Below, one piece after another: positions 1-64,000 of a stretch of DNA of 64,000 bases. The DNA is from Xenophilus sp. E41 (lineage in GTDB: Bacteria; Pseudomonadota; Gammaproteobacteria; Burkholderiales; Burkholderiaceae_C), in NCBI RefSeq assembly GCF_003671765.1, contig NZ_QPIB01000001.1, forward strand, positions 1 through 64,000, read 5' to 3'. Position numbers and translations under genes: made by a program. The notes beneath the pieces were generated by a model. That model was not told where the DNA came from. It made no database searches and was given only the letters and a program-made list of their open reading frames with translations. Position 1 is the stretch's first letter. Each line of letters begins with the position of its first letter.

Positions 1-204
1 ACGAGCTTCATCGGCCCGGCGGCCAGCACGCCGATCCTGACGAGGACGGGCGGCACGAGCAGCGAGGTGGCGCTGGGCGCGACCTGGCAGCTGAGCCAGA
101 GCACGAGCCTGTACGGCGAGCTGGGCAAGCTGTGGGCCTCGGGCGGCGACGCGCGCACCAAGAGCGGCGTCAACGGCAGCCTGGGCGTGAAGGTGCGTTG
201 GTAA
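1..204 (+). CDS. C-terminal end of an autotransporter outer-membrane beta-barrel protein (partial)
   Basis: Frame 1 is open from the window edge to a TAA at 202-204 and gives 67 residues. The peptide alternates polar and hydrophobic residues and ends in Val-Arg-Trp. A final aromatic residue after alternating beta-strand residues is the known outer-membrane insertion signal of autotransporter barrels. Phrases such as LYGELGKLWA and the Ser/Gly/Thr-rich strands fit the last strands of an autotransporter beta domain. The passenger and most of the barrel lie outside the window, so the substrate or adhesin type cannot be told. The reading frame and stop are seen directly. The family call is an inference from composition and the terminal motif. 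Confidence 0.6.
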   Translation, partial: TSFIGPAASTPILTRTGGTSSEVALGATWQLSQSTSLYGELGKLWASGGDARTKSGVNGSLGVKVRW

Positions 205-262
205 GAAGTGGCTGCGGCGCCCGTGGAATGGGCGCCGCCAGCTATGAATTCAGGAGCAGATG
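199..262 (-). repeat. GCTA/TAGC hairpin repeat, copy 1
   Basis: Read on the minus strand, this copy has CTGCTCCTGAATTCATAGC followed by the GC-rich arm GGCGCCCATTCCACGGGCGCC and a T-containing tail. It lies just after the stop codon (282-284) of the zinc-ribbon gene. It can form a hairpin between the two genes, which converge here. It belongs to the nine-copy family described in the findings. Confidence 0.65.
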
Positions 263-281
263 AGGCCCAGCTGGGCGCTCA

Positions 282-1217
282 TCAGGGTCGCGCCCTGGCG
301 CCCGGCGAGCCGTAGTCGTAGCGCGGCCCGGGGCCGGCGGCGCGCGGTGGTCCTGGGTCGCCGCCCACGACCGCAGGCACGGCGGGCGCATTCGGGTCCG
401 CTGCCGTGGGAGGCATCGTCTGATAGCGCGGGCCCGGCCCTGCCACCACGGGCGGCCCCGCGTCCGAGTAGTTGGGCGCCGAGGTGTTGGTGGCCTCGCG
501 ACGGGCCGGTGCCCAGGGGGCAGCCTCGGTGTCGGGGACCGGCGGCGCGAGTCGACTCGGCGTGGCGGCGCCCTCGCCCGCCGGCGCACGGCGGGGCCGC
601 TCTGGCACGGCGGGGTGGCGTGGTGCCTCCGGCTCGGCGCGCGGCACAGCGGGCGCGGCCGTGGCGACACGACTCGTCGGCACCGGGGCAGATGGACGCG
701 CTGGCGCCGGCGCCGGCGATGGGTCGATGGCCGGCGCAGGAGGCGATGCCGGCGGCGTCTGCGCCACGGGTGCCGGGGGCGTGGCGGCGTCTGCCACCGG
801 TGCGGGCGCGGGCGCCGGCGCGGGCGCGGCAGGCGCCCCCGCTGCCGCATCGCGCACGGGCGTCTGCGTCGGCCCCTGCTCGGTGCTCCACCAGTACGCG
901 CCGGCAGCTGCCAGCACGCCGAAGAAGCTCAGCGCCGCGACGATCCAGCCGGTACGGGCGTCGCTGCCCTCCCCGCGCTCGCGCCGCTCACGGCTGGCCC
1001 GCCGATCCGGCGCCTCGCGCGTCGCCCGGTGCAGCGGCGCTGCATCGGGTTCGACCCGCAGGTCGTCCAGCGGCGACACGGGCGCCGTGCGAGCGGCACC
1101 GAGCGCGCCGAAGGAGGTGCTGGCCGTCGGCTCGGCACCCAGGCGGGCCGAACAGTGCGAACAGATGAGGGCGCCATCGCGGTTGCGGTGGCCGCATTGC
1201 GGACAGGGGGTCGCCAT
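282..1217 (-). CDS. Zinc-ribbon, single-pass membrane protein of unknown function
   Basis: The 311-residue product starts with a zinc ribbon made of two CxxC pairs (CPQC and CSHC, about residues 5-23). After about 70 residues it has one hydrophobic span (WIVAALSFFGVLAAAGAYWW, about residues 90-110). The remainder is a long Pro/Ala-rich stretch without recognisable domains, probably disordered and outside the cytoplasm. The layout of N-terminal zinc ribbon, membrane anchor and Pro/Ala tail is common in uncharacterised betaproteobacterial proteins, and I do not know a function. The ATG at 1215-1217 starts exactly at the zinc ribbon. The gene is on the same strand as the Bug gene upstream, with a 99-base gap, so co-transcription is possible but not shown. 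Confidence 0.65.
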   Translation of the reverse strand: MATPCPQCGHRNRDGALICSHCSARLGAEPTASTSFGALGAARTAPVSPLDDLRVEPDAAPLHRATREAPDRRASRERRERGEGSDARTGWIVAALSFFGVLAAAGAYWWSTEQGPTQTPVRDAAAGAPAAPAPAPAPAPVADAATPPAPVAQTPPASPPAPAIDPSPAPAPARPSAPVPTSRVATAAPAVPRAEPEAPRHPAVPERPRRAPAGEGAATPSRLAPPVPDTEAAPWAPARREATNTSAPNYSDAGPPVVAGPGPRYQTMPPTAADPNAPAVPAVVGGDPGPPRAAGPGPRYDYGSPGARARP

Positions 1218-1316
1218 AGACCTCGGGGTTGTGAAACAGCCCCCCGACTGTGCACCAACCGTGCCCGCGGGCTGTCGGCGCGCGGCTTCTTTACACAGGC
1301 CCCACTGCCAGCGGCA

Positions 1317-2318
1317 TCACTCCAGCACGACGTTGGCCTTCTTCACCAGTGCCGCATAGCGCGCCGCCTCGCTGCGGAAGTACTTCGCCGCCTCGTCGGG
1401 CGTGCTGGGCTTGACGATGTTGCCCTGCCGGGTCATCGCCTCCGCCACGTCGGGCGCTGCGAAGGCCGCGACGATGGCGTCGTGCGCGCGCTTGACCTCG
1501 GCGGCCGGCAGCCTGGCCGGACCGACGACGGCGAACCAGCCCTCGACAACGTAGTCGGGCAGACCCTGCTCGGAGATGGTGGGGATCTCGGGCACGGCGG
1601 GCGACCGGGCCGGGCCGCAGACACCGATGGCGCGCAGCGCCCCGCTCTTGATGTACTGCTGCGCGGCCGGCAGTGCGACGACGCCGATCTCGACCTGGCC
1701 ACCGAGCATGTCGGTCACCATCGGCCCGGTGCCCTTGTAGGGGATGTGGCGCGCCTTCACGCCCGCCTGGTCCATGAACATCTCGCCCGCGAGGTGGATG
1801 ATGGTGCCGTTGCCCGACGAGGCGTAGTTGTAGCCGTCTGGCTTGGCCCTGAGCAGCGCCACCAGCTCCTTGACGTTCTTCGCCGGCACCTTCGGGTGGA
1901 CCAGCAGCACCAGCGGCGTCGCACCGACCACGCTGATGGGCGTGAAGTCCGCGATCGCGTCGAAGGGCATCTTCCGGTAGACCGCCGGGTTGATGACGTG
2001 GTTGTTCGACACCATGCCCAGCGTCAGCCCGTCGGGCGCGGCCTTGGCGACCACGGCCGCGCCGGTGATACCGCCCGCACCCGGCAGGTTCTCGATCACG
2101 ACCGGCTGTCCGAAGGCCTTGCCCAGCGCCGGCGACGCGGCACGCGCGATGGTGTCGACGCCCGAGCCCGCACTGATGGGCAGCACGATGCGGATCGGCT
2201 TTTCGTTCTGTGCTGTGGCGATGCGCGGCAGGGCGGCGGCGCCGAGCGTGGCCGCGCCGAAGCACAACACCTGGCGGCGCGACGGCCCACAGCGGGAGGG
2301 GCGGGAAATGGGGTTCAT
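1317..2318 (-). CDS. Bug-family (TctC-like) periplasmic solute-binding protein
   Basis: The 333-residue product has an N-terminal export signal with a twin-arginine look (SRRQVL followed by an Ala-rich hydrophobic stretch), cut near ATAQ. The mature part shows the Bug signatures: a first-strand loop PISAGSGVDTIAR, then ENLPGAGGITG, and an APDG turn. Bug proteins capture carboxylates or other small acids in the periplasm and pass them to TctA/TctB-type membrane proteins, neither of which is in this window. The gene is the last of a three-gene operon after an HMG-CoA-lyase-like gene and a CoA-transferase gene, so the ligand is probably the acid those enzymes degrade. A good ribosome site (GGAGAC) precedes the ATG. 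Ligand identity is inference. Confidence 0.9.
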   Translation of the reverse strand: MNPISRPSRCGPSRRQVLCFGAATLGAAALPRIATAQNEKPIRIVLPISAGSGVDTIARAASPALGKAFGQPVVIENLPGAGGITGAAVVAKAAPDGLTLGMVSNNHVINPAVYRKMPFDAIADFTPISVVGATPLVLLVHPKVPAKNVKELVALLRAKPDGYNYASSGNGTIIHLAGEMFMDQAGVKARHIPYKGTGPMVTDMLGGQVEIGVVALPAAQQYIKSGALRAIGVCGPARSPAVPEIPTISEQGLPDYVVEGWFAVVGPARLPAAEVKRAHDAIVAAFAAPDVAEAMTRQGNIVKPSTPDEAAKYFRSEAARYAALVKKANVVLE

Positions 2319-2371
2319 CGTTTGTCTCCGTCTTCGTTGTCGTGGATCGGTTGCCGCTCGGGGCCGAAGCG

Positions 2372-3523
2372 TCAGGCGGCGGTCGGCAGGCGCAGACTCG
2401 ACAGCACCTCGTCAGTGTGCTCTCCCACGCGTGGCAGTGGGCGGCGCACGCCGGGGCGGCGGCCGTTCAGCAGCAGGGGCAGCAACACGGCTTCGCTCTG
2501 GCCGCCCTCCTCGTTCTGCATCGGCACCAGGCCACCGCTCTGGCGCAGATGCGGGTCGTCCATGAGCTGGTCGGGCCGCACGATGGGGGCGTAGGGGATG
2601 CCGGCGGCTTCCAGCCTGAGCGTGAGTTCGGCGACACGGTGCTGCGACAGGATGGCGCCCAGGCGCTGCAGCAGCTGCGGGCGCACGGCCACGCGCTTCG
2701 CGTTGTCGGCCAGTTGCGGGTCGGCCGCCAGTTCGGGCGCTTCCAGCACACGGCACAGCGTGAGGAACTGCTTGTCGCTCACGGCTCCGATGAAGAGCTG
2801 CTCGCCACCCGCCAGCGTGAACACGTCGTACACGCTCCAGGCCGACACGCGCGAGGGCATGGGCGGCGGCGCCTCGCCGGTCATCGCGAACTGCTGCATG
2901 TGCTGCGAACTCAAGAACACGCAGTTCTCGAACAGCGCGCTCTGCACCTCCTGGCCGCGGCCGGTGCGCTCGCGCTCGCGCAGCGCGGCCAGGATGCCGA
3001 TGGCGCCGAACATGCCGCCCATGATGTCGTTGACCGAGGTGCCCGCGCGCAGCGGCCGGCCTTCGGGGCCGGTCATGTACGACAGGCCCCCCATCATCTG
3101 CACCACCTCGTCGAGCGCGAGGCGCTTCTCGTAGGGGCCGGGCAGGAAGCCCTTGTGCGAGGCGTAGACAAGCCCGGGCGCCTCACGGCTGAGCGTTTCG
3201 TAGTCCAGGCCGCGTTCGCGCATCAGGCCGGGGCGGAAGTTCTCGATCACCACGTCGCACTGGCGCGCGAGCTCGGCGGCGGTGGCCGCACCCTCGTCGG
3301 TCGAGATGTCGATGACGACGCTTTTCTTGTTGCGGTTGAAGCTGCGGAAGAAGCCAATGCCCAGTCCCGGCAGGCGGCGCGTCTTGTCGCCGCCCGGCGG
3401 CTCGACCTTGATGACCTCGGCACCGAGGTCGGCCAGGATCATCCCGCAGGTGGGGCCCATCACCATGTGGGTGAACTCGAGCACGCGGACGCCGGATAGC
3501 GGCAGAGGGTTGTCTTCGTTCAT
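2372..3523 (-). CDS. CaiB/BaiF family (class III) CoA-transferase
   Basis: The 383-residue protein begins with the family opening (LSGVRVLEFTHMVMGP, then LADLGAEVIKVEPPGGD) and continues with NRNKKSVVIDI and the DVVIENFRPG segment. Class III enzymes move CoA between acids, using an aspartate that forms an acyl anhydride. The length is usual for the family. It sits between an HMG-CoA lyase-like gene (99 bases upstream) and a Bug gene (53 bases downstream), all on one strand. The expected role is activation of an imported acid to its CoA ester before cleavage by the lyase. Substrates of this family cannot be read from sequence. 3-hydroxy-3-methylglutarate or a related branched diacid is my inference from the lyase next door. 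Confidence 0.88.
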   Translation of the reverse strand: MNEDNPLPLSGVRVLEFTHMVMGPTCGMILADLGAEVIKVEPPGGDKTRRLPGLGIGFFRSFNRNKKSVVIDISTDEGAATAAELARQCDVVIENFRPGLMRERGLDYETLSREAPGLVYASHKGFLPGPYEKRLALDEVVQMMGGLSYMTGPEGRPLRAGTSVNDIMGGMFGAIGILAALRERERTGRGQEVQSALFENCVFLSSQHMQQFAMTGEAPPPMPSRVSAWSVYDVFTLAGGEQLFIGAVSDKQFLTLCRVLEAPELAADPQLADNAKRVAVRPQLLQRLGAILSQHRVAELTLRLEAAGIPYAPIVRPDQLMDDPHLRQSGGLVPMQNEEGGQSEAVLLPLLLNGRRPGVRRPLPRVGEHTDEVLSSLRLPTAA

Positions 3524-3542
3524 GGGGTCGGTGCAGGAGCGT

Positions 3543-3620
3543 GGAAGAAAAGGTTTCGAGACGAATCGGCCCGCAGCGCCCGCGGGGATTCCGCGAGCAG
3601 CTATGAAATCTGTAGCAGAC
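3543..3620 (-). repeat. GCTA/TAGC hairpin repeat, copy 2
   Basis: On the minus strand this copy reads TCTGCTACAGATTTCATAGC, then a GC-rich hairpin (CCCGCGGGCGCTGCGGG) and CCTTTTCTTCC. It begins three bases after the stop codon of the lyase gene (3623-3625) and fills the gap before the CoA-transferase gene. It therefore lies inside a probable operon. Confidence 0.85.
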
Positions 3621-3622
3621 GA

Positions 3623-4591
3623 TCAGGCCGCCACCCGCTCCCGGGGCGCTGGGAAGGTCTTCGGCAGCCCCGCGCGCCACAGCGTGCCGTGCAGCGTCTC
3701 GCCCGCCAGCCACCCGGCCACGCGCTGGCGCAGCGCCAGCAGTGCGTCGATGTCCAGGCCGGTGGCGATGCCCATGCTGCCCAGCATGTAGGCCAGGTCT
3801 TCGGTCGAGACGTTGCCACTGGCGCCCGGTGCATGCGGGCAGCCGCCGATGCCGCCCAGGCAGGCGTCGAAGCGCGTCACGCCCACCTCCAGCGCGGCGT
3901 ACACGTTCGCCAGGCCCAGCCCGCGCGTGTCGTGGAAGTGGCCGCACCAGAAGCGCTCACCGGCGATCCGCGTCGCCCGCTCGAAGAGGCTGCGCACCAT
4001 CGCCGGATCGGCATAGCCCACGGTGTCGGCCAGGCTCACGCGGTCGGCGCCGGCATCGAGCAGCGCCTGCATCAGGCGCAGCACCTCGTCGGCATCGACG
4101 GCGCCCTGCAGCGTGCAGCCGAAGGCCGTGCCCACGCCCCCCTCGATCAGGGTGTGGCTGCCAGCGGCGTCGCGCGCGGCGCGGATGCGCGCCACCTCGG
4201 CCACCACTTCGTCGGGCGTCTTGCGCAGGTTGGCCAGGCTGTGGGCGTGGCTGGCCGACAGCGGCACGATCATCAGGTCGGCTTCGGCGGCGATGGCGGC
4301 CTCGGCACCGCGCAGGTTGGGCACCAGCACCGAGACGAGCAGCCCGGGCAGCGTCTTCGCGAAGGCGACCAGCTCGGCCGTGTCCGCCAGCTGCGGCAGC
4401 AGCCGTGCCGGCACGAAGGAACCGACCTCGATCTCGCGCTGGCCGGCCGCGTGGGCGGCGCGGATCCATTCGCGCTTGTGCTCGGTGGCCAGAACGGTGG
4501 CGATGCTCTGCAGGCCGTCCCGCAGGCCGACTTCCCGCACCACGGCGCTGTGTGGCAGCGCACCTTCGGAGGGCGGTGTGAAGCTGTTCAT
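3623..4591 (-). CDS. Hydroxymethylglutaryl-CoA lyase family protein
   Basis: The 322-residue protein has the DRE-TIM metallolyase fold signs: REVGLRDGLQS near the N-terminus (the metal-binding and catalytic loop), a central EGGVGTAFGC segment, and GHFHDTRGLGLAN with the two metal-binding histidines. The active-site cysteine loop is GGIGGCPHAPGASGN, matching the lyase signature except for His in place of the usual Tyr after CP. HMG-CoA lyase cleaves HMG-CoA to acetoacetate and acetyl-CoA. Relatives cleave other 3-hydroxy-3-methyl acyl-CoAs. It is the first gene of an operon with a class III CoA-transferase and a Bug protein, and is divergent from a LysR gene. AGGAGA lies upstream of the ATG. 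Confidence 0.88.
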   Translation of the reverse strand: MNSFTPPSEGALPHSAVVREVGLRDGLQSIATVLATEHKREWIRAAHAAGQREIEVGSFVPARLLPQLADTAELVAFAKTLPGLLVSVLVPNLRGAEAAIAAEADLMIVPLSASHAHSLANLRKTPDEVVAEVARIRAARDAAGSHTLIEGGVGTAFGCTLQGAVDADEVLRLMQALLDAGADRVSLADTVGYADPAMVRSLFERATRIAGERFWCGHFHDTRGLGLANVYAALEVGVTRFDACLGGIGGCPHAPGASGNVSTEDLAYMLGSMGIATGLDIDALLALRQRVAGWLAGETLHGTLWRAGLPKTFPAPRERVAA

Positions 4592-4704
4592 GGTTCGTTG
4601 TCTCCTGGGCCACCGTCGGGTGCCTCGATGGGTGCACTTTAGACATGCCGGCCTGGATGCAAAAGCGCTAATCTGGCAGCTCCAACATTCCAGAACGGAA
4701 CGCC

Positions 4705-5691
4705 ATGCGCGACCTGGACCTGACCAGCCTGCGGCTCTTCGTGGCCGTGTGCGAAACCCGCAACATCGCCCGCGCAGGCGAGCAGCAGCACATCGTGGCC
4801 TCGGCCATCAGCAAGCGGCTGGCGCAGCTCGAGGCCACCGTGGGCGCGCAGCTGTTCGAGCGGCGGCGGCGCGGCGTGGTGCCGACGCCGGCCGGCGAGA
4901 TCCTGCTGGAACACGCGCGCGGCATGCTCGCCGGCGCCGACCGGGTGGCGCGCGACATGGCCGCCTACGGCCGCGGCGTGAAGGGCCTGGTGCGCATGCT
5001 GGCCACGGTGTCGACCATGGCCGAGTTCCTGCCCGACGACATCGCGCGCTTCCTGCAGGTGCCGGAGCACCGCGAGATCCGCGTCGACATCGAAGAGGCG
5101 CTGAGCCGCGACCTGGTGCGTGCCATCCGCGAGGGCTCGGCCAGTTTGGGCGTGTGCTGGGACGCGGCCGACCTCGAAGGGCTGCAGACGCGCACCTACC
5201 GCCACGATCAGCTGGCGATCATCACGCCCCCCGGCCATCCCCTGGCGCAGCGCCCGCAATGCCGCTTCGAGGACACACTGGACGACGAGCACATCGGCCT
5301 GCCCGGCACCACCGCCGTGCACAGTCTGCTGGCCCGCGCCGCGGCCATCGTCGGCCGGCCGCTGCACTACCGCGCGGTGGTGTCGACCTTCGATGCCTCG
5401 CTGCGCTGCGTGCGGGCCGGGCTGGGCATCGCCGTGATGCCGCGCGAGGTGGCCGAGCCGCTGGCGCCCAGCTTCCATGTGGAGGTGGTGCCGCTGGCGG
5501 ACCCGTGGGCGCAGCGGCGGCTCGTGATCTGCTTTCGCGACCAAGCCGCGCTGTCGCCGGCCGCGCGGCTGCTGGTGGAACACCTCGAGGCGGCCGGCCG
5601 GGCCGCGCCGCCGCCGCAGCCGGCACCGGACAGCCGCACGGGGAGGCGCGACGGCGCCCAAAGAAAAACCCGCCGAAGCGGGTCGTCATGA
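4705..5691 (+). CDS. LysR-family transcriptional regulator
   Basis: The 328-residue product opens with the LysR winged helix-turn-helix (residues 1-65: LTSLRLFVAVCETRNIARAG and AISKRLAQLEATVGAQLFER). The effector-binding fold of two Rossmann-like subdomains follows to about residue 300. It is divergent from the lyase/CoA-transferase/Bug operon, with 113 bases between start codons. This is the usual arrangement for a LysR protein controlling its neighbour, so it is probably the operon's regulator. The last 20 residues are basic and low in complexity. Their DNA contains a terminator-like hairpin for the opposite strand (5660-5683), so the C-terminal tail may be shaped by that element. The effector is unknown. 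Confidence 0.92.
   Translation: MRDLDLTSLRLFVAVCETRNIARAGEQQHIVASAISKRLAQLEATVGAQLFERRRRGVVPTPAGEILLEHARGMLAGADRVARDMAAYGRGVKGLVRMLATVSTMAEFLPDDIARFLQVPEHREIRVDIEEALSRDLVRAIREGSASLGVCWDAADLEGLQTRTYRHDQLAIITPPGHPLAQRPQCRFEDTLDDEHIGLPGTTAVHSLLARAAAIVGRPLHYRAVVSTFDASLRCVRAGLGIAVMPREVAEPLAPSFHVEVVPLADPWAQRRLVICFRDQAALSPAARLLVEHLEAAGRAAPPPQPAPDSRTGRRDGAQRKTRRSGSS
5660..5683 (-). terminator. Rho-independent terminator for the HHHH-motif gene, inside the LysR coding end
   Basis: On the minus strand ACCCGC pairs with GCGGGT across a TTCG tetraloop and is followed at once by TTTTCTTT. It lies 23 bases past the stop codon of the small minus-strand gene and overlaps the last codons of the plus-strand LysR gene. 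TTCG loops with a T run are classic intrinsic terminators. Confidence 0.75.
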
Positions 5692-5705
5692 GGGTGCCGG
5701 CTGGC

Positions 5706-5861
5706 TCAGCGCACCCAGTGGCACACGCGGTGGTGGTGCCGGTCGATCTTGCAGACCTTGTGGGGCTTGCGATGGTGCGGCGCCGCCGAAGCGATGGACG
5801 GGGCGAGCAGCGAGGCGCCGAAGAGGACGCCGAGTGCGAGAGCGAGGTGCCTGGTCTTCAT
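5706..5861 (-). CDS. Small secreted HHHH-motif protein
   Basis: A 51-residue frame on the minus strand starts with ATG at 5859-5861 and stops at 5706-5708. It encodes MKTRHLALALGVLFGASLL, a clean Sec signal peptide cut after ASA. The mature peptide of about 25 residues is rich in His, Lys and Arg, with two cysteines and an RHHHRVCHW core. It matches the short HHHH-motif proteins known from Comamonadaceae, whose function is unknown. Metal binding or a periplasmic stress role would fit, but this is guesswork. AAAGAAC lies ahead of the ATG as a weak ribosome site. An intrinsic terminator follows. A longer frame covering the same bases encodes no signal peptide and is a shadow. Confidence 0.72.
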   Translation of the reverse strand: MKTRHLALALGVLFGASLLAPSIASAAPHHRKPHKVCKIDRHHHRVCHWVR

Positions 5862-5984
5862 GGTGTTCTTTCAAGCAATGGTGGAACGATGAGCCCTGAT
5901 GCGCGATGTGCGCCCCCGCTGAACGGGACCGCGCGCGCAGCGGATGACAAGGGCAAACCCGGGCTCACCGCCACCTAAGAAAGA

Positions 5985-6050
5985 ACCGCAAACCGGCCCG
6001 CGGCGCCCGTGCACGGGGCGCGGCCCGCTCCTCTGCAAACGATGGCGCTG
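5985..6050 (-). repeat. GCTA/TAGC hairpin repeat, copy 3 (degenerate)
   Basis: On the minus strand the copy starts just after the livF stop codon with GCCATCGTTTGCAGAGG, where the GCTA stem has decayed. The GC-rich arm (CGCCCCGTGCACGGGCG) and a GGTTCTTTCTT tail follow. It probably terminates the liv operon. Confidence 0.5.
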
Positions 6051-6051
6051 C

Positions 6052-6756
6052 TCAGCGCGCCACCCCCAGCAGCCGGTCCAGCACCTCGGGTTGCGCGGCC
6101 AGCGCGCCGGCGCGGTCGCGGTGCACCACGGCGCCGTGGTCGAGCACCACCGCCTCGTCGGAGATCGCGAGGATCGCCTGCGGGTGCTGCTCCACGATGA
6201 TGGCCGCCAGGCCCTCGTCCTGGGTGATGCGGCGGATCGCGCGCAGCAGCTCCTCCACGATGATGGGCGCCAGGCCCTCGAGCGGCTCGTCGAGCAGCAG
6301 CAGGCGCGGGTTGACCACCAGCGCGCGCGCCACGGCGAGCATCTGCTGTTCGCCGCCCGACAGCTGCGTGCCCAGGTTGCCCTTGCGTTCGGCCAGGCGC
6401 GGGAACATCTCGTAGGCGCGCGCGGGCGTCCAGCGCCCGGCGCGCGCCACGGCCGTGAGGTTCTCGTGCACCGTGAGCGACTTGAAGATGTTGCGCTCCT
6501 GCGGCACCCAGCCGATCCCCGCCGCCGCGCGCTGGTGCGGCGCCAGGCGATCGAGCCGCGTGCCGCCCAGCGTGATCGTGCCGCCGTGCTGCCGCGTGGC
6601 GCCAGCCAGCGTGTTGATCAGCGTGGTCTTGCCGGTGCCGTTGCGGCCCAGCAGCGCCAGGGTCTGGCCCTCCTCCACCGTGAGCGACACGCCGTCGATC
6701 ACCACGGCCTCGCCGTAACCGGCACGCAATTGTTCGACGCGCAGCAGATCAGCCAT
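6052..6756 (-). CDS. livF: Branched-chain amino acid-type ABC transporter ATP-binding protein LivF
   Basis: The 234-residue ATPase has Walker A (GRNGTGKTT, about residues 37-45), the Q loop (WVPQERNIF), signature [10 protein letters not shown] and Walker B (LLLLDEP), with the LivF-type [10 protein letters not shown] segment after Walker B. It is the last gene of a livKHMGF operon on the minus strand, and its ATG overlaps the livG stop by 8 bases. LivF and LivG form the cytoplasmic motor of a HAAT-family importer. Members of this family in betaproteobacteria carry aromatic acids and amides as well as amino acids. The neighbouring vanR/vanAB genes make an aromatic substrate plausible but unproven. 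Confidence 0.93.
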
Positions 6757-7519
6757 GGCTCGCCTCCGTTCCGTGGCCCAGATACACCTCGCGCACGCGC
6801 GGGTCGGCGGCGATGGCCTCGGGATCGCCCTCGGTCAGCAGCGTGCCGTTGACCAGCACCGTCATGCGGTCGGCAAAGGCGAAGACCAGGTCCATGTCGT
6901 GTTCGATGAGCAGCACCGAGACGTCGGCCGGCAGCGCGGCCACGGTCTGCAGCAGTTCCTCGCGCTCGCCCGCGGGCACGCCGGCCACCGGCTCGTCGAG
7001 CAGGAGCACCTTGGGCTCGCAGGCCAGCGCGATCGCGATCTCAAGCAGGCGGCGCTTGCCGTAGGCCAGGTGCTGTACGCGCTGCTGCGCCACGTCGGCG
7101 AGGTGGAACTGCTCGAGCAGCTCCCCGGCACGATCTGCTACGGATTTCGTAGCACCCAGCGCTCGCCACCATTGGGCCGACAGGCCTTTTTGCTGCGAAA
7201 CCACGAGCGCCAGCGTCTCCAGCGGCGTCATCGAGTCGAAGAGCTGGTTGATCTGGAAGGTGCGCACCAGGCCACGCGCCACGCGCTGGTGCGGCGCGAG
7301 CTGGGTGATGTCCTCGCCCAGCAGTGCGATGCGGCCCGCGGTGGGCACGAGCACGCCCGTGAGCAGGTTGATGAGCGTGGTCTTGCCGGCACCGTTGGGG
7401 CCGATGAGCGCATGGCGCGCACCGCGGCGCAGTTGCAGCGACACGTCGTTCGTCGCGGTGATGCCGCCGAAGCGCATCACAAGGCCGTCGGCCTGCAGGA
7501 CGGTGTCTGCCGTGCTCAT
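6749..7519 (-). CDS. livG: Branched-chain amino acid-type ABC transporter ATP-binding protein LivG, carrying a repeat-derived insert
   Basis: The 256-residue ATPase has Walker [10 protein letters not shown] (residues 40-48), a Q loop in RTFQINQLF (87-95), a LivG-style signature [12 protein letters not shown] (151-162), Walker B VLLLDEP (171-177) and the switch histidine in LLIEHDMD. Residues about 109-130 (from SQQKGLS to KSVADR) are encoded by an antisense copy of the GCTA/TAGC repeat. This falls in the variable segment between the Q loop and the signature, so the fold should tolerate it. The start at 7519 gives a 4-base ATGA overlap with the livM stop. The stop overlaps livF by 8 bases. All catalytic motifs are intact, so the protein is probably functional. 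Confidence 0.92.
7132..7195 (+). repeat. GCTA/TAGC hairpin repeat, copy 4, inside livG
   Basis: The plus strand reads TGCTACGGATTTCGTAGCA, then a GCGC-containing arm and GGCCTTTTTGCT. This is the same order of elements as the intergenic copies. It lies wholly within the livG coding sequence in antisense orientation and is read through in frame. Confidence 0.75.
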
Positions 7520-8484
7520 GCTTTCCTCCCGAACCAGGTCCAGGGCTTGAGCAGCCGGTCGCGGCCCACGAGCACCAGCAGCACGAGGATGAGGCCGATC
7601 CAGAACATCCAGTACTGCGGCGTGACGGCCGAGAGCCAGTCCTGCAGCAGCTTGAAGACGATCGCGCCGGCCACGCCGCCGTAGAGCCAGCCCACGCCGC
7701 CGATGACCAGCATCAGCAGCACATCGGCCGAACGGTCGAAGGCCAGCACGTCGAGCGAGGCGAAGCCCGTGGTCTGCGCCAGCAGCGCGCCGGCCGCGCC
7801 TGCGACGGCCGCCGCGATGGTGTAGACGGTGACCATGCGGGCCGCCACCGGCACGCCGATGGCCATGGCGCGCAGGCGGTTGTCGCGGATCGCCTTGAGC
7901 GTGGCGCCGAAAGGCGAATGCACGATGCGCCGCATCAGCAGGAAGAGCACGAGCACCACCGTGAGCGAATACCAGGCCGCGGTGCGCCCGAAGAGGTCGA
8001 ACTCGAACATCCCCAGCACCGGCCCCATCACCACGCCTTGCAACCCGTCGGCACCGCCGGTGAGCCAGTCGAGCTTGTTGGCCAGTTCCAGCAGCAGCAG
8101 TGCCGTGCCCAGCGTGACCATGAGCCGCGTGAGGTCGGTGCCGCGCAGGATGGTGATGCTGGCCACCGCGCCCAGCAGCGCGCACAGCACGATCGCGACC
8201 ACCAGCCCGACGGTCGGGTCGGGCATGACCAGCTTGGCGAACAGGGCCGCCGTGTAGGCGCCGAAGCCGAAGAAGGCCGCATGGCCCAGCGAGACGATGC
8301 CGGTGTAGCCGAGGATCAGGTCCAGCGACATCGCGAACAGCGCGACGATCGCGATCTCGTTGACCATGAGCGAGTGCGAGGGCGTGATCAGCGGCAGCGC
8401 GAAGGCGCCGGCCCACAGCACGAACTCCCACCAGCGCCAGCGCGTCTTCCGCAGCAGGGGCGCCTGCCAATCCATGCCGCTCAT
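7516..8484 (-). CDS. livM: Branched-chain amino acid-type ABC transporter permease LivM
   Basis: The 322-residue membrane protein begins MSGMDWQAP and has about nine hydrophobic spans. Family signatures include [24 protein letters not shown] in pieces ([15 protein letters not shown]) and the cytoplasmic loop [13 protein letters not shown] that docks the ATPase. The ATG at 8484 overlaps the livH stop by 4 bases (ATGA), and its own stop overlaps the livG start the same way, indicating translational coupling. It forms the translocation pore together with LivH. A much longer upstream extension of the frame reads through livH and is not real. Confidence 0.93.
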
Positions 8485-9353
8485 CGGGCACCTCGCCGCG
8501 TGAACAGGCCCTGCGGCCGCCACATGAGGATCAGGATCATCAGCAGGTAGACCGTGAAGGCACCCATCTTGGGGATGTAGTACTTGCCCGCCACGTCGGC
8601 GATGCCCAGCAGCAGCGCCGCCAGCAGCGGCCCGGTGATGGACGAGGTGCCCCCCACCGAGACCACGATCAGGAAATAGATCATGTACTTGAGCGGAAAG
8701 GTCGGGTCCAGCCCCAGGATCTCGGCGCCCAGCGCACCGCCCAGGCCGGCCAGCCCTGAGCCGACGGCAAAGGTGAGCAGGAACACGACGTTGACGTTGA
8801 TGCCCAGCCCGGAGGCCACGCGCGGGTCGTCCACGGCCGCGCGCAGCCGGCTGCCGAAGCGCGTGCGCGCCAGTATGAACTGCAGCACCACGGTGAGCAC
8901 CGCGCACACCGCGATGATGAAGAGGCGGTAGTGCCCCATGCCCAGCAGCAGCGCGCCGTCGCCGACCTCGGTGCGCCCGCGCAGCCACTCGGGCAGCTGG
9001 ACGTTCTGCTGCGAGGAGCCGACGAAGTAGTCCAGCCCCGCCACCGCCATGAAGGCCAGGCCGATGGAGAACAGCACCTGGTCCAGGTGCGGCTTGCCGT
9101 ACATGGGCCGGTAGAGCGTGCGCTCCAGCAGCGCGCCGATCAGCGCCACGCCCACGAAGGCCAGCGGCAGGCAGGCCAGGAAGGGCAGCCCGGCCTTCTG
9201 CATCGCGAACACGGTGATGTACCCGCCCGCCATGGCGAAGGCCCCGTGCGCCAGGTTGATGAAGTTCATCAGCCCCAGCGTCACGGCCAGGCCGACCGCG
9301 AGCACGAAAAGCAGCATGCCGTAGGCGATGCCGTCAAAAAGAATGGTGAGCAT
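8481..9353 (-). CDS. livH: Branched-chain amino acid-type ABC transporter permease LivH
   Basis: The 290-residue permease starts [20 protein letters not shown] and carries the LivH hallmark [19 protein letters not shown] near residues 28-46. About eight transmembrane spans and the ATPase-contact loop ([21 protein letters not shown]) follow. The length is typical. The gene is separated from livK by a 136-base gap full of GCGAAAG-type repeats and is coupled to livM by a 4-base overlap. Confidence 0.94.
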
Positions 9354-9365
9354 CTGAAAGCGGGC

Positions 9366-9475
9366 TTGACCGAACGCGAAGGACGCGAAGGATTCGCAAA
9401 AGGCGCGAAAGATTCAATGTCGAATCGGCTTCTTTCGCGTCTTTCGCGTGATCTTCGCGACCTTCGCGTACGGCT
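9366..9475. repeat. Inverted array of GCGAAGG / GCGAAAG units between livK and livH
   Basis: The left half carries GCGAAGGACGCGAAGG and GGCGCGAAAGA. The right half carries their complements, TCTTTCGCGTCTTTCGCG and TTCGCGACCTTCGCG. The halves can fold into one long imperfect stem between the binding-protein gene and the permease gene. Units of this kind are common, unexplained intergenic repeats. Here the position suggests an mRNA stem that could leave more livK than livH transcript. Confidence 0.7.
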
Positions 9476-9489
9476 GTCCGACCCCGTAT

Positions 9490-10677
9490 TTACTTCGCCT
9501 TGCCGGGATCCTTCACGGCCTTGAGCACGTCGAATTCGACGTTGTAGAGCTTGCCGTCCTTCTTCTCGACCTTGCGCAGGTACACGTCCTGCACGATGTC
9601 GCGGGTCTGGGCGTCGATGAGGACCTGGCCGCGCGGGCTCTCGAAGATCTGGCCCTTCATCTTGTCGAGCAGCGCCGGACCGTCGCCCTTGCCGCCGGTG
9701 GCCTTCAGCGCCTCGTAGATGATGCGCATGCCGTCGTAGCCGCCGACGGCCATGAAGTTCGGGCGCATGCCCTTGTTGGCCTTCTCGAAGGCCTCGACGA
9801 ACTTCTTGTTCAGGGCCGAGGGGTGTGCGGCCGAGTAGTGGTGGGTGGTGACCACGCCCAGTGCGCCGTCGCCCATGTCGTTGAGCTGGTCGTCGTCGGT
9901 CACGTCGCCGGTGGCGATGAGCTTGATGCCGGCCTTGTCCAGGCCGCGCTCCAGGAACTGCTTCATCACCGCCGCGCCCGCGCCCGAAGGCACGAAGACG
10001 AAGAGCGCATCGGGCTTGGCGTCACGCACCTTCTGCAGGAAGGGCGCGAAGTCGGGGTTGCGCAGCGGCACGCGCAGCTTGTCGACCACCTTGCCGCCGT
10101 TGAGCGCGAAGCGCTCGGTGAAGAACTTCTCGGCGTCGTTGCCCGGGCCATAGTCGGCCACCAGCGTGACCACCGACTTGATGCCGTTCTTGGGCGCCCA
10201 GTCGCCCATCGCGACCGACACCTGCGGCAGCGTGAAGCTGGAACGCACGATGAAGGGCGAGGCCTCGGTGATGCTCGAGGTGGCAGCCGCCATGACGACC
10301 TGCGGCACCTTGGCCTGGGTGGCCAGCGGTGCGGCGGCCAGCGCGGCCGGCGTGACGCCGAAGCCGGCGATGACGTTCACCTTGTCGTTGACGATCAGCT
10401 CCTGCGCCAGGCGTTTGGTCACGTCGGGCGTGGCCACGTCGTCCTTGACGATCAGCTCGATCTTGCGGCCGGCCACGGTGTCGCCGTTCTGCGCCATGTA
10501 CAGGCGCGCGGCGGCCTCGATCTGGCGGCCGGTGGACGCCTGCTGGCCCGTCATGGGCAGGATGAGGCCGATCTTGAACGGGCCGCTCGCCTGCGCCATC
10601 GCGGGCAGGGATGCGGCCGCACTGGCCAGCGCGATGGCGCCGAGGCCGGCGAATTGGAGAAAGGGGCGACGCTGCAT
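9490..10677 (-). CDS. livK: ABC transporter periplasmic binding protein, LivK / Peripla_BP_6 type
   Basis: The 395-residue product starts at the ATG at 10675-10677, which has AAGGAGA nine bases upstream; a longer in-frame start lacks support. A signal peptide (MQRRPFLQFAGLGAIALAS, cut after AMAQA) precedes a two-lobed binding fold. That fold opens with FKIGLILPMTGQQASTGRQ and continues with GFGVTPAALAAAPLA and DYGPGNDAEKFF. This layout is standard for binding proteins of HAAT ABC importers. It is the first gene of the liv operon and lies 162 bases from the VanR-like regulator on the same strand. The ligand is unknown. An aromatic acid related to vanillate is suggested only by context. Confidence 0.92.
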   Translation of the reverse strand: MQRRPFLQFAGLGAIALASAAASLPAMAQASGPFKIGLILPMTGQQASTGRQIEAAARLYMAQNGDTVAGRKIELIVKDDVATPDVTKRLAQELIVNDKVNVIAGFGVTPAALAAAPLATQAKVPQVVMAAATSSITEASPFIVRSSFTLPQVSVAMGDWAPKNGIKSVVTLVADYGPGNDAEKFFTERFALNGGKVVDKLRVPLRNPDFAPFLQKVRDAKPDALFVFVPSGAGAAVMKQFLERGLDKAGIKLIATGDVTDDDQLNDMGDGALGVVTTHHYSAAHPSALNKKFVEAFEKANKGMRPNFMAVGGYDGMRIIYEALKATGGKGDGPALLDKMKGQIFESPRGQVLIDAQTRDIVQDVYLRKVEKKDGKLYNVEFDVLKAVKDPGKAK

Positions 10678-10839
10678 GCGGGTGTCTCCTTGGGACGGGT
10701 CGATTCGAAAGCGGAATATTGTGTTCAATCGCAACCGCGCGCCCGCGGGGGCAAACCCGCGCCGCAGCGGCGTGCGAGCAGCCAGTGCGCGATGACTCGA
10801 ATGCCTGCGCGATCATCGCGCAGCGCTCCGCGGCCGGCC

Positions 10840-11595
10840 TCAGCCATGGCGGCGGATCAGTTGCACGCCCGGCAGCGCACCGCCGCCTTCGCCGCGCACG
10901 GCATCGCGCAGGTTGCGCTGCGCGATGCGGCTGTGCTCGCGCATCAGCGCCTCGGCGCGGGCGCCCTCGCGGGCGGCGATGGCCTCCAGCACGCGACGGT
11001 GCTGGTCCTGGGCCACGTAAAACATGTCGCGCGAGCGCGGCGAATGGGCCTGCACCACCACAAAGGCCGAGGGCGACGCGAAGGGCTGCTGCACCGCGCG
11101 TTCGAGTTCGCGGGTGAGCACGCGGCTGTCGGCCATGCGGCCCAGCAGCGCATGGAACCTTCCGTTGGCCTGCACGTAGCGCGAGAACTCGGCGTCGTCC
11201 AGTTGCGGCCGCGCGAGTGCGGCGTCGATCTCGGCCAGCGCCGCCTCGGCTTCGGCCATGAGCGCCGACGGGACGCCACGCTCCGCGGCCAGGCGCGCCA
11301 TGAGCCCCTCCAGCGTGCCGCGCAGCTCGATGGCGTCCGCCACTTCGCGTTCGGAGAAGGAACGGACCGCGAAGCCGCCATGCGGCAGCGCTTCCAGCAG
11401 GCCCTCCTGCTCCAGCTTGACCAGCGCGGCGCGGATCGGTGTGCGCGAGATGCCGAGCTTCTCGACGATGGCCACTTCGCCGACCCGGTCGCCCGGCGCC
11501 AGTTCACCGGCCAGGATGAGCTCGCGCAGCTGGAGCTGGGCGCGCAGGGCCTGCGAGCTGCCTTCGGGCAGGGACGGCGTGTCGGCGGAGGGCAT
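10840..11595 (-). CDS. vanR: GntR-family regulator with FCD domain, VanR-like
   Basis: The 251-residue protein has a GntR winged helix at the N-terminus (GDRVGEVAIVEKLGISRTPI, then RAALVKLEQEGLLEALPHGG). A C-terminal all-helical FCD ligand domain follows, with histidines in place for metal or acid binding (RFHALLGR, QDQHRRVLEA). It is divergent from vanAB, and the intergenic region carries two identical TGTATACA palindromes. VanR proteins of this family repress vanAB and release DNA with vanillate, so this role is well supported by context. I place the start at the ATG at 11593-11595 (MPSADTPS). An upstream extension of the frame would run through the operators and is unlikely. Confidence 0.85.
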   Translation of the reverse strand: MPSADTPSLPEGSSQALRAQLQLRELILAGELAPGDRVGEVAIVEKLGISRTPIRAALVKLEQEGLLEALPHGGFAVRSFSEREVADAIELRGTLEGLMARLAAERGVPSALMAEAEAALAEIDAALARPQLDDAEFSRYVQANGRFHALLGRMADSRVLTRELERAVQQPFASPSAFVVVQAHSPRSRDMFYVAQDQHRRVLEAIAAREGARAEALMREHSRIAQRNLRDAVRGEGGGALPGVQLIRRHG

Positions 11596-11608
11596 GCGCA
11601 AGTCTAAA

Positions 11609-11616
11609 TGTATACA
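11609..11616. promoter_or_regulatory. TGTATACA palindrome, proximal to vanR (probable VanR operator)
   Basis: A perfect 8-base palindrome in the context AAATGTATACAGACA lies 13 bases upstream of the vanR ATG. An identical core lies 74 bases away near vanA. GntR/FCD regulators of the VanR group bind TGTATACA-like sites, so autoregulation is likely. Confidence 0.75.
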
Positions 11617-11682
11617 GACATTGCTCAGCCACCACCTTTTATGCTCGTTTACCCTGATATTTGGCCAATTTCCGGGCGACGC

Positions 11683-11690
11683 TGTATACA
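11683..11690. promoter_or_regulatory. TGTATACA palindrome, proximal to vanA (probable VanR operator)
   Basis: This is the second copy of the same palindrome (GCTGTATACATTG), 51 bases upstream of the vanA ATG. Its position fits a repressor site over or just after the vanA promoter. Confidence 0.75.
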
Positions 11691-11741
11691 TTGAACGGGC
11701 GCATTTCGATAATGGCGATCCCCCATCAGAGAGCCCACACG

Positions 11742-12797
11742 ATGTTTCCCAAGAACACCTGGTACGTCGCCTGCACCCCCGACGAAATCGACGACAAGCC
11801 GCTGGGCCGCACCATCTGCGGCGAGGCGATGGTCTTCTACCGCGGCCGCGACGGCCGGGCCGTGGCGCTGGAAGACTTCTGCCCGCACCGCGGCGCTCCC
11901 CTGTCGCTGGGCCAGGTGTGCGAAGGGCAACTGGTCTGCGGCTACCACGGCCTGGTCATGGGCGAGGAAGGCAAGACGGTGGCCATGCCCGGCCAGCGCG
12001 TGCAGGCCTTCCCCTGCATCAAGCGCTTCGCCGTGGTCGAACGCCACGGCTTCGTGTGGGTGTGGCCCGGCGACCAGCAGCAGGCCGACCCGGCCAAGAT
12101 CCATGCGCTGGAATGGGCCGAGAACCCCGAGTGGGCCTACGGCGGCGGGCTGTACCACATCCAGGCCGACTACCGGCTCATGATCGACAACCTGATGGAC
12201 CTGACGCACGAGACCTACGTGCACAGCACCAGCATCGGCCAGAAGGAGATCGACGAGACCCCCGTCAACACCAAGACCGAGGGCGAGCAGGTGGTGACCA
12301 GCCGCTTCATGGACAACGTCATGGCCCCGCCCTTCTGGCGCGCCAACCTGCGCGGCAACGGCCTGCCCGACGACCAGCCGGTGGACCGCTGGCAGGTCTG
12401 CCGCTTCACGCCGCCGAGCCACGTGATGATCGAGGTCGGCGTGGCGCTGGCCGGGCACGGCGGCTACCACGCACCCAAGGACAAGAAGGTCTACTCGATC
12501 GTGGTGGACTTCATCACGCCCGAGACCGAGACCTCGCACTGGTACTTCTGGGGCATGGCACGCAACTTCAACGTCAAGGACAAGGCGCTCACCGCGCAGA
12601 TCCGCGAGAACCAGGGCAAGGTCTTCGCCGAGGACACCGCCGTGCTCGAAGCCCAGCAGCGCTCGCTGCTGGCCCACCCGGGCCGTCGCCTGCTGATGCT
12701 CAACATCGACGCCGGCGGCGTGCAGTCGCGCCGCGTGATCGACCGCATCCTGGCAGCCGAGCGTGCCACGCAGCCTGCGGCGGAGGCCACGGCATGA
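11742..12797 (+). CDS. vanA: Vanillate O-demethylase oxygenase subunit VanA
   Basis: The 351-residue Rieske oxygenase opens MFPKNTWYVACTPDEI, the same opening as known VanA proteins. The Rieske cluster ligands are C47/H49 (FCPHRG) and C66/H69 (VCGYHG). The mononuclear iron site lies in NLMDLTHETYVH (His156 and His161). VanA with VanB removes the methyl group of vanillate as formaldehyde and leaves protocatechuate, using O2 and NADH. The frame is open further upstream through an operator, so I chose the ATG that matches the family start. The stop overlaps the vanB start as ATGA, so the two are translationally coupled. Near-full-length similarity to VanA makes the call strong. Closely related methoxybenzoate demethylases remain possible. 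Confidence 0.93.
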   Translation: MFPKNTWYVACTPDEIDDKPLGRTICGEAMVFYRGRDGRAVALEDFCPHRGAPLSLGQVCEGQLVCGYHGLVMGEEGKTVAMPGQRVQAFPCIKRFAVVERHGFVWVWPGDQQQADPAKIHALEWAENPEWAYGGGLYHIQADYRLMIDNLMDLTHETYVHSTSIGQKEIDETPVNTKTEGEQVVTSRFMDNVMAPPFWRANLRGNGLPDDQPVDRWQVCRFTPPSHVMIEVGVALAGHGGYHAPKDKKVYSIVVDFITPETETSHWYFWGMARNFNVKDKALTAQIRENQGKVFAEDTAVLEAQQRSLLAHPGRRLLMLNIDAGGVQSRRVIDRILAAERATQPAAEATA

Positions 12798-13759
12798 CGA
12801 TCGAGGTGCGCGTGCGCCGCAAGCGGGAGGTGGCCGAGGGCATCTGCGCCTTCGAGCTCGAGCGTGCGGACGGCGGCCCCCTGCCCGCCTTCGGTGCCGG
12901 CTCGCACATCGACGTGCACGTGCCCGGCGGCCCGGTGCGGCAGTATTCGCTCAGCAACATCCACGGCGCGGACCCGGCCTCGCGCGGGCACTACCGCATC
13001 GCCGTGCTGCGCGAGCCGGCTTCGCGCGGCGGCTCGGCCGGCATGCACGAGAAGGTGAACGAGGGCGACCTGCTCGCCATCGGCGAGCCGCGCAACCACT
13101 TCCCCCTGCACGACGCACCGCGCAGCCTGCTGCTGGCCGGCGGCATCGGCGTCACCCCCATCCTGTGCATGGCCCAGCGGCTGGCCGCCTGGGGCGCCGA
13201 GTTCGAGATGCACTACTGCACCCGCTCGGCCGCGCGCACGGCCTTCCGCGACGAGATCGAAAGCAGCAGCTTCGCCGGCCGCGTGCACTTCCACCACGAT
13301 GACGGCGACGAGGCGCAGAAGCTGCGCGCGGCCGAGTTGCTGGCGCGCCCCGAGCCCGGCACCCAGGTGTACGTGTGCGGCCCGGGCGGCTTCATCGAAC
13401 ACGTGATGGGTGTCGCCAAGGCCCAGGGCTGGCCTTCGAACCAGTTGCACACCGAGTACTTCACGGCCGCCGCACAGGACACCTCGGGCGACCAGCCGTT
13501 CCAGGTCAAGCTCACCAGCACCGGCCAGACCTACGCCGTGCCCAAGGACCGCAGCGTGGTCGAGACTTTGCGCGCCCACGGCGTGGAGGTGATGACCGCC
13601 TGCGAGCAGGGCGTGTGCGGCACCTGCCTGACGCGCGTGCTCGAGGGCACGCCCGAACACCGCGACGTCTACCTCACCGACGAGGAGAAGGCCGCGGGTG
13701 ACCAGTTCCTGCCCTGCTGCTCGCGCGCGAAGACGCCGATGCTGGTGCTGGACCTCTGA
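12794..13759 (+). CDS. vanB: Vanillate O-demethylase reductase subunit VanB
   Basis: The 321-residue protein is a phthalate-dioxygenase-reductase-type electron donor. An N-terminal flavin domain has RQYSLSN and GSAGMHEKV. A central NAD domain has LLLAGGIGVTPILCMA and YVCGPGGF. A C-terminal plant-type [2Fe-2S] ferredoxin has ligands at about C270, C275, C278 (CEQGVCGTC) and C308. It passes electrons from NADH to the VanA Rieske centre. The ATGA overlap with vanA indicates equal production of the two subunits. All cofactor motifs are intact. Confidence 0.93.
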   Translation: MTIEVRVRRKREVAEGICAFELERADGGPLPAFGAGSHIDVHVPGGPVRQYSLSNIHGADPASRGHYRIAVLREPASRGGSAGMHEKVNEGDLLAIGEPRNHFPLHDAPRSLLLAGGIGVTPILCMAQRLAAWGAEFEMHYCTRSAARTAFRDEIESSSFAGRVHFHHDDGDEAQKLRAAELLARPEPGTQVYVCGPGGFIEHVMGVAKAQGWPSNQLHTEYFTAAAQDTSGDQPFQVKLTSTGQTYAVPKDRSVVETLRAHGVEVMTACEQGVCGTCLTRVLEGTPEHRDVYLTDEEKAAGDQFLPCCSRAKTPMLVLDL

Positions 13760-13868
13760 GGCTGCGAGGCCTGCCGCAAGCACGGCAATCCAGTTACATT
13801 CAAGAATCAGTTTGCGCCGCGGCCCACCGGGCCGAAGGCCTCTTCCCCGCATCCAAGGAGACCCGTTC

Positions 13869-14978
13869 ATGCAGCTCCCCGCCCGCTACGACCACGTCGG
13901 CAGCTTCCTGCGTCCCAAGTACCTGCTCGAGGCCCGCGAGCAGAAGGCCCGTGGCGAGATCACGCCCGAGCAACTGCGCACCGTGGAAGACAAGGCCATC
14001 ACCGAGATCGTGAAGTTCCAGGAGGACATCGGCCTCAAGAGCATCACCGACGGCGAGTTCCGCCGCACGTATTTCCACATCGACTTCCTCGAGCAGCTCG
14101 GCGGCGTGAAGACGGACATCCCCGTCACCATCCGCAAGCCCGATGGCACCGAGGAGCTCGCGCCGCCGGTGATGCGCGTGGTCGACAAGGTCACGCACTC
14201 GAAGAACATCCAGCTCGCCGACTTAGAGTACCTCAAGAGCCAGGTGTCCGCCGGCCACACGCCCAAGGTGACGATCCCCTCGCCCACCATGCTGCACTTC
14301 CGCGGCGGGCGCGCGGGCATCAGCAAGGAGGCGTACCCCGAGCTCGACCCGGCCTTCTACGACGACGTGGCCAAGGCCTATGGCGACGAGCTGCGCTCCC
14401 TGGCCGCGGCCGGCTGCACCTACGTGCAGATGGACGACACCAACCTCGCCTACCTGTGCGACGAGAAGATGCGCGAGGCCGCCCGCCAGCGCGGTGACGA
14501 CCCGAACGAACTGCCGCACCGCTACGCGCAGTTCATCAACAAGGTCGTGGCGCAGAAGCCGCCGGGCATGCTGCTGGCCATGCACCTGTGCCGCGGCAAC
14601 TTCAAGAGCACGCACGCCGCAGCCGGCAACTACGAGCCGGTGGCCGAGGCGCTGCTCAAGGAAATGAACCTCGACGCGTACTTCATGGAGTACGACGACG
14701 CACGCTCGGGCGACTTCAAGCCGCTGCGCTACCTGGCCCCCGGCAAGACCGTGGTGCTGGGCCTGGTGACCACCAAGTTCGGCGAGATGGAAGACAAGGA
14801 CGAGCTCAAGCGCCGCATCGACGAGGCCGCCAAGTACGCCTCGCTCGACCAGCTGGCCCTGTCGCCGCAGTGCGGCTTCTCGAGCACCGTGCATGGCAAC
14901 AACATCGCCGTGGAGGCGCAGCGCTCCAAGCTGCGCCTGGTGGTCGAGACGGCGCAGGAGGTGTGGGGCAGCGCCTGA
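13869..14978 (+). CDS. Cobalamin-independent methionine synthase II-like (MetE C-terminal domain) protein
   Basis: The 369-residue protein corresponds to only the catalytic C-terminal barrel of MetE. The zinc ligands expected from MetE are visible: His and Cys in LAMHLCRGN, Glu in YFMEYDD and Cys in LSPQCGFSS. The opening PARYDHVGSFLRP is usual for the YxjG-like group, whose methyl donors are mostly unknown. It starts at an ATG with AAGGAG seven bases upstream, 109 bases after vanB on the same strand, and ends at a strong terminator. It could recycle one-carbon units near a demethylase. However, VanAB releases formaldehyde rather than methyl-folate, so a direct link is uncertain. Confidence 0.85.
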   Translation: MQLPARYDHVGSFLRPKYLLEAREQKARGEITPEQLRTVEDKAITEIVKFQEDIGLKSITDGEFRRTYFHIDFLEQLGGVKTDIPVTIRKPDGTEELAPPVMRVVDKVTHSKNIQLADLEYLKSQVSAGHTPKVTIPSPTMLHFRGGRAGISKEAYPELDPAFYDDVAKAYGDELRSLAAAGCTYVQMDDTNLAYLCDEKMREAARQRGDDPNELPHRYAQFINKVVAQKPPGMLLAMHLCRGNFKSTHAAAGNYEPVAEALLKEMNLDAYFMEYDDARSGDFKPLRYLAPGKTVVLGLVTTKFGEMEDKDELKRRIDEAAKYASLDQLALSPQCGFSSTVHGNNIAVEAQRSKLRLVVETAQEVWGSA

Positions 14979-15001
14979 CCAGCGTCCTGCACCGCGCCCA
15001 G

Positions 15002-15035
15002 GGCGCCCGAGCTGCAAGGCCGGGCGCCTTTTTTT
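15002..15035 (+). terminator. Rho-independent terminator after the MetE-like gene
   Basis: GGCGCCCG (15002-15009) pairs perfectly with CGGGCGCC (15021-15028) across an 11-base loop and is followed by seven T residues. It lies 24 bases after the stop codon and before the ribosome site of the phospholipase-D gene, separating the two units. Confidence 0.92.
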
Positions 15036-15076
15036 CCGAGCCCGCGGGAAGGATTCGCGGCAGGAGGCGAACGCGG

Positions 15077-16471
15077 ATGTGCGAAGCTCCGGCCCCGATG
15101 CTCCACTCCTTCGCGCCCTGGCTGCCCAGCGTCTCCCAGCACTTCCTGGTGGTGGCCATCGCGCTGCTGGTCTATGTGCTGACCACGCGCGCGCGGCGCG
15201 AACAGCGGGCGCCGACCAGCGCCATCGCCTGGGTGCTGGGCATGCTGCTGATGCCCTACCTCGCATTGCCGGCCTATCTGATCTTCGGCCAGCGCAAGCT
15301 GCGCCCCGCGGGCGTGCCGCGGCCGCCGCGCGCCGCGCCGGCCGGCCACTGGGCGGCCGAGCTCATCGACAGCTTCGGCCTCGCGGCACCCAGCCGATGC
15401 GCGATCCGCCTGCACCCGGACGGCACGGCCGCGCGCGACGCGCTGTGGGCCGTGATCGACGGCGCCCGCCGATCGCTCGACGTGTGCACCTTCATCATCG
15501 GCGACGACGACGTCGGGCAGGAGGTGGTGCGCCGCCTGGCCGCACGCGCGCGCCAGGGCGTGCGGGTGCGTGTGCTGCTCGACGGCTTCGGCGCGGTGTC
15601 GCTGCCGCGGCGCTACTTCGACACGCTGCGCGAAGCCGGCGGCCACGTGAGCGTGTTCCGGCCGCTGTTCAGCCTGCGGCGCACCGGGCCGCGCAACCTG
15701 CGCAACCACCGCAAGTTCACCATCGCCGACGATGCCTGGCTGTGGAGCGGCGGCCGCAACCTGGCCGGCGAGTACTTCACCGGCAATGCCGCCCACCCGG
15801 TGCCGTGGCGCGACCTGTCCTTCGACATCCGCGGCGACGTGGCCGCCGCCGCGGCGCGGCAGTTCGAACACGACTGGGCCTCGGTGCGGCGCAGCTCGGC
15901 GCGCGTGGTGGCGCCGCAGCCGCCGGTGCACGAAGGCCAGCTCGCGCAGTTCCTGCCCAGTGGCCCCGACCAGACCGAGGACACGGCGCAGGCGCTGCTC
16001 GTCGACGCCTGCTTCCGGGCCGAGCACCGCATCCTCGCCATCACGCCCTACTTCGTGCCCGGCGACAGCCTGCGCGATGCCCTGCGCCTGGCGGCCCGCC
16101 GCGGCGTGCAGGTGACGATCGCGGTGCCGCAGCAGTCCAACCACCGCCTGGCCGACTTCGTGCGAAGCCGCGCCATGCGCGACCTGGCGCGCGCCGGCGT
16201 GGCGTTCCGCATGCTGCCCTTCATGGCCCACGCCAAGGCGGTGGTGGTCGACCACGACCTGGCGATGTGCGGCTCGATCAACCTCGACCTGCGCAGCCTG
16301 CTGCTCAACCACGAGGCGGCGGTCGTCTTCTATGGCGCGGAACAGATCGACTGGCTCAGTGGCTGGATCGAGACCACCGCCTCGGCGGGCGACACGTATC
16401 GCGCGCGCCAGCCCGGCCTGGCGCGCGACCTGGCCGAAGGCCTGCTGCTCACGCTGGCCTTCCAGCTATGA
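15077..16471 (+). CDS. Phospholipase D-family cardiolipin synthase-like membrane protein
   Basis: The 464-residue protein has two N-terminal transmembrane segments (SQHFLVVAIALLVYVL and AWVLGMLLMPYLALPAYLIF), as in ClsA-type synthases, and two PLD catalytic motifs. These are HRKFTIAD from residue 211 with SGGRN after it, and HAKAVVVDHD from residue 385 with GSINLDLRS. Such enzymes join two phosphatidyl groups to form cardiolipin at the inner membrane. The ATG at 15077 has GGAGG nine bases upstream, and the longer open frame upstream is a shadow of the MetE-like gene. It is a single-gene unit after a terminator. A relative with other phosphatidyl-transfer chemistry is possible. Confidence 0.88.
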   Translation: MCEAPAPMLHSFAPWLPSVSQHFLVVAIALLVYVLTTRARREQRAPTSAIAWVLGMLLMPYLALPAYLIFGQRKLRPAGVPRPPRAAPAGHWAAELIDSFGLAAPSRCAIRLHPDGTAARDALWAVIDGARRSLDVCTFIIGDDDVGQEVVRRLAARARQGVRVRVLLDGFGAVSLPRRYFDTLREAGGHVSVFRPLFSLRRTGPRNLRNHRKFTIADDAWLWSGGRNLAGEYFTGNAAHPVPWRDLSFDIRGDVAAAAARQFEHDWASVRRSSARVVAPQPPVHEGQLAQFLPSGPDQTEDTAQALLVDACFRAEHRILAITPYFVPGDSLRDALRLAARRGVQVTIAVPQQSNHRLADFVRSRAMRDLARAGVAFRMLPFMAHAKAVVVDHDLAMCGSINLDLRSLLLNHEAAVVFYGAEQIDWLSGWIETTASAGDTYRARQPGLARDLAEGLLLTLAFQL

Positions 16472-16477
16472 AGTGAA

Positions 16478-16605
16478 ACACCCCCCAAGCCGCTTCGCGG
16501 CTCCCCCCTCCCTGGCGCCTTAGGCTTGGAGGGGGGCGCACCCAGCGGCCTGGCAAAGCCAGTTCCGCGGATGCCCTGGAGGCTTCGCTGCGCTCGCCGG
16601 CTGGT
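16478..16605. repeat. Comamonadaceae-type intergenic repeat (CACCCCCCAAGCCGCTTCGC family)
   Basis: About 128 bases between convergent genes start with CACCCCCCAAGCCGCTTCGC. They continue with a C-rich/G-rich inverted pair (CCCCCCTCC with GGAGGGGGG) and CAGCGGCCTGGCAAAGCCAG, and end in CTTCGCTGCGCTCG. I recognise this as a frequent dispersed intergenic element in Comamonadaceae genomes. No coding potential is seen. It can fold into stems and may act as a bidirectional terminator. Confidence 0.75.
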
Positions 16606-16664
16606 CTGTGTTTCCAACCGGCGCCGGTGCTGCAGCTCTTCCGGCGGAAGCCGGTCGCCTGGAG

Positions 16665-17807
16665 TCACTCCGCCGCGGGCCGGCGCGGCGTGGTGTTGAG
16701 GTAGCTCGCGTTGCCCAGCCCGGTGCCGATGGTCAGCACCGCCCAGCGCTTGACGTCGCGCATGAAGGGCAGCTCGCTCAGGCCCTGCACCACGGCGTCG
16801 TTGTGCATCAGCACCTGGGTCGCATCCTGGCCGATCACGGGCATCTTCTCGCGCAGCGCCGTGGGCAGGTGGAAGGTGTCGGCCGCCCAGTTGCCGGGGA
16901 GGTTCTGCGCGCCGCGGGCGATGGTGCCGTCCTCGCGGATGAGGCCCGGACAGGCGATGCCGACGAAGGGCGCGAGGCGCAGGCCCTCGCGCTCGGCCCA
17001 CACCACCATGTCGCTCAGCATGGCGACCAGCCCGTCCACCAGCCCGGTGCGGCTGGGCTCGTCGTCGGCATGGCGCCACTTGGTGCGGCGCACGACCTTG
17101 GCGCGCGACAGGTCCTCGGCCTTGTCCAGGCGGAACTTCACGATGCCGCAGCGCACGTTGGTGCCGCCGATGTCCAGCGCCAGCAGGGCGTCGTGGTGCT
17201 CGATGAAGTGCCGCGGTGCCAGATGCACCCATCCGATCAGGCCGCCGTCGTCCACCTCGTGCCGCAGGCGACCCAGCTCCACGGGCAGCTCGGCGGCGTG
17301 GCACAGCGCCGCCGCTTCGAGGATCGCACGCTCGCCGACGTCGCTTTCGGGGAAGCCGCCACCGATCACGATGCGCTGCATGCCGCGCCAGGCCTTCTGC
17401 CGCATGAAGCGCTGGATGACCGTCGCGAGTTCGACCGCGAATTCCTCGATGGCGCCGTGCAGGATGTCGCTGGCCTCGCCCCTCATCTTGCCGCGCAGTG
17501 CCCGGTCCAGCGTCTTCTTGCTCAGGGCTGCCGAGGGCAGGTTGCCCAGCGGGTCCTTGCGGCCCCGGTCGCGGTGGCGCTTGCGCCAGACATCGAGGAG
17601 CCGCCGAAACGCCGTCTGGCTGGCGCGGTCGCCGATGAAGCCGTGGTCGTCCTGGACCTCCAGGTTGTAGCTGGTGATCCGGACCTCGGCGAGCGCGAGC
17701 ACGCCATGGTGGGCGCCGACGATGCTGGGAACGAGCGGCTTGCGCGGACGCTTCCTGGGTGTCGACGAAGGCGCAGCGGTCTTGGAGGGGGTCTTGCGTG
17801 TGGCCAT
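16665..17807 (-). CDS. ROK-family (sugar kinase-like) protein with a long N-terminal extension
   Basis: The product of about 380 residues, from the ATG at 17805-17807, starts with a basic Lys/Arg/Pro-rich region. An unassigned helical section of roughly 140 residues follows. The ROK/ASKHA phosphate-binding segment LLALDIGGTNVRCGI comes near the middle, with PFVGIACPG, NLPGNWA, MHNDAVVQG and TIGTGLGNAS after it, the order of a glucokinase-like fold. Typical ROK kinases are about 300 residues and begin at DIGGT, so the N-terminal half is unusual. The ROK zinc-binding cysteine motif is not evident. It could be a sugar kinase or a non-catalytic regulator. It stands alone on the minus strand. Confidence 0.75.
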   Translation of the reverse strand: MATRKTPSKTAAPSSTPRKRPRKPLVPSIVGAHHGVLALAEVRITSYNLEVQDDHGFIGDRASQTAFRRLLDVWRKRHRDRGRKDPLGNLPSAALSKKTLDRALRGKMRGEASDILHGAIEEFAVELATVIQRFMRQKAWRGMQRIVIGGGFPESDVGERAILEAAALCHAAELPVELGRLRHEVDDGGLIGWVHLAPRHFIEHHDALLALDIGGTNVRCGIVKFRLDKAEDLSRAKVVRRTKWRHADDEPSRTGLVDGLVAMLSDMVVWAEREGLRLAPFVGIACPGLIREDGTIARGAQNLPGNWAADTFHLPTALREKMPVIGQDATQVLMHNDAVVQGLSELPFMRDVKRWAVLTIGTGLGNASYLNTTPRRPAAE

Positions 17808-17959
17808 GAAGAAGTGAAGGTCACGGGACGGACGCGCGACGGCGCGCCTTGTGCTCCAGCATGCCGCTGACCGCTCCCTGTCCCTGCGGGGCTGCACGAC
17901 CGCGCCTCATCGGCGTGGCGCACCTGCGCTTGTAGGAAGGCCGGCTATAAACTGACCCG

Positions 17960-19543
17960 ATGCCCAACCTTCCGCGGCCCTGGCGGCCGGGCGTCCAGCC
18001 CCACACGCTGGCGCGCGCGATCATCCGCGCCGTCACCCTGCCGATGCTGCTGGCCGTGCTGCTGTTCACGGCGTCGCGCGGCGCGGGGGCCGCCGACGAG
18101 GGCACGCTGCGCATCGGCTCCAAGCGCTTCACCGAGTCGTACATCCTGGCCGAGGTGCTGGCGCAGACGGCCGCGCCGAAGCTCTCGCAAGTGCCCGTGG
18201 TGCGCCAGGGCCTGGGCAACACGGCCATCGTCTACGAGGCGCTCAGGAGCGGCGGCATCGACCTCTATGCCGAATACACGGGCACCATCGCGCTGGAGAT
18301 CCTCAAGAGCCCGCAACCCCTGTCGCGCGAGGCCATGCAGGCGGCGCTGCAGCCGCTGGGCCTGGGCATGGCCATCCCGCTGGGCTTCAACGACGGCTAT
18401 GCCTTCGCCATGCGCGCCGACGAGGCCAGGCGCCTGGGCGTGCGTTCGCTGAGCGACCTGGCGAGACACCCGGAGCTCAAGCTCGGCCTGTCGAACGAGT
18501 TCATCGGCCGCGCCGACGGCTGGCGCGGCGTGGCGGCGCGCTACGGCCTGCCGCAGGCACCCACCGGCCTGGACCATGGCATCGCCTACGACGCCATCGC
18601 CGCCAAGCAGGTGGACGTGATCGACATCTACACGACGGACGCCAAGATCGACCACCTGGGCCTCACGGTGCTCGACGACGACCGCGGCTACTTCCCCCGC
18701 TACGACGCCGTGGTGCTGTACCGGCTGGACGTGCCGCAGCGCTTTCCGCAGGCCTGGGCGGCGCTCACCAGCCTCCAAGGCCGCATCGACGAGCACGCCA
18801 TGATCGCCATGAACGCGCGCGCCGAGCTGCAGGGTGCGGGCTTCGCCACCATCGCGCGCGACTTCCTCTCGGGCGGTGGCCAGGGCGCAGGCGGCGCAGT
18901 GGCCACCGGCTTCATGGCCAAGCTCTTCGGGCCCGACCTGCCGCGGCTGGCGCGCCAGCATCTCATGCTGGTCGCTGTCTCGGTGGCCGTGGCCACCCTC
19001 ATCGGTGTGCCCCTGGCGGTGTGGGTGTTTCCGCACCTGCGGCTGCGCGCGCTGGTGCTGGGTGCCACGGGGCTGCTGCAGACCGTGCCCTCGCTCGCGC
19101 TGCTCGCGGTGCTGATCTCGCTGATCGGCGCCATCGGCACGCTGCCGGCGCTGATCGCGCTCACGCTGTACTCGCTGCTGCCCATCATGCGCAATGCCGT
19201 CACCGGCCTGGCCGAGGTGCCGATGGGCGTGAAGCAGGCCGGCACCGCACTCGGCATGACGGGTTCTCAGAACCTGCGGCTGGTGCAGTTGCCGCTGGCG
19301 CTGCCCACGCTGATCGCGGGCGTCCGCACCGCCACCACCATTGCCATCGGCACGGCCACCATCGCGGCCTTCATCGGGGCGGGTGGTTTTGGCGAACGCA
19401 TCGTGACCGGCCTCGCCCTCAACGACCGTGCGCTGCTGATGGCCGGCGCCCTGCCTGCCGCCGCGCTGGCGCTGGCGAGCGAAGCACTGTTCGAAGCGCT
19501 GGAATGGCTGCTGCGACGGCGCCAGCGCGCGCCGGCGGCATGA
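17960..19543 (+). CDS. Glycine betaine/osmoprotectant-type ABC transporter, binding protein fused to permease
   Basis: This 527-residue fusion has an N-terminal signal or anchor (TLPMLLAVLLFTASRGAGA). An OpuAC-type binding domain follows (residues about 48-315: LRIGSKRFTESYILAEVLAQ, GGIDLYAEYTGT, DVIDIYTTDAKI). A permease domain occupies about residues 325-527, with an EAA-type loop (VPMGVKQAGTALGMTGSQNL). Such systems import betaine, choline or other quaternary amines. The order binding-protein-first then permease is the reverse of the better-known permease-first fusions. No partner ATPase gene lies next to it. The stop overlaps the acyltransferase start as ATGA. The substrate is not predictable, because the aromatic box residues cannot be assigned by eye. 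Confidence 0.88.
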   Translation: MPNLPRPWRPGVQPHTLARAIIRAVTLPMLLAVLLFTASRGAGAADEGTLRIGSKRFTESYILAEVLAQTAAPKLSQVPVVRQGLGNTAIVYEALRSGGIDLYAEYTGTIALEILKSPQPLSREAMQAALQPLGLGMAIPLGFNDGYAFAMRADEARRLGVRSLSDLARHPELKLGLSNEFIGRADGWRGVAARYGLPQAPTGLDHGIAYDAIAAKQVDVIDIYTTDAKIDHLGLTVLDDDRGYFPRYDAVVLYRLDVPQRFPQAWAALTSLQGRIDEHAMIAMNARAELQGAGFATIARDFLSGGGQGAGGAVATGFMAKLFGPDLPRLARQHLMLVAVSVAVATLIGVPLAVWVFPHLRLRALVLGATGLLQTVPSLALLAVLISLIGAIGTLPALIALTLYSLLPIMRNAVTGLAEVPMGVKQAGTALGMTGSQNLRLVQLPLALPTLIAGVRTATTIAIGTATIAAFIGAGGFGERIVTGLALNDRALLMAGALPAAALALASEALFEALEWLLRRRQRAPAA

Positions 19544-20466
19544 ACGACCGCCCGGCCGTTCCGGCGAGGACAGGCACTGCTGCCGACGGCGAAGGCGCTC
19601 TTCCGGGCGCCGCGGATGCCCCAGGGGTCGACGCCCTGACCGAGATCAACCTCGCCGAGCTGCTCGACTCGGTCGGCCTCGCGCGTCTGCAGGCCACGCC
19701 GCTGCGCCACCTGTTCCGCCCTGTCGCGCGCCGCTTCGCGCTGACGGCTGCGGAGTTCGACACGCGCGTCGGCCTGTATGGCCTGTCGAAGGGCAGCGAA
19801 TGGCTGGTGCAGCAGATGACCTCGGGCCTGCAGGTGAGCGGCCAGGCGCAGGTGCCGCCGCATGGCCCGGTCGTGCTGCTGTCGAACCACCCGGGCATGA
19901 CCGACACGGTGGCCCTGTTCACGGCGCTCGCGTCGCGGCCCGACCTGCGCGTGATGGCGCTCGACCGCCCCTTCCTGCGCGCCCTGCCCCAGGTCGCGCG
20001 CCAGCTGATCTTCCTGCCCGATCACGCCGCCGGCCTGGCTGCCGCCCTGCGCGCCGGCGCCCGGCACCTGAAGGACGGCGGCGCGCTGCTGACCTTTCCC
20101 GCGGGCGAGATCGAGCCCGACCCGGTCACCTTCGGCACGGCGCGCGCGATCGATTCACTGCGCCATTGGACCGACAGCTACGCGCTCTTCGCGCGGCTGG
20201 TGCCGAGCGCCGTGTTCGTGCCCGCGCTGGTGAGCGGCGTCATCTCGCCGCACGCGCAGCGCCACCCGCTCACGCGGCTGCGCCGCACGCCGCGCGACCG
20301 CGAGAAGATGGCGGCGGCGCTGCAGATCGCGCTGGCGCGCTACCGCGACCTGCAAGCCCGCGTCTGCTTCGGGCCTGCGCAAACGCCCCACGAGCAAGGC
20401 CCGCAAGCCCTGTGCGAAGGCGTCGCCGCGCAGATGCGCCGCATGATCATGGCCTGCGCGGCGTGA
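19540..20466 (+). CDS. PlsC-like lysophospholipid / glycerol-3-phosphate acyltransferase family protein
   Basis: The 308-residue protein has the acyltransferase block I in LLSNHPGMTD (an H-x4-D motif) and block III-like FPAGEIEPD, with an arginine-containing block II region between them. It lacks obvious transmembrane helices, so it may bind the membrane peripherally. Such enzymes transfer acyl chains to lysophosphatidic acid or related lipids. The ATG overlaps the stop of the transporter fusion by 4 bases, so the two are co-translated, although a functional link is not obvious. The longer open frame upstream is a shadow of the transporter gene. Confidence 0.8.
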   Translation: MNDRPAVPARTGTAADGEGALPGAADAPGVDALTEINLAELLDSVGLARLQATPLRHLFRPVARRFALTAAEFDTRVGLYGLSKGSEWLVQQMTSGLQVSGQAQVPPHGPVVLLSNHPGMTDTVALFTALASRPDLRVMALDRPFLRALPQVARQLIFLPDHAAGLAAALRAGARHLKDGGALLTFPAGEIEPDPVTFGTARAIDSLRHWTDSYALFARLVPSAVFVPALVSGVISPHAQRHPLTRLRRTPRDREKMAAALQIALARYRDLQARVCFGPAQTPHEQGPQALCEGVAAQMRRMIMACAA

Positions 20467-20488
20467 GCGACTTGAGCGCCACGGCGCG

Positions 20489-21187
20489 CTACTTCGCCGC
20501 CATGCGCCGCGCCACGCGCCTCGACACCTCGCGGCGGCGCTCCAGCATCGGCGCTGCCGAGGCCCGCACCTTCTCGACCAGTTCCGGTGCCGCCACGCGC
20601 GGGTGCCCGCTCTGGAACGGCGGAGCCGGGTCGTATTCCAGCATCAGCTGAAGCGCCTTGGCGGCGTCCGCCCCGCGCAGGATCCCGAGCACGGTGAAGG
20701 CGAAGTCCAGCCCGGAGGTGACGCCGCCCCCGGTGATGCGGTCGCCGTCCACCACCACGCGGTCGGGCAGCGCCCGCACGCCGAAGAGTTCGAGCTGGTC
20801 GATCGACATCCAGTGGCTGGTGGCGCTGCGGCCTTCGAGCAGGCCCGCCGCGGCCAGCAGCAGCGAGCCGGTGCACACCGAGGTGACCCACTTCGCGCCG
20901 GCCGCCTGCTGGCGCAGGAATTGCAGCACCTCCTCGTCCTCCATCAGCGGCGTCTGGCCCGGGCCGCCGGGCACGACCAGCATGTCGTACTGCGGCGCGG
21001 TCGCGAAGGCCTGGTCGGGGATGAGCGTGAGGCCGGTGTCGCCTTTGAGCGGCTCGCGGTTCTTCCAGACCAGCTCGGCCTGGCAATCCGGCGCGCGCGC
21101 CAGCACTTCGAAGGGGCCGAGGATGTCCAGCGAGGTCATCATCGGGAACACGAGCATGCCGATACGGGTCTTGGGCGTGGAGTTCAT
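20489..21187 (-). CDS. DJ-1/PfpI family protein, isonitrile hydratase-like
   Basis: The 232-residue protein has the DJ-1 fold with the nucleophile elbow SVCTGSLLLAAAGLLEGR, where Cys is the catalytic residue, followed by TSHW. Other family segments are LVFPMMTSLDILGPFEVL and DMLVVPGGPGQTPL. This pattern is closest to isonitrile hydratases and to the N-terminal half of GlxA regulators. There is no DNA-binding domain. A GTG nine bases upstream is an alternative start, and neither has a clear ribosome site. It faces away from a Bug/GlxA pair on the plus strand. Confidence 0.8.
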   Translation of the reverse strand: MNSTPKTRIGMLVFPMMTSLDILGPFEVLARAPDCQAELVWKNREPLKGDTGLTLIPDQAFATAPQYDMLVVPGGPGQTPLMEDEEVLQFLRQQAAGAKWVTSVCTGSLLLAAAGLLEGRSATSHWMSIDQLELFGVRALPDRVVVDGDRITGGGVTSGLDFAFTVLGILRGADAAKALQLMLEYDPAPPFQSGHPRVAAPELVEKVRASAAPMLERRREVSRRVARRMAAK

Positions 21188-21361
21188 CCGCCGCACTGTG
21201 CCTGCCCTGGCGCAGATGCACCAGACACAGCGCGCTCATTTGCGGACATGGTGGGGCGGCGGCCGCCGATGTCGCGAAATCGACCGCCTATGTCCGGCGC
21301 CGCCACGCGCAGGGCGCAAGACTTTCATCGACGCGGCCCTTCGGCAGCGACAAGGTGAACG

Positions 21362-22345
21362 ATGAGCAGCAACCGACGCGCAACCCTCCAGATGCTCGGT
21401 GCCCTGGCGCTGATACGGCCCGGGCTGTCGATGACGCAGACGCAGGCGCCGACGCCCGCCACGACGCGGCTGCTCGTGGGCTTTCCACCGGGCGCCACGG
21501 GCGACCGCATCGCGCGCGCCGTGTCGCCGCTGCTGGCCGCGCAGCTGCAGAACAGCGCCATCGTCGACAACAGGCCGGGCGCTGGCGTGCAACTGGCGAT
21601 CGAGTACGCGAAGTCGGCCCATGCCGATGGCAGCGTGCTGCTGCAGACCATCGGCTCGTCGATGGTGATCTACTCGCACACCTACCGCAGCCTGCGCTAC
21701 GACCCGCTGCGCGACTTCATCCCGCTGGGCACCGCGGCCACCGCGCCGATCGCCTTCGTCAGCGCGGCGCGGCTGTCGGTGAAGAGCCTGGCCGATGCCG
21801 TCTCGCTGATCAGGCAGGACAAGTCGGTCGCCTTCTACGGCTCGCCCGCGTCCGGCAGCGTGTTCCATTTCTCGGGCGTGCTGATGGGCCGGGCGATGGG
21901 CAGCGACTTCACCCACGTGCCGTACAAGGGATCAGCACCGGCGCTGGCCGACGTGCTGTCGGGCCAGATGTCTTTCGCCTTCCTGGCGCCGAGCGACATC
22001 CTCGAGCACCACCGGGCCGGCAAGCTGCGCATCCTCGCCGTGACCGGAACGATGCGCGCCTCGCAGCTGCCCGACGTGCCCACTTTTCCCGAAGCCGGCT
22101 TCAAGGACCTGGTGAACCGCGAGTGGTTCTCGTACTTCCTGAGCAAGGGCACGCCGCCGGAACTCGTCGCGCGCTACGGCGCCGCGCTGCGCAAGGTGGT
22201 GGCCGATCCGGACCTGCGCAGCGGGCTGCTCGCCGCGGGCCTGGAGATCGGCGACGGCGACGCGGCGACGCTGACCGCCACAATGCAGAGCGAATTCGGC
22301 CAATGGAGGCAGGTTGTCAAAGAGATCGGCTTCATCGCTGACTAG
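21362..22345 (+). CDS. Bug-family (TctC-like) periplasmic solute-binding protein
   Basis: The 327-residue product has a short N-terminal signal (RRATLQMLGALALIRPGLS), the first-strand loop GFPPGATGDRIARAV, then DNRPGAGVQLAIEYA and a later VPYKGSAPALADVLSGQ segment, all usual for Bug proteins. No TctA/TctB genes are near. Its last codons contain the ribosome site and TTG start of the GlxA-type regulator that follows, so the two are translationally coupled. A DJ-1 family gene diverges upstream across a 174-base gap. The ligand is unknown. Confidence 0.88.
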   Translation: MSSNRRATLQMLGALALIRPGLSMTQTQAPTPATTRLLVGFPPGATGDRIARAVSPLLAAQLQNSAIVDNRPGAGVQLAIEYAKSAHADGSVLLQTIGSSMVIYSHTYRSLRYDPLRDFIPLGTAATAPIAFVSAARLSVKSLADAVSLIRQDKSVAFYGSPASGSVFHFSGVLMGRAMGSDFTHVPYKGSAPALADVLSGQMSFAFLAPSDILEHHRAGKLRILAVTGTMRASQLPDVPTFPEAGFKDLVNREWFSYFLSKGTPPELVARYGAALRKVVADPDLRSGLLAAGLEIGDGDAATLTATMQSEFGQWRQVVKEIGFIAD

Positions 22346-23357
22346 GGCGCCGGCGGGCCCCACCCCGTACCACGGCACGCGCGAAGTCGGCATCGTCGTC
22401 TTCGGCGATGCGCTGCTGCTCGACGCCACCGGCCCGGCCGACGTGCTGGGCCGCGCGAACCACCACGCGCGTGCGCCCGGCGAGCCGGACCGCTACCGCA
22501 TCAACGCCATCTCCACCTTCGGCGGCGAGGTCGCGACCTCGTGCGGCCTGCGCCTGCAGACGGCACCGCTGCCGCCGCCGGAGATCTGCGCCTTCGACAC
22601 GCTGATCGTCGCGGGCGGACCGGGCGTGCTGGCCGCGCGCCGCGACCCGCACCTGCGCAACTGGCTGCTGGCCGTCGAGCCGCGCGTGCGCCGCATCGGC
22701 TCGGTGTGCACCGGCGCCTATGTGCTGGCCGAATGCGGCCTGCTGGCGGGCCGCCCGGTCACCACGCACTGGCGGCACATCGATCGCTTCAGGACGCTCT
22801 ACCCCGAGGCGCGCGTGATCGACGACACGCTGTTCGCACGCGACGGCAAATTCTTCACCTCCGCCGGCGCCACCGCCGGCATCGACCTCGCCCTGAGCCT
22901 GGTGGACGAAGACCATGGCCGCGAACTGGCGCTGGCCATCGCGCGCGAGCTGGTCGTGTTCCGCGTCCGGGCCGCCCACCAGGGCCAGCAGAGCGCAGCG
23001 CTGGACGCCTACGGTGGCGCGTCGGACCGGCTCAGCCGCGCCACCGCCTTCATCCTGGCCCAGCTGGAGCAGGGCGTGACCGTCGAGCAGGTGGCCGACC
23101 ACGTGTGCGTGGGCACGCGGCAGCTGTCGCGCGACTTCAAGCAGGCTTTCGGGCAGTCGCCCAGCGAGTACATCCGCGCGGCGCAGGTGGACCTCGCGCG
23201 CGAGCTGCTCTCGCACACCGGCCAGTCCATGGACAAGGTGGCGCTGCGCAGCGGCTTCTCGGGGCGGCAGCAGATGGCGCGCGTGTTCGAGCGCGTGCTG
23301 GGCGCACCGCCCGCCGCGTTCAGGGATGCGGGCACGCGCCCGGTGCTGCCCGGGTAG
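22314..23357 (+). CDS. GlxA-family transcriptional regulator (DJ-1-like domain plus AraC helix-turn-helix)
   Basis: The 347-residue protein has a DJ-1/PfpI-like ligand domain (VGIVVFGDALLLDATGPADV; SVCTGAYVLAECGLLAGRPV with Cys retained). A C-terminal AraC double helix-turn-helix follows (EQVADHVCVGTRQLSRDFKQ; SMDKVALRSGFSGRQQMARV). GlxA relatives control catabolic or detoxification genes. No ATG fits. The only reasonable start is the TTG at 22314, four bases after GGAGG (22305-22309), inside the end of the Bug gene. It is probably the regulator of the Bug/DJ-1 locus. The frame and domains are seen, the target is inferred. Confidence 0.88.
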   Translation: MSKRSASSLTRAPAGPTPYHGTREVGIVVFGDALLLDATGPADVLGRANHHARAPGEPDRYRINAISTFGGEVATSCGLRLQTAPLPPPEICAFDTLIVAGGPGVLAARRDPHLRNWLLAVEPRVRRIGSVCTGAYVLAECGLLAGRPVTTHWRHIDRFRTLYPEARVIDDTLFARDGKFFTSAGATAGIDLALSLVDEDHGRELALAIARELVVFRVRAAHQGQQSAALDAYGGASDRLSRATAFILAQLEQGVTVEQVADHVCVGTRQLSRDFKQAFGQSPSEYIRAAQVDLARELLSHTGQSMDKVALRSGFSGRQQMARVFERVLGAPPAAFRDAGTRPVLPG

Positions 23358-23371
23358 TGCGAACATGGGCC

Positions 23372-24223
23372 ATGCGCCCTGCCGCCCTCCTTGCCTCGCT
23401 CCTGCTGGTGCTGTGCGCGCTGCTCGGCGGCTGCGCGATCGTCGACCACGAGCAGCGACGCTGGCTCTTCATGCCCGGCACGCGCACCTGGCCGCCCGGC
23501 GAGGCGGCCGCGGTCGGAATGCAGGACGTGTGGATCGAGTATGTCTCGCAGCACCCGGAACAGGCCGGGCAGCCCGTGCGCCTGCATGCGCTGTGGCTGC
23601 CGCAGCTTCGATCCGGCGCGCCGGTGATTCTGTTCCTGCACGGGGTGCACTGGGACGTGCGCGCCAGCGCCACGCGCATCCGGCAGTTGCACCGGCTGGG
23701 CTTCTCGGTCCTGGGCGTGGACTACCGCGGCTTCGGCCGCAGCAGCGCGGGCATGCCGTCCGAGACGCTGGTGGCCGAAGACGCGCGCGCGGCGTGGCAA
23801 TTTCTGGCGCGCGAACATCCGCAGGCGCGCCGCTTCGTCTTCGGCCACTCGCTGGGCGCCGCCGTGGCGGTGCGGCTCGCGGCCGACGTGCAGGACGAAG
23901 CCGGCCTCATCGTCGAAGGCGCCTTCACCTCCTCGCTGGACGTGCTGCGCAGCACCCGCTGGGGCTGGCTGCCGGTCGCGCCGCTGATGACGCAGCACTT
24001 CGATGCCGCCTCGCGCATCGCCGAGGTGGGCTCGCCGCTGCTGGCGATCCACGCCGCGGGCGACACGATGGTGTCGCCGCAACTGGGCCGCGCACTGTAC
24101 GAGAAGGCCGCACCGCCCAAGCGCTTCGTGCTCGTCGACGGCGCCGTGCACGAAGACGCCGACGTGGTGGGCGAGCAGGCCTATCGCGAGGCGCTGCGCG
24201 AGCTGTTCGGGATCGGCGACTGA
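23372..24223 (+). CDS. Alpha/beta hydrolase lipoprotein
   Basis: The 283-residue product begins with a lipoprotein signal (MRPAALLASLLLVLCALLGG, lipid cysteine at residue 21). The hydrolase fold shows the oxyanion segment LFLHGVHWD, DYRGFGRSS, the nucleophile elbow FGHSLGAAVA and a late acid/histidine pair (HAAGDTMVSP, VDGAVHEDADV). It resembles the BEM46/YqkD-type hydrolases with unknown substrates. It would act at the inner face of the outer membrane or on the periplasmic face of the inner membrane. It lies 14 bases after the GlxA gene and may share its transcript. Confidence 0.82.
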   Translation: MRPAALLASLLLVLCALLGGCAIVDHEQRRWLFMPGTRTWPPGEAAAVGMQDVWIEYVSQHPEQAGQPVRLHALWLPQLRSGAPVILFLHGVHWDVRASATRIRQLHRLGFSVLGVDYRGFGRSSAGMPSETLVAEDARAAWQFLAREHPQARRFVFGHSLGAAVAVRLAADVQDEAGLIVEGAFTSSLDVLRSTRWGWLPVAPLMTQHFDAASRIAEVGSPLLAIHAAGDTMVSPQLGRALYEKAAPPKRFVLVDGAVHEDADVVGEQAYREALRELFGIGD

Positions 24224-24251
24224 GGGCCCGAGCCGGGGTCGCACGAACGCC

Positions 24252-24316
24252 GATTGCTATGCAAACGATAGCTGCCGGCGCCCGCCCCACGGGCGCTGCG
24301 GGCACTTTTTTCTTCA
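24252..24316 (+). repeat. GCTA/TAGC hairpin repeat, copy 5 (probable terminator)
   Basis: This is the best-preserved copy. GCTATGCAAACGATAGC forms a stem, then GCGCCCGCCCCACGGGCGC forms a second perfect hairpin, followed by GGGCACTTTTTTCTT. It starts 29 bases after the hydrolase stop and lies between convergent genes. It looks like a functional Rho-independent terminator. Confidence 0.88.
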
Positions 24317-24325
24317 AACTCCAGG

Positions 24326-26104
24326 TCAACCGAAAGTGAAGGCATAGGCCCGCACCCCGGCGTCGAGAAAGCGTATCTCCACCGTGCGCGCATCGGCCGC
24401 GCCCTGCTGCCGCACGAGCTGGTACAGGCGCTGCGCGTCGACAGTGCCGCGGCCGTCGGCGTCCACGTCTTCGCCATGGTCGGCGCCGGGCGGCTGGCCG
24501 TCGAGCGTGAGGCGGAAGCGCACCGGCCCACGGCCCGGTACCGCGCCCAGCACCAGGTGCGCATCGCGCGCCTGGAAGCGCAGCGCGATGCCCCCGCCGG
24601 GTTGGTCGAGCTGCACGTACTCAGGCGCCACCGTCTAGTCGCCGCGCAGGCCCCAGCGATTCAGCCTCAGCGCATCGACCGTGTAGCTGCGCGAGCGTTC
24701 CCGCAGCACGCCTTCGGGTGACGCGAAGCCGCTGCCCTGCTGGTAGCCCAGGTAGGTCTCGGGCGTGCGCACGCTGCCGCTGTCGGGCGGCAGGCCCACG
24801 CCGCGCGTGTCGACATGCACGGCCTGCACCGCCGCGCCACCGCTCGCCGGCGCGCGGCCCGCTTCCCGCAGCAGCGCCTGGATCGCCGCTTCGGTGCGCG
24901 TCGCACCGCCTTCGCCGAACTGGTGGTGCCGTACGCGGCCCTGCGCGTCGATGAGGTAGAGCGCGGGCCAGTACTGGTTGCGGAAGGCGCGCCAGATGCC
25001 GTACTGGTTGTCCTGCACCACGGGGTAGGCGATCTTCAGCTCGCGCAGCGCGCGCTGCACGTTGGCCGTGTCCTTCTCGAATGCGAACTCCGGCGTGTGC
25101 ACGCCCACCACGACCAGGCCCTGGTCGGCGTACTGCTGCGCCCAGGCGCGCACATGCGGCAGCGTGCGCAGGCAGTTGATGCACGAATAGGTCCAGAAGT
25201 TGACCAGCACCACCTTGCCGCGCAGCGCCTCGGCCGTGAGCGGTGACGTGTTGAGCCACGGGCCGCCACCGCCGAAGCTGGGCTGGATCGGCTCGATGGG
25301 CAGGCCCGAGGGCACGCCCGCGGGGGCCGTTGTCGACACGCGCTGCAGGCCGTTGCCGGTGCCCGCCATGTCGCCCCCGCCCAGCGCGGACCGCAACAGC
25401 CGCTCCTCGAGCTTCGCCGTGCCCGCATCGAGCGACACGCGGGCGAGCAGGCCCGTGTCCAGCCGCGTCGCCACTGCCACCACGCCGCCCAGCATGGCCG
25501 CACCGAGCACGCGGCGCGCGCCCACGCCGGTGCCCAGCCGCGCGCGCCACGCAGCCCAGCGCGCGTCGCCGGCCCGCAGCAGCACCGCCAGCGCCAGCGC
25601 CGCGCCGCCGGCATAGGCCGCGAGCAGCAGCGTGCCGTGCACCGACGGCCCCGCCAGCGCCGCGCCGCTGAGGATCAGTCCCAGGATCGGCCCCGCGCAG
25701 GGAGACCAGACCAGGCCCGTGGCCACGCCGACCAAGAGCGACGCGCCCCAGCCCGTGTCGACCACGCCGCGCGACCGGCGCGCCAGCAGCGCATCGCCCA
25801 CGCGCGCCAACGGTTGCATCAGCCAGGTGGCGAAGCGGGGCCACAGCAGTGCGAGCGCGAACACGGCCAGCGCCACCAGCGCCAGCACACGGCCCGTCTG
25901 GTGCAGGCGCACCGCCCAGGCGCCCGCCACGGCCCCGAGCGAGGCCACGCCGGCGAAGGCGATGGCCATGCCGGCCAGCAGCGGGCCGCTGCCTTGCGCG
26001 AGGGGCCGACCCGTGCGAGCGAACACGAAGGGCAGCACCGGCAGGATGCACGGACTCAGCAGCGTGAGAACGCCGCCGAGGAAGGCAAGGAGGTAGAGCG
26101 TCAT
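24326..26104 (-). pseudogene. DipZ-type cytochrome c biogenesis / thiol-disulfide protein, interrupted by an in-frame amber codon
   Basis: One uninterrupted frame of 593 codons has DipZ architecture. A CcdA-like membrane part comes first (residues 1-210, with redox cysteines 19 in SPCILP and 136 in SPCAGP). A thioredoxin domain with CINC (Cys308 and Cys311) in FWTYSCINCLRT follows. The carbohydrate-binding-like C-terminal domain comes last. TAG at 24635-24637 splits the frame after LNRWGLRGD, and the same frame continues T-VAPEYVQLDQPGGG to 24326. DipZ relatives usually have Trp at the TAG position, so a single TGG-to-TAG change explains it. A GTG lies only one codon past the stop (24629-24631) and could restart the last 101 residues. 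The N-terminal 489 residues keep both redox parts. The start is the ATG at 26104; an upstream extension derives from a repeat. Confidence 0.8.
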
Positions 26105-26169
26105 GTGGGGCTCCGGATGAGTTGGGGTGGCGGGTAGACAGGTCGTTTTCAGTTCGCATCCAAGCCCCG

Positions 26170-26236
26170 ACCGTTCACGCTGAGCCTGTCGAGGCGCGGC
26201 GCAGGGCTTCGGCCCTTCGACAAGCTCAGGACGGGC
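26170..26236. repeat. CCGTTCACGCTGAGCCTGTC inverted repeat, copy A
   Basis: CCGTTCACGCTGAGCCTGTC is followed about 25 bases later by its complement-like arm CCCTTCGACAAGCTCAGGAC, giving a long hairpin. This is a dispersed element widely seen in proteobacterial intergenic regions. It lies between the DipZ gene and the epoxide hydrolase-like gene. A second copy is at 53102-53162. Confidence 0.85.
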
Positions 26237-26276
26237 CAAGCTCGGCCCGAACGCTGGTTGCAGGCGGCGAACTGAT

Positions 26277-27338
26277 TCAAAGCCGCGTCACATCCAGCAC
26301 CGCCTGCGCAAAGGCCTGCGGCGCCTCCTGCGGCAGGTTGTGGCCGATGCCACCCGTGAGGTTGCGGTGCTGGTACCTGCCCGTGAACTTGCCCGCATAG
26401 GCCGCGGGCGCCGGATGCGGCGCGCCGTTGGCGTCGCCTTCCAGCGTGATGGTGGGCAGCGCGATCGCGGGCGCCGCGGCCAGCCGCGCCTCCAGCGCGT
26501 CGAAGCGCGATTCGCCCTCCACCAGGCCGATGCGCCAGCGGTAGTTGTGCGCCACGATGACCACGTGGTCCGGGTTGTCGAAGGCAGCGGCGCTGCGGCG
26601 GAAGGTGGCATCGTCGAACTGCCAGCGCGGCGAGGCCTGCTGCCAGATGAAGCGCGCGAATCCCGCCGGGTCGGCCGCATAGCCGTCGCGCCCGCGGTCC
26701 GTCGCCAGGTACGACTGGTACCACCACGCGAACTCCACGGCCGGCGCCTGCGCCTTGGCATTGGCCTTGGGGTTGCCGATGAGGTAGCCGCTCACCGACA
26801 CCAGCCCCATGAAGCGCTCAGGCCACAGCGCCCCGAGGATGCAGGCCGTACGCGCGCCCCAGTCGCAGCCGCCGAGCACCGCGCGCTCGATGCGCAGCGC
26901 GTCCATCAGCGCCAGGATGTCGTTCGCCACCACGGCCTGCTGCCCGTTGCGCGGCGTGGCCGCCGAAACGAAGCGCGTGCTGCCGTAGCCACGCAGGTAG
27001 GGAACGATCACGCGGTGTCCGGCTGCGGCGAGCAGCGGCGCCACGTCGACGTAGGTGTGGATGTCGTAGGGCCAGCCGTGCAGCAGGATCACCGGCACAC
27101 CATCGGCCGGGCCGAGTTCGGCATAGCCGACGTTCAGGTCGCCGGCCTGGATGTGGCGCAGCGCACCGAAGCCCGAGGCCGCGCCGCTGCGGCCGGCCGT
27201 GGCGTCGGCACCCGCGCCCTGCGCGAAGGTCGGCATCGCGACACCGCCCAGCAGCGCACCCAGGGGCGCGGCGGCGAACGTGGCGGCGGTGGCGCCGAGG
27301 AATCGGCGGCGGGGAACAGCAGGGTTCGTCGGGGTCAT
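26277..27338 (-). CDS. Exported alpha/beta hydrolase, epoxide hydrolase-like
   Basis: The 353-residue protein has a twin-arginine signal (RRRFLGATAATFAAAPLG), so it is probably exported folded. The fold shows the epoxide-hydrolase oxyanion motif HGWP (87-90), the nucleophile elbow GGCDWGA with Asp159 instead of Ser, and the catalytic histidine in GIGHNLPQEAP. An Asp nucleophile with HGWP points to epoxide hydrolases or haloalkane dehalogenases rather than esterases. The start at 27336-27338 has AAGGAC upstream. A longer open frame upstream is unsupported. It diverges from a second exported hydrolase with a 396-base gap. Confidence 0.85.
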   Translation of the reverse strand: MTPTNPAVPRRRFLGATAATFAAAPLGALLGGVAMPTFAQGAGADATAGRSGAASGFGALRHIQAGDLNVGYAELGPADGVPVILLHGWPYDIHTYVDVAPLLAAAGHRVIVPYLRGYGSTRFVSAATPRNGQQAVVANDILALMDALRIERAVLGGCDWGARTACILGALWPERFMGLVSVSGYLIGNPKANAKAQAPAVEFAWWYQSYLATDRGRDGYAADPAGFARFIWQQASPRWQFDDATFRRSAAAFDNPDHVVIVAHNYRWRIGLVEGESRFDALEARLAAAPAIALPTITLEGDANGAPHPAPAAYAGKFTGRYQHRNLTGGIGHNLPQEAPQAFAQAVLDVTRL

Positions 27339-27734
27339 GGTGCGGTCCTTCGTCGGGTTGTTGGAGCTCGCGGCGAAGGCGGTCTTCATCGCGTGGAGCC
27401 AGTGGACCGCGCGGATGTATGCCGCATGTGTCACGGCCCGCTCGAAGTGAACGGCTGTGTATCGCCCGGCCTGCGTATACAGAGCGGTACAAAAGCCCCG
27501 GCGACCACCTCCGCACCGCGAAGCACAGAACGCCTGCAGCACCGCTCCCACGCTCCCAGCCACCGACGAGCAACGCACTTTTATTGCTTCTACTAAACCG
27601 ATTTCGTAATTTTAAAAATGAGATCGACCGACGGGACGACGTCTGATTCGCTTTATGCAACGTATTCGCAACCCTGTTAATCGAAGACCTCCCTACGATT
27701 CAAGCCTTCACCCACCACTTCGAAGGACACCGAA
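27339..27734. other. Intergenic region between two divergent hydrolase genes
   Basis: There is no convincing gene in these 396 bases. The part from about 27570 to 27690 is clearly AT-richer than its surroundings, which suits the promoters of both divergent genes. No repeat or palindrome of note was found. Confidence 0.6.
27584..27612 (+). promoter_or_regulatory. Candidate sigma-70 promoter for the hydrolase gene at 27735
   Basis: TTGCTT (27584-27589) and TAATTT (27607-27612) are 17 bases apart and lie in the AT-rich stretch, about 125 bases before the ATG. The match is fair, but AT-richness alone could produce it. Confidence 0.35.
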
Positions 27735-28514
27735 ATGAACGCCCAGATCCGCAAGCTCATCGTGGCCGCTGCTGCCGCCACCAGCATCGTCGCGCCCGGT
27801 GTCGGCGCCCACGCGCAGCCCGCACCGGCGCGGAACGTCGTGCTGGTGCACGGTGCCTTCGCCGACGGGTCGGGATGGCGCGGCGTTTACGACAAGCTCA
27901 CGGCGCGCGGGTACCGCGTCACGGTGGTGCAGAACCCGCTGACCTCGCTGGCCGACGATGTGGCCGCCACGCAGCGCGCACTCGCACGCCAGGACGGCCC
28001 CACCATCCTCGTGGGGCATTCGTGGGGCGGCACGGTCATCACGGAAGCCGGTGTCGACCCGAAGGTGGTCGGCCTCGTGTACGTGTCGGCGCTGTCGCCC
28101 GACGCCGGCGAAACGACGGCCGAGCAGTACACGGGTTTCTCGGCGCCAGAGTTCGTGATCGACACGCAGGCCGATGGCTACGGTTACGTCAACCTCGCCA
28201 AGTTCAAACCCGGGTTTGCCGCCGACACGAGCGACGCCGATGCGGCCTTCATGCGCGACGCGCAGATCCCCATCAACATGTCCGTCTTCGGCACCAGGCT
28301 CAAGCAGGCCGCATGGCGCACCAAGCCCAGCTGGGCCGTCATCGCGACCGACGACAAGGCCTTCGATGTGCGCATGCTGCACAAGATGGCCAAGCGCATC
28401 GGCGCCGACATCACGGAGGTGAAGGCCAGCCACGCGGTGTTCATGACGCAGCCGAAGGTGGTGGCGGACGTGATCGACCGGGCGGCGCGCGAAGCCGGGA
28501 CCAAGAACCGCTGA
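27735..28514 (+). CDS. Secreted alpha/beta hydrolase (EstC / methyl-esterase-like)
   Basis: The 259-residue product has a Sec signal (LIVAAAAATSIVAPGVGAHA). The compact fold follows with VVLVHGAFADGSGW, the nucleophile elbow LVGHSWGG (Ser96) and the catalytic histidine in VKASHAVFMTQP. This pattern is shared by bacterial EstC-like esterases and plant methyl-salicylate-type esterases. A periplasmic or secreted ester hydrolase is likely, with unknown substrate. GAAGGACAC lies ahead of the ATG. Single gene, divergent from the epoxide hydrolase-like gene. Confidence 0.87.
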   Translation: MNAQIRKLIVAAAAATSIVAPGVGAHAQPAPARNVVLVHGAFADGSGWRGVYDKLTARGYRVTVVQNPLTSLADDVAATQRALARQDGPTILVGHSWGGTVITEAGVDPKVVGLVYVSALSPDAGETTAEQYTGFSAPEFVIDTQADGYGYVNLAKFKPGFAADTSDADAAFMRDAQIPINMSVFGTRLKQAAWRTKPSWAVIATDDKAFDVRMLHKMAKRIGADITEVKASHAVFMTQPKVVADVIDRAAREAGTKNR

Positions 28515-28578
28515 ACAGGTCTTGCAGGCCGGCACCCGCGCGGGACTGCGGAGCGGGCATGCCGCCCCAACCGAGGCG

Positions 28579-28908
28579 CTACCCCAGCCCGGGCAACACG
28601 CGGGCGGTCACGATCCAGAACGGCAGCGACAGCAGCAGCGCGCGCCAGAACGGCCAGCGCCAGCCGCGCCACGCCAGGAAGAGCAGCGCGATCGCGAGCA
28701 GCGGGTTGCCGAACATGCCGGCCAGCAGCAGGAAGGTGAGGAAGCCGATCATGGCGATCGCTCCCGCGAGCCAGGCCGGCAGCATGTCCAGGTCCAGCCC
28801 CGACGTCGCGAGGACCTCACACACGCCGAGCACGACCAGCACCGTGACGAACACGCGGCGGCCGCGAGAGCTCTTCTCGGGCGGCGACGCCTTCACATCG
28901 GCCGTCAT
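28579..28908 (-). CDS. Small membrane protein of unknown function
   Basis: The 109-residue product has two or three hydrophobic spans (VFVTVLVVLGVCEVLA, WLAGAIAMIGFLTFLLLAG and LLAIALLFLAW) and short basic loops. I do not recognise the family. I use the ATG at 28906-28908. A GTG at 28939-28941 is also in frame and would overlap the preceding gene's stop region. It follows another small membrane-anchored gene on the same strand and probably forms a pair with it. Confidence 0.6.
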   Translation of the reverse strand: MTADVKASPPEKSSRGRRVFVTVLVVLGVCEVLATSGLDLDMLPAWLAGAIAMIGFLTFLLLAGMFGNPLLAIALLFLAWRGWRWPFWRALLLSLPFWIVTARVLPGLG

Positions 28909-28930
28909 CGCTGCGGCCGCCAGAGCGCGC

Positions 28931-29389
28931 TCATGCGTCACCCCGCAGCGCCGCGGCCGCAGGGGACAGCGGCATGTCCGCCGGCAGGTGGCGCAACACG
29001 GCCCGCGCGACGTCGGCATCTCGGACCATGGCCTGCAACCGCTCGCCGGAGCCTACGAAGACCAGCCGCGTGCCATGGAACAGCGACTTGTGCGCCTCGA
29101 CGCGTTCGTAGTGGTGGAAGCTGCGCTCGGTGAGCTTGAACACCTTGAAGCGCAGGCCGCCGTCGATGACCCACAGCTTGGGCGACAGGCCGTTGCTGGA
29201 CCCGCTGAAGGTGCGTCGCAGCGCAAGCTGCGACACCGGCACGACCAGGCCGCCGCTCGCATCGGGTTGCAGTCGCACTGTCCGGCGCACAGCGCCCCAG
29301 TCCGGCACACGCCGCTGGTTCCAGCGCAGCAGCAGCACCACGCCCACGACGACCAGCAAAGGCAAGATCTGCAGCACGCTCGACAACAT
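28931..29389 (-). CDS. Membrane-anchored protein of unknown function
   Basis: The 152-residue product has one N-terminal transmembrane helix (LQILPLLVVVGVVLLLRW). A soluble domain of about 120 residues follows, with alternating strands (WVIDGGLRFKVFKLTERSFH, TRLVFVGSGERLQAMV), perhaps a PH-like or bacterial membrane-anchored domain. The start at 29387-29389 puts the helix at the very N-terminus. Upstream in-frame codons add nothing sensible. The stop lies 22 bases before the next small membrane gene. Confidence 0.6.
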   Translation of the reverse strand: MLSSVLQILPLLVVVGVVLLLRWNQRRVPDWGAVRRTVRLQPDASGGLVVPVSQLALRRTFSGSSNGLSPKLWVIDGGLRFKVFKLTERSFHHYERVEAHKSLFHGTRLVFVGSGERLQAMVRDADVARAVLRHLPADMPLSPAAAALRGDA

Positions 29390-29825
29390 CAGCGGATCCG
29401 TCCTTCGCGATTGCAGAGGAATGGGGGTCACCGTGCGGGTTGGCGACAGGGCTCATGATAAGCAGAGGCACTGCCTCCTTCGAAGAGGCGGCGACATAGA
29501 CGGCAGGCATAGAGCCGCAACCGCCGGGGGAATGGCCCACGAGCGAGGGCGGGAGTGGTCCATCTGCGGCGGACAGCTAGAGACTGGTTGCTGCCGGTCA
29601 CCCAGAATGCGCGAAAGACGCTAACGCCCCCTGAGCCGACATCGAGCCTACTCCGAAGCGGGTATTCGTGAGATGTGCAGGCTAAGCCGCGACTCAGCAC
29701 CAAGGCCCTGACTCACCCAGAACGCGAACTCATTCGCGCACCGTGAACTCAACAGGGGTGAATCCCGTTGCACTGGCGGACCGCGACGCAAGCAGCTCGT
29801 AGCCAAGCCCCCAGCATTGATGCCA
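29390..29825. other. Gene-free stretch at the left edge of the catabolic island
   Basis: No credible gene is seen in 436 bases on either strand. Short frames here lack ribosome sites and family features. The composition is mixed and lower in GC than the flanking core genes, and it marks the change to the island that starts with the TetR gene. No tRNA, integrase or direct repeat was seen. Confidence 0.5.
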
Positions 29826-30524
29826 TCAGAAACCGCCGGAGTGTCGCTGGAAAGAGGAAGGCTCCGGCCGGCGGAGGGCGCGGCAGAGATAGTCTCTTAG
29901 CTCGGATCTGAGCTCCTCAGCGCGCGAAGCGTCCGCACTGCCATTGGTCAAGATGGACATGCGGTTGTTCGGTCCAACGTCCGTGATCGCCAGCATGACC
30001 GTTCCGGTCATCAAGGTGTAGCGCCACTGCCAGTCCACCCTGCTCAGTTGCTTGTCGGTCTCGCACAGCGCATCGACGAATTCCAAGGCGAAGGGGTTTA
30101 AATGTTGCTCGAAGACGCGGTGCGTCATTTCGCTGGGGTCCAGCCGGTGCTGCAGGATGAATCGAGCAAGGAGGGGCCCGTGAACACCAGGCTCGAAGTA
30201 CGGCTTGATGAAGCAGTCGACAAGATCTTCGAGGCGCAGCGATGTCTTGTGTTGACGTGATGCGTCCATCACCTTCGACAGCTCGGCAAGCCTCAACACC
30301 GTGACGCGCTGGGCAAGGCGCATGAAGATCTCTTCAGCAAGCGCTTCCTTGGACCTGAAGTAGTAGTTGACCAACGCGACGTTCACCCCGGCATCGTTGG
30401 TGATTTCTCGAGTCGATGTCTTGTCGACCCCTTGACGCGCAAAAAGCAGCTCCGCAGCGACAAGAATGCGCTCGCGTGCCTCGCCCGCGCCTTGAGCGGC
30501 TCTCGTGGTGGTTCGGGTCTTCAT
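29826..30524 (-). CDS. TetR-family transcriptional regulator
   Basis: The 232-residue protein has a TetR helix-turn-helix at residues about 15-62 (RERILVAAELLFARQGVDKT, STREITNDAGVNVALVNYYF, RSKEALAEEIF). An all-helical ligand domain follows. It diverges from the CocE/NonD hydrolase operon with 116 bases between starts. That region holds two copies of an ATTAAAT-N3-CGTTTWA palindrome, the likely binding sites. It is therefore the probable repressor of the island operon. The inducer is unknown but is likely a substrate or intermediate of the pathway. Confidence 0.92.
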   Translation of the reverse strand: MKTRTTTRAAQGAGEARERILVAAELLFARQGVDKTSTREITNDAGVNVALVNYYFRSKEALAEEIFMRLAQRVTVLRLAELSKVMDASRQHKTSLRLEDLVDCFIKPYFEPGVHGPLLARFILQHRLDPSEMTHRVFEQHLNPFALEFVDALCETDKQLSRVDWQWRYTLMTGTVMLAITDVGPNNRMSILTNGSADASRAEELRSELRDYLCRALRRPEPSSFQRHSGGF

Positions 30525-30532
30525 GGACCGAT

Positions 30533-30550
30533 ATTAAATCTGCGTTTTAA
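30533..30550. promoter_or_regulatory. Candidate TetR operator 1
   Basis: ATTAAATCTGCGTTTTAA is an imperfect palindrome beginning eight bases upstream of the TetR ATG. It shares ATTAAAT-N3-CGTTT with the second site. It is also flanked by the inverted pair AATCTGC / GCAGATT (30537-30543 and 30554-30560). Confidence 0.6.
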
Positions 30551-30600
30551 ACGGCAGATTAGGGTTTGCACCGCATGCCCGATGGCAGAGCGGCGCCTAC

Positions 30601-30618
30601 ATTAAATGACCGTTTAAT
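30601..30618. promoter_or_regulatory. Candidate TetR operator 2
   Basis: ATTAAATGACCGTTTAAT has perfect inverted arms ATTAAA and TTTAAT with a 6-base centre, 22 bases before the hydrolase ATG. It lies over the probable start region of the island operon. Confidence 0.65.
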
Positions 30619-30640
30619 ACGTGTGATTAGGAGTGTAGCC

Positions 30641-32353
30641 ATGAAGATTGATTGGGACATCGAGATCGCCACCAGTGATGGATCGGTTCTTCGCGCCGAC
30701 ATCTTTCGTCCCGAAGGCAATGGCCCGTTTCCCGTGCTGATGTCGTGCGGCCCCTACGCCAAGGGCCTGCACTTCAGCGAAGGCTTTCCGATGCAGTGGA
30801 AGGGCCTAACCTCCGAGTATCCCGAGGTATTGCGAGGCAGCACAGGTCGATATGCCAACTGGGAGACCGTCGATCCCGAACGCTGGGTGCCCTTCGGCTA
30901 CGTCTGCATTCGCGTGGATTCTCGTGGCGCCGGTCGTTCGCCCGGCTACATCGATTGCTGGTCGACGCGCGAGATCGAGGATTTCAAGGAGTGCATCGAA
31001 TGGGCCGGCACCCAACCCTGGAGCAACGGCAAGGTTGGCCTGGCAGGCGTCTCGTACTACGCCAGCACGCAATGGCAGGTGGCCGCCAAACGTCCCAAGC
31101 ATCTGGCGGCGATCTGCCCCTTCGAGGGCTATACCGACATCTACCGCGATGCCTGCCGGCATGGAGGGGTGCTCAACACCTTCCTGATGAACTGGTACCC
31201 GAACCAGATCGCCAATGTGCAGAACGGCTTGGGCTCGCGCGCCCGCATCAATCCGAATACCGGCGTGTCGATCGCCGGGCCTGACGACCTGAGCGACGAA
31301 GAGTTGCGCGGAAACCGTCGGGATATCCCGGGGAAGTTGCTGTCGGCGGAACTCATCACCGACAGCTATTACACGGAACGCACGCCGGACCTGGCCGCGA
31401 TCGAGGTGCCCGTGCTTTCCTGCGGAAACTGGGGTGGCCACGGTGTCCACCTTCGCGGCAACATCCAGGGCTGGCTGGGTGCGGGGTCCAAGCAGAAGTG
31501 GATGGAACTCCACGGCCGCGAGCACTGGACCGAGTTCTACACCGACTACGGCGTGGCCCTCCAGAAGCGTTTCTTCGATCATTTCCTGAAAGGCGAAGAC
31601 AACGGCTGGGAGAACACCGCGCCCATCAGCATGCTGGTGCGGCACGTCGACGGCTTCGTCCAGAGGTCGGAGCAGGAGTGGCCCCTGGCACGCACCCTCT
31701 GGACCCGCAGCTACCTGGATGCGTCCTCGCTCCAACTGGCCAGCGAACCGCCTGGCGAAGAGGCACAGGTGCGCTTCGACGGACTGGATGGCAAAGCCAG
31801 CTTCAGCACCGCCCCGTTCGAGCAAGAAACGGAAGTGACAGGCCCGGTGGCGGCGACCCTCCACGTGTCGACCACCGCGAAAGACGCCGATCTTTTCCTG
31901 ACGGTCCGCGCTTACGACCCGGCGGGCAAGGAGCACCTCATCGTCGCGGCGTCCGAACTCAACGCGCCGCTGGCGCAGGGCTGGATCCGCGCCTCCCACC
32001 GGAAGCTGGACCCCCGCAATTCGAAGCCATGGCAGCCCGTGCTTGCCCACGACGAATTGCAGTTCCTCGAACCCGGGGCGATCTACGAATTGCAGATCGA
32101 GATCTGGCCGATGTCCTTCGTCTTTCCCAAGGGCTGGCGACTGGTGCTCACCGTCGGCAGCACCGACTTCCAGCACGATCTCCCCGGCCCCTGGCCAATG
32201 ATCTACGGGAAGCCGATGCGCGGCTCCTCCGTCCTCCTGCACGACCACCCCGAGGACCGGACGCCGGAACGCTTCGGCGGGCAGATCACGATCCACACCG
32301 GCGGGGCCTACCCCTCGTTCCTGCTACTGCCGGTCGTTCCCGCAAAGCCATAA
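30641..32353 (+). CDS. CocE/NonD-family hydrolase (X-Pro dipeptidyl-peptidase-like esterase/amidase)
   Basis: The 570-residue protein has an alpha/beta hydrolase N-terminal part (ADIFRPEGNGPFPVLM; RVDSRGAGRSPG; nucleophile Ser138 in LAGVSYYA). The C-terminal galactose-binding-like domain typical of CocE, cephalosporin-acid acylases and NonD follows (FSTAPFEQETEVTGPVAATL). There is no signal peptide, so it is cytoplasmic. CocE itself hydrolyses an aromatic ester, and NonD relatives act on macrolide-like esters. As first gene of a six-gene unit with uptake, cyclase, C-C hydrolase and ligase genes, it probably makes the first cut of an ester or amide substrate. The ATG at 30641 has AGGAG ten bases upstream. 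Confidence 0.88.
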   Translation: MKIDWDIEIATSDGSVLRADIFRPEGNGPFPVLMSCGPYAKGLHFSEGFPMQWKGLTSEYPEVLRGSTGRYANWETVDPERWVPFGYVCIRVDSRGAGRSPGYIDCWSTREIEDFKECIEWAGTQPWSNGKVGLAGVSYYASTQWQVAAKRPKHLAAICPFEGYTDIYRDACRHGGVLNTFLMNWYPNQIANVQNGLGSRARINPNTGVSIAGPDDLSDEELRGNRRDIPGKLLSAELITDSYYTERTPDLAAIEVPVLSCGNWGGHGVHLRGNIQGWLGAGSKQKWMELHGREHWTEFYTDYGVALQKRFFDHFLKGEDNGWENTAPISMLVRHVDGFVQRSEQEWPLARTLWTRSYLDASSLQLASEPPGEEAQVRFDGLDGKASFSTAPFEQETEVTGPVAATLHVSTTAKDADLFLTVRAYDPAGKEHLIVAASELNAPLAQGWIRASHRKLDPRNSKPWQPVLAHDELQFLEPGAIYELQIEIWPMSFVFPKGWRLVLTVGSTDFQHDLPGPWPMIYGKPMRGSSVLLHDHPEDRTPERFGGQITIHTGGAYPSFLLLPVVPAKP

Positions 32354-32363
32354 AGGAGTGTTC

Positions 32364-33347
32364 ATGGCCATCCAACGCCGCGCGATCATCGCCCGTGCTG
32401 CCGCTGCCTGCGCGGTGGCGAGCCTCCGACCCTTGCAGGCCGCATCCGCTCAGCAGGGATGGCCGTCGCACGCCATCAAGTTCGTGAACATGGGGCCGCC
32501 CGGGACCGCGCCGGACACCTACAACCGGATCTATGCGGAGAGGTTGTCCAAGGTACTGAACGTCCCGATGATCGTCGAGAACCGCCCTGGCGTCGCGGGA
32601 AACATCGCGACGGAGTACGTCACCAAGGCACCTGCAGACGGCTACACGTTCCTGTACACAGTCTCGAGCTCTTTCACGGTCAACCCGTGGATCTATTCCA
32701 GGCTGAAGTTCGACCCGGAAAAAGAACTGCGGCCCGTCTCGCCGCTGCTGTCGCAGGGCGCCTTCATCGTCGCCAACAACGACATGCCCTTCAAGACGGT
32801 GAAGGAACTGGTCGACTACGCCACGGCGCATCCGGACAAGCTCGCTTACGGCACCAACGGCGTGGGGAGCTTCCTGCACCTGATCATGGAGCTGTTCAGC
32901 CAGAGCGCGAAGGTGCAGCTGCTCCATGTTCCCTACAAGGGACCACCGCTGATCGACGTGGTGTCGGGCCAGATTCCCCTGTGCGTCGAACCGGCCGCTT
33001 CGGCCATCCCGATGATCAACGCAGGAAAGGTGCGTGCGATTGCCTACAGCGGTGGCCACCGCCACGCCCAGTTCCCCAACGTGCCCACGATCGCGGAGAC
33101 GTATCCCGCCGTGGCTGTGGTGGGCTGGCATGGTGTGTGGGCGCCGGCGGGCGTTCCGACCGAGGTGGTGCAAAAGTTCAACGCAGCGCTCACCCGGATC
33201 ACTCAGACGCCCGAAGTGCAGAAGCAGATCGCCGAGACCGGCAGCGAGCCGATGAGTGCCAGCATCGATGCCATGGCGAGCCTGTTGAGCCAGGAGAAGC
33301 GCACCTGGGGTGAGCTGGTCAAGGCCAAGAAGATTTCCGTGGATTGA
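32364..33347 (+). CDS. Bug-family periplasmic binding protein, divergent first loop
   Basis: The 327-residue product has a signal peptide cut after AASAQ, ENRPGVAGNIATEYV, the PADGYTF turn and VPYKGPPLIDVVSGQ, all Bug features. The first-strand loop is MGPPGTAPDTYNRIYAE, where most Bug proteins have PGG-S/T-D-x-x-AR. This changes the residues that usually hold a ligand carboxylate. It starts 10 bases after the hydrolase gene and ends one base before the cyclase gene. It is thus part of the operon and probably binds the pathway substrate or the acid released from it. Confidence 0.88.
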   Translation: MAIQRRAIIARAAAACAVASLRPLQAASAQQGWPSHAIKFVNMGPPGTAPDTYNRIYAERLSKVLNVPMIVENRPGVAGNIATEYVTKAPADGYTFLYTVSSSFTVNPWIYSRLKFDPEKELRPVSPLLSQGAFIVANNDMPFKTVKELVDYATAHPDKLAYGTNGVGSFLHLIMELFSQSAKVQLLHVPYKGPPLIDVVSGQIPLCVEPAASAIPMINAGKVRAIAYSGGHRHAQFPNVPTIAETYPAVAVVGWHGVWAPAGVPTEVVQKFNAALTRITQTPEVQKQIAETGSEPMSASIDAMASLLSQEKRTWGELVKAKKISVD

Positions 33348-33348
33348 T

Positions 33349-34155
33349 ATGACCCGCCGCTTTGTCGACCTGTCCATCTATCTGGAAAACGGTGTCCTGA
33401 GCGACCCGCCTGCGTTCGCGCCGCACATCGACTACGTGACGCACGAGGACTCACCGGAGCAGATCGCCGCGTTCTTCCCCGGGCTTCGCAAGGGCGATCT
33501 GCCCGATGGCGAAGGCTGGGCGGCGGAAACCGTCCGGCTCTCGACGCACAACGGCACGCATCTCGATGCACCGTATCACTTCCACAGCACGATGAACAAG
33601 GCGCTGGGCGAGCCGCAGCGCTCCACGACCATCGACGAGGTGCCTCTGGAGTGGTGCTTCCAGCCTGGTGTGAAGCTGGACTTTCGGCATTTGCCGGACG
33701 GCCACGTCGTGACCGCGAGGGAGATCGAAGAGGAGCTTGCGCGCATCCAACACACCCTCGCGCCCCTCGAGATCGTGGTGGTCAACACGCGCGCGGGCAC
33801 GAAGTACGGCGACCCGGACTATGTCTCGTCGGGCTGCGGCATCGGCTATGAGGCGACGATGTACCTGCTGGAGCGCGGCGTCCGGCTCACCGGCACCGAT
33901 GCCTGGAGCTGGGACGCGCCTTTCGTGCATACGGCCAAGAAGTACGAGGCCACGCGCGACGCGTCTCTAATCTGGGAAGGTCACAAGGCGGGTCGAGATA
34001 TCGGCTACTGCCACCTCGAGAAGCTTCACAACCTCGAGGCGCTGCCAGCGACCGGGTTCTTCATCAGCTGCTTTCCGCACAAGATCCGCGGCGCGTCGGC
34101 CGGCTGGACGCGCGCGGTTGCCATCTTCGACGCTGCCTTGCAGGCCAGCCATTGA
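33349..34155 (+). CDS. Cyclase-family metal-dependent hydrolase (kynurenine formamidase-like)
   Basis: The 268-residue protein has the family metal motif HNGTHLDAPYHF (His67, His71, Asp73, His77) and later TGTDAWSWDAPF and a His/Glu segment (GYCHLEKLHNLEAL). Members hydrolyse amides such as N-formylkynurenine or act in isatin and polyketide-like ring opening. The start ATG lies one base after the Bug stop, with no room for its own strong ribosome site, so translation is coupled. In this operon an amide or lactone/lactam ring-opening step is the most likely role. Confidence 0.88.
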   Translation: MTRRFVDLSIYLENGVLSDPPAFAPHIDYVTHEDSPEQIAAFFPGLRKGDLPDGEGWAAETVRLSTHNGTHLDAPYHFHSTMNKALGEPQRSTTIDEVPLEWCFQPGVKLDFRHLPDGHVVTAREIEEELARIQHTLAPLEIVVVNTRAGTKYGDPDYVSSGCGIGYEATMYLLERGVRLTGTDAWSWDAPFVHTAKKYEATRDASLIWEGHKAGRDIGYCHLEKLHNLEALPATGFFISCFPHKIRGASAGWTRAVAIFDAALQASH

Positions 34156-34163
34156 CCGCTTCC

Positions 34164-35495
34164 ATGCTCAACTTCACCCATGATCCGGCGACGAAGAGCT
34201 GGGTGCCCGGCGCCCAGTCGCCTGGGTGCGACTTCACGCTTCAGAATCTTCCGCTCGGCGTATTCGTACCCGAAGGTCGCGACCCGCACCCTCGTGGTGG
34301 GATCGCCATCGGGGACCAAGTGATCGACCTGGCTTGTCTGGCGGCGAGCGGGCTGCTGGCTGAACCGGCGGCCGCGGCATGTCGGGTGGCGGCCGACTCG
34401 ACCCTCAACGCTTTCATGGCGATGGGAAAGGCGAGCTGGCAAGCGCTCCGACATGAGGTCTTCAAGCTTCTGTCATCCGGCGCGGATGGGAAAACGCAGG
34501 AGCAGGTGCGCGGCTGCATGTTGCCGCTGAGCCGGGCCACCATGAAGATGCCGGTCGACGTACGCAACTACACCGACTTTTACACATCGCTGCATCATGC
34601 GGTCAACGTGGGCCGAGTGATGGGCCGCGAGAACCCGCTCACCCGCAACTTCCAGTGGCTGCCGATCGCCTACCACGGCCGAGCATCGAGCATTGTGGTG
34701 AGCGGCACCGGATTTCGCCGACCCAACGGCCAGTCCACAGCGGCAGACCGCGCACCTCCGGCGTTTGGCCCCTGCCAGAAGCTCGACTTTGAACTCGAGA
34801 TGGGCTTCTTCGTCGGTCCAGGAAGCACTCTGGGAGAGCCGGTACCGCTCTCGCAGGCGCGAGACCGGATCTTCGGCATGTGCCTGCTGAACGACTGGTC
34901 GGCACGTGACCACCAGTTCTGGGAGATGGACCCGCTCGGCCCTTTTCTCGGCAAGAACTTCTGCACCAGCATATCGCCCTGGATCGTCTCCATGGAGGCG
35001 CTGGAGCCCTATCGGGTTGCCTTCGACCGCCCCGCCGGTGACCCGCAGCCGCTGCCCTATCTGGAGGATGCCGCCGACCGCGCCAGCGGGAGCCTGGACG
35101 TGCAGCTGGAGGTCTCTTTGCAGTCTCGGCGGCATCGTGCGCTAAACGTCCCTGGCGACCGGATCACGGCCACCAGCTTCCGTCACCAATACTGGACCGT
35201 TGCGCAGATGCTGACGCAGCACACCATCGGCGGTTGCGATCTGCGCAGCGGCGACCTGATGGGAACCGGCACGATCTCCGGCCCCACGCCCGACCAAGCG
35301 GGCGCGATGGTGGAACTGAGTCGGGGCGGCGCGCGATCCGTGCCGCTTCCCGGCACCGGCGAGATGCGGACGTTCCTGGAGGATGGCGACAGCGTGACCA
35401 TCAAGGGTTGGTGCGAACGGCCCGGATTCGCGCGCGTGGGTTTTGGTGAGTGCCGTGGCGAGGTCTTGCCGGCACTCGATCTCGGTGTTTCGTGA
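34164..35495 (+). CDS. Fumarylacetoacetase (FAH) family C-C bond hydrolase
   Basis: The 443-residue protein aligns over its length with true fumarylacetoacetases. It has the SH3-like N-terminal part, DFYTSLHHAVNVG with Asp138 (metal) and His145 (catalytic), YHGRASSIVVSGTGFRRPNG, LDFELEMGFFVGPG (Glu210, Glu212) and NDWSARD (Asp244). The next segment reads HQFWEMDPLGPFLGK, where typical enzymes have IQKWEYVPLGPF, so the substrate-contacting Tyr is Met255 here. The canonical enzyme splits fumarylacetoacetate at the end of tyrosine and homogentisate breakdown. No homogentisate dioxygenase or isomerase gene is present here, so another 3,5-dioxo acid may be the substrate. It starts eight bases after the cyclase gene. 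Confidence 0.88.
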   Translation: MLNFTHDPATKSWVPGAQSPGCDFTLQNLPLGVFVPEGRDPHPRGGIAIGDQVIDLACLAASGLLAEPAAAACRVAADSTLNAFMAMGKASWQALRHEVFKLLSSGADGKTQEQVRGCMLPLSRATMKMPVDVRNYTDFYTSLHHAVNVGRVMGRENPLTRNFQWLPIAYHGRASSIVVSGTGFRRPNGQSTAADRAPPAFGPCQKLDFELEMGFFVGPGSTLGEPVPLSQARDRIFGMCLLNDWSARDHQFWEMDPLGPFLGKNFCTSISPWIVSMEALEPYRVAFDRPAGDPQPLPYLEDAADRASGSLDVQLEVSLQSRRHRALNVPGDRITATSFRHQYWTVAQMLTQHTIGGCDLRSGDLMGTGTISGPTPDQAGAMVELSRGGARSVPLPGTGEMRTFLEDGDSVTIKGWCERPGFARVGFGECRGEVLPALDLGVS

Positions 35496-35504
35496 GCTAG
35501 ACCT

Positions 35505-37166
35505 ATGGCATCGATCTTCGACGACGACCTTCCGCAAAACCCTGCTAATCACACGCCACTGACGCCGATCGTATTTCTTGAACGGTCCGCGCAGGTCTAT
35601 CCGCAGCGACTCGCCATTGTCCATGGTCCCGTGCAGCGCACCTGGGCGCAGACCTACGATCGATGCAGGCGACTCGCCAGCGCGCTGCGGCGACGGGGGA
35701 TCGGGCGCAACGACACCGTGGCCGTCATGTTGCCCAACACACCTGCGATGGTCGAGGCGCACTTCTTCGTGCCGATGGCCGGCGGCGTCCTCAACACGCT
35801 GAACACACGGCTCGACGCGGCAAGCATTGCCTTCATGCTCGATCACGGCGAGGCAAAGGCCGTCATCGTCGACCCGGAGTTCGCAACGGTGATGGGCGAA
35901 GCGCTGCGACTGCGCGCCAGCCAGGACCGGCTGCTCGTCATTGACGCGGAGGATCCACTGTTCGAGGGACCTGGCGAGCGCGTCGGCGGCCTGACGTACG
36001 AAGCGCTGCTGTGCGAGGGCGATCCGGCCGATGCGTGGCCGCTGCCGCAGGACGAGTGGGACGCGATAGCCCTCAATTACACGAGCGGAACCACCGGAAA
36101 TCCCAAGGGAGTGGTCTATCACCACCGCGGCGCCGCCGTGAACGCGATCTCCAACGTCCTCGAGTGGGACATGCCCAAGCACCCCGTCTTCCTGTGGACG
36201 CTGCCGATGTTCCATTGCAACGGATGGTGCTTTCCTTGGACCGTGGCCGCGCGGGCCGGCGTCAACGTCTGCATGCGCCGTGTCGAAGCCAGGGCGATCG
36301 TCGATGCGATCGCGCGCCACGGAGTCACCCACTACTGCGGTGCGCCCGTCGTCCACAACCTGCTTGTGAACGCTCCTCAGGATCTGCTGCAGGGACTGCC
36401 GCGCGGCGTTAAGGCCATGGTGGCGGGCGCAGCGCCGCCCGCTTCGATGATCGAAGGCATGGAACGCCTGGGCTTCGACCTGACCCATGTATACGGGCTC
36501 ACCGAGGTTTACGGTCCGGCGACTGTATGTGCCAAGCACGAAAGCTGGGAAGAGGTCGACATCGCCGAACGAGCGATGCTGAACGGTCGGCAAGGGGTGC
36601 GCTACCACCTGCAGCAGGCAGCGACCGTGGTCGACCCGTCGACTATGAAGCCCGTGCCTGCGGACGGGCAGACGATCGGCGAAGTGATGTTCCGAGGAAA
36701 CATCATGATGAAGGGATACCTGAAGAACCGGACGGCCACGCAGGAGGCATTCGCCGGTGGTTGGTTCCACACCGGCGACCTCGCGGTTCAGTGTCCCGAC
36801 GGATACATCAGGATCAGGGACCGAAGCAAAGACGTCATCATCTCCGGCGGCGAGAACATTTCATCCATCGAGGTGGAAGACGTGCTCTATCGGCACCCCG
36901 ATGTCCTGGCGGCCGCAGTGGTTGCCAGACCAGACCAGAAGTGGGGCGAGACGCCCTGCGCGTTCGTTGAAGTCAAACCGGGTGCACGGCCGACGCAGTC
37001 CGACATCGTGGAGCATTGTCGCAAGCACCTAGCTGCATTCAAAGTGCCGCGGACTGTGATCTTTGGCGAATTGCCCAAGACGTCGACCGGCAAGATCCAG
37101 AAATTCGAGCTGCGTTCCAGGGCAGGTTCGGTTGCGGCAATCACCGCGTCGGAGGCGAAATCATGA
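35505..37166 (+). CDS. AMP-forming acyl-CoA synthetase (ligase)
   Basis: The 553-residue enzyme has the adenylate P-loop YTSGTTGNPKG (192-202), LPMFHCNGWCFPW, the A5 motif VYGLTEVYGPAT, GWFHTGDL, the hinge DRSKDVIISGGENISS and the catalytic lysine in PKTSTGKIQK near the C-terminus. All motifs are complete. It most resembles the medium/short-chain and 3-methylmercaptopropionate-type ligases by the HCNGWCFPW segment. It should activate a carboxylic acid released by the upstream hydrolases to its CoA ester. It starts nine bases after the FAH gene. Confidence 0.92.
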   Translation: MASIFDDDLPQNPANHTPLTPIVFLERSAQVYPQRLAIVHGPVQRTWAQTYDRCRRLASALRRRGIGRNDTVAVMLPNTPAMVEAHFFVPMAGGVLNTLNTRLDAASIAFMLDHGEAKAVIVDPEFATVMGEALRLRASQDRLLVIDAEDPLFEGPGERVGGLTYEALLCEGDPADAWPLPQDEWDAIALNYTSGTTGNPKGVVYHHRGAAVNAISNVLEWDMPKHPVFLWTLPMFHCNGWCFPWTVAARAGVNVCMRRVEARAIVDAIARHGVTHYCGAPVVHNLLVNAPQDLLQGLPRGVKAMVAGAAPPASMIEGMERLGFDLTHVYGLTEVYGPATVCAKHESWEEVDIAERAMLNGRQGVRYHLQQAATVVDPSTMKPVPADGQTIGEVMFRGNIMMKGYLKNRTATQEAFAGGWFHTGDLAVQCPDGYIRIRDRSKDVIISGGENISSIEVEDVLYRHPDVLAAAVVARPDQKWGETPCAFVEVKPGARPTQSDIVEHCRKHLAAFKVPRTVIFGELPKTSTGKIQKFELRSRAGSVAAITASEAKS

Positions 37167-37227
37167 AGTACCTTGACCCATCCGCCGGGCGGGCTTGGGC
37201 AATTGGCCGTCAGCTGGCAGCAAGCAC

Positions 37228-38328
37228 ATGACTCCATCGCTGCCCTTCCAAGCGCTTGACACTTCGATGTTCGAGCGTGCCCAGCGTCTGCTCGACGACG
37301 ACTGGCTGAGCAAGGATGTCGATCTGGCGCCGGTCCTTCCGATGGTGTTGGCACGTGGCGTCGGCCAGGACTGGCACAAGGCCGGAACCTTTCGCCATCA
37401 TCTGGTTGGCGTGGCGCGCACGCTTGCCCAATGGCAGCAGCCGCCAGACGTGAGGTTGCTGGGGCTTTTGCACAGCGTGTACGGCAACGCCTTCGTCGAC
37501 CTGGTCAAGTTCGACGCCGGGACCGAGCGAGGCCGATTGCGCGAGCAGGTCGGCGACTCGGCCGAGCACCTGGTCTACCTCTTCTGCACCGCCAGTCGTG
37601 CGCAGTTCACGCAGCGCGTGTTGGATGGCGAGATCGATACGGACGGCGGCGTGACTGTCGAGCGCATCGGCAAGACCCAGGGGACCGTGCGCCTGAGCGC
37701 TTACGAGGTGGCAGCGTTCATCGTTGTCACCATGGCCGACTTCATGGAGCAATGGTTCAGCTGGCAGGACGACATTTTCTCGGGCTTCCCGCAGGTGGTC
37801 GCTCGGCCGCAGGCCGAGCACTGGATGGCATCGCTATGGCCAGGGCCGATGCGACCAAGCGCGCGCGTCGTCTGCCAGGTCTCCCGGCTCGGCGCGGCAT
37901 TGATGCATCCGGCGCTTCGTGACCTATTGCCGCTTCCGCCGGTGTTCGGCGGCTGCAAGCAGATATTGACAGCGGCCGACGACGCAGCGGCCACGTCGCT
38001 TTATTGGTCGGTGATCCAACAGGACCAGCCGCTGGTACAAACCGACGCGGCTGTCGCAGTGCTGGAGCAGGCCGTGCGCCACAACCCCTGGGTCGGGGAA
38101 CCTCAGATGGTGCTCGCGCAACTGTATTTGTCAGGCGGCCGGCGCGATGAAGCGCGCATGGCCGCGGAGAGTGCACTGCAGCTGTTGAGCCAGTGGGGCA
38201 ATGCGTGGGACAAACGCGTGCAATGGGAAGGATGGGTGGCCTGGACGCGCATCTTGCTGCAATCGGCCACCCATGACTCCTGGCCCGAGCGCCTTGACAA
38301 GCTGAACAACCTGGCGCTGCGGGGTTGA
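37228..38328 (+). CDS. DUF6817-like (HD-type) protein with a TPR-like C-terminal tail
   Basis: The product is about 366 residues. The N-terminal part has HKAGTFRHHLVGVARTLAQW and LLGLLHSVYGN, the histidine pattern of the DUF6817 group, a distant HD-like metal fold of unknown function. The C-terminal third looks like helical repeats (AVAVLEQAVRHNPWVGEPQM; QLYLSGGRRDEARMAAESAL), similar to TPR units. The start is uncertain. The ATG at 37228 lacks a good ribosome site, and an in-frame TTG at 37195 is possible. It is the last gene on the island's plus strand, 61 bases after the ligase. The role in the pathway is unknown. Confidence 0.65.
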   Translation: MTPSLPFQALDTSMFERAQRLLDDDWLSKDVDLAPVLPMVLARGVGQDWHKAGTFRHHLVGVARTLAQWQQPPDVRLLGLLHSVYGNAFVDLVKFDAGTERGRLREQVGDSAEHLVYLFCTASRAQFTQRVLDGEIDTDGGVTVERIGKTQGTVRLSAYEVAAFIVVTMADFMEQWFSWQDDIFSGFPQVVARPQAEHWMASLWPGPMRPSARVVCQVSRLGAALMHPALRDLLPLPPVFGGCKQILTAADDAAATSLYWSVIQQDQPLVQTDAAVAVLEQAVRHNPWVGEPQMVLAQLYLSGGRRDEARMAAESALQLLSQWGNAWDKRVQWEGWVAWTRILLQSATHDSWPERLDKLNNLALRG

Positions 38329-38604
38329 CAGCGACGGCCGCGGGCCGGATCAAGCCGCCACCGATAGGTCGACTTTCAATGACTGATTGCGGCCGAGAGT
38401 GGGCGTTCGAGAGGATTTCCCCAACGGCACTTTTCGCTGCAAAGCGGCCTGCTACCCAAACGTCGCGCGGACAGTGCGGGAGCGACTATCTTGGCCGGGC
38501 CAGCTGCACATGCGGACCCAACCGATTTGCTTGGCGCGCGGTGCAACGTCGACAACAGGCGCTTGCTGCCTTCACCCTGCCCGGCCCCGCCCCACCGACG
38601 CGCG
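38329..38604. other. Gene-free gap at the right edge of the island
   Basis: These 276 bases between convergent genes have no supported gene. The segment from TGACTGATTGCGGCCGAGAG to TTTTCGCTGCAAAGCGGCC resembles decayed intergenic sequence seen repeatedly in Burkholderiales, but I cannot name it. No transposon end was found. Confidence 0.4.
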
Positions 38605-40614
38605 TCATGGCACGTAGCGCTCCACCGAAGCGAGCTCGTTGCCGCCGGCTGAATCTCCAGAGATGACCAGCACGCTGCGGTCATCGAGCAGCACCGCCGT
38701 CGCGCGCGACCGCGCGGTCGACATCGGTGCGGCAGCGGTCCAGACGTTGACGTCGGGGTTGTAGATCTCCGCCGTGCCGAGGCCCACCCCACCGGCCACC
38801 AAGACCCGTCCGTCCGCCAGGAGCGTGATGGTGGGCAGGGGGCGTGCGACGCTGCTGAAGATCGTGCTCGTGGTGAAAGTCCTTCCGTCGGGCGAGAACC
38901 GGAGCGCGGTGGTGCTGACGTCCGACATCGCCAGCGCGCCGCCGTCCGCGAGCGGCGTGGAGATGTAGACGTTGCCCGCGGGAACGGCCCCCACCACCGG
39001 TGTCGAGCTTCCGCTGTCGGCCACAGGGAACAGCTCGGCAGAAGTCAACTGCGAGAAGCCGCTTGCGCCGCCCACACCGCCGACCAGCAGCACGGCGTTT
39101 CCGCCGTCCACGAGCTGGGCGCCATGCTGGCCGCGTGGCACCGACATCGGGGTGGCCATGAGCGTCCAGGTGCCGTTCAGCGGGTCATACAACTCGCCTG
39201 TCTGCAGGAAGGTCACGGGCGATCCCGCCCGGTACCCACCGAGCACCAGCAACCTGCCGTCGGGCAGCAGCGTGGCGGAGTGCCGCGTGCGTGCCGTGCT
39301 CATGCTGCCGGTAGCCGACCACGTGTTGGTCGCCGGATCGTAGATCTCTGCGCTCGCCAGCGACGCATTGATCGATCGGTCGCCTCCCACCACCAGCACC
39401 CGGCCATCCTTCAACACGGTGGCCGATGGATCGGAGCGGGCCGCCAGCATCGGCGCGCCGGTTGTCCAGCTGTCGGTGGCGGGGTCGTAGAGATCTGCCT
39501 GATTGGTGTAGCCGCTTGCAGCCGACACGCCGCCGACCACCAGCACCTTGCCGTCAGCGAGCTTCACCGCGGCGGAATAGTGCCGGGCCAGGGGGATGGA
39601 CGCAGCGGCCGTCCAGGTGCCTCTGGCGGTCACGGCGATCCTGAGCTGCGTCTGCACGGAGCCGGCCGCGTTGCTCGCGGTGACGGTGTAGGCGGCCTGC
39701 GACTGGACCGTGGCCGCAGTCCCGGTGATCGCTCCGGTCGTTTGGTTGATGCTCAGGCCGGCAGGCAGGGCTGGCGCGATCGTGAACGACGACGCGGGGC
39801 CCCCCGTCACCTGCGCCACGTTGGGAGTGATGGGCTCCGTGGTGACGTAGAGGGCAGCAAGCGTGGCGTAGCTGATGCTTGCCGGCGCCACGACGGCTGG
39901 CGCCACGCTCAACCGCAGCGTCACGGTGGTCGACCCGGCAGCGTTGGTGCCGGTGACCAGGTAGTCGGCCGCCGCGGCTTCCGCGGTGGGCGTGCCGCTG
40001 ATGACGCCAGTGATTGCGTCGAGCGAAAGTCCCACGGGCAACGCCGGCACGACAGCGTATGCAGTGACCGGGCCGCCGCTGCTGCTGGGCGCATTGGCAA
40101 CAATGGCCTGCCCGACGGTGTAGATGGGGGCGAGATCCCGGTAGCTCAGGCCTGCGGGCGCCGCCGGCGTCCGCCGGACTTCGATGACCACGCGCGCGGT
40201 GGCTGCGCCGCCGGCATTGGTGGCGGTGACCGTGTAGACGGCAGAGGAAGCCAGGGCGGTGGGCGTGCCGCTGATGATGCCGGTGCCAGCGTCGAACAGG
40301 AGCCCTGCAGGAAGCGCGGGTTCAACGGCAAAGCGCTCGGCCGCACCACCGCTGGCACTGGGCGTGTTGGGCACGATGGGCTGGCCGAGCTCGTAGACCG
40401 CCGTTGTCATGGCGTAGCTGAGGCCCGAGGGCGGCTGCACCGCTGGCGTCTCCGGCGCAGCGACACCCGGGCCGAATCCCACGAAGGAGCCGCCGCCGGA
40501 GCCACCGCCCCCGCACGCCGACAGGATCGCGCCCCATAGCAAGATCAGGAAGCAAGCCCGGAAAGGGGCAAGGCGAAGGGCAACTCGACGCGAAAGGGCA
40601 GGCCGAAGATGCAT
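38605..40614 (-). CDS. Kelch-repeat lipoprotein with Ig-like (putative Ig, PIG) domains
   Basis: The 669-residue product has a lipoprotein signal (FLILLWGAILSAC, lipid Cys34) and a Gly/Ser linker. Three Ig-like repeats of about 88 residues follow, each with LSY, a Y..G..I..N segment, PALPAGL and G.ISGTPTA...A.YTVTATNA. About five Kelch motifs come last (for example KVLVVGGVS...YDPATDSW, RVLVVGGDR...YDPATNTW), forming a probable beta-propeller. This combination is common in surface lipoproteins that bind glycans or other proteins. The ATG at 40612-40614 places the signal correctly. A longer upstream frame is unlikely. It lies 273 bases downstream of a two-component system on the same strand. 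Confidence 0.85.
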   Translation of the reverse strand: MHLRPALSRRVALRLAPFRACFLILLWGAILSACGGGGSGGGSFVGFGPGVAAPETPAVQPPSGLSYAMTTAVYELGQPIVPNTPSASGGAAERFAVEPALPAGLLFDAGTGIISGTPTALASSAVYTVTATNAGGAATARVVIEVRRTPAAPAGLSYRDLAPIYTVGQAIVANAPSSSGGPVTAYAVVPALPVGLSLDAITGVISGTPTAEAAAADYLVTGTNAAGSTTVTLRLSVAPAVVAPASISYATLAALYVTTEPITPNVAQVTGGPASSFTIAPALPAGLSINQTTGAITGTAATVQSQAAYTVTASNAAGSVQTQLRIAVTARGTWTAAASIPLARHYSAAVKLADGKVLVVGGVSAASGYTNQADLYDPATDSWTTGAPMLAARSDPSATVLKDGRVLVVGGDRSINASLASAEIYDPATNTWSATGSMSTARTRHSATLLPDGRLLVLGGYRAGSPVTFLQTGELYDPLNGTWTLMATPMSVPRGQHGAQLVDGGNAVLLVGGVGGASGFSQLTSAELFPVADSGSSTPVVGAVPAGNVYISTPLADGGALAMSDVSTTALRFSPDGRTFTTSTIFSSVARPLPTITLLADGRVLVAGGVGLGTAEIYNPDVNVWTAAAPMSTARSRATAVLLDDRSVLVISGDSAGGNELASVERYVP

Positions 40615-40887
40615 GGTGCGAGAAACTCCTCGGTCGTGCTCGGGTGGTCGTATCGGTCCACCAACGAGGCCCGAGACGGGTGGGGCTGCGTCGGGAGGGG
40701 GAACGCGCAGAACGCATGCGCGAAGACGCTTACGTCGACGATCCTGTGCGTGCTGCGGAATGTAACACGCATGATACATCTGAGGCCCAGTGGCCCGCGT
40801 CGATGGCGGTCATGGTCCACAAGGTTCAAGCCGCATCTCCTTTGCATCTCCTTTGCCGAAGATGGAGGCACTGGTCGGGTAGAGCAG

Positions 40888-41640
40888 CTACTCGGCATCC
40901 GGCGTCTGCACCTGCACCGAAAACACGTACCCCTCGCTGCGCACCGTCTTGATGTAGCGCGGTTCGCGGGCGTCGTCGCGCAGGCACTTGCGCAGGCGGC
41001 TCACCATCAAGTCGATGGAACGCTCGAAGAGCTCGGCCTCGCGGCCCTGGGTGATGGTGAGGATCTGGTCGCGGTTGAGCACCTTCTGCGGGTGGTCGAG
41101 GAAGACGCGCAACAGCCGGTATTCGGCACCGCTGAGCGACACCACCACACCGTCCGCGTCCAGCAGGTGCCGTTCGACGGTGTCGAGTCGCCAGTCGCCG
41201 AAGTGCAGCCAGCGCGCCTCGTCGTCGCTGCTGCGCAGGTTGGGCGGCAGCATGCGCGTGCGCCGCAGCACGGCACGCAGGCGGGCCAGCAGCTCGCGCG
41301 CTGCAAAGGGCTTGGGCAGGTAGTCGTCGGCGCCCATTTCCAGGCCCAGGATGCGGTCGGCCTCGTCGCCACGCGCGGTGAGCATCAGGATGGGCAGCGC
41401 CTTGTGCTTGCCGGCGCGGAGGTCGCGGCACAGGGTCAGGCCGTCTTCGCCGGGCAGCATCAGGTCGAGGATCACCAGGTCGAAAGGGCCCGACTGCTCC
41501 AGCGCGATGCGCATGCGGCGGCCGGTGGGCACGGCCGTGACGCGCAGGCCGTTCTTCACCAGGTAGGCGCTGATGAGCTCGCGGATCTCGCGGTCGTCGT
41601 CGACCAGCAGGATGTGATCACCGGCGGGTGCGGCAGACAT
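40888..41640 (-). CDS. OmpR-family response regulator
   Basis: The 250-residue protein has a receiver domain with the acidic pair in LLVDDDREI, the phosphorylated Asp59 in VILDLMLPG, and Lys in DDYLPKPF. A winged helix-turn-helix output domain follows (VVVSLSGAEYRLLRVFLDH; IDLMVSRLRKCLRDD; IKTVRSEGYVFSV). The gene follows its histidine kinase by 32 bases on the same strand and forms a two-component pair with it. The output domain is the OmpR/RstA/CpxR type. The target genes are unknown; the Kelch lipoprotein downstream is a candidate. Confidence 0.94.
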   Translation of the reverse strand: MSAAPAGDHILLVDDDREIRELISAYLVKNGLRVTAVPTGRRMRIALEQSGPFDLVILDLMLPGEDGLTLCRDLRAGKHKALPILMLTARGDEADRILGLEMGADDYLPKPFAARELLARLRAVLRRTRMLPPNLRSSDDEARWLHFGDWRLDTVERHLLDADGVVVSLSGAEYRLLRVFLDHPQKVLNRDQILTITQGREAELFERSIDLMVSRLRKCLRDDAREPRYIKTVRSEGYVFSVQVQTPDAE

Positions 41641-41672
41641 GGGCGTTCTCTTCCTTTTTTCTTTGGCGTTGC

Positions 41673-43046
41673 TCAGGCAGCAAGCACGGGCAGGCGCAGG
41701 CGTGCTTCGAGCCCGCCCTGCCCTGCGCGGTTGCGCAGGCTCAGCGTGGCACCCATCGACAGCGCGAGCTGCTGCGCGATGGCCAGGCCCAGGCCGGTGC
41801 CGCCGGTGTCGCGGCTGCGCGAGTGCTCGACGCGGTAGAAGGGCTGCAGCACGGCGGCCAGTTGGTCATGGGGGATGCCGGGGCCTTCGTCGCGCACGGC
41901 GATGACGACGGCGTCGGGCTCGCGCGCCAGCACGACGTCGACCGGTGTGCCCTCTGCGTACTTGAGCGCGTTGTCGATCAGGTTGCCGACGATGCGGCGC
42001 AGCGCATTCGGGGCGGCGTCGATGGTGCCCGTTGCCTCGCCGACGAAGCGCACGGGCTGGCCGGTGTCGGCGTAGTCGTTGACCAGGCTTTCGATGAGCG
42101 CGCCCAGGTCGATGCGGCGCGCCTCTTCGCCCGTGCCATGCAGCGTGCGCGCGTAGCCCACGCCCTCCTTCACCAGCGTGTGCATGGCGTCGAGGTCGGC
42201 GCGGAACTTGTCGCGGTCGGGCAGTTGGTCGTCGTCCAGCAGGTCCAGGCGCAGGCGCAGGCGGGTGATGGGCGTCTGCAGGTCGTGCGAGATGGCGGCG
42301 AGGATCTGCACGCGCTCGTCGAGGTAGCCGGCCAGGCGGCGCTGCATGGCGTTGAAGGCGCGGGCCGCGCGCGCCACCTCGGCGGGGCCCTGCTCGTCGA
42401 CCCGCGTGGGGCGCAGGTCGGGCCCCAGGCCGTCGGCCGCGTCGGCCAGGCGCGCCAGCGGGCGGGTGACCAGGCGCGCGGCCCAGCCCGCGGCCAGCGC
42501 CAGCACGATCAGTTGCGCCACCAGGAGCCACAGCACCCAGTCCGACACCGGCATGGGCACGCGACGCGCCAGCACGTAGAGGCTGCTGCCATCGCTCAGG
42601 CCCACCTGCAGGCGCGCGGCGTTGGGCAGTTGGGTCGCCTCGCCGATGGCGCGCACGGGGTACGGCTTGAGCGCATCCACGATGACGTCGACGAAACGCC
42701 GCATCTGCGGCGCCGAGGGCGGCGCTGTGTCGACGGCGCCGCTGAGGGCAAAGCGGTAGTTGGGCCGCTCCAGCCGATCGAGCCAGGCCGCGCGCTCGGC
42801 GGCCGGCAGGCGGTCGAGCACGGCCACCGAGCTGGCGATGTCGCGTTCGATGCCGCTGAGCATCAGCGCCTGCATGGCCTGGCCGCGCTCGTAGCGGATG
42901 GCCAGGAAAGTCAGCGTCTGCGCCAGGGCCATCGCCAGCACGACCACCAGCGTGACGCGCGCGGCGAGCGTGCGGGGCAGCAGCCGGCGCCAGCCCCGCG
43001 CCCAGGGGACGTCGACAGCGAGGGACGAATGGGCAGGCGCAGCCAT
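41673..43046 (-). CDS. EnvZ-like sensor histidine kinase
   Basis: The 457-residue protein has two transmembrane helices (VTLVVVLAMALAQTLTFLAI and WVLWLLVAQLIVLALAAGWA) around a periplasmic domain of about 120 residues. A HAMP domain, the H-box ISHDLQTPITRLRLRLD, the N-box NLIDNALKYAEG and G-boxes (DEGPGI, GGTGLGLAI) follow. It phosphorylates the response regulator encoded next. I chose the ATG at 43044-43046. The longer in-frame extension is basic and low in complexity and overlaps an Ohr remnant. The signal sensed is unknown. Confidence 0.92.
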   Translation of the reverse strand: MAAPAHSSLAVDVPWARGWRRLLPRTLAARVTLVVVLAMALAQTLTFLAIRYERGQAMQALMLSGIERDIASSVAVLDRLPAAERAAWLDRLERPNYRFALSGAVDTAPPSAPQMRRFVDVIVDALKPYPVRAIGEATQLPNAARLQVGLSDGSSLYVLARRVPMPVSDWVLWLLVAQLIVLALAAGWAARLVTRPLARLADAADGLGPDLRPTRVDEQGPAEVARAARAFNAMQRRLAGYLDERVQILAAISHDLQTPITRLRLRLDLLDDDQLPDRDKFRADLDAMHTLVKEGVGYARTLHGTGEEARRIDLGALIESLVNDYADTGQPVRFVGEATGTIDAAPNALRRIVGNLIDNALKYAEGTPVDVVLAREPDAVVIAVRDEGPGIPHDQLAAVLQPFYRVEHSRSRDTGGTGLGLAIAQQLALSMGATLSLRNRAGQGGLEARLRLPVLAA

Positions 43047-43056
43047 GGTGCGGCGG

Positions 43057-43242
43057 TCAGGCGAGCGAGAGTTCGACCGCGATGTTGCCGCGGGTCGCTT
43101 TCGAGTAGGGGCAGATCTGGTGGGCGCCGCCGATGATGCCGCGCGCCTGCGCGGCATCGATGCCCGGCCGGCTCACGCGCAGCCGGGCCTGCAGGCGAAA
43201 GCCGTCGTCGCCCGAGGCGAGGTCGGCCTCGATCTGGGCCAT
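43057..43242 (-). pseudogene. Remnant of an Ohr/OsmC organic hydroperoxide resistance gene (C-terminal part only)
   Basis: About 61 codons encode QIEADLASGDDGFRLQARLR, RVSRPGIDAAQARGIIGGAH, QICPYSKATRGN and AVELSLA. This is the last 60 residues of Ohr proteins, including the second redox cysteine in CPYSKATRGN. The N-terminal 80 residues with the first redox cysteine and catalytic arginine are absent; the upstream bases encode unrelated peptide. The fragment ends 11 bases before the histidine kinase ATG. It is probably left from a deletion or recombination that joined the kinase operon to a lost ohr gene. Confidence 0.8.
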
Positions 43243-43412
43243 GAAAGCATCTCCTTCATCAGTGCAATGGACGGGTCCGAAGGTGGCGATTGTGGGTGGC
43301 GCAGGACCCACCACCGCGGCGTTGTCTGTCGCTCTGTAGAAGGAGGCGAAATGGACACAGTACGTTACCGGACGCGTCGGTCGACCAAGCGCCGCCCATG
43401 GACACTCCCAAA

Positions 43413-43474
43413 TCGATTGCTATGGAATTGATAGCCGGCAGCCCAAGCGGGACGGGCGCGGCGGGCACTTTTTG
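43413..43474 (+). repeat. GCTA/TAGC hairpin repeat, copy 6
   Basis: GATTGCTATGGAATTGATAGC forms the first stem. GGGACGGGCGCGGCGGGCAC and a TTTTT tail follow. It lies in the 249-base gap between the diguanylate cyclase gene and the Ohr remnant. Confidence 0.85.
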
Positions 43475-43563
43475 TGGGCCTTCGTATTCAAGAGCAAAGG
43501 CGTTGTCGACCTCGCCGCTCCCCTTCGGCACGGCGTGCCATGCGTTGCGCGCCAGGGCGCGCT

Positions 43564-45411
43564 TCAGGCGTCGTCGGCGAAGGCCAGCGGCAGCCCGGGC
43601 CGCTGGCGCTTCGCGTCGTACATGGCGCGATCGGCCCGGCGCAGCAGTTGCGCCAGTGTCTCGTCCTGCCGGACATGAACCGCGATCCCCGCACTCGCCC
43701 CGACCACCAGGTCCATGCCGTCGAACCTGACCGGAGCGCGGCAAGCGTCGAGCAGGCCCTCGGCCCATTCGGCCAGGGCATCGGCAGGTCGATGGGCCAG
43801 CAGCAAGGCGAATTCGTCGCCGCCCAGTCGGGCCACCAGTTCGCCACTTCCCAGTCGTTCGCGCAGCCGCTGGGCGAGTGCAGCCAGCACGGCGTCCCCC
43901 GCCGCATGGCCGTGCTTGTCGTTCACGGCCTTGAAGCCGTCCAGGTCGAGCATGGCCACGGCGAAGGCGTTCCCTTCGCGCAGTTGCTTCTCGCCGGCAC
44001 TGTCGAAGGCGGCGCGACTGGCGGCGCCGGTCAGGGCGTCGGTGCCCAGCGCCTGCACGAGCTGCTCGGTGCGCGCCGCGAGCGCCCGCTCCGAACGGTG
44101 CACCAGTTGCAGCCGTGAGCCCATCGCCACCCCGAAGACGATCAGCTCCGCGAGCAAGGCTCCCTGGGAAATGTTCATCTGGTTCGGTGCCCAGGCGATC
44201 CAGCCCCAGCTGGCGACGACGATCGCGCCGATGCCGGCCAGCAGCAAAGCGACCCCGAAGAAGTACAGGACGGCCGGCCAGTAGCGCCGGCGCATCGCGA
44301 TGAGGGCGCCGACCACCATCACGGCCGTGGAGCCGACCACGGACAGCTGGACGAGGCGGAAGGTCATCAGCGGGTACGCGCCCCAGAACGCATAGGGCAC
44401 CGCCAGCAGGAGCGCCACGGTGATCGCCTGCACCAGAAGGTCCAGGCGAGGCGCGAAATGACGCAGCCTCAGCAGGCGGCGGCCGAACTGCAGCTTGCAC
44501 ACGGCCCACAGCGCCGGGCCCGCGCCGTACGCGAACTCGGCGGCGGCGGGCCAGTTCGGAAAGCCGTATCGCAGCGCATGGCCGTTGATGCTCGACAGCG
44601 CGAGGATCCCGGTGGCGCAGGCCAGAACGTAGAAGCCGTAGATGGCCTCGCCGAACACCTTGAAAAGGACCAGCCCGTAGACCATGAGGCCGAGCAGCAG
44701 GCCGTAGGTCAGCGCATCGAACATGCGCTTGTCCTGGGTGGACTGCAGGTAGTCGACCGGGTCCCAGATCTTCACGTCATAGATGCGGGCGAACGTGGAA
44801 TCGACCCGGAAATAGGCGGTGTAGACGCCCGGCCCCGGCAGGCGAAAGCGCCAGGCCATCTGCTCCGACGACGCCGGGCGGCTCGCCCAGCGATGGCGCA
44901 TGCCCGTCACGACGACCGGTGCCAGCGCCCGGCCGTCGGCATCGAAAGGGCCGTGGAACTGGATCTCGTGGGTCGAGACGGTCGGAACCACCATCAGCCA
45001 GTCGCGCGTCGCGTCCGACGGGTCGGCCAGACGCATCTCCAGGCGGAACCAGAGCACACGGTCCGCTTCCTGGCCGCGCAGCGGGTCCTGCGGATAGACG
45101 AAGCGCGCTGCGTCGGGCGGGGAGCGCACCTGCTCGATGGTCAGGGCGCGGCTGTCGTCTTCCAGGACCTGCAGGGAATGGACGGCCGACAGGCCGCCGT
45201 CCTGGCGCGACAGGCGCAAAGCTTCGCGGGCCGGGGTCGCGTGCGCCGACACCCACGCCAGCAGCAGTAGCACCAGCACGAGGAGCGCCCCGGTGCGCGA
45301 GGCAGGGAGGATGCAGGACTTCGAGGCCGGAAGGCGCGCAGCCAGGCACGTCGAGGCACCAGGGCGACCCGCGACGATTCGGGGCCTGGGGTGACACGAT
45401 TCTTCGATCAC
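43564..45411 (-). CDS. Membrane diguanylate cyclase with 7TMR-DISM sensor
   Basis: The 615-residue protein has an N-terminal signal or anchor (LLVLVLLLLAWVSA). A periplasmic beta-rich DISMED2-type domain ends near VYTAYFRVDS. Seven transmembrane helices of the 7TMR-DISM type follow (from DALTYGLLLGLMVYGLVLF to LLAELIVFGVAMG). The GGDEF domain comes last (DALTGAASRAAFDS, LDLDGFKAVNDKHGHAAGD, ARLGGDEFALLL). The active-site GGDEF is intact, so it should make cyclic di-GMP. The product-inhibition I-site is not kept: the RxxD position reads GSGE. It is a single-gene unit. The signal is unknown; related sensors detect small extracellular molecules. Confidence 0.92.
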   Translation of the reverse strand: MIEESCHPRPRIVAGRPGASTCLAARLPASKSCILPASRTGALLVLVLLLLAWVSAHATPAREALRLSRQDGGLSAVHSLQVLEDDSRALTIEQVRSPPDAARFVYPQDPLRGQEADRVLWFRLEMRLADPSDATRDWLMVVPTVSTHEIQFHGPFDADGRALAPVVVTGMRHRWASRPASSEQMAWRFRLPGPGVYTAYFRVDSTFARIYDVKIWDPVDYLQSTQDKRMFDALTYGLLLGLMVYGLVLFKVFGEAIYGFYVLACATGILALSSINGHALRYGFPNWPAAAEFAYGAGPALWAVCKLQFGRRLLRLRHFAPRLDLLVQAITVALLLAVPYAFWGAYPLMTFRLVQLSVVGSTAVMVVGALIAMRRRYWPAVLYFFGVALLLAGIGAIVVASWGWIAWAPNQMNISQGALLAELIVFGVAMGSRLQLVHRSERALAARTEQLVQALGTDALTGAASRAAFDSAGEKQLREGNAFAVAMLDLDGFKAVNDKHGHAAGDAVLAALAQRLRERLGSGELVARLGGDEFALLLAHRPADALAEWAEGLLDACRAPVRFDGMDLVVGASAGIAVHVRQDETLAQLLRRADRAMYDAKRQRPGLPLAFADDA

Positions 45412-45525
45412 GGCGCGAGGGAAGTTGAGGTCGAGGTGGGCGTACGGCCGGGGCAGAGACGTCGGGCGCCCCGCAACGGATGCTGGGGCCGGCGCTGCGC
45501 ATTGTCGCTGCGGCGCACAAGAGCG

Positions 45526-45592
45526 GATCTGCTATCGAATTCGTAGCTGTCTGCGCCGCCAGGACGGGCGTTACCGCTACTTTTTGCTTGAA
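45526..45592 (+). repeat. GCTA/TAGC hairpin repeat, copy 7
   Basis: The sequence reads TCTGCTATCGAATTCGTAGC, then CTGCGCCGCCAGGACGGGCG and CTACTTTTTGCTT. It is the only named feature in the 199 bases between the start of the diguanylate cyclase gene and the end of the FMN reductase gene. Confidence 0.85.
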
Positions 45593-45610
45593 GTCAACGG
45601 GTCGACCCGC

Positions 45611-46201
45611 TCAGTACGGCGGCGCCTGCGTCGCACGCTGCACACGTGCCGCATTCGTCCACCAGGCCAGGTCGTCGGCCCAGCGCGGGAAGGCGCGTTG
45701 AAGGCTCGCGCCCGCATCGCCCGTCGGCTCGCCCTGCGCGTCGAGCGTCTGCGAGATGGGGCCCACGGCCAGCGTGCTGGAGACGACGACCATGCCCATT
45801 TCCGACAGGATCGAATGCCAGGCCGTGCCCGAGCGCACGCCGGAGAAGCGGCCAGCCGAATAGCTGGCGATGGCGGCGGGCCGCCAGAACCACTCCTCCA
45901 GGAAGTGGTCGGTGAGGTTCTTCAGGCCCGGCTGCACGCCCCAGTTGTATTCGCCGGTAACGAAGACGAAGGCATCGGCCGCGCGGATCTTGCCGGCCAG
46001 CGTTTCGAGCGCCTCGGGCGCCTGGCCCTTGGGATGCTCCTTGTACATGCGGTCGAGCATCGGCAGGCCGACCGCCTTGGCGTCGATGAAGTCGACGTTC
46101 GCGCCGCGGGCCCGCAGCCCCTTGACGATGAAGTCCGCGAGGCGGATGCCCATGCGGTCGGACCGGTACGAACCGTAGAAGACGAGGATGTGGTCGGGCA
46201 T
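45611..46201 (-). CDS. NADPH-dependent FMN reductase family flavoprotein
   Basis: The 196-residue protein has a flavodoxin-like fold. FYGSYRSDRMGIRLADF binds the FMN phosphate, and FVTGEYNWGVQPGLKNLTDH is the signature loop near the flavin ring. Such enzymes reduce FMN or quinone-like compounds. It is the last gene of the long minus-strand aldarate operon, 38 bases after the SnoaL-like gene, and its role there is unclear. The longer open frame upstream is a shadow. Confidence 0.88.
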   Translation of the reverse strand: MPDHILVFYGSYRSDRMGIRLADFIVKGLRARGANVDFIDAKAVGLPMLDRMYKEHPKGQAPEALETLAGKIRAADAFVFVTGEYNWGVQPGLKNLTDHFLEEWFWRPAAIASYSAGRFSGVRSGTAWHSILSEMGMVVVSSTLAVGPISQTLDAQGEPTGDAGASLQRAFPRWADDLAWWTNAARVQRATQAPPY

Positions 46202-46239
46202 GCGTCGCTCCAGAAAGTCGAAGCCGCCATCATCCGCGA

Positions 46240-46632
46240 TCAGCGCAGCTGCGCTTCGATCGCGGCCTTGTCGATGACCGACCGGACCTCGCCGATGCGG
46301 CCGTCGCGCCAGGTGTAGAAGACGTTCTCGGTGAAGTCGACGCTGCGGCCGTCGACGTCCAGGCCCATGAAGCGCCCCGCCGGCGTGCACCGGAAGCGCA
46401 GGCGCGCCGCCAGGTGCGGCGGTTCGCACACCAGCAGTTCGATACGGAACTGCAGGTCGGGGATGTCGCGCACGTCCTGCTTGAGCATGGCACGGTAGCC
46501 GGCCAGGCCCAGCGGCCGGCCGTTGTGCGTTGCGTCCTCGGCCACGAACTCGCCGAGCGCCGGCCAGTCCCGCCGGTTCAGGACGTCGATGTAGCGGCGA
46601 TAGCGGCGCGTGAGGTCGGTGCTGGAGCTCAT
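46240..46632 (-). CDS. SnoaL-like / NTF2-fold protein
   Basis: The 130-residue protein has the ester cyclase (SnoaL-like) layout: YIDVLNRRDWPALGEFVAED, THNGRPLGLAGYRAMLKQDV, and a closing strand pair FYTWRDGRIGEV. Members are small isomerases, cyclases or binding proteins. It lies 23 bases after the aldehyde dehydrogenase and 38 before the FMN reductase, so it is co-transcribed with the aldarate operon. A role in handling a lactone or unstable intermediate is possible but not shown. Confidence 0.8.
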   Translation of the reverse strand: MSSSTDLTRRYRRYIDVLNRRDWPALGEFVAEDATHNGRPLGLAGYRAMLKQDVRDIPDLQFRIELLVCEPPHLAARLRFRCTPAGRFMGLDVDGRSVDFTENVFYTWRDGRIGEVRSVIDKAAIEAQLR

Positions 46633-46655
46633 GGCCCCCAGCATAGGGCCGAAGC

Positions 46656-48092
46656 TCAGGCCAGTGTGTACGCCGTCTTCACCGTCGTGAAGAACTCCTG
46701 CGCGTAGTGGCCCTGCTCGCGCGGGCCGTAGCTGCTGCCCTTGCGGCCGCCGAAGGGCACGTGGTAGTCCACGCCCGCCGTCGGCAGGTTGACCATCACC
46801 ATGCCGGCCTGGCTGTGGCGCTTGAAGTGGGTGGCGTACTTCAGGCTGGTGGTGGCGATGCCGGCCGAGAGGCCGAACTCGGTGTCGTTGGCGGTGGCCA
46901 GCGCCTCCTCGTAGTCCTTCACGCGGATCACGCTCGCCACGGGGCCGAAGATCTCCTCGCGGTTGATGCGCATGGCCTTGCCGCTCTCGCTGAAGAGCGC
47001 AGGCGCCATGTAGAAGCCTTCGGTGCCCAGCTTCAGGCGTTCGCCGCCCACCGCCAGCGTGGCGCCCTCGCTTTTGCCGATCTCGATGTAGCTCAGGTCC
47101 TGCTCGAGCTGGCTCTGGCTCGACACGGGGCCGACGTCGGTGCCCTGCGCCAGCGCATCGCCCACGGTGATCTTCGCCATGCGGGCCCTCATCGCCTCGA
47201 TGAACCTGGGGTAGATGCCCTCGGTCACGATGAGCCGGCTCGATGCCGTGCAGCGCTGGCCCGTGGAATAGAAGGCGCTCTGCACCGACAGCTCCACCGC
47301 CTGTGCGAGGTCGGCATCGTCCAGCACCACCTGCGGGTTCTTGCCGCCCATCTCCAGCTGCACCTTCTTGCCGCTCTTCACGCATTCGAGGGCAATGCCC
47401 CGGCCGACGCCGGTCGAGCCCGTGAAGCTGATGGCGTGGATCCCGGCGTGTTGCACCAACGCGTTGCCGATGACGCTGCCGCGGCCCATCACCAGGTTGA
47501 ACACGCCCGCGGGGATGCCCGAGCGGCTGATGATCTCGGCCAGCGCCCAGGCGCAGCCGGGCACGAGGTCGGCCGGCTTGAGCACCACGCAGTTGCCGAA
47601 GGCCAGCGCGGGCGCAATCTTCCAGGCCGGGATGGCGATGGGGAAGTTCCACGGCGTGATGAGGCCCACCACGCCGACGGGTTCGCGCGTGATCTCGACG
47701 CCGATGCCGGGGCGCACCGACGGGAGGGTCTCGCCCGCCAGGCGCAGGCACTCGCCGGCGAAGAACTTGAAGATGTGCCCGGCCCGCGTGGCCTCGCCGA
47801 TGCCTTCGGCGCGGGTCTTGCCCTCCTCGCGCGCCAGCAGCGTGCCCAGTTCTTCCTTGCGGGCGAGGATCTCGGTGCCGATCTTGTCCAGGGCGTCGGA
47901 ACGCGCCTGCACGCTGCCGGTGGACCACGCCGGGAAGGCCGCGGTGGCGGCGGCCACGGCCGCCTCGACCTGGGCCGCATCGCCCTGGGTGTACTCGCCC
48001 AGCACGTCCGCGAGGTTGCTGGGGTTGACGTTGGGGCTGTAGCTGTTGCCGGCCAGCCATTCGCCGTTGATGAGGTTGTCGAACTGGTTCAT
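46656..48092 (-). CDS. Alpha-ketoglutaric semialdehyde dehydrogenase (aldehyde dehydrogenase family)
   Basis: The 478-residue enzyme has Asn149 in TPWNFP, Glu247 in LEMGGKNP, catalytic Cys281 in GQRCTASSR and the NAD segment FTGSTGVGRGIA. These are the expected catalytic set. It is encoded with kdgD and gudD in one operon, so it very probably oxidises alpha-ketoglutaric (2,5-dioxopentanoate) semialdehyde to alpha-ketoglutarate, the last step of the oxidative uronate pathway. The sequence family of bacterial KGSADH enzymes fits. Other semialdehydes cannot be excluded. It lies 34 bases after the exported lactonase gene. Confidence 0.9.
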   Translation of the reverse strand: MNQFDNLINGEWLAGNSYSPNVNPSNLADVLGEYTQGDAAQVEAAVAAATAAFPAWSTGSVQARSDALDKIGTEILARKEELGTLLAREEGKTRAEGIGEATRAGHIFKFFAGECLRLAGETLPSVRPGIGVEITREPVGVVGLITPWNFPIAIPAWKIAPALAFGNCVVLKPADLVPGCAWALAEIISRSGIPAGVFNLVMGRGSVIGNALVQHAGIHAISFTGSTGVGRGIALECVKSGKKVQLEMGGKNPQVVLDDADLAQAVELSVQSAFYSTGQRCTASSRLIVTEGIYPRFIEAMRARMAKITVGDALAQGTDVGPVSSQSQLEQDLSYIEIGKSEGATLAVGGERLKLGTEGFYMAPALFSESGKAMRINREEIFGPVASVIRVKDYEEALATANDTEFGLSAGIATTSLKYATHFKRHSQAGMVMVNLPTAGVDYHVPFGGRKGSSYGPREQGHYAQEFFTTVKTAYTLA

Positions 48093-48126
48093 GGTGTGCG
48101 GAGGATCGAAGAGGAAACGAGGGGCC

Positions 48127-49227
48127 TTACACCGCGCCGTGGGCTTCCACGTAGAGCGCGTAGAGGGAATGGCTGCTGGCCATGTAGAGGCGGTTGCGCT
48201 TGGGTCCGCCGAACTCGAGGTTAGCGCAGCGCTCGGGCAGGCGGATGAAGCCGATGGGCTTGCCGTCCTTGTTGAACACCTTCACGCCGTCCATCTCCTC
48301 GGACCTGGCCAGCGGCAGGTAGGCCTTCATGCCGCCGCCGATGTCGGTGGGCTCGCTCGCCAGTGCGCCGGTGTAGCCCCAGCCGCACCAGAGGTTGCCG
48401 TCGCGGTCGACGCGAAAGCCGTCGAGCGCACCGGGCCCGGCCGCGTCGATGAGCTTGGTCTTGTTCGTGAGGCTCATGCCGTCGGCCGAGACGTCGTAGC
48501 TCCACACGCTGCGGTGGGGTGTGCCCTTCCACTCGACGACGTAGAGCTTCTTCTCGTCCGGTGAGAAGGCCAGGCCGTTGGGATTCACCAGGTCGGTGAC
48601 GACGGCCGCGATGGCGCCGCTCCGGTCGACCCGATACACATTGGTGGTGGCCTGCTCGGGCGTGGCCCGCGAGCCCTCCCACTCACCGTTGATGCCGAAG
48701 AGCGGATCGGTGAACCACACCGAATCGTCGGACTTCACGACCACGTCGTTGGGCGCGTTGAGGCGCTTGCCCTCGAACTTGTCGGCCAGCACGGTGAGGC
48801 TGCCGTCCTTCTCGGTGCGCACCACCCGGCGCGTGACCGAGTGCTCGCAGCTGACCAGACGGCCCTGCCGATCCCGCGTGTTGCCGTTGGCGTAGTTCAC
48901 GCCTTCCTTGTGGACCGAGAACCTGCCCGTGCGCTCCTCGTACTTCATGAGGCGGTTGTTCGGGATGTCCGACAGGATGAGCATGCCGGTCTCGGGAAAG
49001 TAGGCCGGGCCCTCGGCCCAGCGCATGCCCGAACCCAGCTGCTCGACCGTGCTGCTGTAGATGCGGTACCTGGCGAAGCTCGGGTCCAGGATGTAGACCG
49101 CCGGGTCGGGGTAGCGCTGCGCCGGCTTGAAGTCGAAGGACTGCGCGACTGCCGACACGCCGATGGCGCCGAGCGCGGTGGCGCCGGCGCTGTGCAACAG
49201 GCGGCGGCGGTTCATGGGATGGGTCAT
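48127..49227 (-). CDS. Twin-arginine-exported SMP-30/gluconolactonase-like lactonase
   Basis: The 366-residue product starts with MTHPMNRRRLLHSAG, a twin-arginine signal, and runs to about AVAQS. The six-bladed propeller shows the SMP-30 pattern: WAEGPAYFPETGMLILSDIP (metal Glu), NAPNDVVVKSDDSVWFTDP (metal Asn) and LDGFRVDRDGNLWCG (metal Asp). Such enzymes hydrolyse sugar lactones using a divalent ion. In this operon it would open aldaro- or aldonolactones in the periplasm before uptake by the Bug proteins. A second, cytoplasmic lactonase is encoded at 56101. The upstream extension of the frame is unsupported. Confidence 0.87.
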   Translation of the reverse strand: MTHPMNRRRLLHSAGATALGAIGVSAVAQSFDFKPAQRYPDPAVYILDPSFARYRIYSSTVEQLGSGMRWAEGPAYFPETGMLILSDIPNNRLMKYEERTGRFSVHKEGVNYANGNTRDRQGRLVSCEHSVTRRVVRTEKDGSLTVLADKFEGKRLNAPNDVVVKSDDSVWFTDPLFGINGEWEGSRATPEQATTNVYRVDRSGAIAAVVTDLVNPNGLAFSPDEKKLYVVEWKGTPHRSVWSYDVSADGMSLTNKTKLIDAAGPGALDGFRVDRDGNLWCGWGYTGALASEPTDIGGGMKAYLPLARSEEMDGVKVFNKDGKPIGFIRLPERCANLEFGGPKRNRLYMASSHSLYALYVEAHGAV

Positions 49228-49276
49228 GGTTGTCTCCTCTTGTTGTCGAGCGACGGTCGCCTGCGCGCAGTGCCTC

Positions 49277-50611
49277 TCAGCGCACCAGGCAGGGCCTCTT
49301 GTTGTCGAACTTCCAGCCGGGGACCAGGTACTGCATCGCCACGGCGTCGTCGCGCGCGCCCAGGCCGTGCTGCAGGTAGAGCTGGTGCGCCTTCTCGACC
49401 TCGGCCATGTCGAGCTCGACGCCCAGGCCCGGCTTCTTCGGCACCTGCACATAGCCGCCTTCGATCTTCAGCGGCTCCTTGGTCAGTCGCTGGCCGTCCT
49501 GCCAGATCCAGTGGGTGTCGATCGCCGTGACCTTGCCCGGCGCGGCGGCGCCGACATGCGTGAACATGGCCAGCGACACGTCGAAGTGGTTGTTCGAGTG
49601 CGACCCCCAGGTGAGGCCGAAGGCCTGGCACAGCTGCGCCACGCGCACCGAGCCGGCCATGGTCCAGAAGTGCGGGTCGGCCAGCGGGATGTCGACCGAC
49701 TGCAGCGACAGCGCATGCGCCATCTCTCGCCAGTCGGTGGCGATCATGTTGGTGGCGGTGGGCAGGCCCGTGGCGCGGCGGAACTCGGCCATCACCTCGC
49801 GTCCGGAGAACACGCCTTCGGCGCCGCAGGGGTCTTCGGCGTACGCGACCACGCCGCGCATGCGCTCGCCCAGCCGGATCGCGTCCTTGAGCAGCCAGCC
49901 GCCGTTGGGATCGAGCGTGACGCGCGCCTGCGGAAAGCGCTCGTGCAGCGCAGTCACGGCGTCCACCTCCTCGTCGCCGCGCAGCACGCCGCCCTTGAGC
50001 TTGAAGTCCTGGAAGCCGTAGCGGGCCTGGGCGGCCTCGGCGAGCTTCACGATCGCCTCGGGCGTGAGCGCGACCTCGTGGCGCAGGCGGAACCAGTCAT
50101 TGTCGGCGCCAGCTTCGTCACGGTAGGCCAGGTCGGTCTTGCGGCGGTCGCCGACGTAGAACAGGTAGCCGAGCATCTGCACCGCGTCGCGCTGCTGGCC
50201 TTCACCGAGCAATGCCGCCACGGGCACCTTTAGGTGCTGGCCGAGCAGGTCGAGCAGCGCCGACTCGACCGCGGTGACGGCATGGATGGTCACGCGCAGG
50301 TCGAAGGTCTGCAGGCCACGCCCGCCGCTGTCGCGCGCCGCGAACTCGGCGCGCATGGCGTTGAGCACCGCGAGGTGCTGGCCGATGGGCCGGCCGACGA
50401 TGAGCGCCCGCGCGTCCTCCAGGGTCTGGCGGATCTTCTCGCCGCCGGGCACCTCACCGACGCCGGTGCGGCCGGCGCTGTCGGTGAGGATGAGCAGGTT
50501 GCGCGTGAAGAAGGGGCCGTGCGCGCCGCTCAGGTTGAGCAGCATGTCGTCGTGGCCGGCCACGGGCACGACGCGCAGTTCGGTGACGACGGGGGTGGAC
50601 GAAAGGGTCAT
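49277..50611 (-). CDS. gudD: Glucarate dehydratase
   Basis: This 444-residue enolase-superfamily enzyme has KLKGGVL with Lys204 and Lys206 (catalytic base), metal ligands Asp234, Glu259 and Asn288, and the second base His338 in [10 protein letters not shown]. These are the glucarate dehydratase signatures, and the length matches GudD. It removes water from D-glucarate (and idarate) to form 5-keto-4-deoxyglucarate. It lies between a Bug gene (23 bases upstream) and the exported lactonase gene in the aldarate operon. The ATG at 50611 is chosen because the longer frame overlaps the Bug gene. Confidence 0.94.
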
Positions 50612-50634
50612 GGGCGGGTTTCGGAGGGCCGGGG

Positions 50635-51621
50635 TCAATCGGCCGTGATCTTGCGGGTTTCGATCAGCGTCTTCCAGCGCGTCCATTCGCGCTGCTGGAA
50701 GGCGGTGAACTCGGCCGGTGTGCTGGCCACGATCTCCAGGCCCTGCTCCACCATGCGCTGCTTCACCTCGGGCGCGTTGATGGCGGCGATGGCGGCCTTG
50801 GCGAGCCTGTCTTTCACCGCGGGCGGCAGGCCCCGGGGCGCGGCCAGGCCCTGCCATGAATAGACCTCGGCGCCCTTCACGCCGCCCTCGGCCAGCGTGG
50901 GCACGTCCGGCAGCACCGGCGAGCGCTTGTCGCCCGTCACGGCGATGGCGCGCAGCTTGCCCGAGCGGATGTGCGGCAGCACGGCGTTCACGTTCTGGAA
51001 GGAGAAGTCCACCTGGCCGCCGAGCAGGTCGGTGACGGCCGGCGCCCCACCCTTGTAGGGCACGTGCAGGCCCTGGGTGCCGGACTGCTGCCAGAACAGC
51101 TCCGCCGAGAGGTGGTCGGACGAGCCGTTGCCCGAGCTCGCGAAGCTGAGCTTGCCGGGGTTGGCCTTGAGCGCCGCGATCACGTCCGCCACCGTCTTCG
51201 CCGGCTGCGCCGGGTTGGCCACCAGCACGTTGGGCGCCTGCACGGGCACGGTGATGTAGTCGAAGTCCCGGGTCGCGTCGTAGGGCACGTTCTTCTGCAG
51301 GTGCGGCGTGACCACGAAGGCGCCCAGCGAGGACACCAGCAGCGTGTAGCCGTCCGCCGGCGCGCGCTTGACGAGGCCGGCGCCCAGCGTGCCGGTGGCA
51401 CCGGGCCGATTGTCGACCACGAAGCTCTGGCCGAGCTTGGCACCCATCTCCTGCGCCATGGCGCGCGCGACCATGTCGGTCGAGCCGCCGGCCGGGAAGG
51501 GCACGATGATGGTGACGGTCTTCTGCGGCCAGTCGGCCTGCGCCGAAGCCACGACGGGCGCGACCAGGCCCGGAAGGCCCACGGCCAGGGCGGCCGCGAG
51601 CGATGCGATGTGTCGTTTCAA
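50635..51621 (-). CDS. Bug-family periplasmic binding protein in the glucarate operon
   Basis: The 328-residue product has a Sec signal ([20 protein letters not shown], cut after ASAQ), the loop [40 protein letters not shown] and [17 protein letters not shown]. These are complete Bug signatures. It sits 23 bases ahead of gudD and 25 bases after a small lipoprotein gene, so it probably delivers glucarate or a related aldarate. TctA/TctB partners are not in the window. Confidence 0.92.
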
Positions 51622-51646
51622 GGGTCTGTCTCCGAGGGGGTAGCGC

Positions 51647-52096
51647 TTATTGCGGCGGGCGCACCGCCTGGCGTGCCAGCAGCTTCCACTGGCCGCCCTG
51701 CTTCTGCCACACGCCGAGGATCTTGATGCTCACCTTGCCCGGCTTGCCCGAATCGTTGGTGTCGGCCGTGAGGGTGTGGCGCACGATGGCGGTGTCGCCC
51801 ACCACCTTCACCGTCTGGTCGGCGATGGCGATGGTGACGAAATCCGACTTGCCGTCGAGCAGGTCGGCGATGAAGCTGGCCTTGGTGTCGACCTTGCCGC
51901 CGGAGTGGCCGTAGCTCAGGTCGTCGGCCACCAGCGCGGACAGCTTGCCCTGCGTGGGATCGATCATGGCCAGGCGCAGCTGCTCGGCCGCGGCTGCGAC
52001 GGCGGCGCCGTCGTCGGCACGCGGGCCGCCGGGCATGCCGGCGCAGCCGGCCAGGACGAGCGCGGCCGCAGCCGCCGCGACGTAGGTGCGGATCAT
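51647..52096 (-). CDS. NTF2-fold (SnoaL/DUF4440-like) lipoprotein
   Basis: The 149-residue product has a lipoprotein signal (AAAAALVLAGC, lipid Cys at about residue 18). An NTF2-like cone fold follows (AAAAEQLRLAMIDPTQGKLS, VKVVGDTAIVRHTLTADT, VSIKILGVWQKQGGQWKLLA). Proteins of this type are small-molecule enzymes or binders. It is encoded between kdgD and a Bug gene with gaps of 50 and 25 bases. It is therefore a periplasmic component of the aldarate operon with no established role. Confidence 0.82.
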   Translation of the reverse strand: MIRTYVAAAAAALVLAGCAGMPGGPRADDGAAVAAAAEQLRLAMIDPTQGKLSALVADDLSYGHSGGKVDTKASFIADLLDGKSDFVTIAIADQTVKVVGDTAIVRHTLTADTNDSGKPGKVSIKILGVWQKQGGQWKLLARQAVRPPQ

Positions 52097-52146
52097 GGTG
52101 TCTGTCTCCTGTTGTTGTCGTCGAAAGGGCCGCGCCGGCTGCGCGG

Positions 52147-53064
52147 CTACTGGGGGCCGAGCGTGGCGATCAGCGCCGCCAGCTCCTCGGACTCGGCGGC
52201 CGAGAGGTCCGACAGCGGCGGACGCACCGGGCCGGCGCCGTGCCCGACGATCGCCGCGCCGGCCTTGACGATGCTCACGGCATAGCCTTGCTTCTTGTTG
52301 CGGATGTCCAGGTAGGGCATGAAGAAGTCCTTCAGCAGCTGGTGCTGGGTCTTCAGGTCGTCGTCGCGCACCGCCTCGTAGAACTTCATCGCGGTCTTCG
52401 GGATGAAGTTGAAGACGGCGGACGAATACACCGGCGTGCCCAGCGCCTTGTAGGCGGCGGCATAGACCTCTGCCGTGGGCAGGCCGCCCAGGTAGCTGAA
52501 TCGGTCGCCCATCTTCTGGTAGACGGACACCATCGCCTCGATGTCGCCCACGCCGTCCTTGAAGCCGACGAGGTTGGGGCAGGCGTCGGCCAGGCGCGCC
52601 AGCGTGTCGGGCTTGTACTTCGCCTGTGCGCGGTTGTAGACGATCACGCCGAAGTCGACGCTGTCGCAGATCGCCTTGACATGATGGAAGAGGCCGTCCT
52701 GGCTCGCTTCGGTCAGGTAGTGCGGCATCAGCAGGATGCCGTGCGCGCCGGCCTTCTCGGCCGCCTGCGCGTAGGCGATGGTCTGGCGCGTCGGGCCGCC
52801 GGCACCGGCAATGATGGGCACCGTGCCACGGCAAACGTCCACGGCGGTCTGGATGATCTCGGGGTACTCCTCGGGCGTGAGCGAGAAGAACTCGCCCGTG
52901 CCGCCCGCCGCGAACAGCGCGCTCGCACCGTAGGGGCCGAGCCATTCGAGCCGCTTGACGTAGCCCGCGCGATCGAAGTTGCCCTGGGCATCGAAGTCCG
53001 TCACGGGGAAGGACAGCAGGCCGGAGCCCATGATGGACTTGAGTTCTTGGGGGGTGAAGCTCAT
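52147..53064 (-). CDS. kdgD: 5-dehydro-4-deoxyglucarate dehydratase
   Basis: This 305-residue enzyme of the DapA/NAL superfamily has [14 protein letters not shown], Tyr143 in IVYNRA and the Schiff-base Lys169 in [10 protein letters not shown]. These match KdgD enzymes, which convert 5-keto-4-deoxyglucarate to alpha-ketoglutaric semialdehyde with loss of water and CO2. The products of both gudD and garD in this locus feed into it. It lies between a Bug gene, across a 130-base gap with an inverted repeat, and a small lipoprotein gene. Confidence 0.94.
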
Positions 53065-53101
53065 GGTGTTGTTGCAGTGAAGGATTGAATGGAAGTCATG
53101 G

Positions 53102-53162
53102 ACCGTTCACGCTGAGCCTGTCGAAGCGCCGCGCGAGGCTTCGACAGGCTCAGCTCGAACGG
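53102..53162. repeat. CCGTTCACGCTGAGCCTGTC inverted repeat, copy B
   Basis: CCGTTCACGCTGAGCCTGTC runs into GAAGC. Its nearly perfect inverted arm, GCTTCGACAGGCTCAGC with TCGAACGG, follows after about 11 bases. It forms a hairpin of more than 20 pairs between the Bug gene and kdgD, inside the operon. Confidence 0.9.
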
Positions 53163-53194
53163 GTGTCTGGTGCTTGAACATTGGGCGCACGAGA

Positions 53195-54172
53195 TCACTC
53201 AATGCGGATGTCGGCGTCTTTCACGACCTTGGCCCAGCGCGCGCGTTCCTTGTTGAAGAACTGCTCTTCCTCGGCCGGCGACATGGTCACGACCTCGGCG
53301 CCCTGCCCGGCCAGGCGCGAACGGATGTCGGCCGAGCGGATGACGGCGACCAGTTCCTGGTTCAGGCGCTGCACCACGGCATCGGGCGTGCCGCGCGGCG
53401 CCTTCACGCCCTGCCAGGTGCCGGACTCGAAGCCGGGCACCCCCTGTTCGGCGATCGTGGGGACGCTGCCGATCAGCGGCATGCGCGTGGCCTTGGAGAC
53501 GGCCAGCAGCTTGAGCTTGCCCGACTGCACGTGCGGGTAGGTCGCGAGCATGCCGTTCATCAGCACCTGCGTCTGGCCGGCGACGGTGTCCTGCACCGAT
53601 TGCACGCCGCCCTTGTACGGCACATAGACCCACTTGGCGCCGGTGGACCGCTCGACCGACACGCCGGCCAGGTGCGGGGCGCTGCCGGTGGCGGTGACGG
53701 CGAAGTTCAGGTCGGTCGTCTTCGACAGGGCCACCAGTTCCTTGAGGTTGTTGGCCTTGACCGACGGGTGCACCACCAGCAGGTGCGGCGAGTACGCCAG
53801 CATCGTCACGCCGCGCAGGTCCTTCGACGGGTCGAAGGGCAGCTTGGTGTAGACCGAGGGACTGATGGCCAGCGCCCCCACGTCGCACAGCAGCAGCGTG
53901 TAGCCGTCCGGCGCGGCCTTCGCCACCATGTCGGCGCCCAGGTTGCCGTTGGCGCCGGGTTTGTTGTCGACGATGACCGACACCTTGAGGGCATCCGACA
54001 GCGGCTGGCTGATCGAGCGGGCGATGATGTCCGACGAGCCGCCCGGTGGGTACGGCACGACGATGCGGATCGGCTTGGTCGGCTGCCAGGCATCGGCAGC
54101 GCGGGCAGGCGCGTGCACCAGGGCGGCAGCGCCCAGAGTGCCGGTGACGAAGGTGCGTCGGTTCAGGCTCAT
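53195..54172 (-). CDS. Bug-family periplasmic binding protein, first gene after the FadR-type regulator
   Basis: The 325-residue product has a twin-arginine-like start (LNRRTFVTGTLGAAALV), VPYPPGGSSDIIARSI, DNKPGANGNLGADMV, APDGYTLL and VPYKGGVQSVQDTVAGQ. These are full Bug signatures. A probable operator for the FadR-type regulator (54248-54260) lies upstream, so it is regulated with the uronate genes. A galacturonate, glucuronate or aldarate ligand is likely from context. Confidence 0.92.
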   Translation of the reverse strand: MSLNRRTFVTGTLGAAALVHAPARAADAWQPTKPIRIVVPYPPGGSSDIIARSISQPLSDALKVSVIVDNKPGANGNLGADMVAKAAPDGYTLLLCDVGALAISPSVYTKLPFDPSKDLRGVTMLAYSPHLLVVHPSVKANNLKELVALSKTTDLNFAVTATGSAPHLAGVSVERSTGAKWVYVPYKGGVQSVQDTVAGQTQVLMNGMLATYPHVQSGKLKLLAVSKATRMPLIGSVPTIAEQGVPGFESGTWQGVKAPRGTPDAVVQRLNQELVAVIRSADIRSRLAGQGAEVVTMSPAEEEQFFNKERARWAKVVKDADIRIE

Positions 54173-54247
54173 GCGTATGTCTCCAAGGTGTGGAAGGCCG
54201 CATCAGTCGAGGTGCGCGCGACAGCACCCGGTTGTCTGATGTCATAT

Positions 54248-54260
54248 GTCATCGTACAAC
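54248..54260. promoter_or_regulatory. Candidate FadR-type operator upstream of the Bug gene
   Basis: On the minus strand the site reads GTTGTACGATGAC, matching 11 of 13 bases of the palindrome at 55202-55214. It lies 76 bases upstream of the Bug ATG and follows a TGTCATATGTCAT direct repeat. Confidence 0.6.
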
Positions 54261-54316
54261 CCTCGGCGGCGCAAAAGCAAGAACAACGTGCAACCCCGCC
54301 GAGGCAGGGGGAATGC

Positions 54317-55177
54317 TCAGGCAGCCCGGGGACCGGGGCCAGGCACCGGCGCGGCGCCCTCTTCCACCGCGCCCCGCTGGGCCGCTTCCTGCGCCAGGCG
54401 CAGGCGCTCGCGGCTGTTCGTCAGGTGGATGCGCATGGCGGCGCGCGCCGAGTCGGGATCGCGGCGCGCGATGGCGGCGTAGATCTCCTCGTGCTCGCGG
54501 TTCACCCGGCTGAGGTACTCGCCGCGGCGGTCGTGGTTGCGGATGGCGTTGACCCGGGTGCGCGGGATGATCGTCGTGCCCAGGTGGGTCATGATGTCCG
54601 CGAAGTAGGGATTGCCGGTGGCCTGCGCGATCTGCAGGTGGAAGCGGAAGTCGGGCGACACCGTGTCGCCGGCCGCCGTCACGTTGCGCTCGAAATCGTC
54701 CAGCGCCTGCCGCATGGCCTGCAGGTGCTCCTCCGAGCGGCGCAGGGCGGCCAGGCCGGCCGACTCGGTCTCGAGGCTGATGCGCAGCTCGAGCACGGCC
54801 AGCACGTCGACGGTGGTGGCGATGTCGGAGGCCTCGAGCCGGAACATGCCGGCCGCGCGCGGCTGCAGCACGAAGGTGCCGACGCCGTGGTGCGTCTCGA
54901 CCAGGCCCGCCGCCTGCAGCTTGGACAGCGCCTCGCGCACGACCGTGCGGCTCACGCCGTAGCTCTGCATGATGGCCGACTCGGTCGGCAGCTTGTCGCC
55001 CGGGCGCAGCTGCTGGCTGCGGATCTTGTCGCCGAGGTCGTCGACCAGGCCATGGGCCAGTCCGCGGCCACGCCGGCGCACGAACCCGTGCGCCGCGGCC
55101 GGGCCGGCGGGGGCCGACGCCTCACCCGCCGCCGCAGCTTCGGGCACTGTCGTTGACCCCGTTGACACGCTAGACAT
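54317..55177 (-). CDS. GntR-family (FadR/FCD type) regulator of the uronate locus
   Basis: The 286-residue protein has a low-complexity Ala-rich N-terminus. The GntR winged helix follows (KIRSQQLRPGDKLPTESAIM; YGVSRTVVREALSKLQAAGL; HHGVGTFV). The FCD domain has metal-binding histidines in FRFHLQIAQATGN, RVNREHEEIYAAI and RIHLTNSRERL. It is of the same type as ExuR/UxuR and other sugar-acid regulators. It diverges from udh, with a perfect GTTGT-ACG-ACAAC palindrome between. It is therefore probably the repressor of both arms of the locus, with a uronate or aldarate as ligand. The start is the ATG at 55175-55177. The long upstream frame is a shadow of udh. Confidence 0.92.
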   Translation of the reverse strand: MSSVSTGSTTVPEAAAAGEASAPAGPAAAHGFVRRRGRGLAHGLVDDLGDKIRSQQLRPGDKLPTESAIMQSYGVSRTVVREALSKLQAAGLVETHHGVGTFVLQPRAAGMFRLEASDIATTVDVLAVLELRISLETESAGLAALRRSEEHLQAMRQALDDFERNVTAAGDTVSPDFRFHLQIAQATGNPYFADIMTHLGTTIIPRTRVNAIRNHDRRGEYLSRVNREHEEIYAAIARRDPDSARAAMRIHLTNSRERLRLAQEAAQRGAVEEGAAPVPGPGPRAA

Positions 55178-55201
55178 CGGCTGATCATAATCCCGCCGAA
55201 A

Positions 55202-55214
55202 GTTGTACGACAAC
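55202..55214. promoter_or_regulatory. Candidate FadR-type operator between the regulator and udh
   Basis: GTTGTACGACAAC is a perfect inverted repeat with a 3-base centre. It contains the TTGT-N3-ACAA core expected for FadR-group GntR proteins and lies 33 bases before the udh ATG. Confidence 0.75.
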
Positions 55215-55247
55215 CGATAACTTATGACCACTGAAAGGTCTGGAGAC

Positions 55248-56081
55248 ATGCCCGAGCCTTCCGCCACCGCGCTCGCCCGGCCGCCGCTGGAGCGCCTGCT
55301 GCTGACCGGTGCCGCGGGCGGCCTGGGCAAGGTGCTGCGGCAGCGCCTCAAGCCCCTGGCCCGCACGCTGCGGGTGTCCGACATCGCGGCGCTCGGCGAT
55401 CCGCAGGGGCCGCACGAGGAAGTCGTGCCCTGCGACCTCGCCGACAAGCAGGCCGTGGACGCCCTCCTCGCCGGCTGCAACGCCATCGTGCACCTGGGCG
55501 GCGTCTCGGTCGAGCGGCCCTTCGAGGAGATCCTCGAGGCCAACATCAAGGGCATCTTCCATGTGTACGAAGGCGCGCGTCGCCACGGCGTGAAGCGCGT
55601 GGTGTTCGCCAGTTCCAACCATGTGATCGGCTTCTACCGGCAGAGCGAGCGCATCGATGCCAGCGCCCCGCGCCGGCCCGACGGCTACTACGGCCTGTCG
55701 AAGTCCTTCGGCGAGGACATGGCGCAGTTCTACTTCGACCGCCATGGCATCGAGACGGTGAGCATCCGCATCGGCTCGTCCTTCCCCGAACCGGCCAACC
55801 GCCGGATGATGAGCACCTGGCTGAGCTACGACGACCTGACGCAACTGGTCGAAAAGGCGCTGTTCACGCCGGACGTGAAGCACACCGTCGTCTTCGGCGC
55901 CTCCGCCAACCGGGACCTGTGGTGGGACAACCGCGCCGCCGCGCACCTGGGCTTCGTGCCCAAGGACAGCTCGGAGCCCTTCCGCGCCAAGGTGGAGGCC
56001 CAGCCGCCGGTGGCGCCCACCGACCCGAACGCGGTCTACCAGGGCGGGGCGTTCACGGCGCAGGGCCCCTTCGGCGACTGA
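55248..56081 (+). CDS. udh: NAD-dependent uronate dehydrogenase
   Basis: This 277-residue short-chain/extended dehydrogenase has the nucleotide motif LLTGAAGGLGK (about residues 18-28), VVPCDLAD, VHLGGVSVERPFEEILEANI, SSNHVIGFY and the catalytic YYGLSK pair. The segments SNHVIGFY and LWWDN are typical of bacterial uronate dehydrogenases. It oxidises D-glucuronate and D-galacturonate at C1 to the aldarolactones. The ATG at 55248 has TGGAGA five bases upstream. An in-frame ATG at 55224 would have its ribosome site within the operator. It leads the plus-strand operon with lactonase, TRAP and garD. Confidence 0.92.
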   Translation: MPEPSATALARPPLERLLLTGAAGGLGKVLRQRLKPLARTLRVSDIAALGDPQGPHEEVVPCDLADKQAVDALLAGCNAIVHLGGVSVERPFEEILEANIKGIFHVYEGARRHGVKRVVFASSNHVIGFYRQSERIDASAPRRPDGYYGLSKSFGEDMAQFYFDRHGIETVSIRIGSSFPEPANRRMMSTWLSYDDLTQLVEKALFTPDVKHTVVFGASANRDLWWDNRAAAHLGFVPKDSSEPFRAKVEAQPPVAPTDPNAVYQGGAFTAQGPFGD

Positions 56082-56100
56082 ACTTCCCACGGCGCCGCGC

Positions 56101-57003
56101 ATGACACAGCCCTCGGTCGAACTGGTCGTCGACGCCCGCTGCGGCACGGGCGAGAGCCCGGTCTGGTCGATCGAAGAGCAGGCCTTGTACTGGGTCGACA
56201 TTCCCGGCCGTGCGCTGCACCGCTGGTCGGCCGAGGGTCACGTGCAGTGGGCCACGGCGGAGATGCCGGCCTGCATCGCGCCGCGGGCCGGCCGCCCGGG
56301 TGAATGGCTGGCGGGCATGGAAAGCGGGCTCTTCACGCTCTCGGGCTTCGGCACCGCAGGCGGAACCCCGCTGCAGGCCGATCGCGTCGCCGGCGTGGCG
56401 CACGCGCGCACCGGCATGCGCTTCAACGATGGCCGTTGCGACCGCCAGGGCCGCTTCTGGGCCGGCACCATGCTGATGGACATGGCGGCCGCGGCGCGCG
56501 TGGGCGTGCTCTACCGTCACGACGCGCCGAACGCCGAGCCGGCAGCGGTGCTCGACGACCTCATCGTGCCCAACGGCCTGGGCTTCAGCCCCGACGGCCG
56601 CACCATGTACCTGTCGGACTCGCACCCCTCGGTGCAGACCATCTGGGCCTTCGACTACGACCCCGAGAGCGGCATCCCATCCAGGCGCCGCGTGTTCGTC
56701 GACATGACCCCCCTGCCCGGCCGCCCCGACGGCGCCGCCGTCGACGCCGACGGCTGCTACTGGATCTGCGGCAACGACGCCGGGCTGGTGCATCGCTTCA
56801 CGCCCGACGGCCGGCTCGACCGTTCGGTGGCCGTGCCGGTGAAGAAGCCGGCCATGTGCGCCTTCGGCGGCCGGCAGCTCGACACGCTCTTCGTGACCTC
56901 CATCCGCCCCGGCGGCGACCTGTCGGACCAGCCGCTGGCCGGCGGCGTGTTCGCCTTCCGCGCCGGCACGCAGGGATTGCCGGAGCCGCCCTTCGGCGGC
57001 TGA
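56101..57003 (+). CDS. Cytoplasmic SMP-30/gluconolactonase-family aldarolactonase
   Basis: The 300-residue protein has the SMP-30 propeller with metal Glu18 (GTGESPVW), Asn in GMRFNDGRCDRQGRFWAGTM, a second Asn in IVPNGLGFSPDG and Asp in GRPDGAAVDADG. There is no signal peptide. It lies 19 bases after udh, so its job is almost certainly to open the glucaro- or galactarolactone made by uronate dehydrogenase. It is a different copy from the exported lactonase at 48127. Confidence 0.92.
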   Translation: MTQPSVELVVDARCGTGESPVWSIEEQALYWVDIPGRALHRWSAEGHVQWATAEMPACIAPRAGRPGEWLAGMESGLFTLSGFGTAGGTPLQADRVAGVAHARTGMRFNDGRCDRQGRFWAGTMLMDMAAAARVGVLYRHDAPNAEPAAVLDDLIVPNGLGFSPDGRTMYLSDSHPSVQTIWAFDYDPESGIPSRRRVFVDMTPLPGRPDGAAVDADGCYWICGNDAGLVHRFTPDGRLDRSVAVPVKKPAMCAFGGRQLDTLFVTSIRPGGDLSDQPLAGGVFAFRAGTQGLPEPPFGG

Positions 57004-57078
57004 GGTGCACGAGCGGACCCATTTCTTTCGGCGCAATCGATCCACAACACCACCGACCTAGGAAGAAGAGGAAGACAC

Positions 57079-58047
57079 ATGACGCGATTCAAGACCACCC
57101 TGCTCGCCCTGGCCGCCAGCACCTTGGCGCTGGCGGCGCACGCCACCGAGTTCCGCTCGGCCGACATCCACCCCGACGACTACCCCACCGTGACGGCCGT
57201 GAAGTTCATGGGCGAGCGCCTGAAGGCGCTCTCGGGCGGCAAGCACACGATCAAGGTCTTCAACAACAGCGCACTGGGCAACGAGAAGGACACCATCGAA
57301 CAGACCAAGATCGGCGCGCTGCAGATGGTGCGCGTGAACATCGCGCCCATGAACAACATCTGCCCCGAGACGCAGGTGCCGACCATGCCCTTCCTGTTCC
57401 GCTCGGTCGACCACATGCACAAGGTGCTCGACGGCCCGGTGGGCGATGAAATCCTCAAGAGCTGCGAGAAGCAGGGCTTCATCGGCCTGGCCTTCTACGA
57501 CAGCGGCGCGCGCTCCATGTTCACGGCCAAGAAGCCGGTGCGCAGCTTCGCCGACATGAAGGGCCTGAAGGTGCGGGTGCAGCAGTCCGACCTGTGGGTG
57601 TCGATGATCGAGGCCATGGGCGCCAACGCCACGCCCATGCCCATGGGCGAGGTCTACACCGGCCTGAAGACGGGGCTGATCGACGCCGCCGAGAACAACT
57701 ACCCGACCTACGAAAGCGCCCGCGCATTCGAGGTGGCCAAGTACTACAGCAAGACCGAGCACTCGATGGCGCCGGAGATGCTGCTGTTCTCCAAGCGCGC
57801 TTGGGACAAGCTTTCGCCGGAGGAACAGGGCTGGATCCGCCAGGCGGCGAAGGAGTCGGTGCCCTACATGCGCAAGCAGTGGGCCGAGCGCGAGGTGAAG
57901 TCGCTGGCCACGGTGAAGGCCGGCGGCGCCGAGATCATCGAGATCGACAAGAAGCCCTTCGAAGCGGCGATGAAGCCGGTGTACGACAAGTTCATCACCG
58001 ACGCCAAGCTGAAGGACCTGGTCAAGAAGGTGCAGGACACCAAGTGA
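57079..58047 (+). CDS. dctP: TRAP transporter periplasmic binding protein DctP (uronate type)
   Basis: The 322-residue product has a Sec signal ([17 protein letters not shown]). The DctP fold follows with [20 protein letters not shown], the carboxylate-binding Arg region [20 protein letters not shown], and [20 protein letters not shown] with [19 protein letters not shown]. The [20 protein letters not shown] segment is as in TRAP proteins known to bind glucuronate and galacturonate in related bacteria. It is encoded with dctQ and dctM in the udh/garD operon, so uronate is the likely ligand. A good ribosome site (GGAAGA region) precedes the ATG. Confidence 0.93.
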
Positions 58048-58108
58048 CGCTCGACGGGAGCGCCGTGCCATCGCAGGCCGGCGCCCCGCACGCAGCGCGC
58101 CGGACGCC

Positions 58109-58171
58109 AATTGCTATCGATTCCATAGCTGACGGCGCAGGAAGGACGGGCGCTGCAGCCCTTTTTCTTTC
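58109..58171 (+). repeat. GCTA/TAGC hairpin repeat, copy 8, between dctP and dctQ
   Basis: ATTGCTATCGATTCCATAGC forms the first stem. GGCGCAGGAAGGACGGGCGC and GCAGCCCTTTTTCTTTC follow. It starts 61 bases after the dctP stop and ends just before dctQ. Partial termination here would leave more dctP mRNA than dctQM mRNA. Confidence 0.88.
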
Positions 58172-58186
58172 AAGACATCACGTTCC

Positions 58187-58675
58187 ATGTACACCCGCCT
58201 CTGCCGCACGCTCGCGCGTGCCTGCATGGTGCTGGGCATCGTCGGCCTGGTCGCGGTCATCGCGGCCGTGAGCTGGCAGGTGTTCGGCCGCTACATCCTC
58301 AACAGCACGCCGACCTGGGCCGAGAGCCTGGCGCTGCTGCTGGTGCTCTACGTCACCATGTGCGGCGTGGCCGTCGGCGTGCGCGACGCCGGCCACATCG
58401 GCCTCGAATCTTTCCTGGTGCTGGCGCCCGACTGGCTGCGGCTGAAGATGGAGTACCTGATCCATGTGCTGGTGCTGCTCTTCGGCGCCGCCATGGCCTG
58501 GAACTGCGCCTACCTCGCCGAATCGGTGTGGGACTACCGACTGCCGACGCTCTTCATCTCCGAGGGCTGGAAGTACGTGCCGCCCGCCTTCGCCGGCGTG
58601 CTGATCGTGATGTTCTCGATCGAACACATCATCGCGCTCGCCCAGGGCCGCGAAGTCGAACCCTCCTGGAGCTGA
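58187..58675 (+). CDS. dctQ: TRAP transporter small membrane subunit DctQ
   Basis: The 162-residue protein has four hydrophobic spans (ACMVLGIVGLVAVIAAVSW, SLALLLVLYVTMCGVAVGV, LIHVLVLLFGAAMAWNCAYL, PAFAGVLIVMFSI) and the family phrase WQVFGRYILNSTPTWAESLA. DctQ is the small integral subunit that works with DctM. It lies four bases before dctM. Confidence 0.93.
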   Translation: MYTRLCRTLARACMVLGIVGLVAVIAAVSWQVFGRYILNSTPTWAESLALLLVLYVTMCGVAVGVRDAGHIGLESFLVLAPDWLRLKMEYLIHVLVLLFGAAMAWNCAYLAESVWDYRLPTLFISEGWKYVPPAFAGVLIVMFSIEHIIALAQGREVEPSWS

Positions 58676-58679
58676 GCCC

Positions 58680-59975
58680 GTGACCGCGCCCCTCCTCATC
58701 CTCTGCCTGTCCTTCACGCTCTTCCTGCTGCTGGGCGTGCCGGTCGCGTTCTCGATCGGCCTGTCGGCCCTGGCGACGCTGCTCTACGAGGGCCTGCCGC
58801 TGGCGGTGGGCTTCCAGCAAATGATGTCCGGCATGGGCATCTTCTCCTTCCTCGCGATCCCCTTCTTCATCTTCGCGGGCGAGCTGATGCTCTACGGCGG
58901 CATCGCAGACCGCATCGTCAACTTCGCCAACGCGCTGGTGGGCCACGTGCGCGGCGGCCTGGGCATGAGCAACGTCGTGGCCTGCACCCTCTTCGGCGGC
59001 GTGTCGGGCTCGCCGGTGGCCGACGTGTCGGCCATGGGCGCCGTGATGATCCCGATGATGAAGAAGGAAGGCTACGCAGCCGACTACGCCGTCAACGTGA
59101 CGACGCACGCCGCGCTGGTCGGTGCGCTCATGCCCACCAGCCACAACCTCATCATCTATTCGCTCGCGGCCGGCGGCAAGGTGTCGATCGCGGCGCTGAT
59201 CCTGGCGGCGCTGGTGCCGGCGCTGATCCTCACGCTGTGCAACCTGGCGGCCGCCTACTTCGTGGCCGTCAAGCGCGGCTACCCGGCCGGCACCTTCCCG
59301 GGCTGGCACATCGTGGCGCGTTCGTTCGCCGCCTCGCTGCCGGGCCTGTTCATCGTGGTGCTCATCCTGGGCGGCATCCTGTCGGGCGTGTTCACGGCCA
59401 CCGAATCGGCGGCCGTGGCGGTGCTGTATGCCCTGGCGCTCACCATCCTGGTGTATCGCTCGATGAAGTGGGAACACTTCGTCAAGGCGGCCGCCAAGGC
59501 CGTGCGCACCACGGGCGTGATCCTGCTGCTCATCGGCATCTCCAGCACCTTCGGCTACCTCATCAGCCTCTACGGCGTGGCCGAGCTCACGGGCAAGATG
59601 CTGTCGGAGGTGTCGACCACGCCGTGGGTGATCTTCCTGCTCATCAACGTGATCCTGTTCGTGCTGGGGACCTTTCTCGACATGGCGGCGACCATCCTGC
59701 TGTGCACGCCCATCTTCCTGCCCATCGCGCAGCAGTACGGCATGACCTCGGTGCAGTTCGGCATCCTGATGCTGATCAACTGCGCGCTGGGCCTGAACAC
59801 GCCGCCCGTGGGCACCACGCAGTTCGTGGGTTGCGCGATCGGCGGCGTGTCGGTGGGCGAGGTGATGCGCACCATCTGGCCCTTCTACGGCGCGCTGATC
59901 CTGGCGCTGGGGCTGGTCACCTTCGTGCCGCAGTTCTCGCTCTGGCTGCCCAGCATGTTCATGGTGGTGAGATGA
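58680..59975 (+). CDS. dctM: TRAP transporter large membrane subunit DctM
   Basis: The 431-residue protein has about 12 transmembrane segments and family signatures [74 protein letters not shown] and [17 protein letters not shown]. It drives substrate import with a sodium or proton gradient. The GTG at 58680 follows dctQ by four bases. The stop overlaps the garD ATG (ATGA at 59972-59975), so the transporter and dehydratase are translationally coupled. Confidence 0.94.
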
Positions 59976-61531
59976 CGCGCCAGCCGCACACCATCCGCAT
60001 GCACGCGGCGGACAACGTCGCCATCGTGGCCAACGATGGCGGCCTGCCCGCCGGCACGGTGCTGGCGGACGGGCTGGTGCTGGTCGACAAGGTGCCGCAG
60101 GCCCACAAGGTGGCCCTGGTCGACATCCCCGCAGGTGGCGCGGTGCGGCGCTACGGCGTCCCGATCGGTTACGCGATCCAGGCCATCCCCGCCGGCAGCT
60201 GGGTGCACGAGCGCCTGCTGCACATGCCCGACGCGCGCGAACTCGAAGGCCTGCCCATCTCGACGGTGAAGCCGCCCGCGCAGGAGCCGCTCACCGGCTA
60301 CACCTTCGAGGGCTACCGCAACCCGGACGGCTCGGTGGGCACGCGCAACATCCTGGCCATCACCCAGACCGTGCAGTGCGTGGCCGGCGTGACCGACTTC
60401 GCCGTACGGCGCATCAAGGCCGAACTGCTGCCCCGCTACCCGAACGTGGACGACGTGGTGGCGCTGGAACACACCTACGGCTGCGGCGTGGCGATCGACG
60501 CGCCCGACGCGGCCATCCCGATCCGTACGCTGCGCAACATCAGCCTGAACCCCAACTTCGGCGGCGAGGTGATGATGGTGAGCCTGGGCTGCGAGAAGCT
60601 GCAGCCCGAGCGGCTGCTGCCGCCAGGGTCGATCCCTGTCGTCGACCAGCGGGTGCCCGCCGACACGGCCCTCGACGTGGTCTGCCTGCAGGATGACGCG
60701 CACGTGGGCTTCATGTCGATGGTGGATTCGATCCTGCGCCAGGCCGAGCCACACCTCGCGCGCCTGAACGCGCGCCGGCGCGAGACCGTGCCCGCGAGCG
60801 AACTGGTCGTGGGCGTGCAGTGCGGCGGCAGCGACGCCTTCAGCGGTGTCACGGCCAACCCTGCGGTGGGCTTCTGCACCGACCTGCTGGTGCGCGCCGG
60901 CGCCACGGTGATGTTCAGCGAGGTGACGGAGGTGCGCGACGGCATCGACCAGCTGACCTCGCGCGCGAGCGCGCCCGAGGTGGCGCAGGCCATGATCGAC
61001 CAGATGGCCTGGTACGACGCCTACCTGGCGCGCGGCCGGGTGGACCGCAGCGCCAACACCACGCCGGGCAACAAGAAGGGCGGGCTGTCCAACATCGTCG
61101 AGAAGGCGATGGGATCGATCGTGAAGTCGGGCAGCGCCGCCATCTCGGGCGTCGTGGCACCCGGCGAGAAGGCGACGCAGAAAGGCCTGCTCTATGCCGC
61201 CACGCCGGCGTCCGATTTCATCTGCGGCACGCTGCAGCTCGCCGCGGGCATGAACCTGCACGTGTTCACCACCGGCCGCGGCACGCCCTACGGCCTGGCC
61301 GAGGTGCCCGTCATCAAGGTGGCCACGCGCAGCGAGCTTGCGCGCCGGTGGCACGACCTGATGGACGTGAACGCCGGCCGCATCGCCGATGGCGAAGCCA
61401 GCATCGAGGACATCGGCTGGGAGCTGTTCCACCTGATGCTCGACGTGGCCAGCGGCCGCAGGAAGACCTGGGCCGAGCAATGGAAGCTGCACAACGCGCT
61501 GGTGCTGTTCAACCCGGCCCCGGTGACCTGA
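59972..61531 (+). CDS. garD: Galactarate dehydratase
   Basis: The 519-residue protein aligns over its whole length with GarD. A SAF-type N-terminal domain comes first ([26 protein letters not shown]-like). Then come [90 protein letters not shown] and [10 protein letters not shown]. GarD dehydrates galactarate to 5-keto-4-deoxyglucarate, using a metal bound at the conserved Cys/His sites. Altronate dehydratases share the family, but the match to GarD in length and motifs is close. With gudD it lets the locus use both galacturonate and glucuronate. Confidence 0.95.
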
Positions 61532-61562
61532 GCCCTTAGACACCACAACGGAGACAAGCACC

Positions 61563-62537
61563 ATGAACGCCATGAACACCCACCGCCGACTGGCACTGGC
61601 CGTCACTGCCGCACTCGCGCTGGGCGCGACCCTGCCGGCCGCCGCGCAATCCGACTTCCCCAACAAGCCCATCGAGCTGGTCGTGCCCTACCAGCCGGGC
61701 GGCGGCACCGACGCGCTGGCGCGTGCCTTCGCCGACGCCAGCCGCAAGTTCATCAGCCAGAGCATCGTGGTGGTGAACAAGCCCGGCGCCGGCGGCGCCA
61801 TCGGCTGGCAGGAGGTCATCAACGCCAGGCCCGACGGCTACAAGCTGGCGGTGCTGACCGTCGAGCTGCTCACGCTGCCGCACCTGGGGCTGGCCAAGTT
61901 CAAGTACGACGACTTCCAGCCCATCGCCCAGCTCAATGCCGACCCGGCCGCCATCACCGTGAAGGCCGAGGCGCCGTGGAACACGATCGAGGAGTTCCTG
62001 GCCGAGGCGAAGAAGAAGCCCGACAGCATGCGCGTGGGCAACTCGGGCAACGGCTCGATCTGGCACCTGGCCGCCGCGGCGCTGGAAGACAAGACCGGCA
62101 CCAAGTTCAACCACATCCCCTTCCAGGGCGCGGCGCCGGCGGTGCTGGCGCTGATGGGCGGCCACATCGAGGCCGTGGCGGTGAGCCCGGCCGAGGTCAC
62201 GACCTACGTGCAGGCCGGCAAGCTCAAGACGCTGATGGTGATGGCCGACAAGCGCGTGAAGGGCTTCGAGAAGGTGCCGACCGCGAAGGAGAAGGGCATC
62301 GACCTGTCCATCGGCACCTGGCGCGGCCTGGGCGCGCCGAAGAACACGCCGCCCGAGGTGATGGCCAAGCTGCGCGACCTGGCCGCCAAGACCGCCGCCG
62401 AACCGGCCATGCACGAGGTGATGGACAAGCAGAACCTGGGCTACGTCTACACCGACGGCGCCGCCTTCAAGGAGACGCTGGCCAAGGACGACGCCTACTT
62501 CAAGGGCCTCATCACCAAGCTGAGCCTCAAGCCCTGA
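61563..62537 (+). CDS. Bug-family periplasmic binding protein after garD
   Basis: The 324-residue product has a Sec signal (ALAVTAALALGATLPAAAQ), VPYQPGGGTDALARAF, NKPGAGGAIGWQEVI, ARPDGYKLA and IPFQGAAPAVLALMGG, all Bug signatures. ACGGAGACAAGCACC precedes the ATG. It follows garD by 31 bases, so it belongs to the plus-strand uronate operon and may bind galactarate. No TctA/TctB genes are present. Confidence 0.92.
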   Translation: MNAMNTHRRLALAVTAALALGATLPAAAQSDFPNKPIELVVPYQPGGGTDALARAFADASRKFISQSIVVVNKPGAGGAIGWQEVINARPDGYKLAVLTVELLTLPHLGLAKFKYDDFQPIAQLNADPAAITVKAEAPWNTIEEFLAEAKKKPDSMRVGNSGNGSIWHLAAAALEDKTGTKFNHIPFQGAAPAVLALMGGHIEAVAVSPAEVTTYVQAGKLKTLMVMADKRVKGFEKVPTAKEKGIDLSIGTWRGLGAPKNTPPEVMAKLRDLAAKTAAEPAMHEVMDKQNLGYVYTDGAAFKETLAKDDAYFKGLITKLSLKP

Positions 62538-62555
62538 GCAGCTTCCCGATCCCGC

Positions 62556-62616
62556 AGACGCTACAAAAAACAGAGCGGCCAGCGCCCGCCGCACCTGCGG
62601 TGCGGGCACTTTTCAT
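62556..62616 (+). repeat. GCTA/TAGC hairpin repeat, copy 9 (variant)
   Basis: The first stem is weak (GACGCTACAAAAAACAGAGC). The second hairpin, CCGCACCTGCGGTGCGG, is strong and is followed by GCACTTTTC. It starts 19 bases after the Bug stop, between two Bug genes of the same strand. Confidence 0.75.
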
Positions 62617-62644
62617 CCAAGAGACCGAGACAGGAGACTTTTCC

Positions 62645-63640
62645 ATGCAACGCCGCCGCCTCTTCCAGCAAGCGCTCGCCGCCGTGGCCGCCAGCGCCCT
62701 CCCCGCCCTGCCCGCCTTCGCCCAGGGCCAGTGGCCGACGGGCAAGGCCATCACCTACCTGGTGCCCTTCCCGGCCGGCGGCACGACCGACGTGCTGGGG
62801 CGCCTGATCGCGCAGAAGCTCGGCACCGTGCTGGGCACCAGCGTCGTGATCGACAACAAGGGCGGCGCCGGCGGCAGCGTGGGCTCCGAGATCGCCTCGC
62901 GCGCGGCGCCCGACGGCTACACGCTGCTGGGCGGCACCGTGAGCTCGCATGCCATCAACGTGAGCCTGTACCCGAAGATCGGCTACGACCCGCTCACCTC
63001 CTTCGCACCCGTCACGCTGATCGGCACCAACCCCACGGTGCTGGTGGTGCCGGCCAACAGCCCGTGGAAGACGCTCAAGGACGTGATCGAGGCCAGCAAG
63101 GCCAAGGCCGGCGGCCTCTCGTCCGCATCGGCCGGCATCGGCACCTCGCAGCACCTGTCGCTGGAACTGCTGGCCTACAAGTCGGGCGTGAAGTTCAACC
63201 ATGTGCCGTACAAGGGCAGCGGGCCGGCGATCCAGGACGTGATCGGCGGCCAGGTGGACATGATGTTCGACACCACCGTCGTCGCCGCGCCCCACATCGC
63301 CAGCGGCAAGCTGCGCGCCATTGCCGTCACCTCGCCCAAGCGGCTGGAGTCGCTGCCCGAGGTGCCGACCGTGGCCGAATCCGGCGTGCCGGGCCTGGCC
63401 GACTACTCGGTGCTGTCGTGGCAGGCGATCTTCGTGCCGGCCGGCACGCCGGCGCCGGTGGTCGACCGCCTGCACAAGGAGATCCGCACCATCCTCGCCC
63501 AGGCCGACATGCAGGAGCGGCTCAAGAGCTTCGGCATGCAGCCGGCCGACATGACGACGGCCGAGATCGCCGCGTTCCAGAAGGCCGAAGTGGCGAAGTG
63601 GGCGCAGGTGATCAAGGCGGCCAACATCAAGCCCGAATAG
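62645..63640 (+). CDS. Bug-family periplasmic binding protein, end of uronate operon
   Basis: The 331-residue product has a Sec signal (RRLFQQALAAVAASALPALP, cut after AFAQ), VPFPAGGTTDVLGRLI, DNKGGAGGSVGSEIA, APDGYTLLG and VPYKGSGPAIQDVIGGQ. GGAGAC lies eight bases before the ATG. It differs clearly from the Bug protein 107 bases upstream, so it is not a recent duplicate. It may bind a second aldarate or lactone. It could also belong to an unrelated unit, since a terminator-like repeat separates the two genes. Confidence 0.9.
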   Translation: MQRRRLFQQALAAVAASALPALPAFAQGQWPTGKAITYLVPFPAGGTTDVLGRLIAQKLGTVLGTSVVIDNKGGAGGSVGSEIASRAAPDGYTLLGGTVSSHAINVSLYPKIGYDPLTSFAPVTLIGTNPTVLVVPANSPWKTLKDVIEASKAKAGGLSSASAGIGTSQHLSLELLAYKSGVKFNHVPYKGSGPAIQDVIGGQVDMMFDTTVVAAPHIASGKLRAIAVTSPKRLESLPEVPTVAESGVPGLADYSVLSWQAIFVPAGTPAPVVDRLHKEIRTILAQADMQERLKSFGMQPADMTTAEIAAFQKAEVAKWAQVIKAANIKPE

Positions 63641-63963
63641 GTCGCCTTCGCCGCGGCCGAGGGCGCCGCGCTTCGCCCCGGCGTGGTGCGTTCCGGGCGG
63701 CTCTGGGGCCCGGGAGCGGGGTCTTGCACGCCACCAGGCACCGAAGCCGTTCAAGCTCCGGCGCCGGACGCCGATAACTGGGATTGGAGCGCCACCGCCG
63801 GCGTCCGGTCCTGCCTCCGTTCCGCGCCCGGAACGGCAGCGGACGGAGCCTGGCCGGGGCGACCGACCATGCACACCGCCCCGCCCTTCCCCCCCGTCTG
63901 CCGCACGGCGCCCCCCGCTCTTGGGCGGGCGCACCCGGCTGCGACCCTGCAGGGAGGGCTGCC
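63641..63963. other. Structured gene-free region after the last Bug gene
   Basis: There is no supported gene in 323 bases. Two strong inverted repeats stand out: CCGGACGCCG / CGGCGTCCGG (63764-63773 and 63799-63808) and CCGTTCCG / CGGAACGG (63817-63824 and 63829-63836). Neither is followed by a T run. Confidence 0.6.
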
Positions 63964-64000
63964 ATGACGGTGCGCCCGTCCAGCCGCCGCGCCCTAACGA
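63964..64000 (+). CDS. Start of a possible next gene (partial)
   Basis: The ATG at 63964-63966 has GGGAGGG five bases upstream, and the frame is open for 12 codons to the window edge (MTVRPSSRRALT). The paired arginines near the start could begin an export signal. The fragment is too short to identify. Confidence 0.35.
   Translation, partial: MTVRPSSRRALT

Follow-up and report, generated by a model that had tools for sequence, protein, structure and literature searches.

A mobile TetR-linked cassette of Xenophilus sp. E41 pairs a PF04199 cyclase with a fumarylacetoacetase and may degrade small cyclic polyketide-like compounds

Analysis of the first 64,000 nucleotides of contig NZ_QPIB01000001.1 of Xenophilus sp. 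E41 (GCF_003671765.1, positions 1-64,000; hereafter the window) delineated a seven-gene cassette at 29826-38328 which, judged by comparison with other genomes, is a real and mobile unit. On similar comparative grounds, its core is a PF04199 cyclase together with a beta-keto-acid-cleaving enzyme, a pair that recurs in many bacteria with exchanged partners. We lean towards reading the whole as a mobile TetR-controlled operon that would degrade a small cyclic polyketide-like compound by means of hydrolases, with no oxygenase in the cassette. Genes, synteny, residues and trees were observed directly, while every pathway step given below was inferred.

An ORF check of the window recovered all seven cassette genes. 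With the ORF starts used, the intergenic gaps of 10, 1, 8, 9 and 61 bases given in an earlier note on this DNA were exact, and the six plus-strand gene families and the divergent TetR gene named there were confirmed by Pfam and NCBIfam profile scores (Table 1). The top NCBIfam model for the TetR protein was PsrA, at merely 63 bits against 300. The best PDB relatives of the Bug protein were the terephthalate-binding protein and Bug27.

Table 1. Genes and candidate operators of the cassette (window coordinates)
Feature	Coordinates	Strand	Evidence and remarks
TetR-family regulator (TetR_N + TetR_C_30)	29826..30524	-	Divergent; Pfam 52.5 + 45.7 bits, both above cut-off
Candidate operator copy 1, TTAAAY-N4-GTTTNA	30534..30549	.	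About 10 bp before TetR start; kept in related cassettes
Candidate operator copy 2	30602..30617	.	68 bp from copy 1, 23 bp before CocE
CocE/NonD-type alpha/beta hydrolase	30641..32353	+	Peptidase_S15 + PepX_C and CocE_NonD; TIGR00976 249.6 bits vs cut-off 66
Bug/TctC periplasmic binding protein	32364..33347	+	PF03401 204 bits
PF04199 cyclase-family hydrolase	33349..34155	+	PF04199 118.8 bits
Full-length fumarylacetoacetase (FAH), Met at mouse position 244	34164..35495	+	TIGR01266 520.9 bits vs 375.3
AMP-forming acyl-CoA ligase, PRK08162 group	35505..37166	+	NF006020 944.8 bits vs 677
DUF6817 + TPR protein, accessory	37228..38328	+	PF20680 88 bits vs 25, plus TPR match

Two operators had been proposed, and the corresponding pattern, TTAAAYNNNNGTTTNA, matched twice in the 64-kb window (30534 and 30602, both between the TetR and CocE genes) with a mean of 0 in 100 shuffles. 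The candidate operator is present in two copies in four related cassettes and in one copy in a fifth, and the spacing of the copies is 67 bp in L016, L027, L028 and L189. A substrate or product of the pathway would free TetR from both operators. A consensus promoter scan of 29400-38700 found 0 matches against 1.4 expected, and no tRNA was found within 20000-48000.

All seven genes also occur together in Xenophilus aerolatus, Burkholderiales bacterium 8X and V. paradoxus VAI-C, so that the conserved synteny which the earlier note had named as a check is seen in three full copies in other genomes. DNA homology with these copies stops at the cassette borders within unrelated flanks, and for this reason the suggested acquisition is supported. 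The composition of the seven genes (59.5-65.5% G+C) is likewise unlike that of the surroundings, as had been claimed; most 2-kb intervals elsewhere in the window lie at 67-74%, and one drops to 65% at 57-59 kb. The gene-free stretches said to border the unit are present but modest, comprising approximately 394 bp on the left (29432-29825) and 276 bp on the right (38329-38604), with small reverse ORFs to the left of 29432. G300, the relative with the most similar flanks, matches the window over 16057-28533 (with breaks) and from 40896 onward, the main blocks at 74-94%. It does not share the intervening stretch, but its two contigs both stop close to that point, and a clean empty site was not found.

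That the cassette represents a chance assembly of catabolic genes with unrelated roles is highly implausible, given that the cassette of the window and its full counterparts in three further genomes have operators and borders in common and that partners are exchanged elsewhere for enzymes of similar reaction, although relatives of CocE and DUF6817 are found without a cyclase. A cyclase (at least 45% identity) accompanied only 13 of 80 CocE loci, one of the 13 being broken and several loci being clipped by contig ends. CocE is not tied to the cyclase pathway, because even Variovorax CocE genes 69-71% identical to that of the window (L021-L023) stand without a cyclase alongside. The CocE protein has a full-length PDB relative in 3ib3 (E 1.4e-76) and keeps the nucleophile serine (GVSY, aligned with cocaine esterase); no clear counterpart of the classical triad Asp is seen at the corresponding position, where the cocaine esterase alignment is broken and 3ib3 likewise has no aligned Asp. 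DUF6817 was not beside a cyclase in four of five loci fetched. A fold search with its poor model (mean pLDDT 52, 3 sequences) gave a best match of only E 0.069, and assignment as an HD-type hydrolase was rejected, the HD_4 match being merely sub-threshold (E 0.096).

The widely conserved core is narrower than the six-gene unit of the earlier note, consisting of the cyclase and FAH or an equivalent. Of 299 genomes sampled from the family, 60 had close relatives of the cyclase, the window genome being counted among them. Alphaproteobacteria and Actinomycetota yielded further relatives, accompanied by FAH, short FAAH or an enzyme of beta-keto acid cleavage (BKACE). In the E41 genome itself, a PF01557 (FAA_hydrolase) gene lies within 4.5 kb of all five cyclases of the window subfamily, and the remaining two PF04199 cyclases have no neighbouring PF01557 gene. 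Among 40 loci hand-picked from the cyclase search, FAH or short FAAH was located within 4.5 kb of 37 of 43 cyclase genes, with none near the other 6. Annotated plasmid regions (20 regions out of 67 records) yielded a partner in 15 of 20, comprising 4 FAH, 7 short FAAH and 4 BKACE, and none in 5. Both the partner enzyme (full-length FAH, short FAAH or BKACE) and the importer vary, with TRAP, ABC and MFS importer variants also paired with cyclase and FAH. At L017 the order is TetR-CocE-Bug-cyclase-BKACE, with BKACE 4 bp past the cyclase, where FAH would be expected, and the L017 cyclase is nested in the tree inside the clade of the window cyclase; the order at L042 is cyclase-CocE-BKACE-TetR. 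Most FAH-type copies have neither CocE nor ligase. In the neighbourhood of the Aminobacter copy there is a gene for an acetoacetate-CoA ligase, and the Rhodococcus copy has CoA-transferase genes nearby.

The cyclase keeps the motif HxGTHxDxP, which we take to be the family metal site, and residues H67, H71, D73 and H77, along with G69 and P75, are invariant across 12 aligned relatives. The motif and the PF04199 superfamily are shared with isatin hydrolase and kynurenine formamidase. In an amide-type pathway, the cyclase would be an isatin hydrolase or arylformamidase whose substrate is a formanilide, isatin or lactam, and FAH would act on a product formed later. Such a pathway is consistent with isatin hydrolases being the only solved sequence relatives at E < 1e-5 (E 6e-6) and with a Foldseek search of a poor cyclase model (mean pLDDT 55, 12 sequences), which matched isatin hydrolase and kynurenine formamidase. 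The match to the arylformamidase model TIGR03035 is weak, however, at 29.1 bits and far under the cut-off of 223, by which arylformamidase (KynB) identity was rejected. Furthermore, the genomic partners differ: no tryptophan or anthranilate gene appeared among the family matches and annotations, which were not a dedicated search for such genes, and an arylformamidase product needs no FAH or BKACE, yet FAH, BKACE or short FAAH stands near the cyclase for 37 of the 43 cyclase genes and in 15 of the 20 plasmid regions counted above. An amide-type pathway is accordingly regarded as improbable.

The operon FAH resembles the homogentisate-pathway enzyme (FAH/FahA) in being a full-length family member which exceeds the TIGR01266 equivalog cut-off (521 vs 375 bits) and keeps all tested residues, presumably the catalytic ones of mouse FAH; the cyclase-linked FAHs as a group also retain them. 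A second tyrosine/homogentisate-type pathway with an ordinary fumarylacetoacetase is nevertheless very improbable. The sole hmgA found in the genome is on contig C44, where it clusters with a different FAH gene, and the operon FAH has a cyclase for a partner in place of hmgA. Tyr occupies mouse position 244 in 22 of 22 hmgA-linked FAHs vs 0 of 42 cyclase-linked FAHs, and the operon FAH, with Met replacing it, sits in a 34-row cyclase-linked clade (SH-aLRT 97). No dioxygenase or isomerase family match was obtained with Pfam and NCBIfam profiles among the seven cassette proteins. The view that tyrosine breakdown is disfavoured is thereby strengthened, and a tyrosine-pathway duplicate was rejected both on the Tyr244 test and because hmgA sits in a cluster elsewhere that includes an FAH gene. 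Residues 142 and 244 are not named in the accessible part of one FAH study (PMC6721957).

Repeated recruitment of FAH to the cyclase was considered and set aside; the best tree has 3 label changes, of which the starred branches force 2, but a single origin of cyclase-linked FAHs is not rejected by the AU test (p 0.255; p 0.363 with a smaller set). Judged from these trees, Tyr244 loss may be one event, with only 2 independent pairs.

Under the favoured reading of a hydrolytic operon, the compound would be captured by the Bug protein for uptake and an acyl or ester group would be taken off by CocE. The cyclase, as a metal hydrolase, would open a masked 1,3-dicarbonyl ring to a 3,5-dioxo acid (R-CO-CH2-CO-CH2-COOH), the C4-C5 bond of which would be hydrolysed by FAH to give acetoacetate and R-COOH; R-COOH would then be converted to R-CO-CoA by the ligase for beta-oxidation. 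In relatives, short FAAH would take over the C-C cleavage, or else BKACE would do so using acetyl-CoA. The earlier scheme of uptake, hydrolysis, ring opening, C-C cleavage and CoA activation is supported as a reading of the gene families, with its order refined such that ring opening precedes FAH and acetoacetate is a product. By analogy, a 3,5-dioxo acid is one plausible substrate type common to FAH and BKACE, and a 4-hydroxy-2-pyrone or cyclic 1,3,5-trione is the favoured candidate substrate; this class is drawn from the reactions of known FAH and BKACE enzymes and not from this cyclase.

The scheme bears comparison with anaerobic phloroglucinol degradation in Clostridium scatologenes, the DPGC of which we assume to be a PF04199 protein, no Pfam name being given in the main text of the source. 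That pathway comprises PGR, DPGC, TfD and TAL, and in the portion of the source available a 'cyclase' family enzyme (DPGC, compared by description) opens a cyclic 1,3-dione, and cleavage of the 3,5-dioxo acid falls to a beta-keto acid cleavage enzyme (PMC10470551). Some relatives of the window cyclase are paired with BKACE in a similar way. In contrast, the cassette has neither phloroglucinol reductase nor triacetate-forming dehydrogenase (no reductase, dehydrogenase or BKACE among its seven proteins), and it carries FAH instead of BKACE, plus its own importer, CocE and ligase.

A second comparison is with the ifc (isoflavone, Variovorax) and fde (naringenin, Herbaspirillum) clusters, and raises the alternative that the same chemistry applies, but with the cyclase downstream of oxygenases, acting on a flavonoid-like aromatic fragment from other loci and not on an imported ring. 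A sister cyclase clade belongs to gene clusters that also encode a flavin monooxygenase, a Rieske ferredoxin, an extradiol-type glyoxalase, a cupin and a short FAAH; these clusters resemble the ifc cluster as far as the accessible text describes it (PMC11069340), and 11 fetched loci with such a gene set have short FAAH and a cyclase 71-76% identical to that of the window. From the same partial source, an ifc mutant accumulates 2-hydroxy-5-(4-hydroxyphenyl)-4H-pyran-4-one (PMC11069340); the fde operon is also treated in PMC11303751, seen in part. The window cyclase is in another clade, however, and the cassette has its own importer but no flavin monooxygenase, extradiol dioxygenase or cupin match among its seven proteins, nor any other oxygenase family match. 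The TRAP, ABC and MFS variants, too, combine an importer with cyclase and FAH, and the flavonoid-fragment alternative is considered rather unlikely.

More tentatively, the hydrolytic reading may extend to a general redox- and oxygenase-free route, in which PF04199 enzymes would yield a 3,5-dioxo acid by direct opening of a phloroglucinol-type or 4-hydroxy-2-pyrone ring, an altered FAH, short FAAH or BKACE would finish, the module would be traded with interchangeable importers, and FAH residue 244 would mark the switch from tyrosine catabolism. No description of a cyclase-FAH module was recognised among the matches listed in literature on the module genes and pyrone catabolism (titles and abstract openings, outside subscription journals and supplements).

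These findings suggest that 'fahA' genes with tyrosine-catabolism GO terms are in such cases probably something else, told apart by one residue and one neighbour. The cassette is a candidate for retro-Claisen biocatalysis, and the analysis yields a short list of candidate substrates open to assay. Furthermore, pyrones or acylphloroglucinols from plants, fungi and bacteria may find a sink in the module.

The seven cassette genes lie where the earlier note had placed them, the intergenic gaps of 10, 1, 8, 9 and 61 bases were reproduced, and the gene families named there agree with Pfam and NCBIfam searches. The contrast in composition was likewise borne out, the cassette genes having 59.5-65.5% G+C versus mostly 67-74% in 2-kb windows outside, one of which, near 57-59 kb, stood at 65%. 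The gene-free borders described in that note are present but short, at about 394 and 276 bp. The nucleophile serine is retained in the CocE protein, and the Bug protein resembles the terephthalate-binding protein and Bug27.

A check of synteny yielded complete seven-gene copies in three other genomes, with DNA homology stopping before the flanking DNA in each case, within the flanks available. Furthermore, a same-genus genome with the same flanks (G300) lacks a stretch spanning the cassette in its matching contigs. Because homology ends short of the flanks and the same-flank genome is without the stretch, the cassette looks like an acquired unit, as the earlier note had proposed from sequence. 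Of 299 family genomes sampled, 7 had a CocE relative at E 1e-100 or better, the window's own genome being one of them. Variovorax boronicumulans PgBe293 carries a decayed copy in which TetR, CocE and Bug are followed by a frameshifted, truncated cyclase; FAH, ligase and DUF6817 were looked for downstream of the broken gene and none was found.

Coordinates of the cassette, its homologues and associated features
Feature	Sequence	Positions	Strand
TetR (-), then CocE, Bug, cyclase, FAH, acyl-CoA ligase, DUF6817-TPR (+)	window	29826-38328	both
Homology to complete copy L016, Xenophilus aerolatus DSM 19424	window	29862-38318	
Homology to complete copy L027, Burkholderiales bacterium 8X	window	29875-38321	
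Homology to complete copy L189, Variovorax paradoxus VAI-C, 2.48 Mb replicon	window	29911-38326	
Stretch absent from G300, including Kelch-repeat gene	window	28.5-40.9 kb	
Kelch-repeat and putative Ig-domain protein, immediately right of cassette	window	38605-40542	-
Decayed copy	L028, V. boronicumulans PgBe293	12709-14163	
Cyclase followed by BKACE	L017, Burkholderiales MAG	12723-14454	
Two CocE genes with Bug proteins and FAA_hydrolase match	L098, own-genome contig C10	2599-11584	
Tandem array of five CocE-type hydrolase genes	L061, alphaproteobacterial MAG	2727-11710	

The two proposed operators were recovered as matches to TTAAAYNNNNGTTTNA, which occurs twice in the 64 kb, both times in the TetR-CocE intergenic region; 100 shuffles gave a mean of 0. 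Since the pattern was derived from the intergenic alignment, its count in the window is in part built in, and the informative test is absence elsewhere. Matches were present in 7 of 250 loci searched, two of which (L005 and L147) are the same DNA as the window and L016. Two each were found in the decayed copy and the three complete copies and one in L017, with one extra match in L027 on the opposite strand at the same place. The operator copies are 67-68 bp apart, and in the alignment both blocks are conserved while much of the remaining intergenic sequence has drifted.

A CocE scan with one genome per species was followed through its best 80 of 221 loci. A cyclase of at least 45% identity was present in 13 of these, one being the broken copy and several loci being cut by contig ends, which counts against a tight link between CocE and cyclase. 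The C10 locus had no cyclase match, so CocE occurs with an FAA_hydrolase protein alone too.

The cyclase (PF04199) is more widespread: 60 of the 299 family genomes, the window's own among them, have a relative at E 1e-70 or better. Among 43 cyclase genes in 40 loci hand-picked from these relatives, neighbours within 4.5 kb comprised full-length fumarylacetoacetase (FAH) in 20, a shorter FAA_hydrolase (PF01557) protein (short FAAH) in 16, both in 1 and neither in 6. The Xenophilus genome itself has seven genes of the PF04199 family, and PF01557 matches 21 times (20 over the cut-off); a PF01557 gene lies within 4.5 kb of all five cyclases of the window's subfamily and of neither of the remaining two. 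Its four further cyclase modules (C2, C15, C41 and C46; L096, L097, L099 and L187) differ in importers and partners. Importers beside the full-length-FAH type, classed by Pfam on one example each and otherwise by similarity, were TRAP (L151, L152, L154, L157, L162, L165), NMT1-type ABC (L099, L156, L158, L159, L163, L164, L167, L168, L180, L183), MFS (L024, L025, L155) and, in window-type cassettes, Bug. Six Cupriavidus contigs have the order cyclase, FAH, CocE, and in two of them a porin gene or fragment separates FAH from CocE. An SMP-30/gluconolactonase-type gene recurs near cyclase-FAH or cyclase-BKACE pairs (L154, L162, L165, L191, L230), hinting at a lactone substrate.

The partner of the cyclase is exchanged. 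Cyclase relatives occurred in 67 plasmid records, and the 20 regions examined contained full-length FAH (4), short FAAH (7), a beta-keto acid cleavage enzyme (BKACE; annotated '3-keto-5-aminohexanoate cleavage protein') (4) or none of these (5). The most telling case is L017, whose TetR-CocE-Bug-cyclase segment has 81% DNA identity to the window across 4.2 kb and whose cyclase is nested in the window's five-row clade (SH-aLRT 96). A BKACE gene (345.8 bits) starts four bases past this cyclase, where FAH is expected, followed by an apparent sigma-factor frame (by eye) and the contig end 0.4 kb past BKACE. An assembly error in this metagenome contig would retain a small residual probability; the join sits at a gene boundary with operon-like spacing. 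In Pseudonocardia kujensis the order is cyclase-CocE-BKACE-TetR. A quick tree built from 82 cyclases, with many weak forks, requires seven changes of partner type, 13 partner-less rows being omitted, one of which (L168 at 4690) carries an FAAH truncated at the edge of the locus. The rows derive from 112 matches after removal of identical sequences and short-flank loci; matches aligned across a stop had been excluded beforehand, including L192 and L193 (one BKACE-, one FAAH-linked).

FAH hydrolyses fumarylacetoacetate, which is a 3,5-dioxo acid when numbered from the acetoacetate end, and yields acetoacetate and fumarate. For either FAH or BKACE to be able to accept it, the cyclase product would most simply be a 3,5-dioxo acid. 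The second product of FAH would be a free acid requiring a CoA ligase, and the window operon encodes one; BKACE would release it as a CoA ester, and in the single case of L017 no ligase lies between BKACE and the contig end. Neighbouring genes fit an acetoacetate product, namely one for an acetoacetate-CoA ligase close to the Aminobacter copy and others for CoA-transferases close to the Rhodococcus copy. We infer that a ring giving a 3,5-dioxo acid by redox-free hydrolysis would be a 4-hydroxy-2-pyrone or cyclohexane-1,3,5-trione. The substrates of BKACE enzymes are 3-oxo acids, with acetyl-CoA as the second reactant. In Clostridium scatologenes triacetate is cleaved by TAL, and the ring of dihydrophloroglucinol is opened by the cyclase-family enzyme DPGC (PMC10470551).

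Residues D126, H133, E199, E201, D233, R237, Q240 and K253 (mouse FAH numbering) are invariant across all compared FAHs linked (within 4.5 kb) to cyclase or to homogentisate dioxygenase (hmgA), and T350 and E364 almost invariant. R142 occurs in 22/22 hmgA-linked versus 18/41 cyclase-linked FAHs. Tyr244, found in mouse and 22/22 hmgA-linked FAHs, is replaced in all 41 cyclase-linked FAHs by Met (34), Ala (4) or Ser (3), counts that stood at 23 and 63 FAHs before duplicate removal; the own-genome C2 copy, in a cyclase cluster, has Ser. The Met244 FAHs form a single clade of 34 (SH-aLRT 97; one partial row omitted), and on the best tree the non-Met cyclase-linked FAHs fall near or within homogentisate FAHs. 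Repeated loss of Tyr244 is only a suggestion, because a single origin of cyclase-linked FAHs was not rejected (AU test, p 0.255) and just two independent pairs were available.

Another clade of cyclases (18 rows, SH-aLRT 99) is associated mostly with short FAAH, SDR and an FrsA-like hydrolase. Flavin monooxygenase, glyoxalase-type dioxygenase and cupin families occurred in eleven loci (L169, L170, L172, L175, L176, L178, L179, L181, L184, L185, L186; Pfam on L169), with a Rieske protein called in 10; ten belong to this clade and L186 was left out of the tree. Their gene set is similar to that of the ifc isoflavone cluster in Variovorax V35, where 2-hydroxy-5-(4-hydroxyphenyl)-4H-pyran-4-one builds up in a double cupin mutant (PMC11069340). 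The word cyclase is absent from the main text of that paper, in which X2 -> X3 is without an assigned gene. Candidates for such unassigned ifc steps are the cyclase and FAAH.

DUF6817 was found in 6 of 60 relatives, the window's own included. Its link to the pathway is unproven, since only the X. aerolatus copy among five other loci fetched has a cyclase alongside, and three (L144-L146; no cyclase match within the 14 kb examined) place DUF6817 near NlpA-lipoprotein and ABC transporter genes.

No description of such an operon was found in the literature searched. Its function class is likely as assigned, with the substrate at candidate level. The operon is real and mobile, and it is built on a widespread cyclase and an enzyme cleaving 3-oxo or 3,5-dioxo acids.
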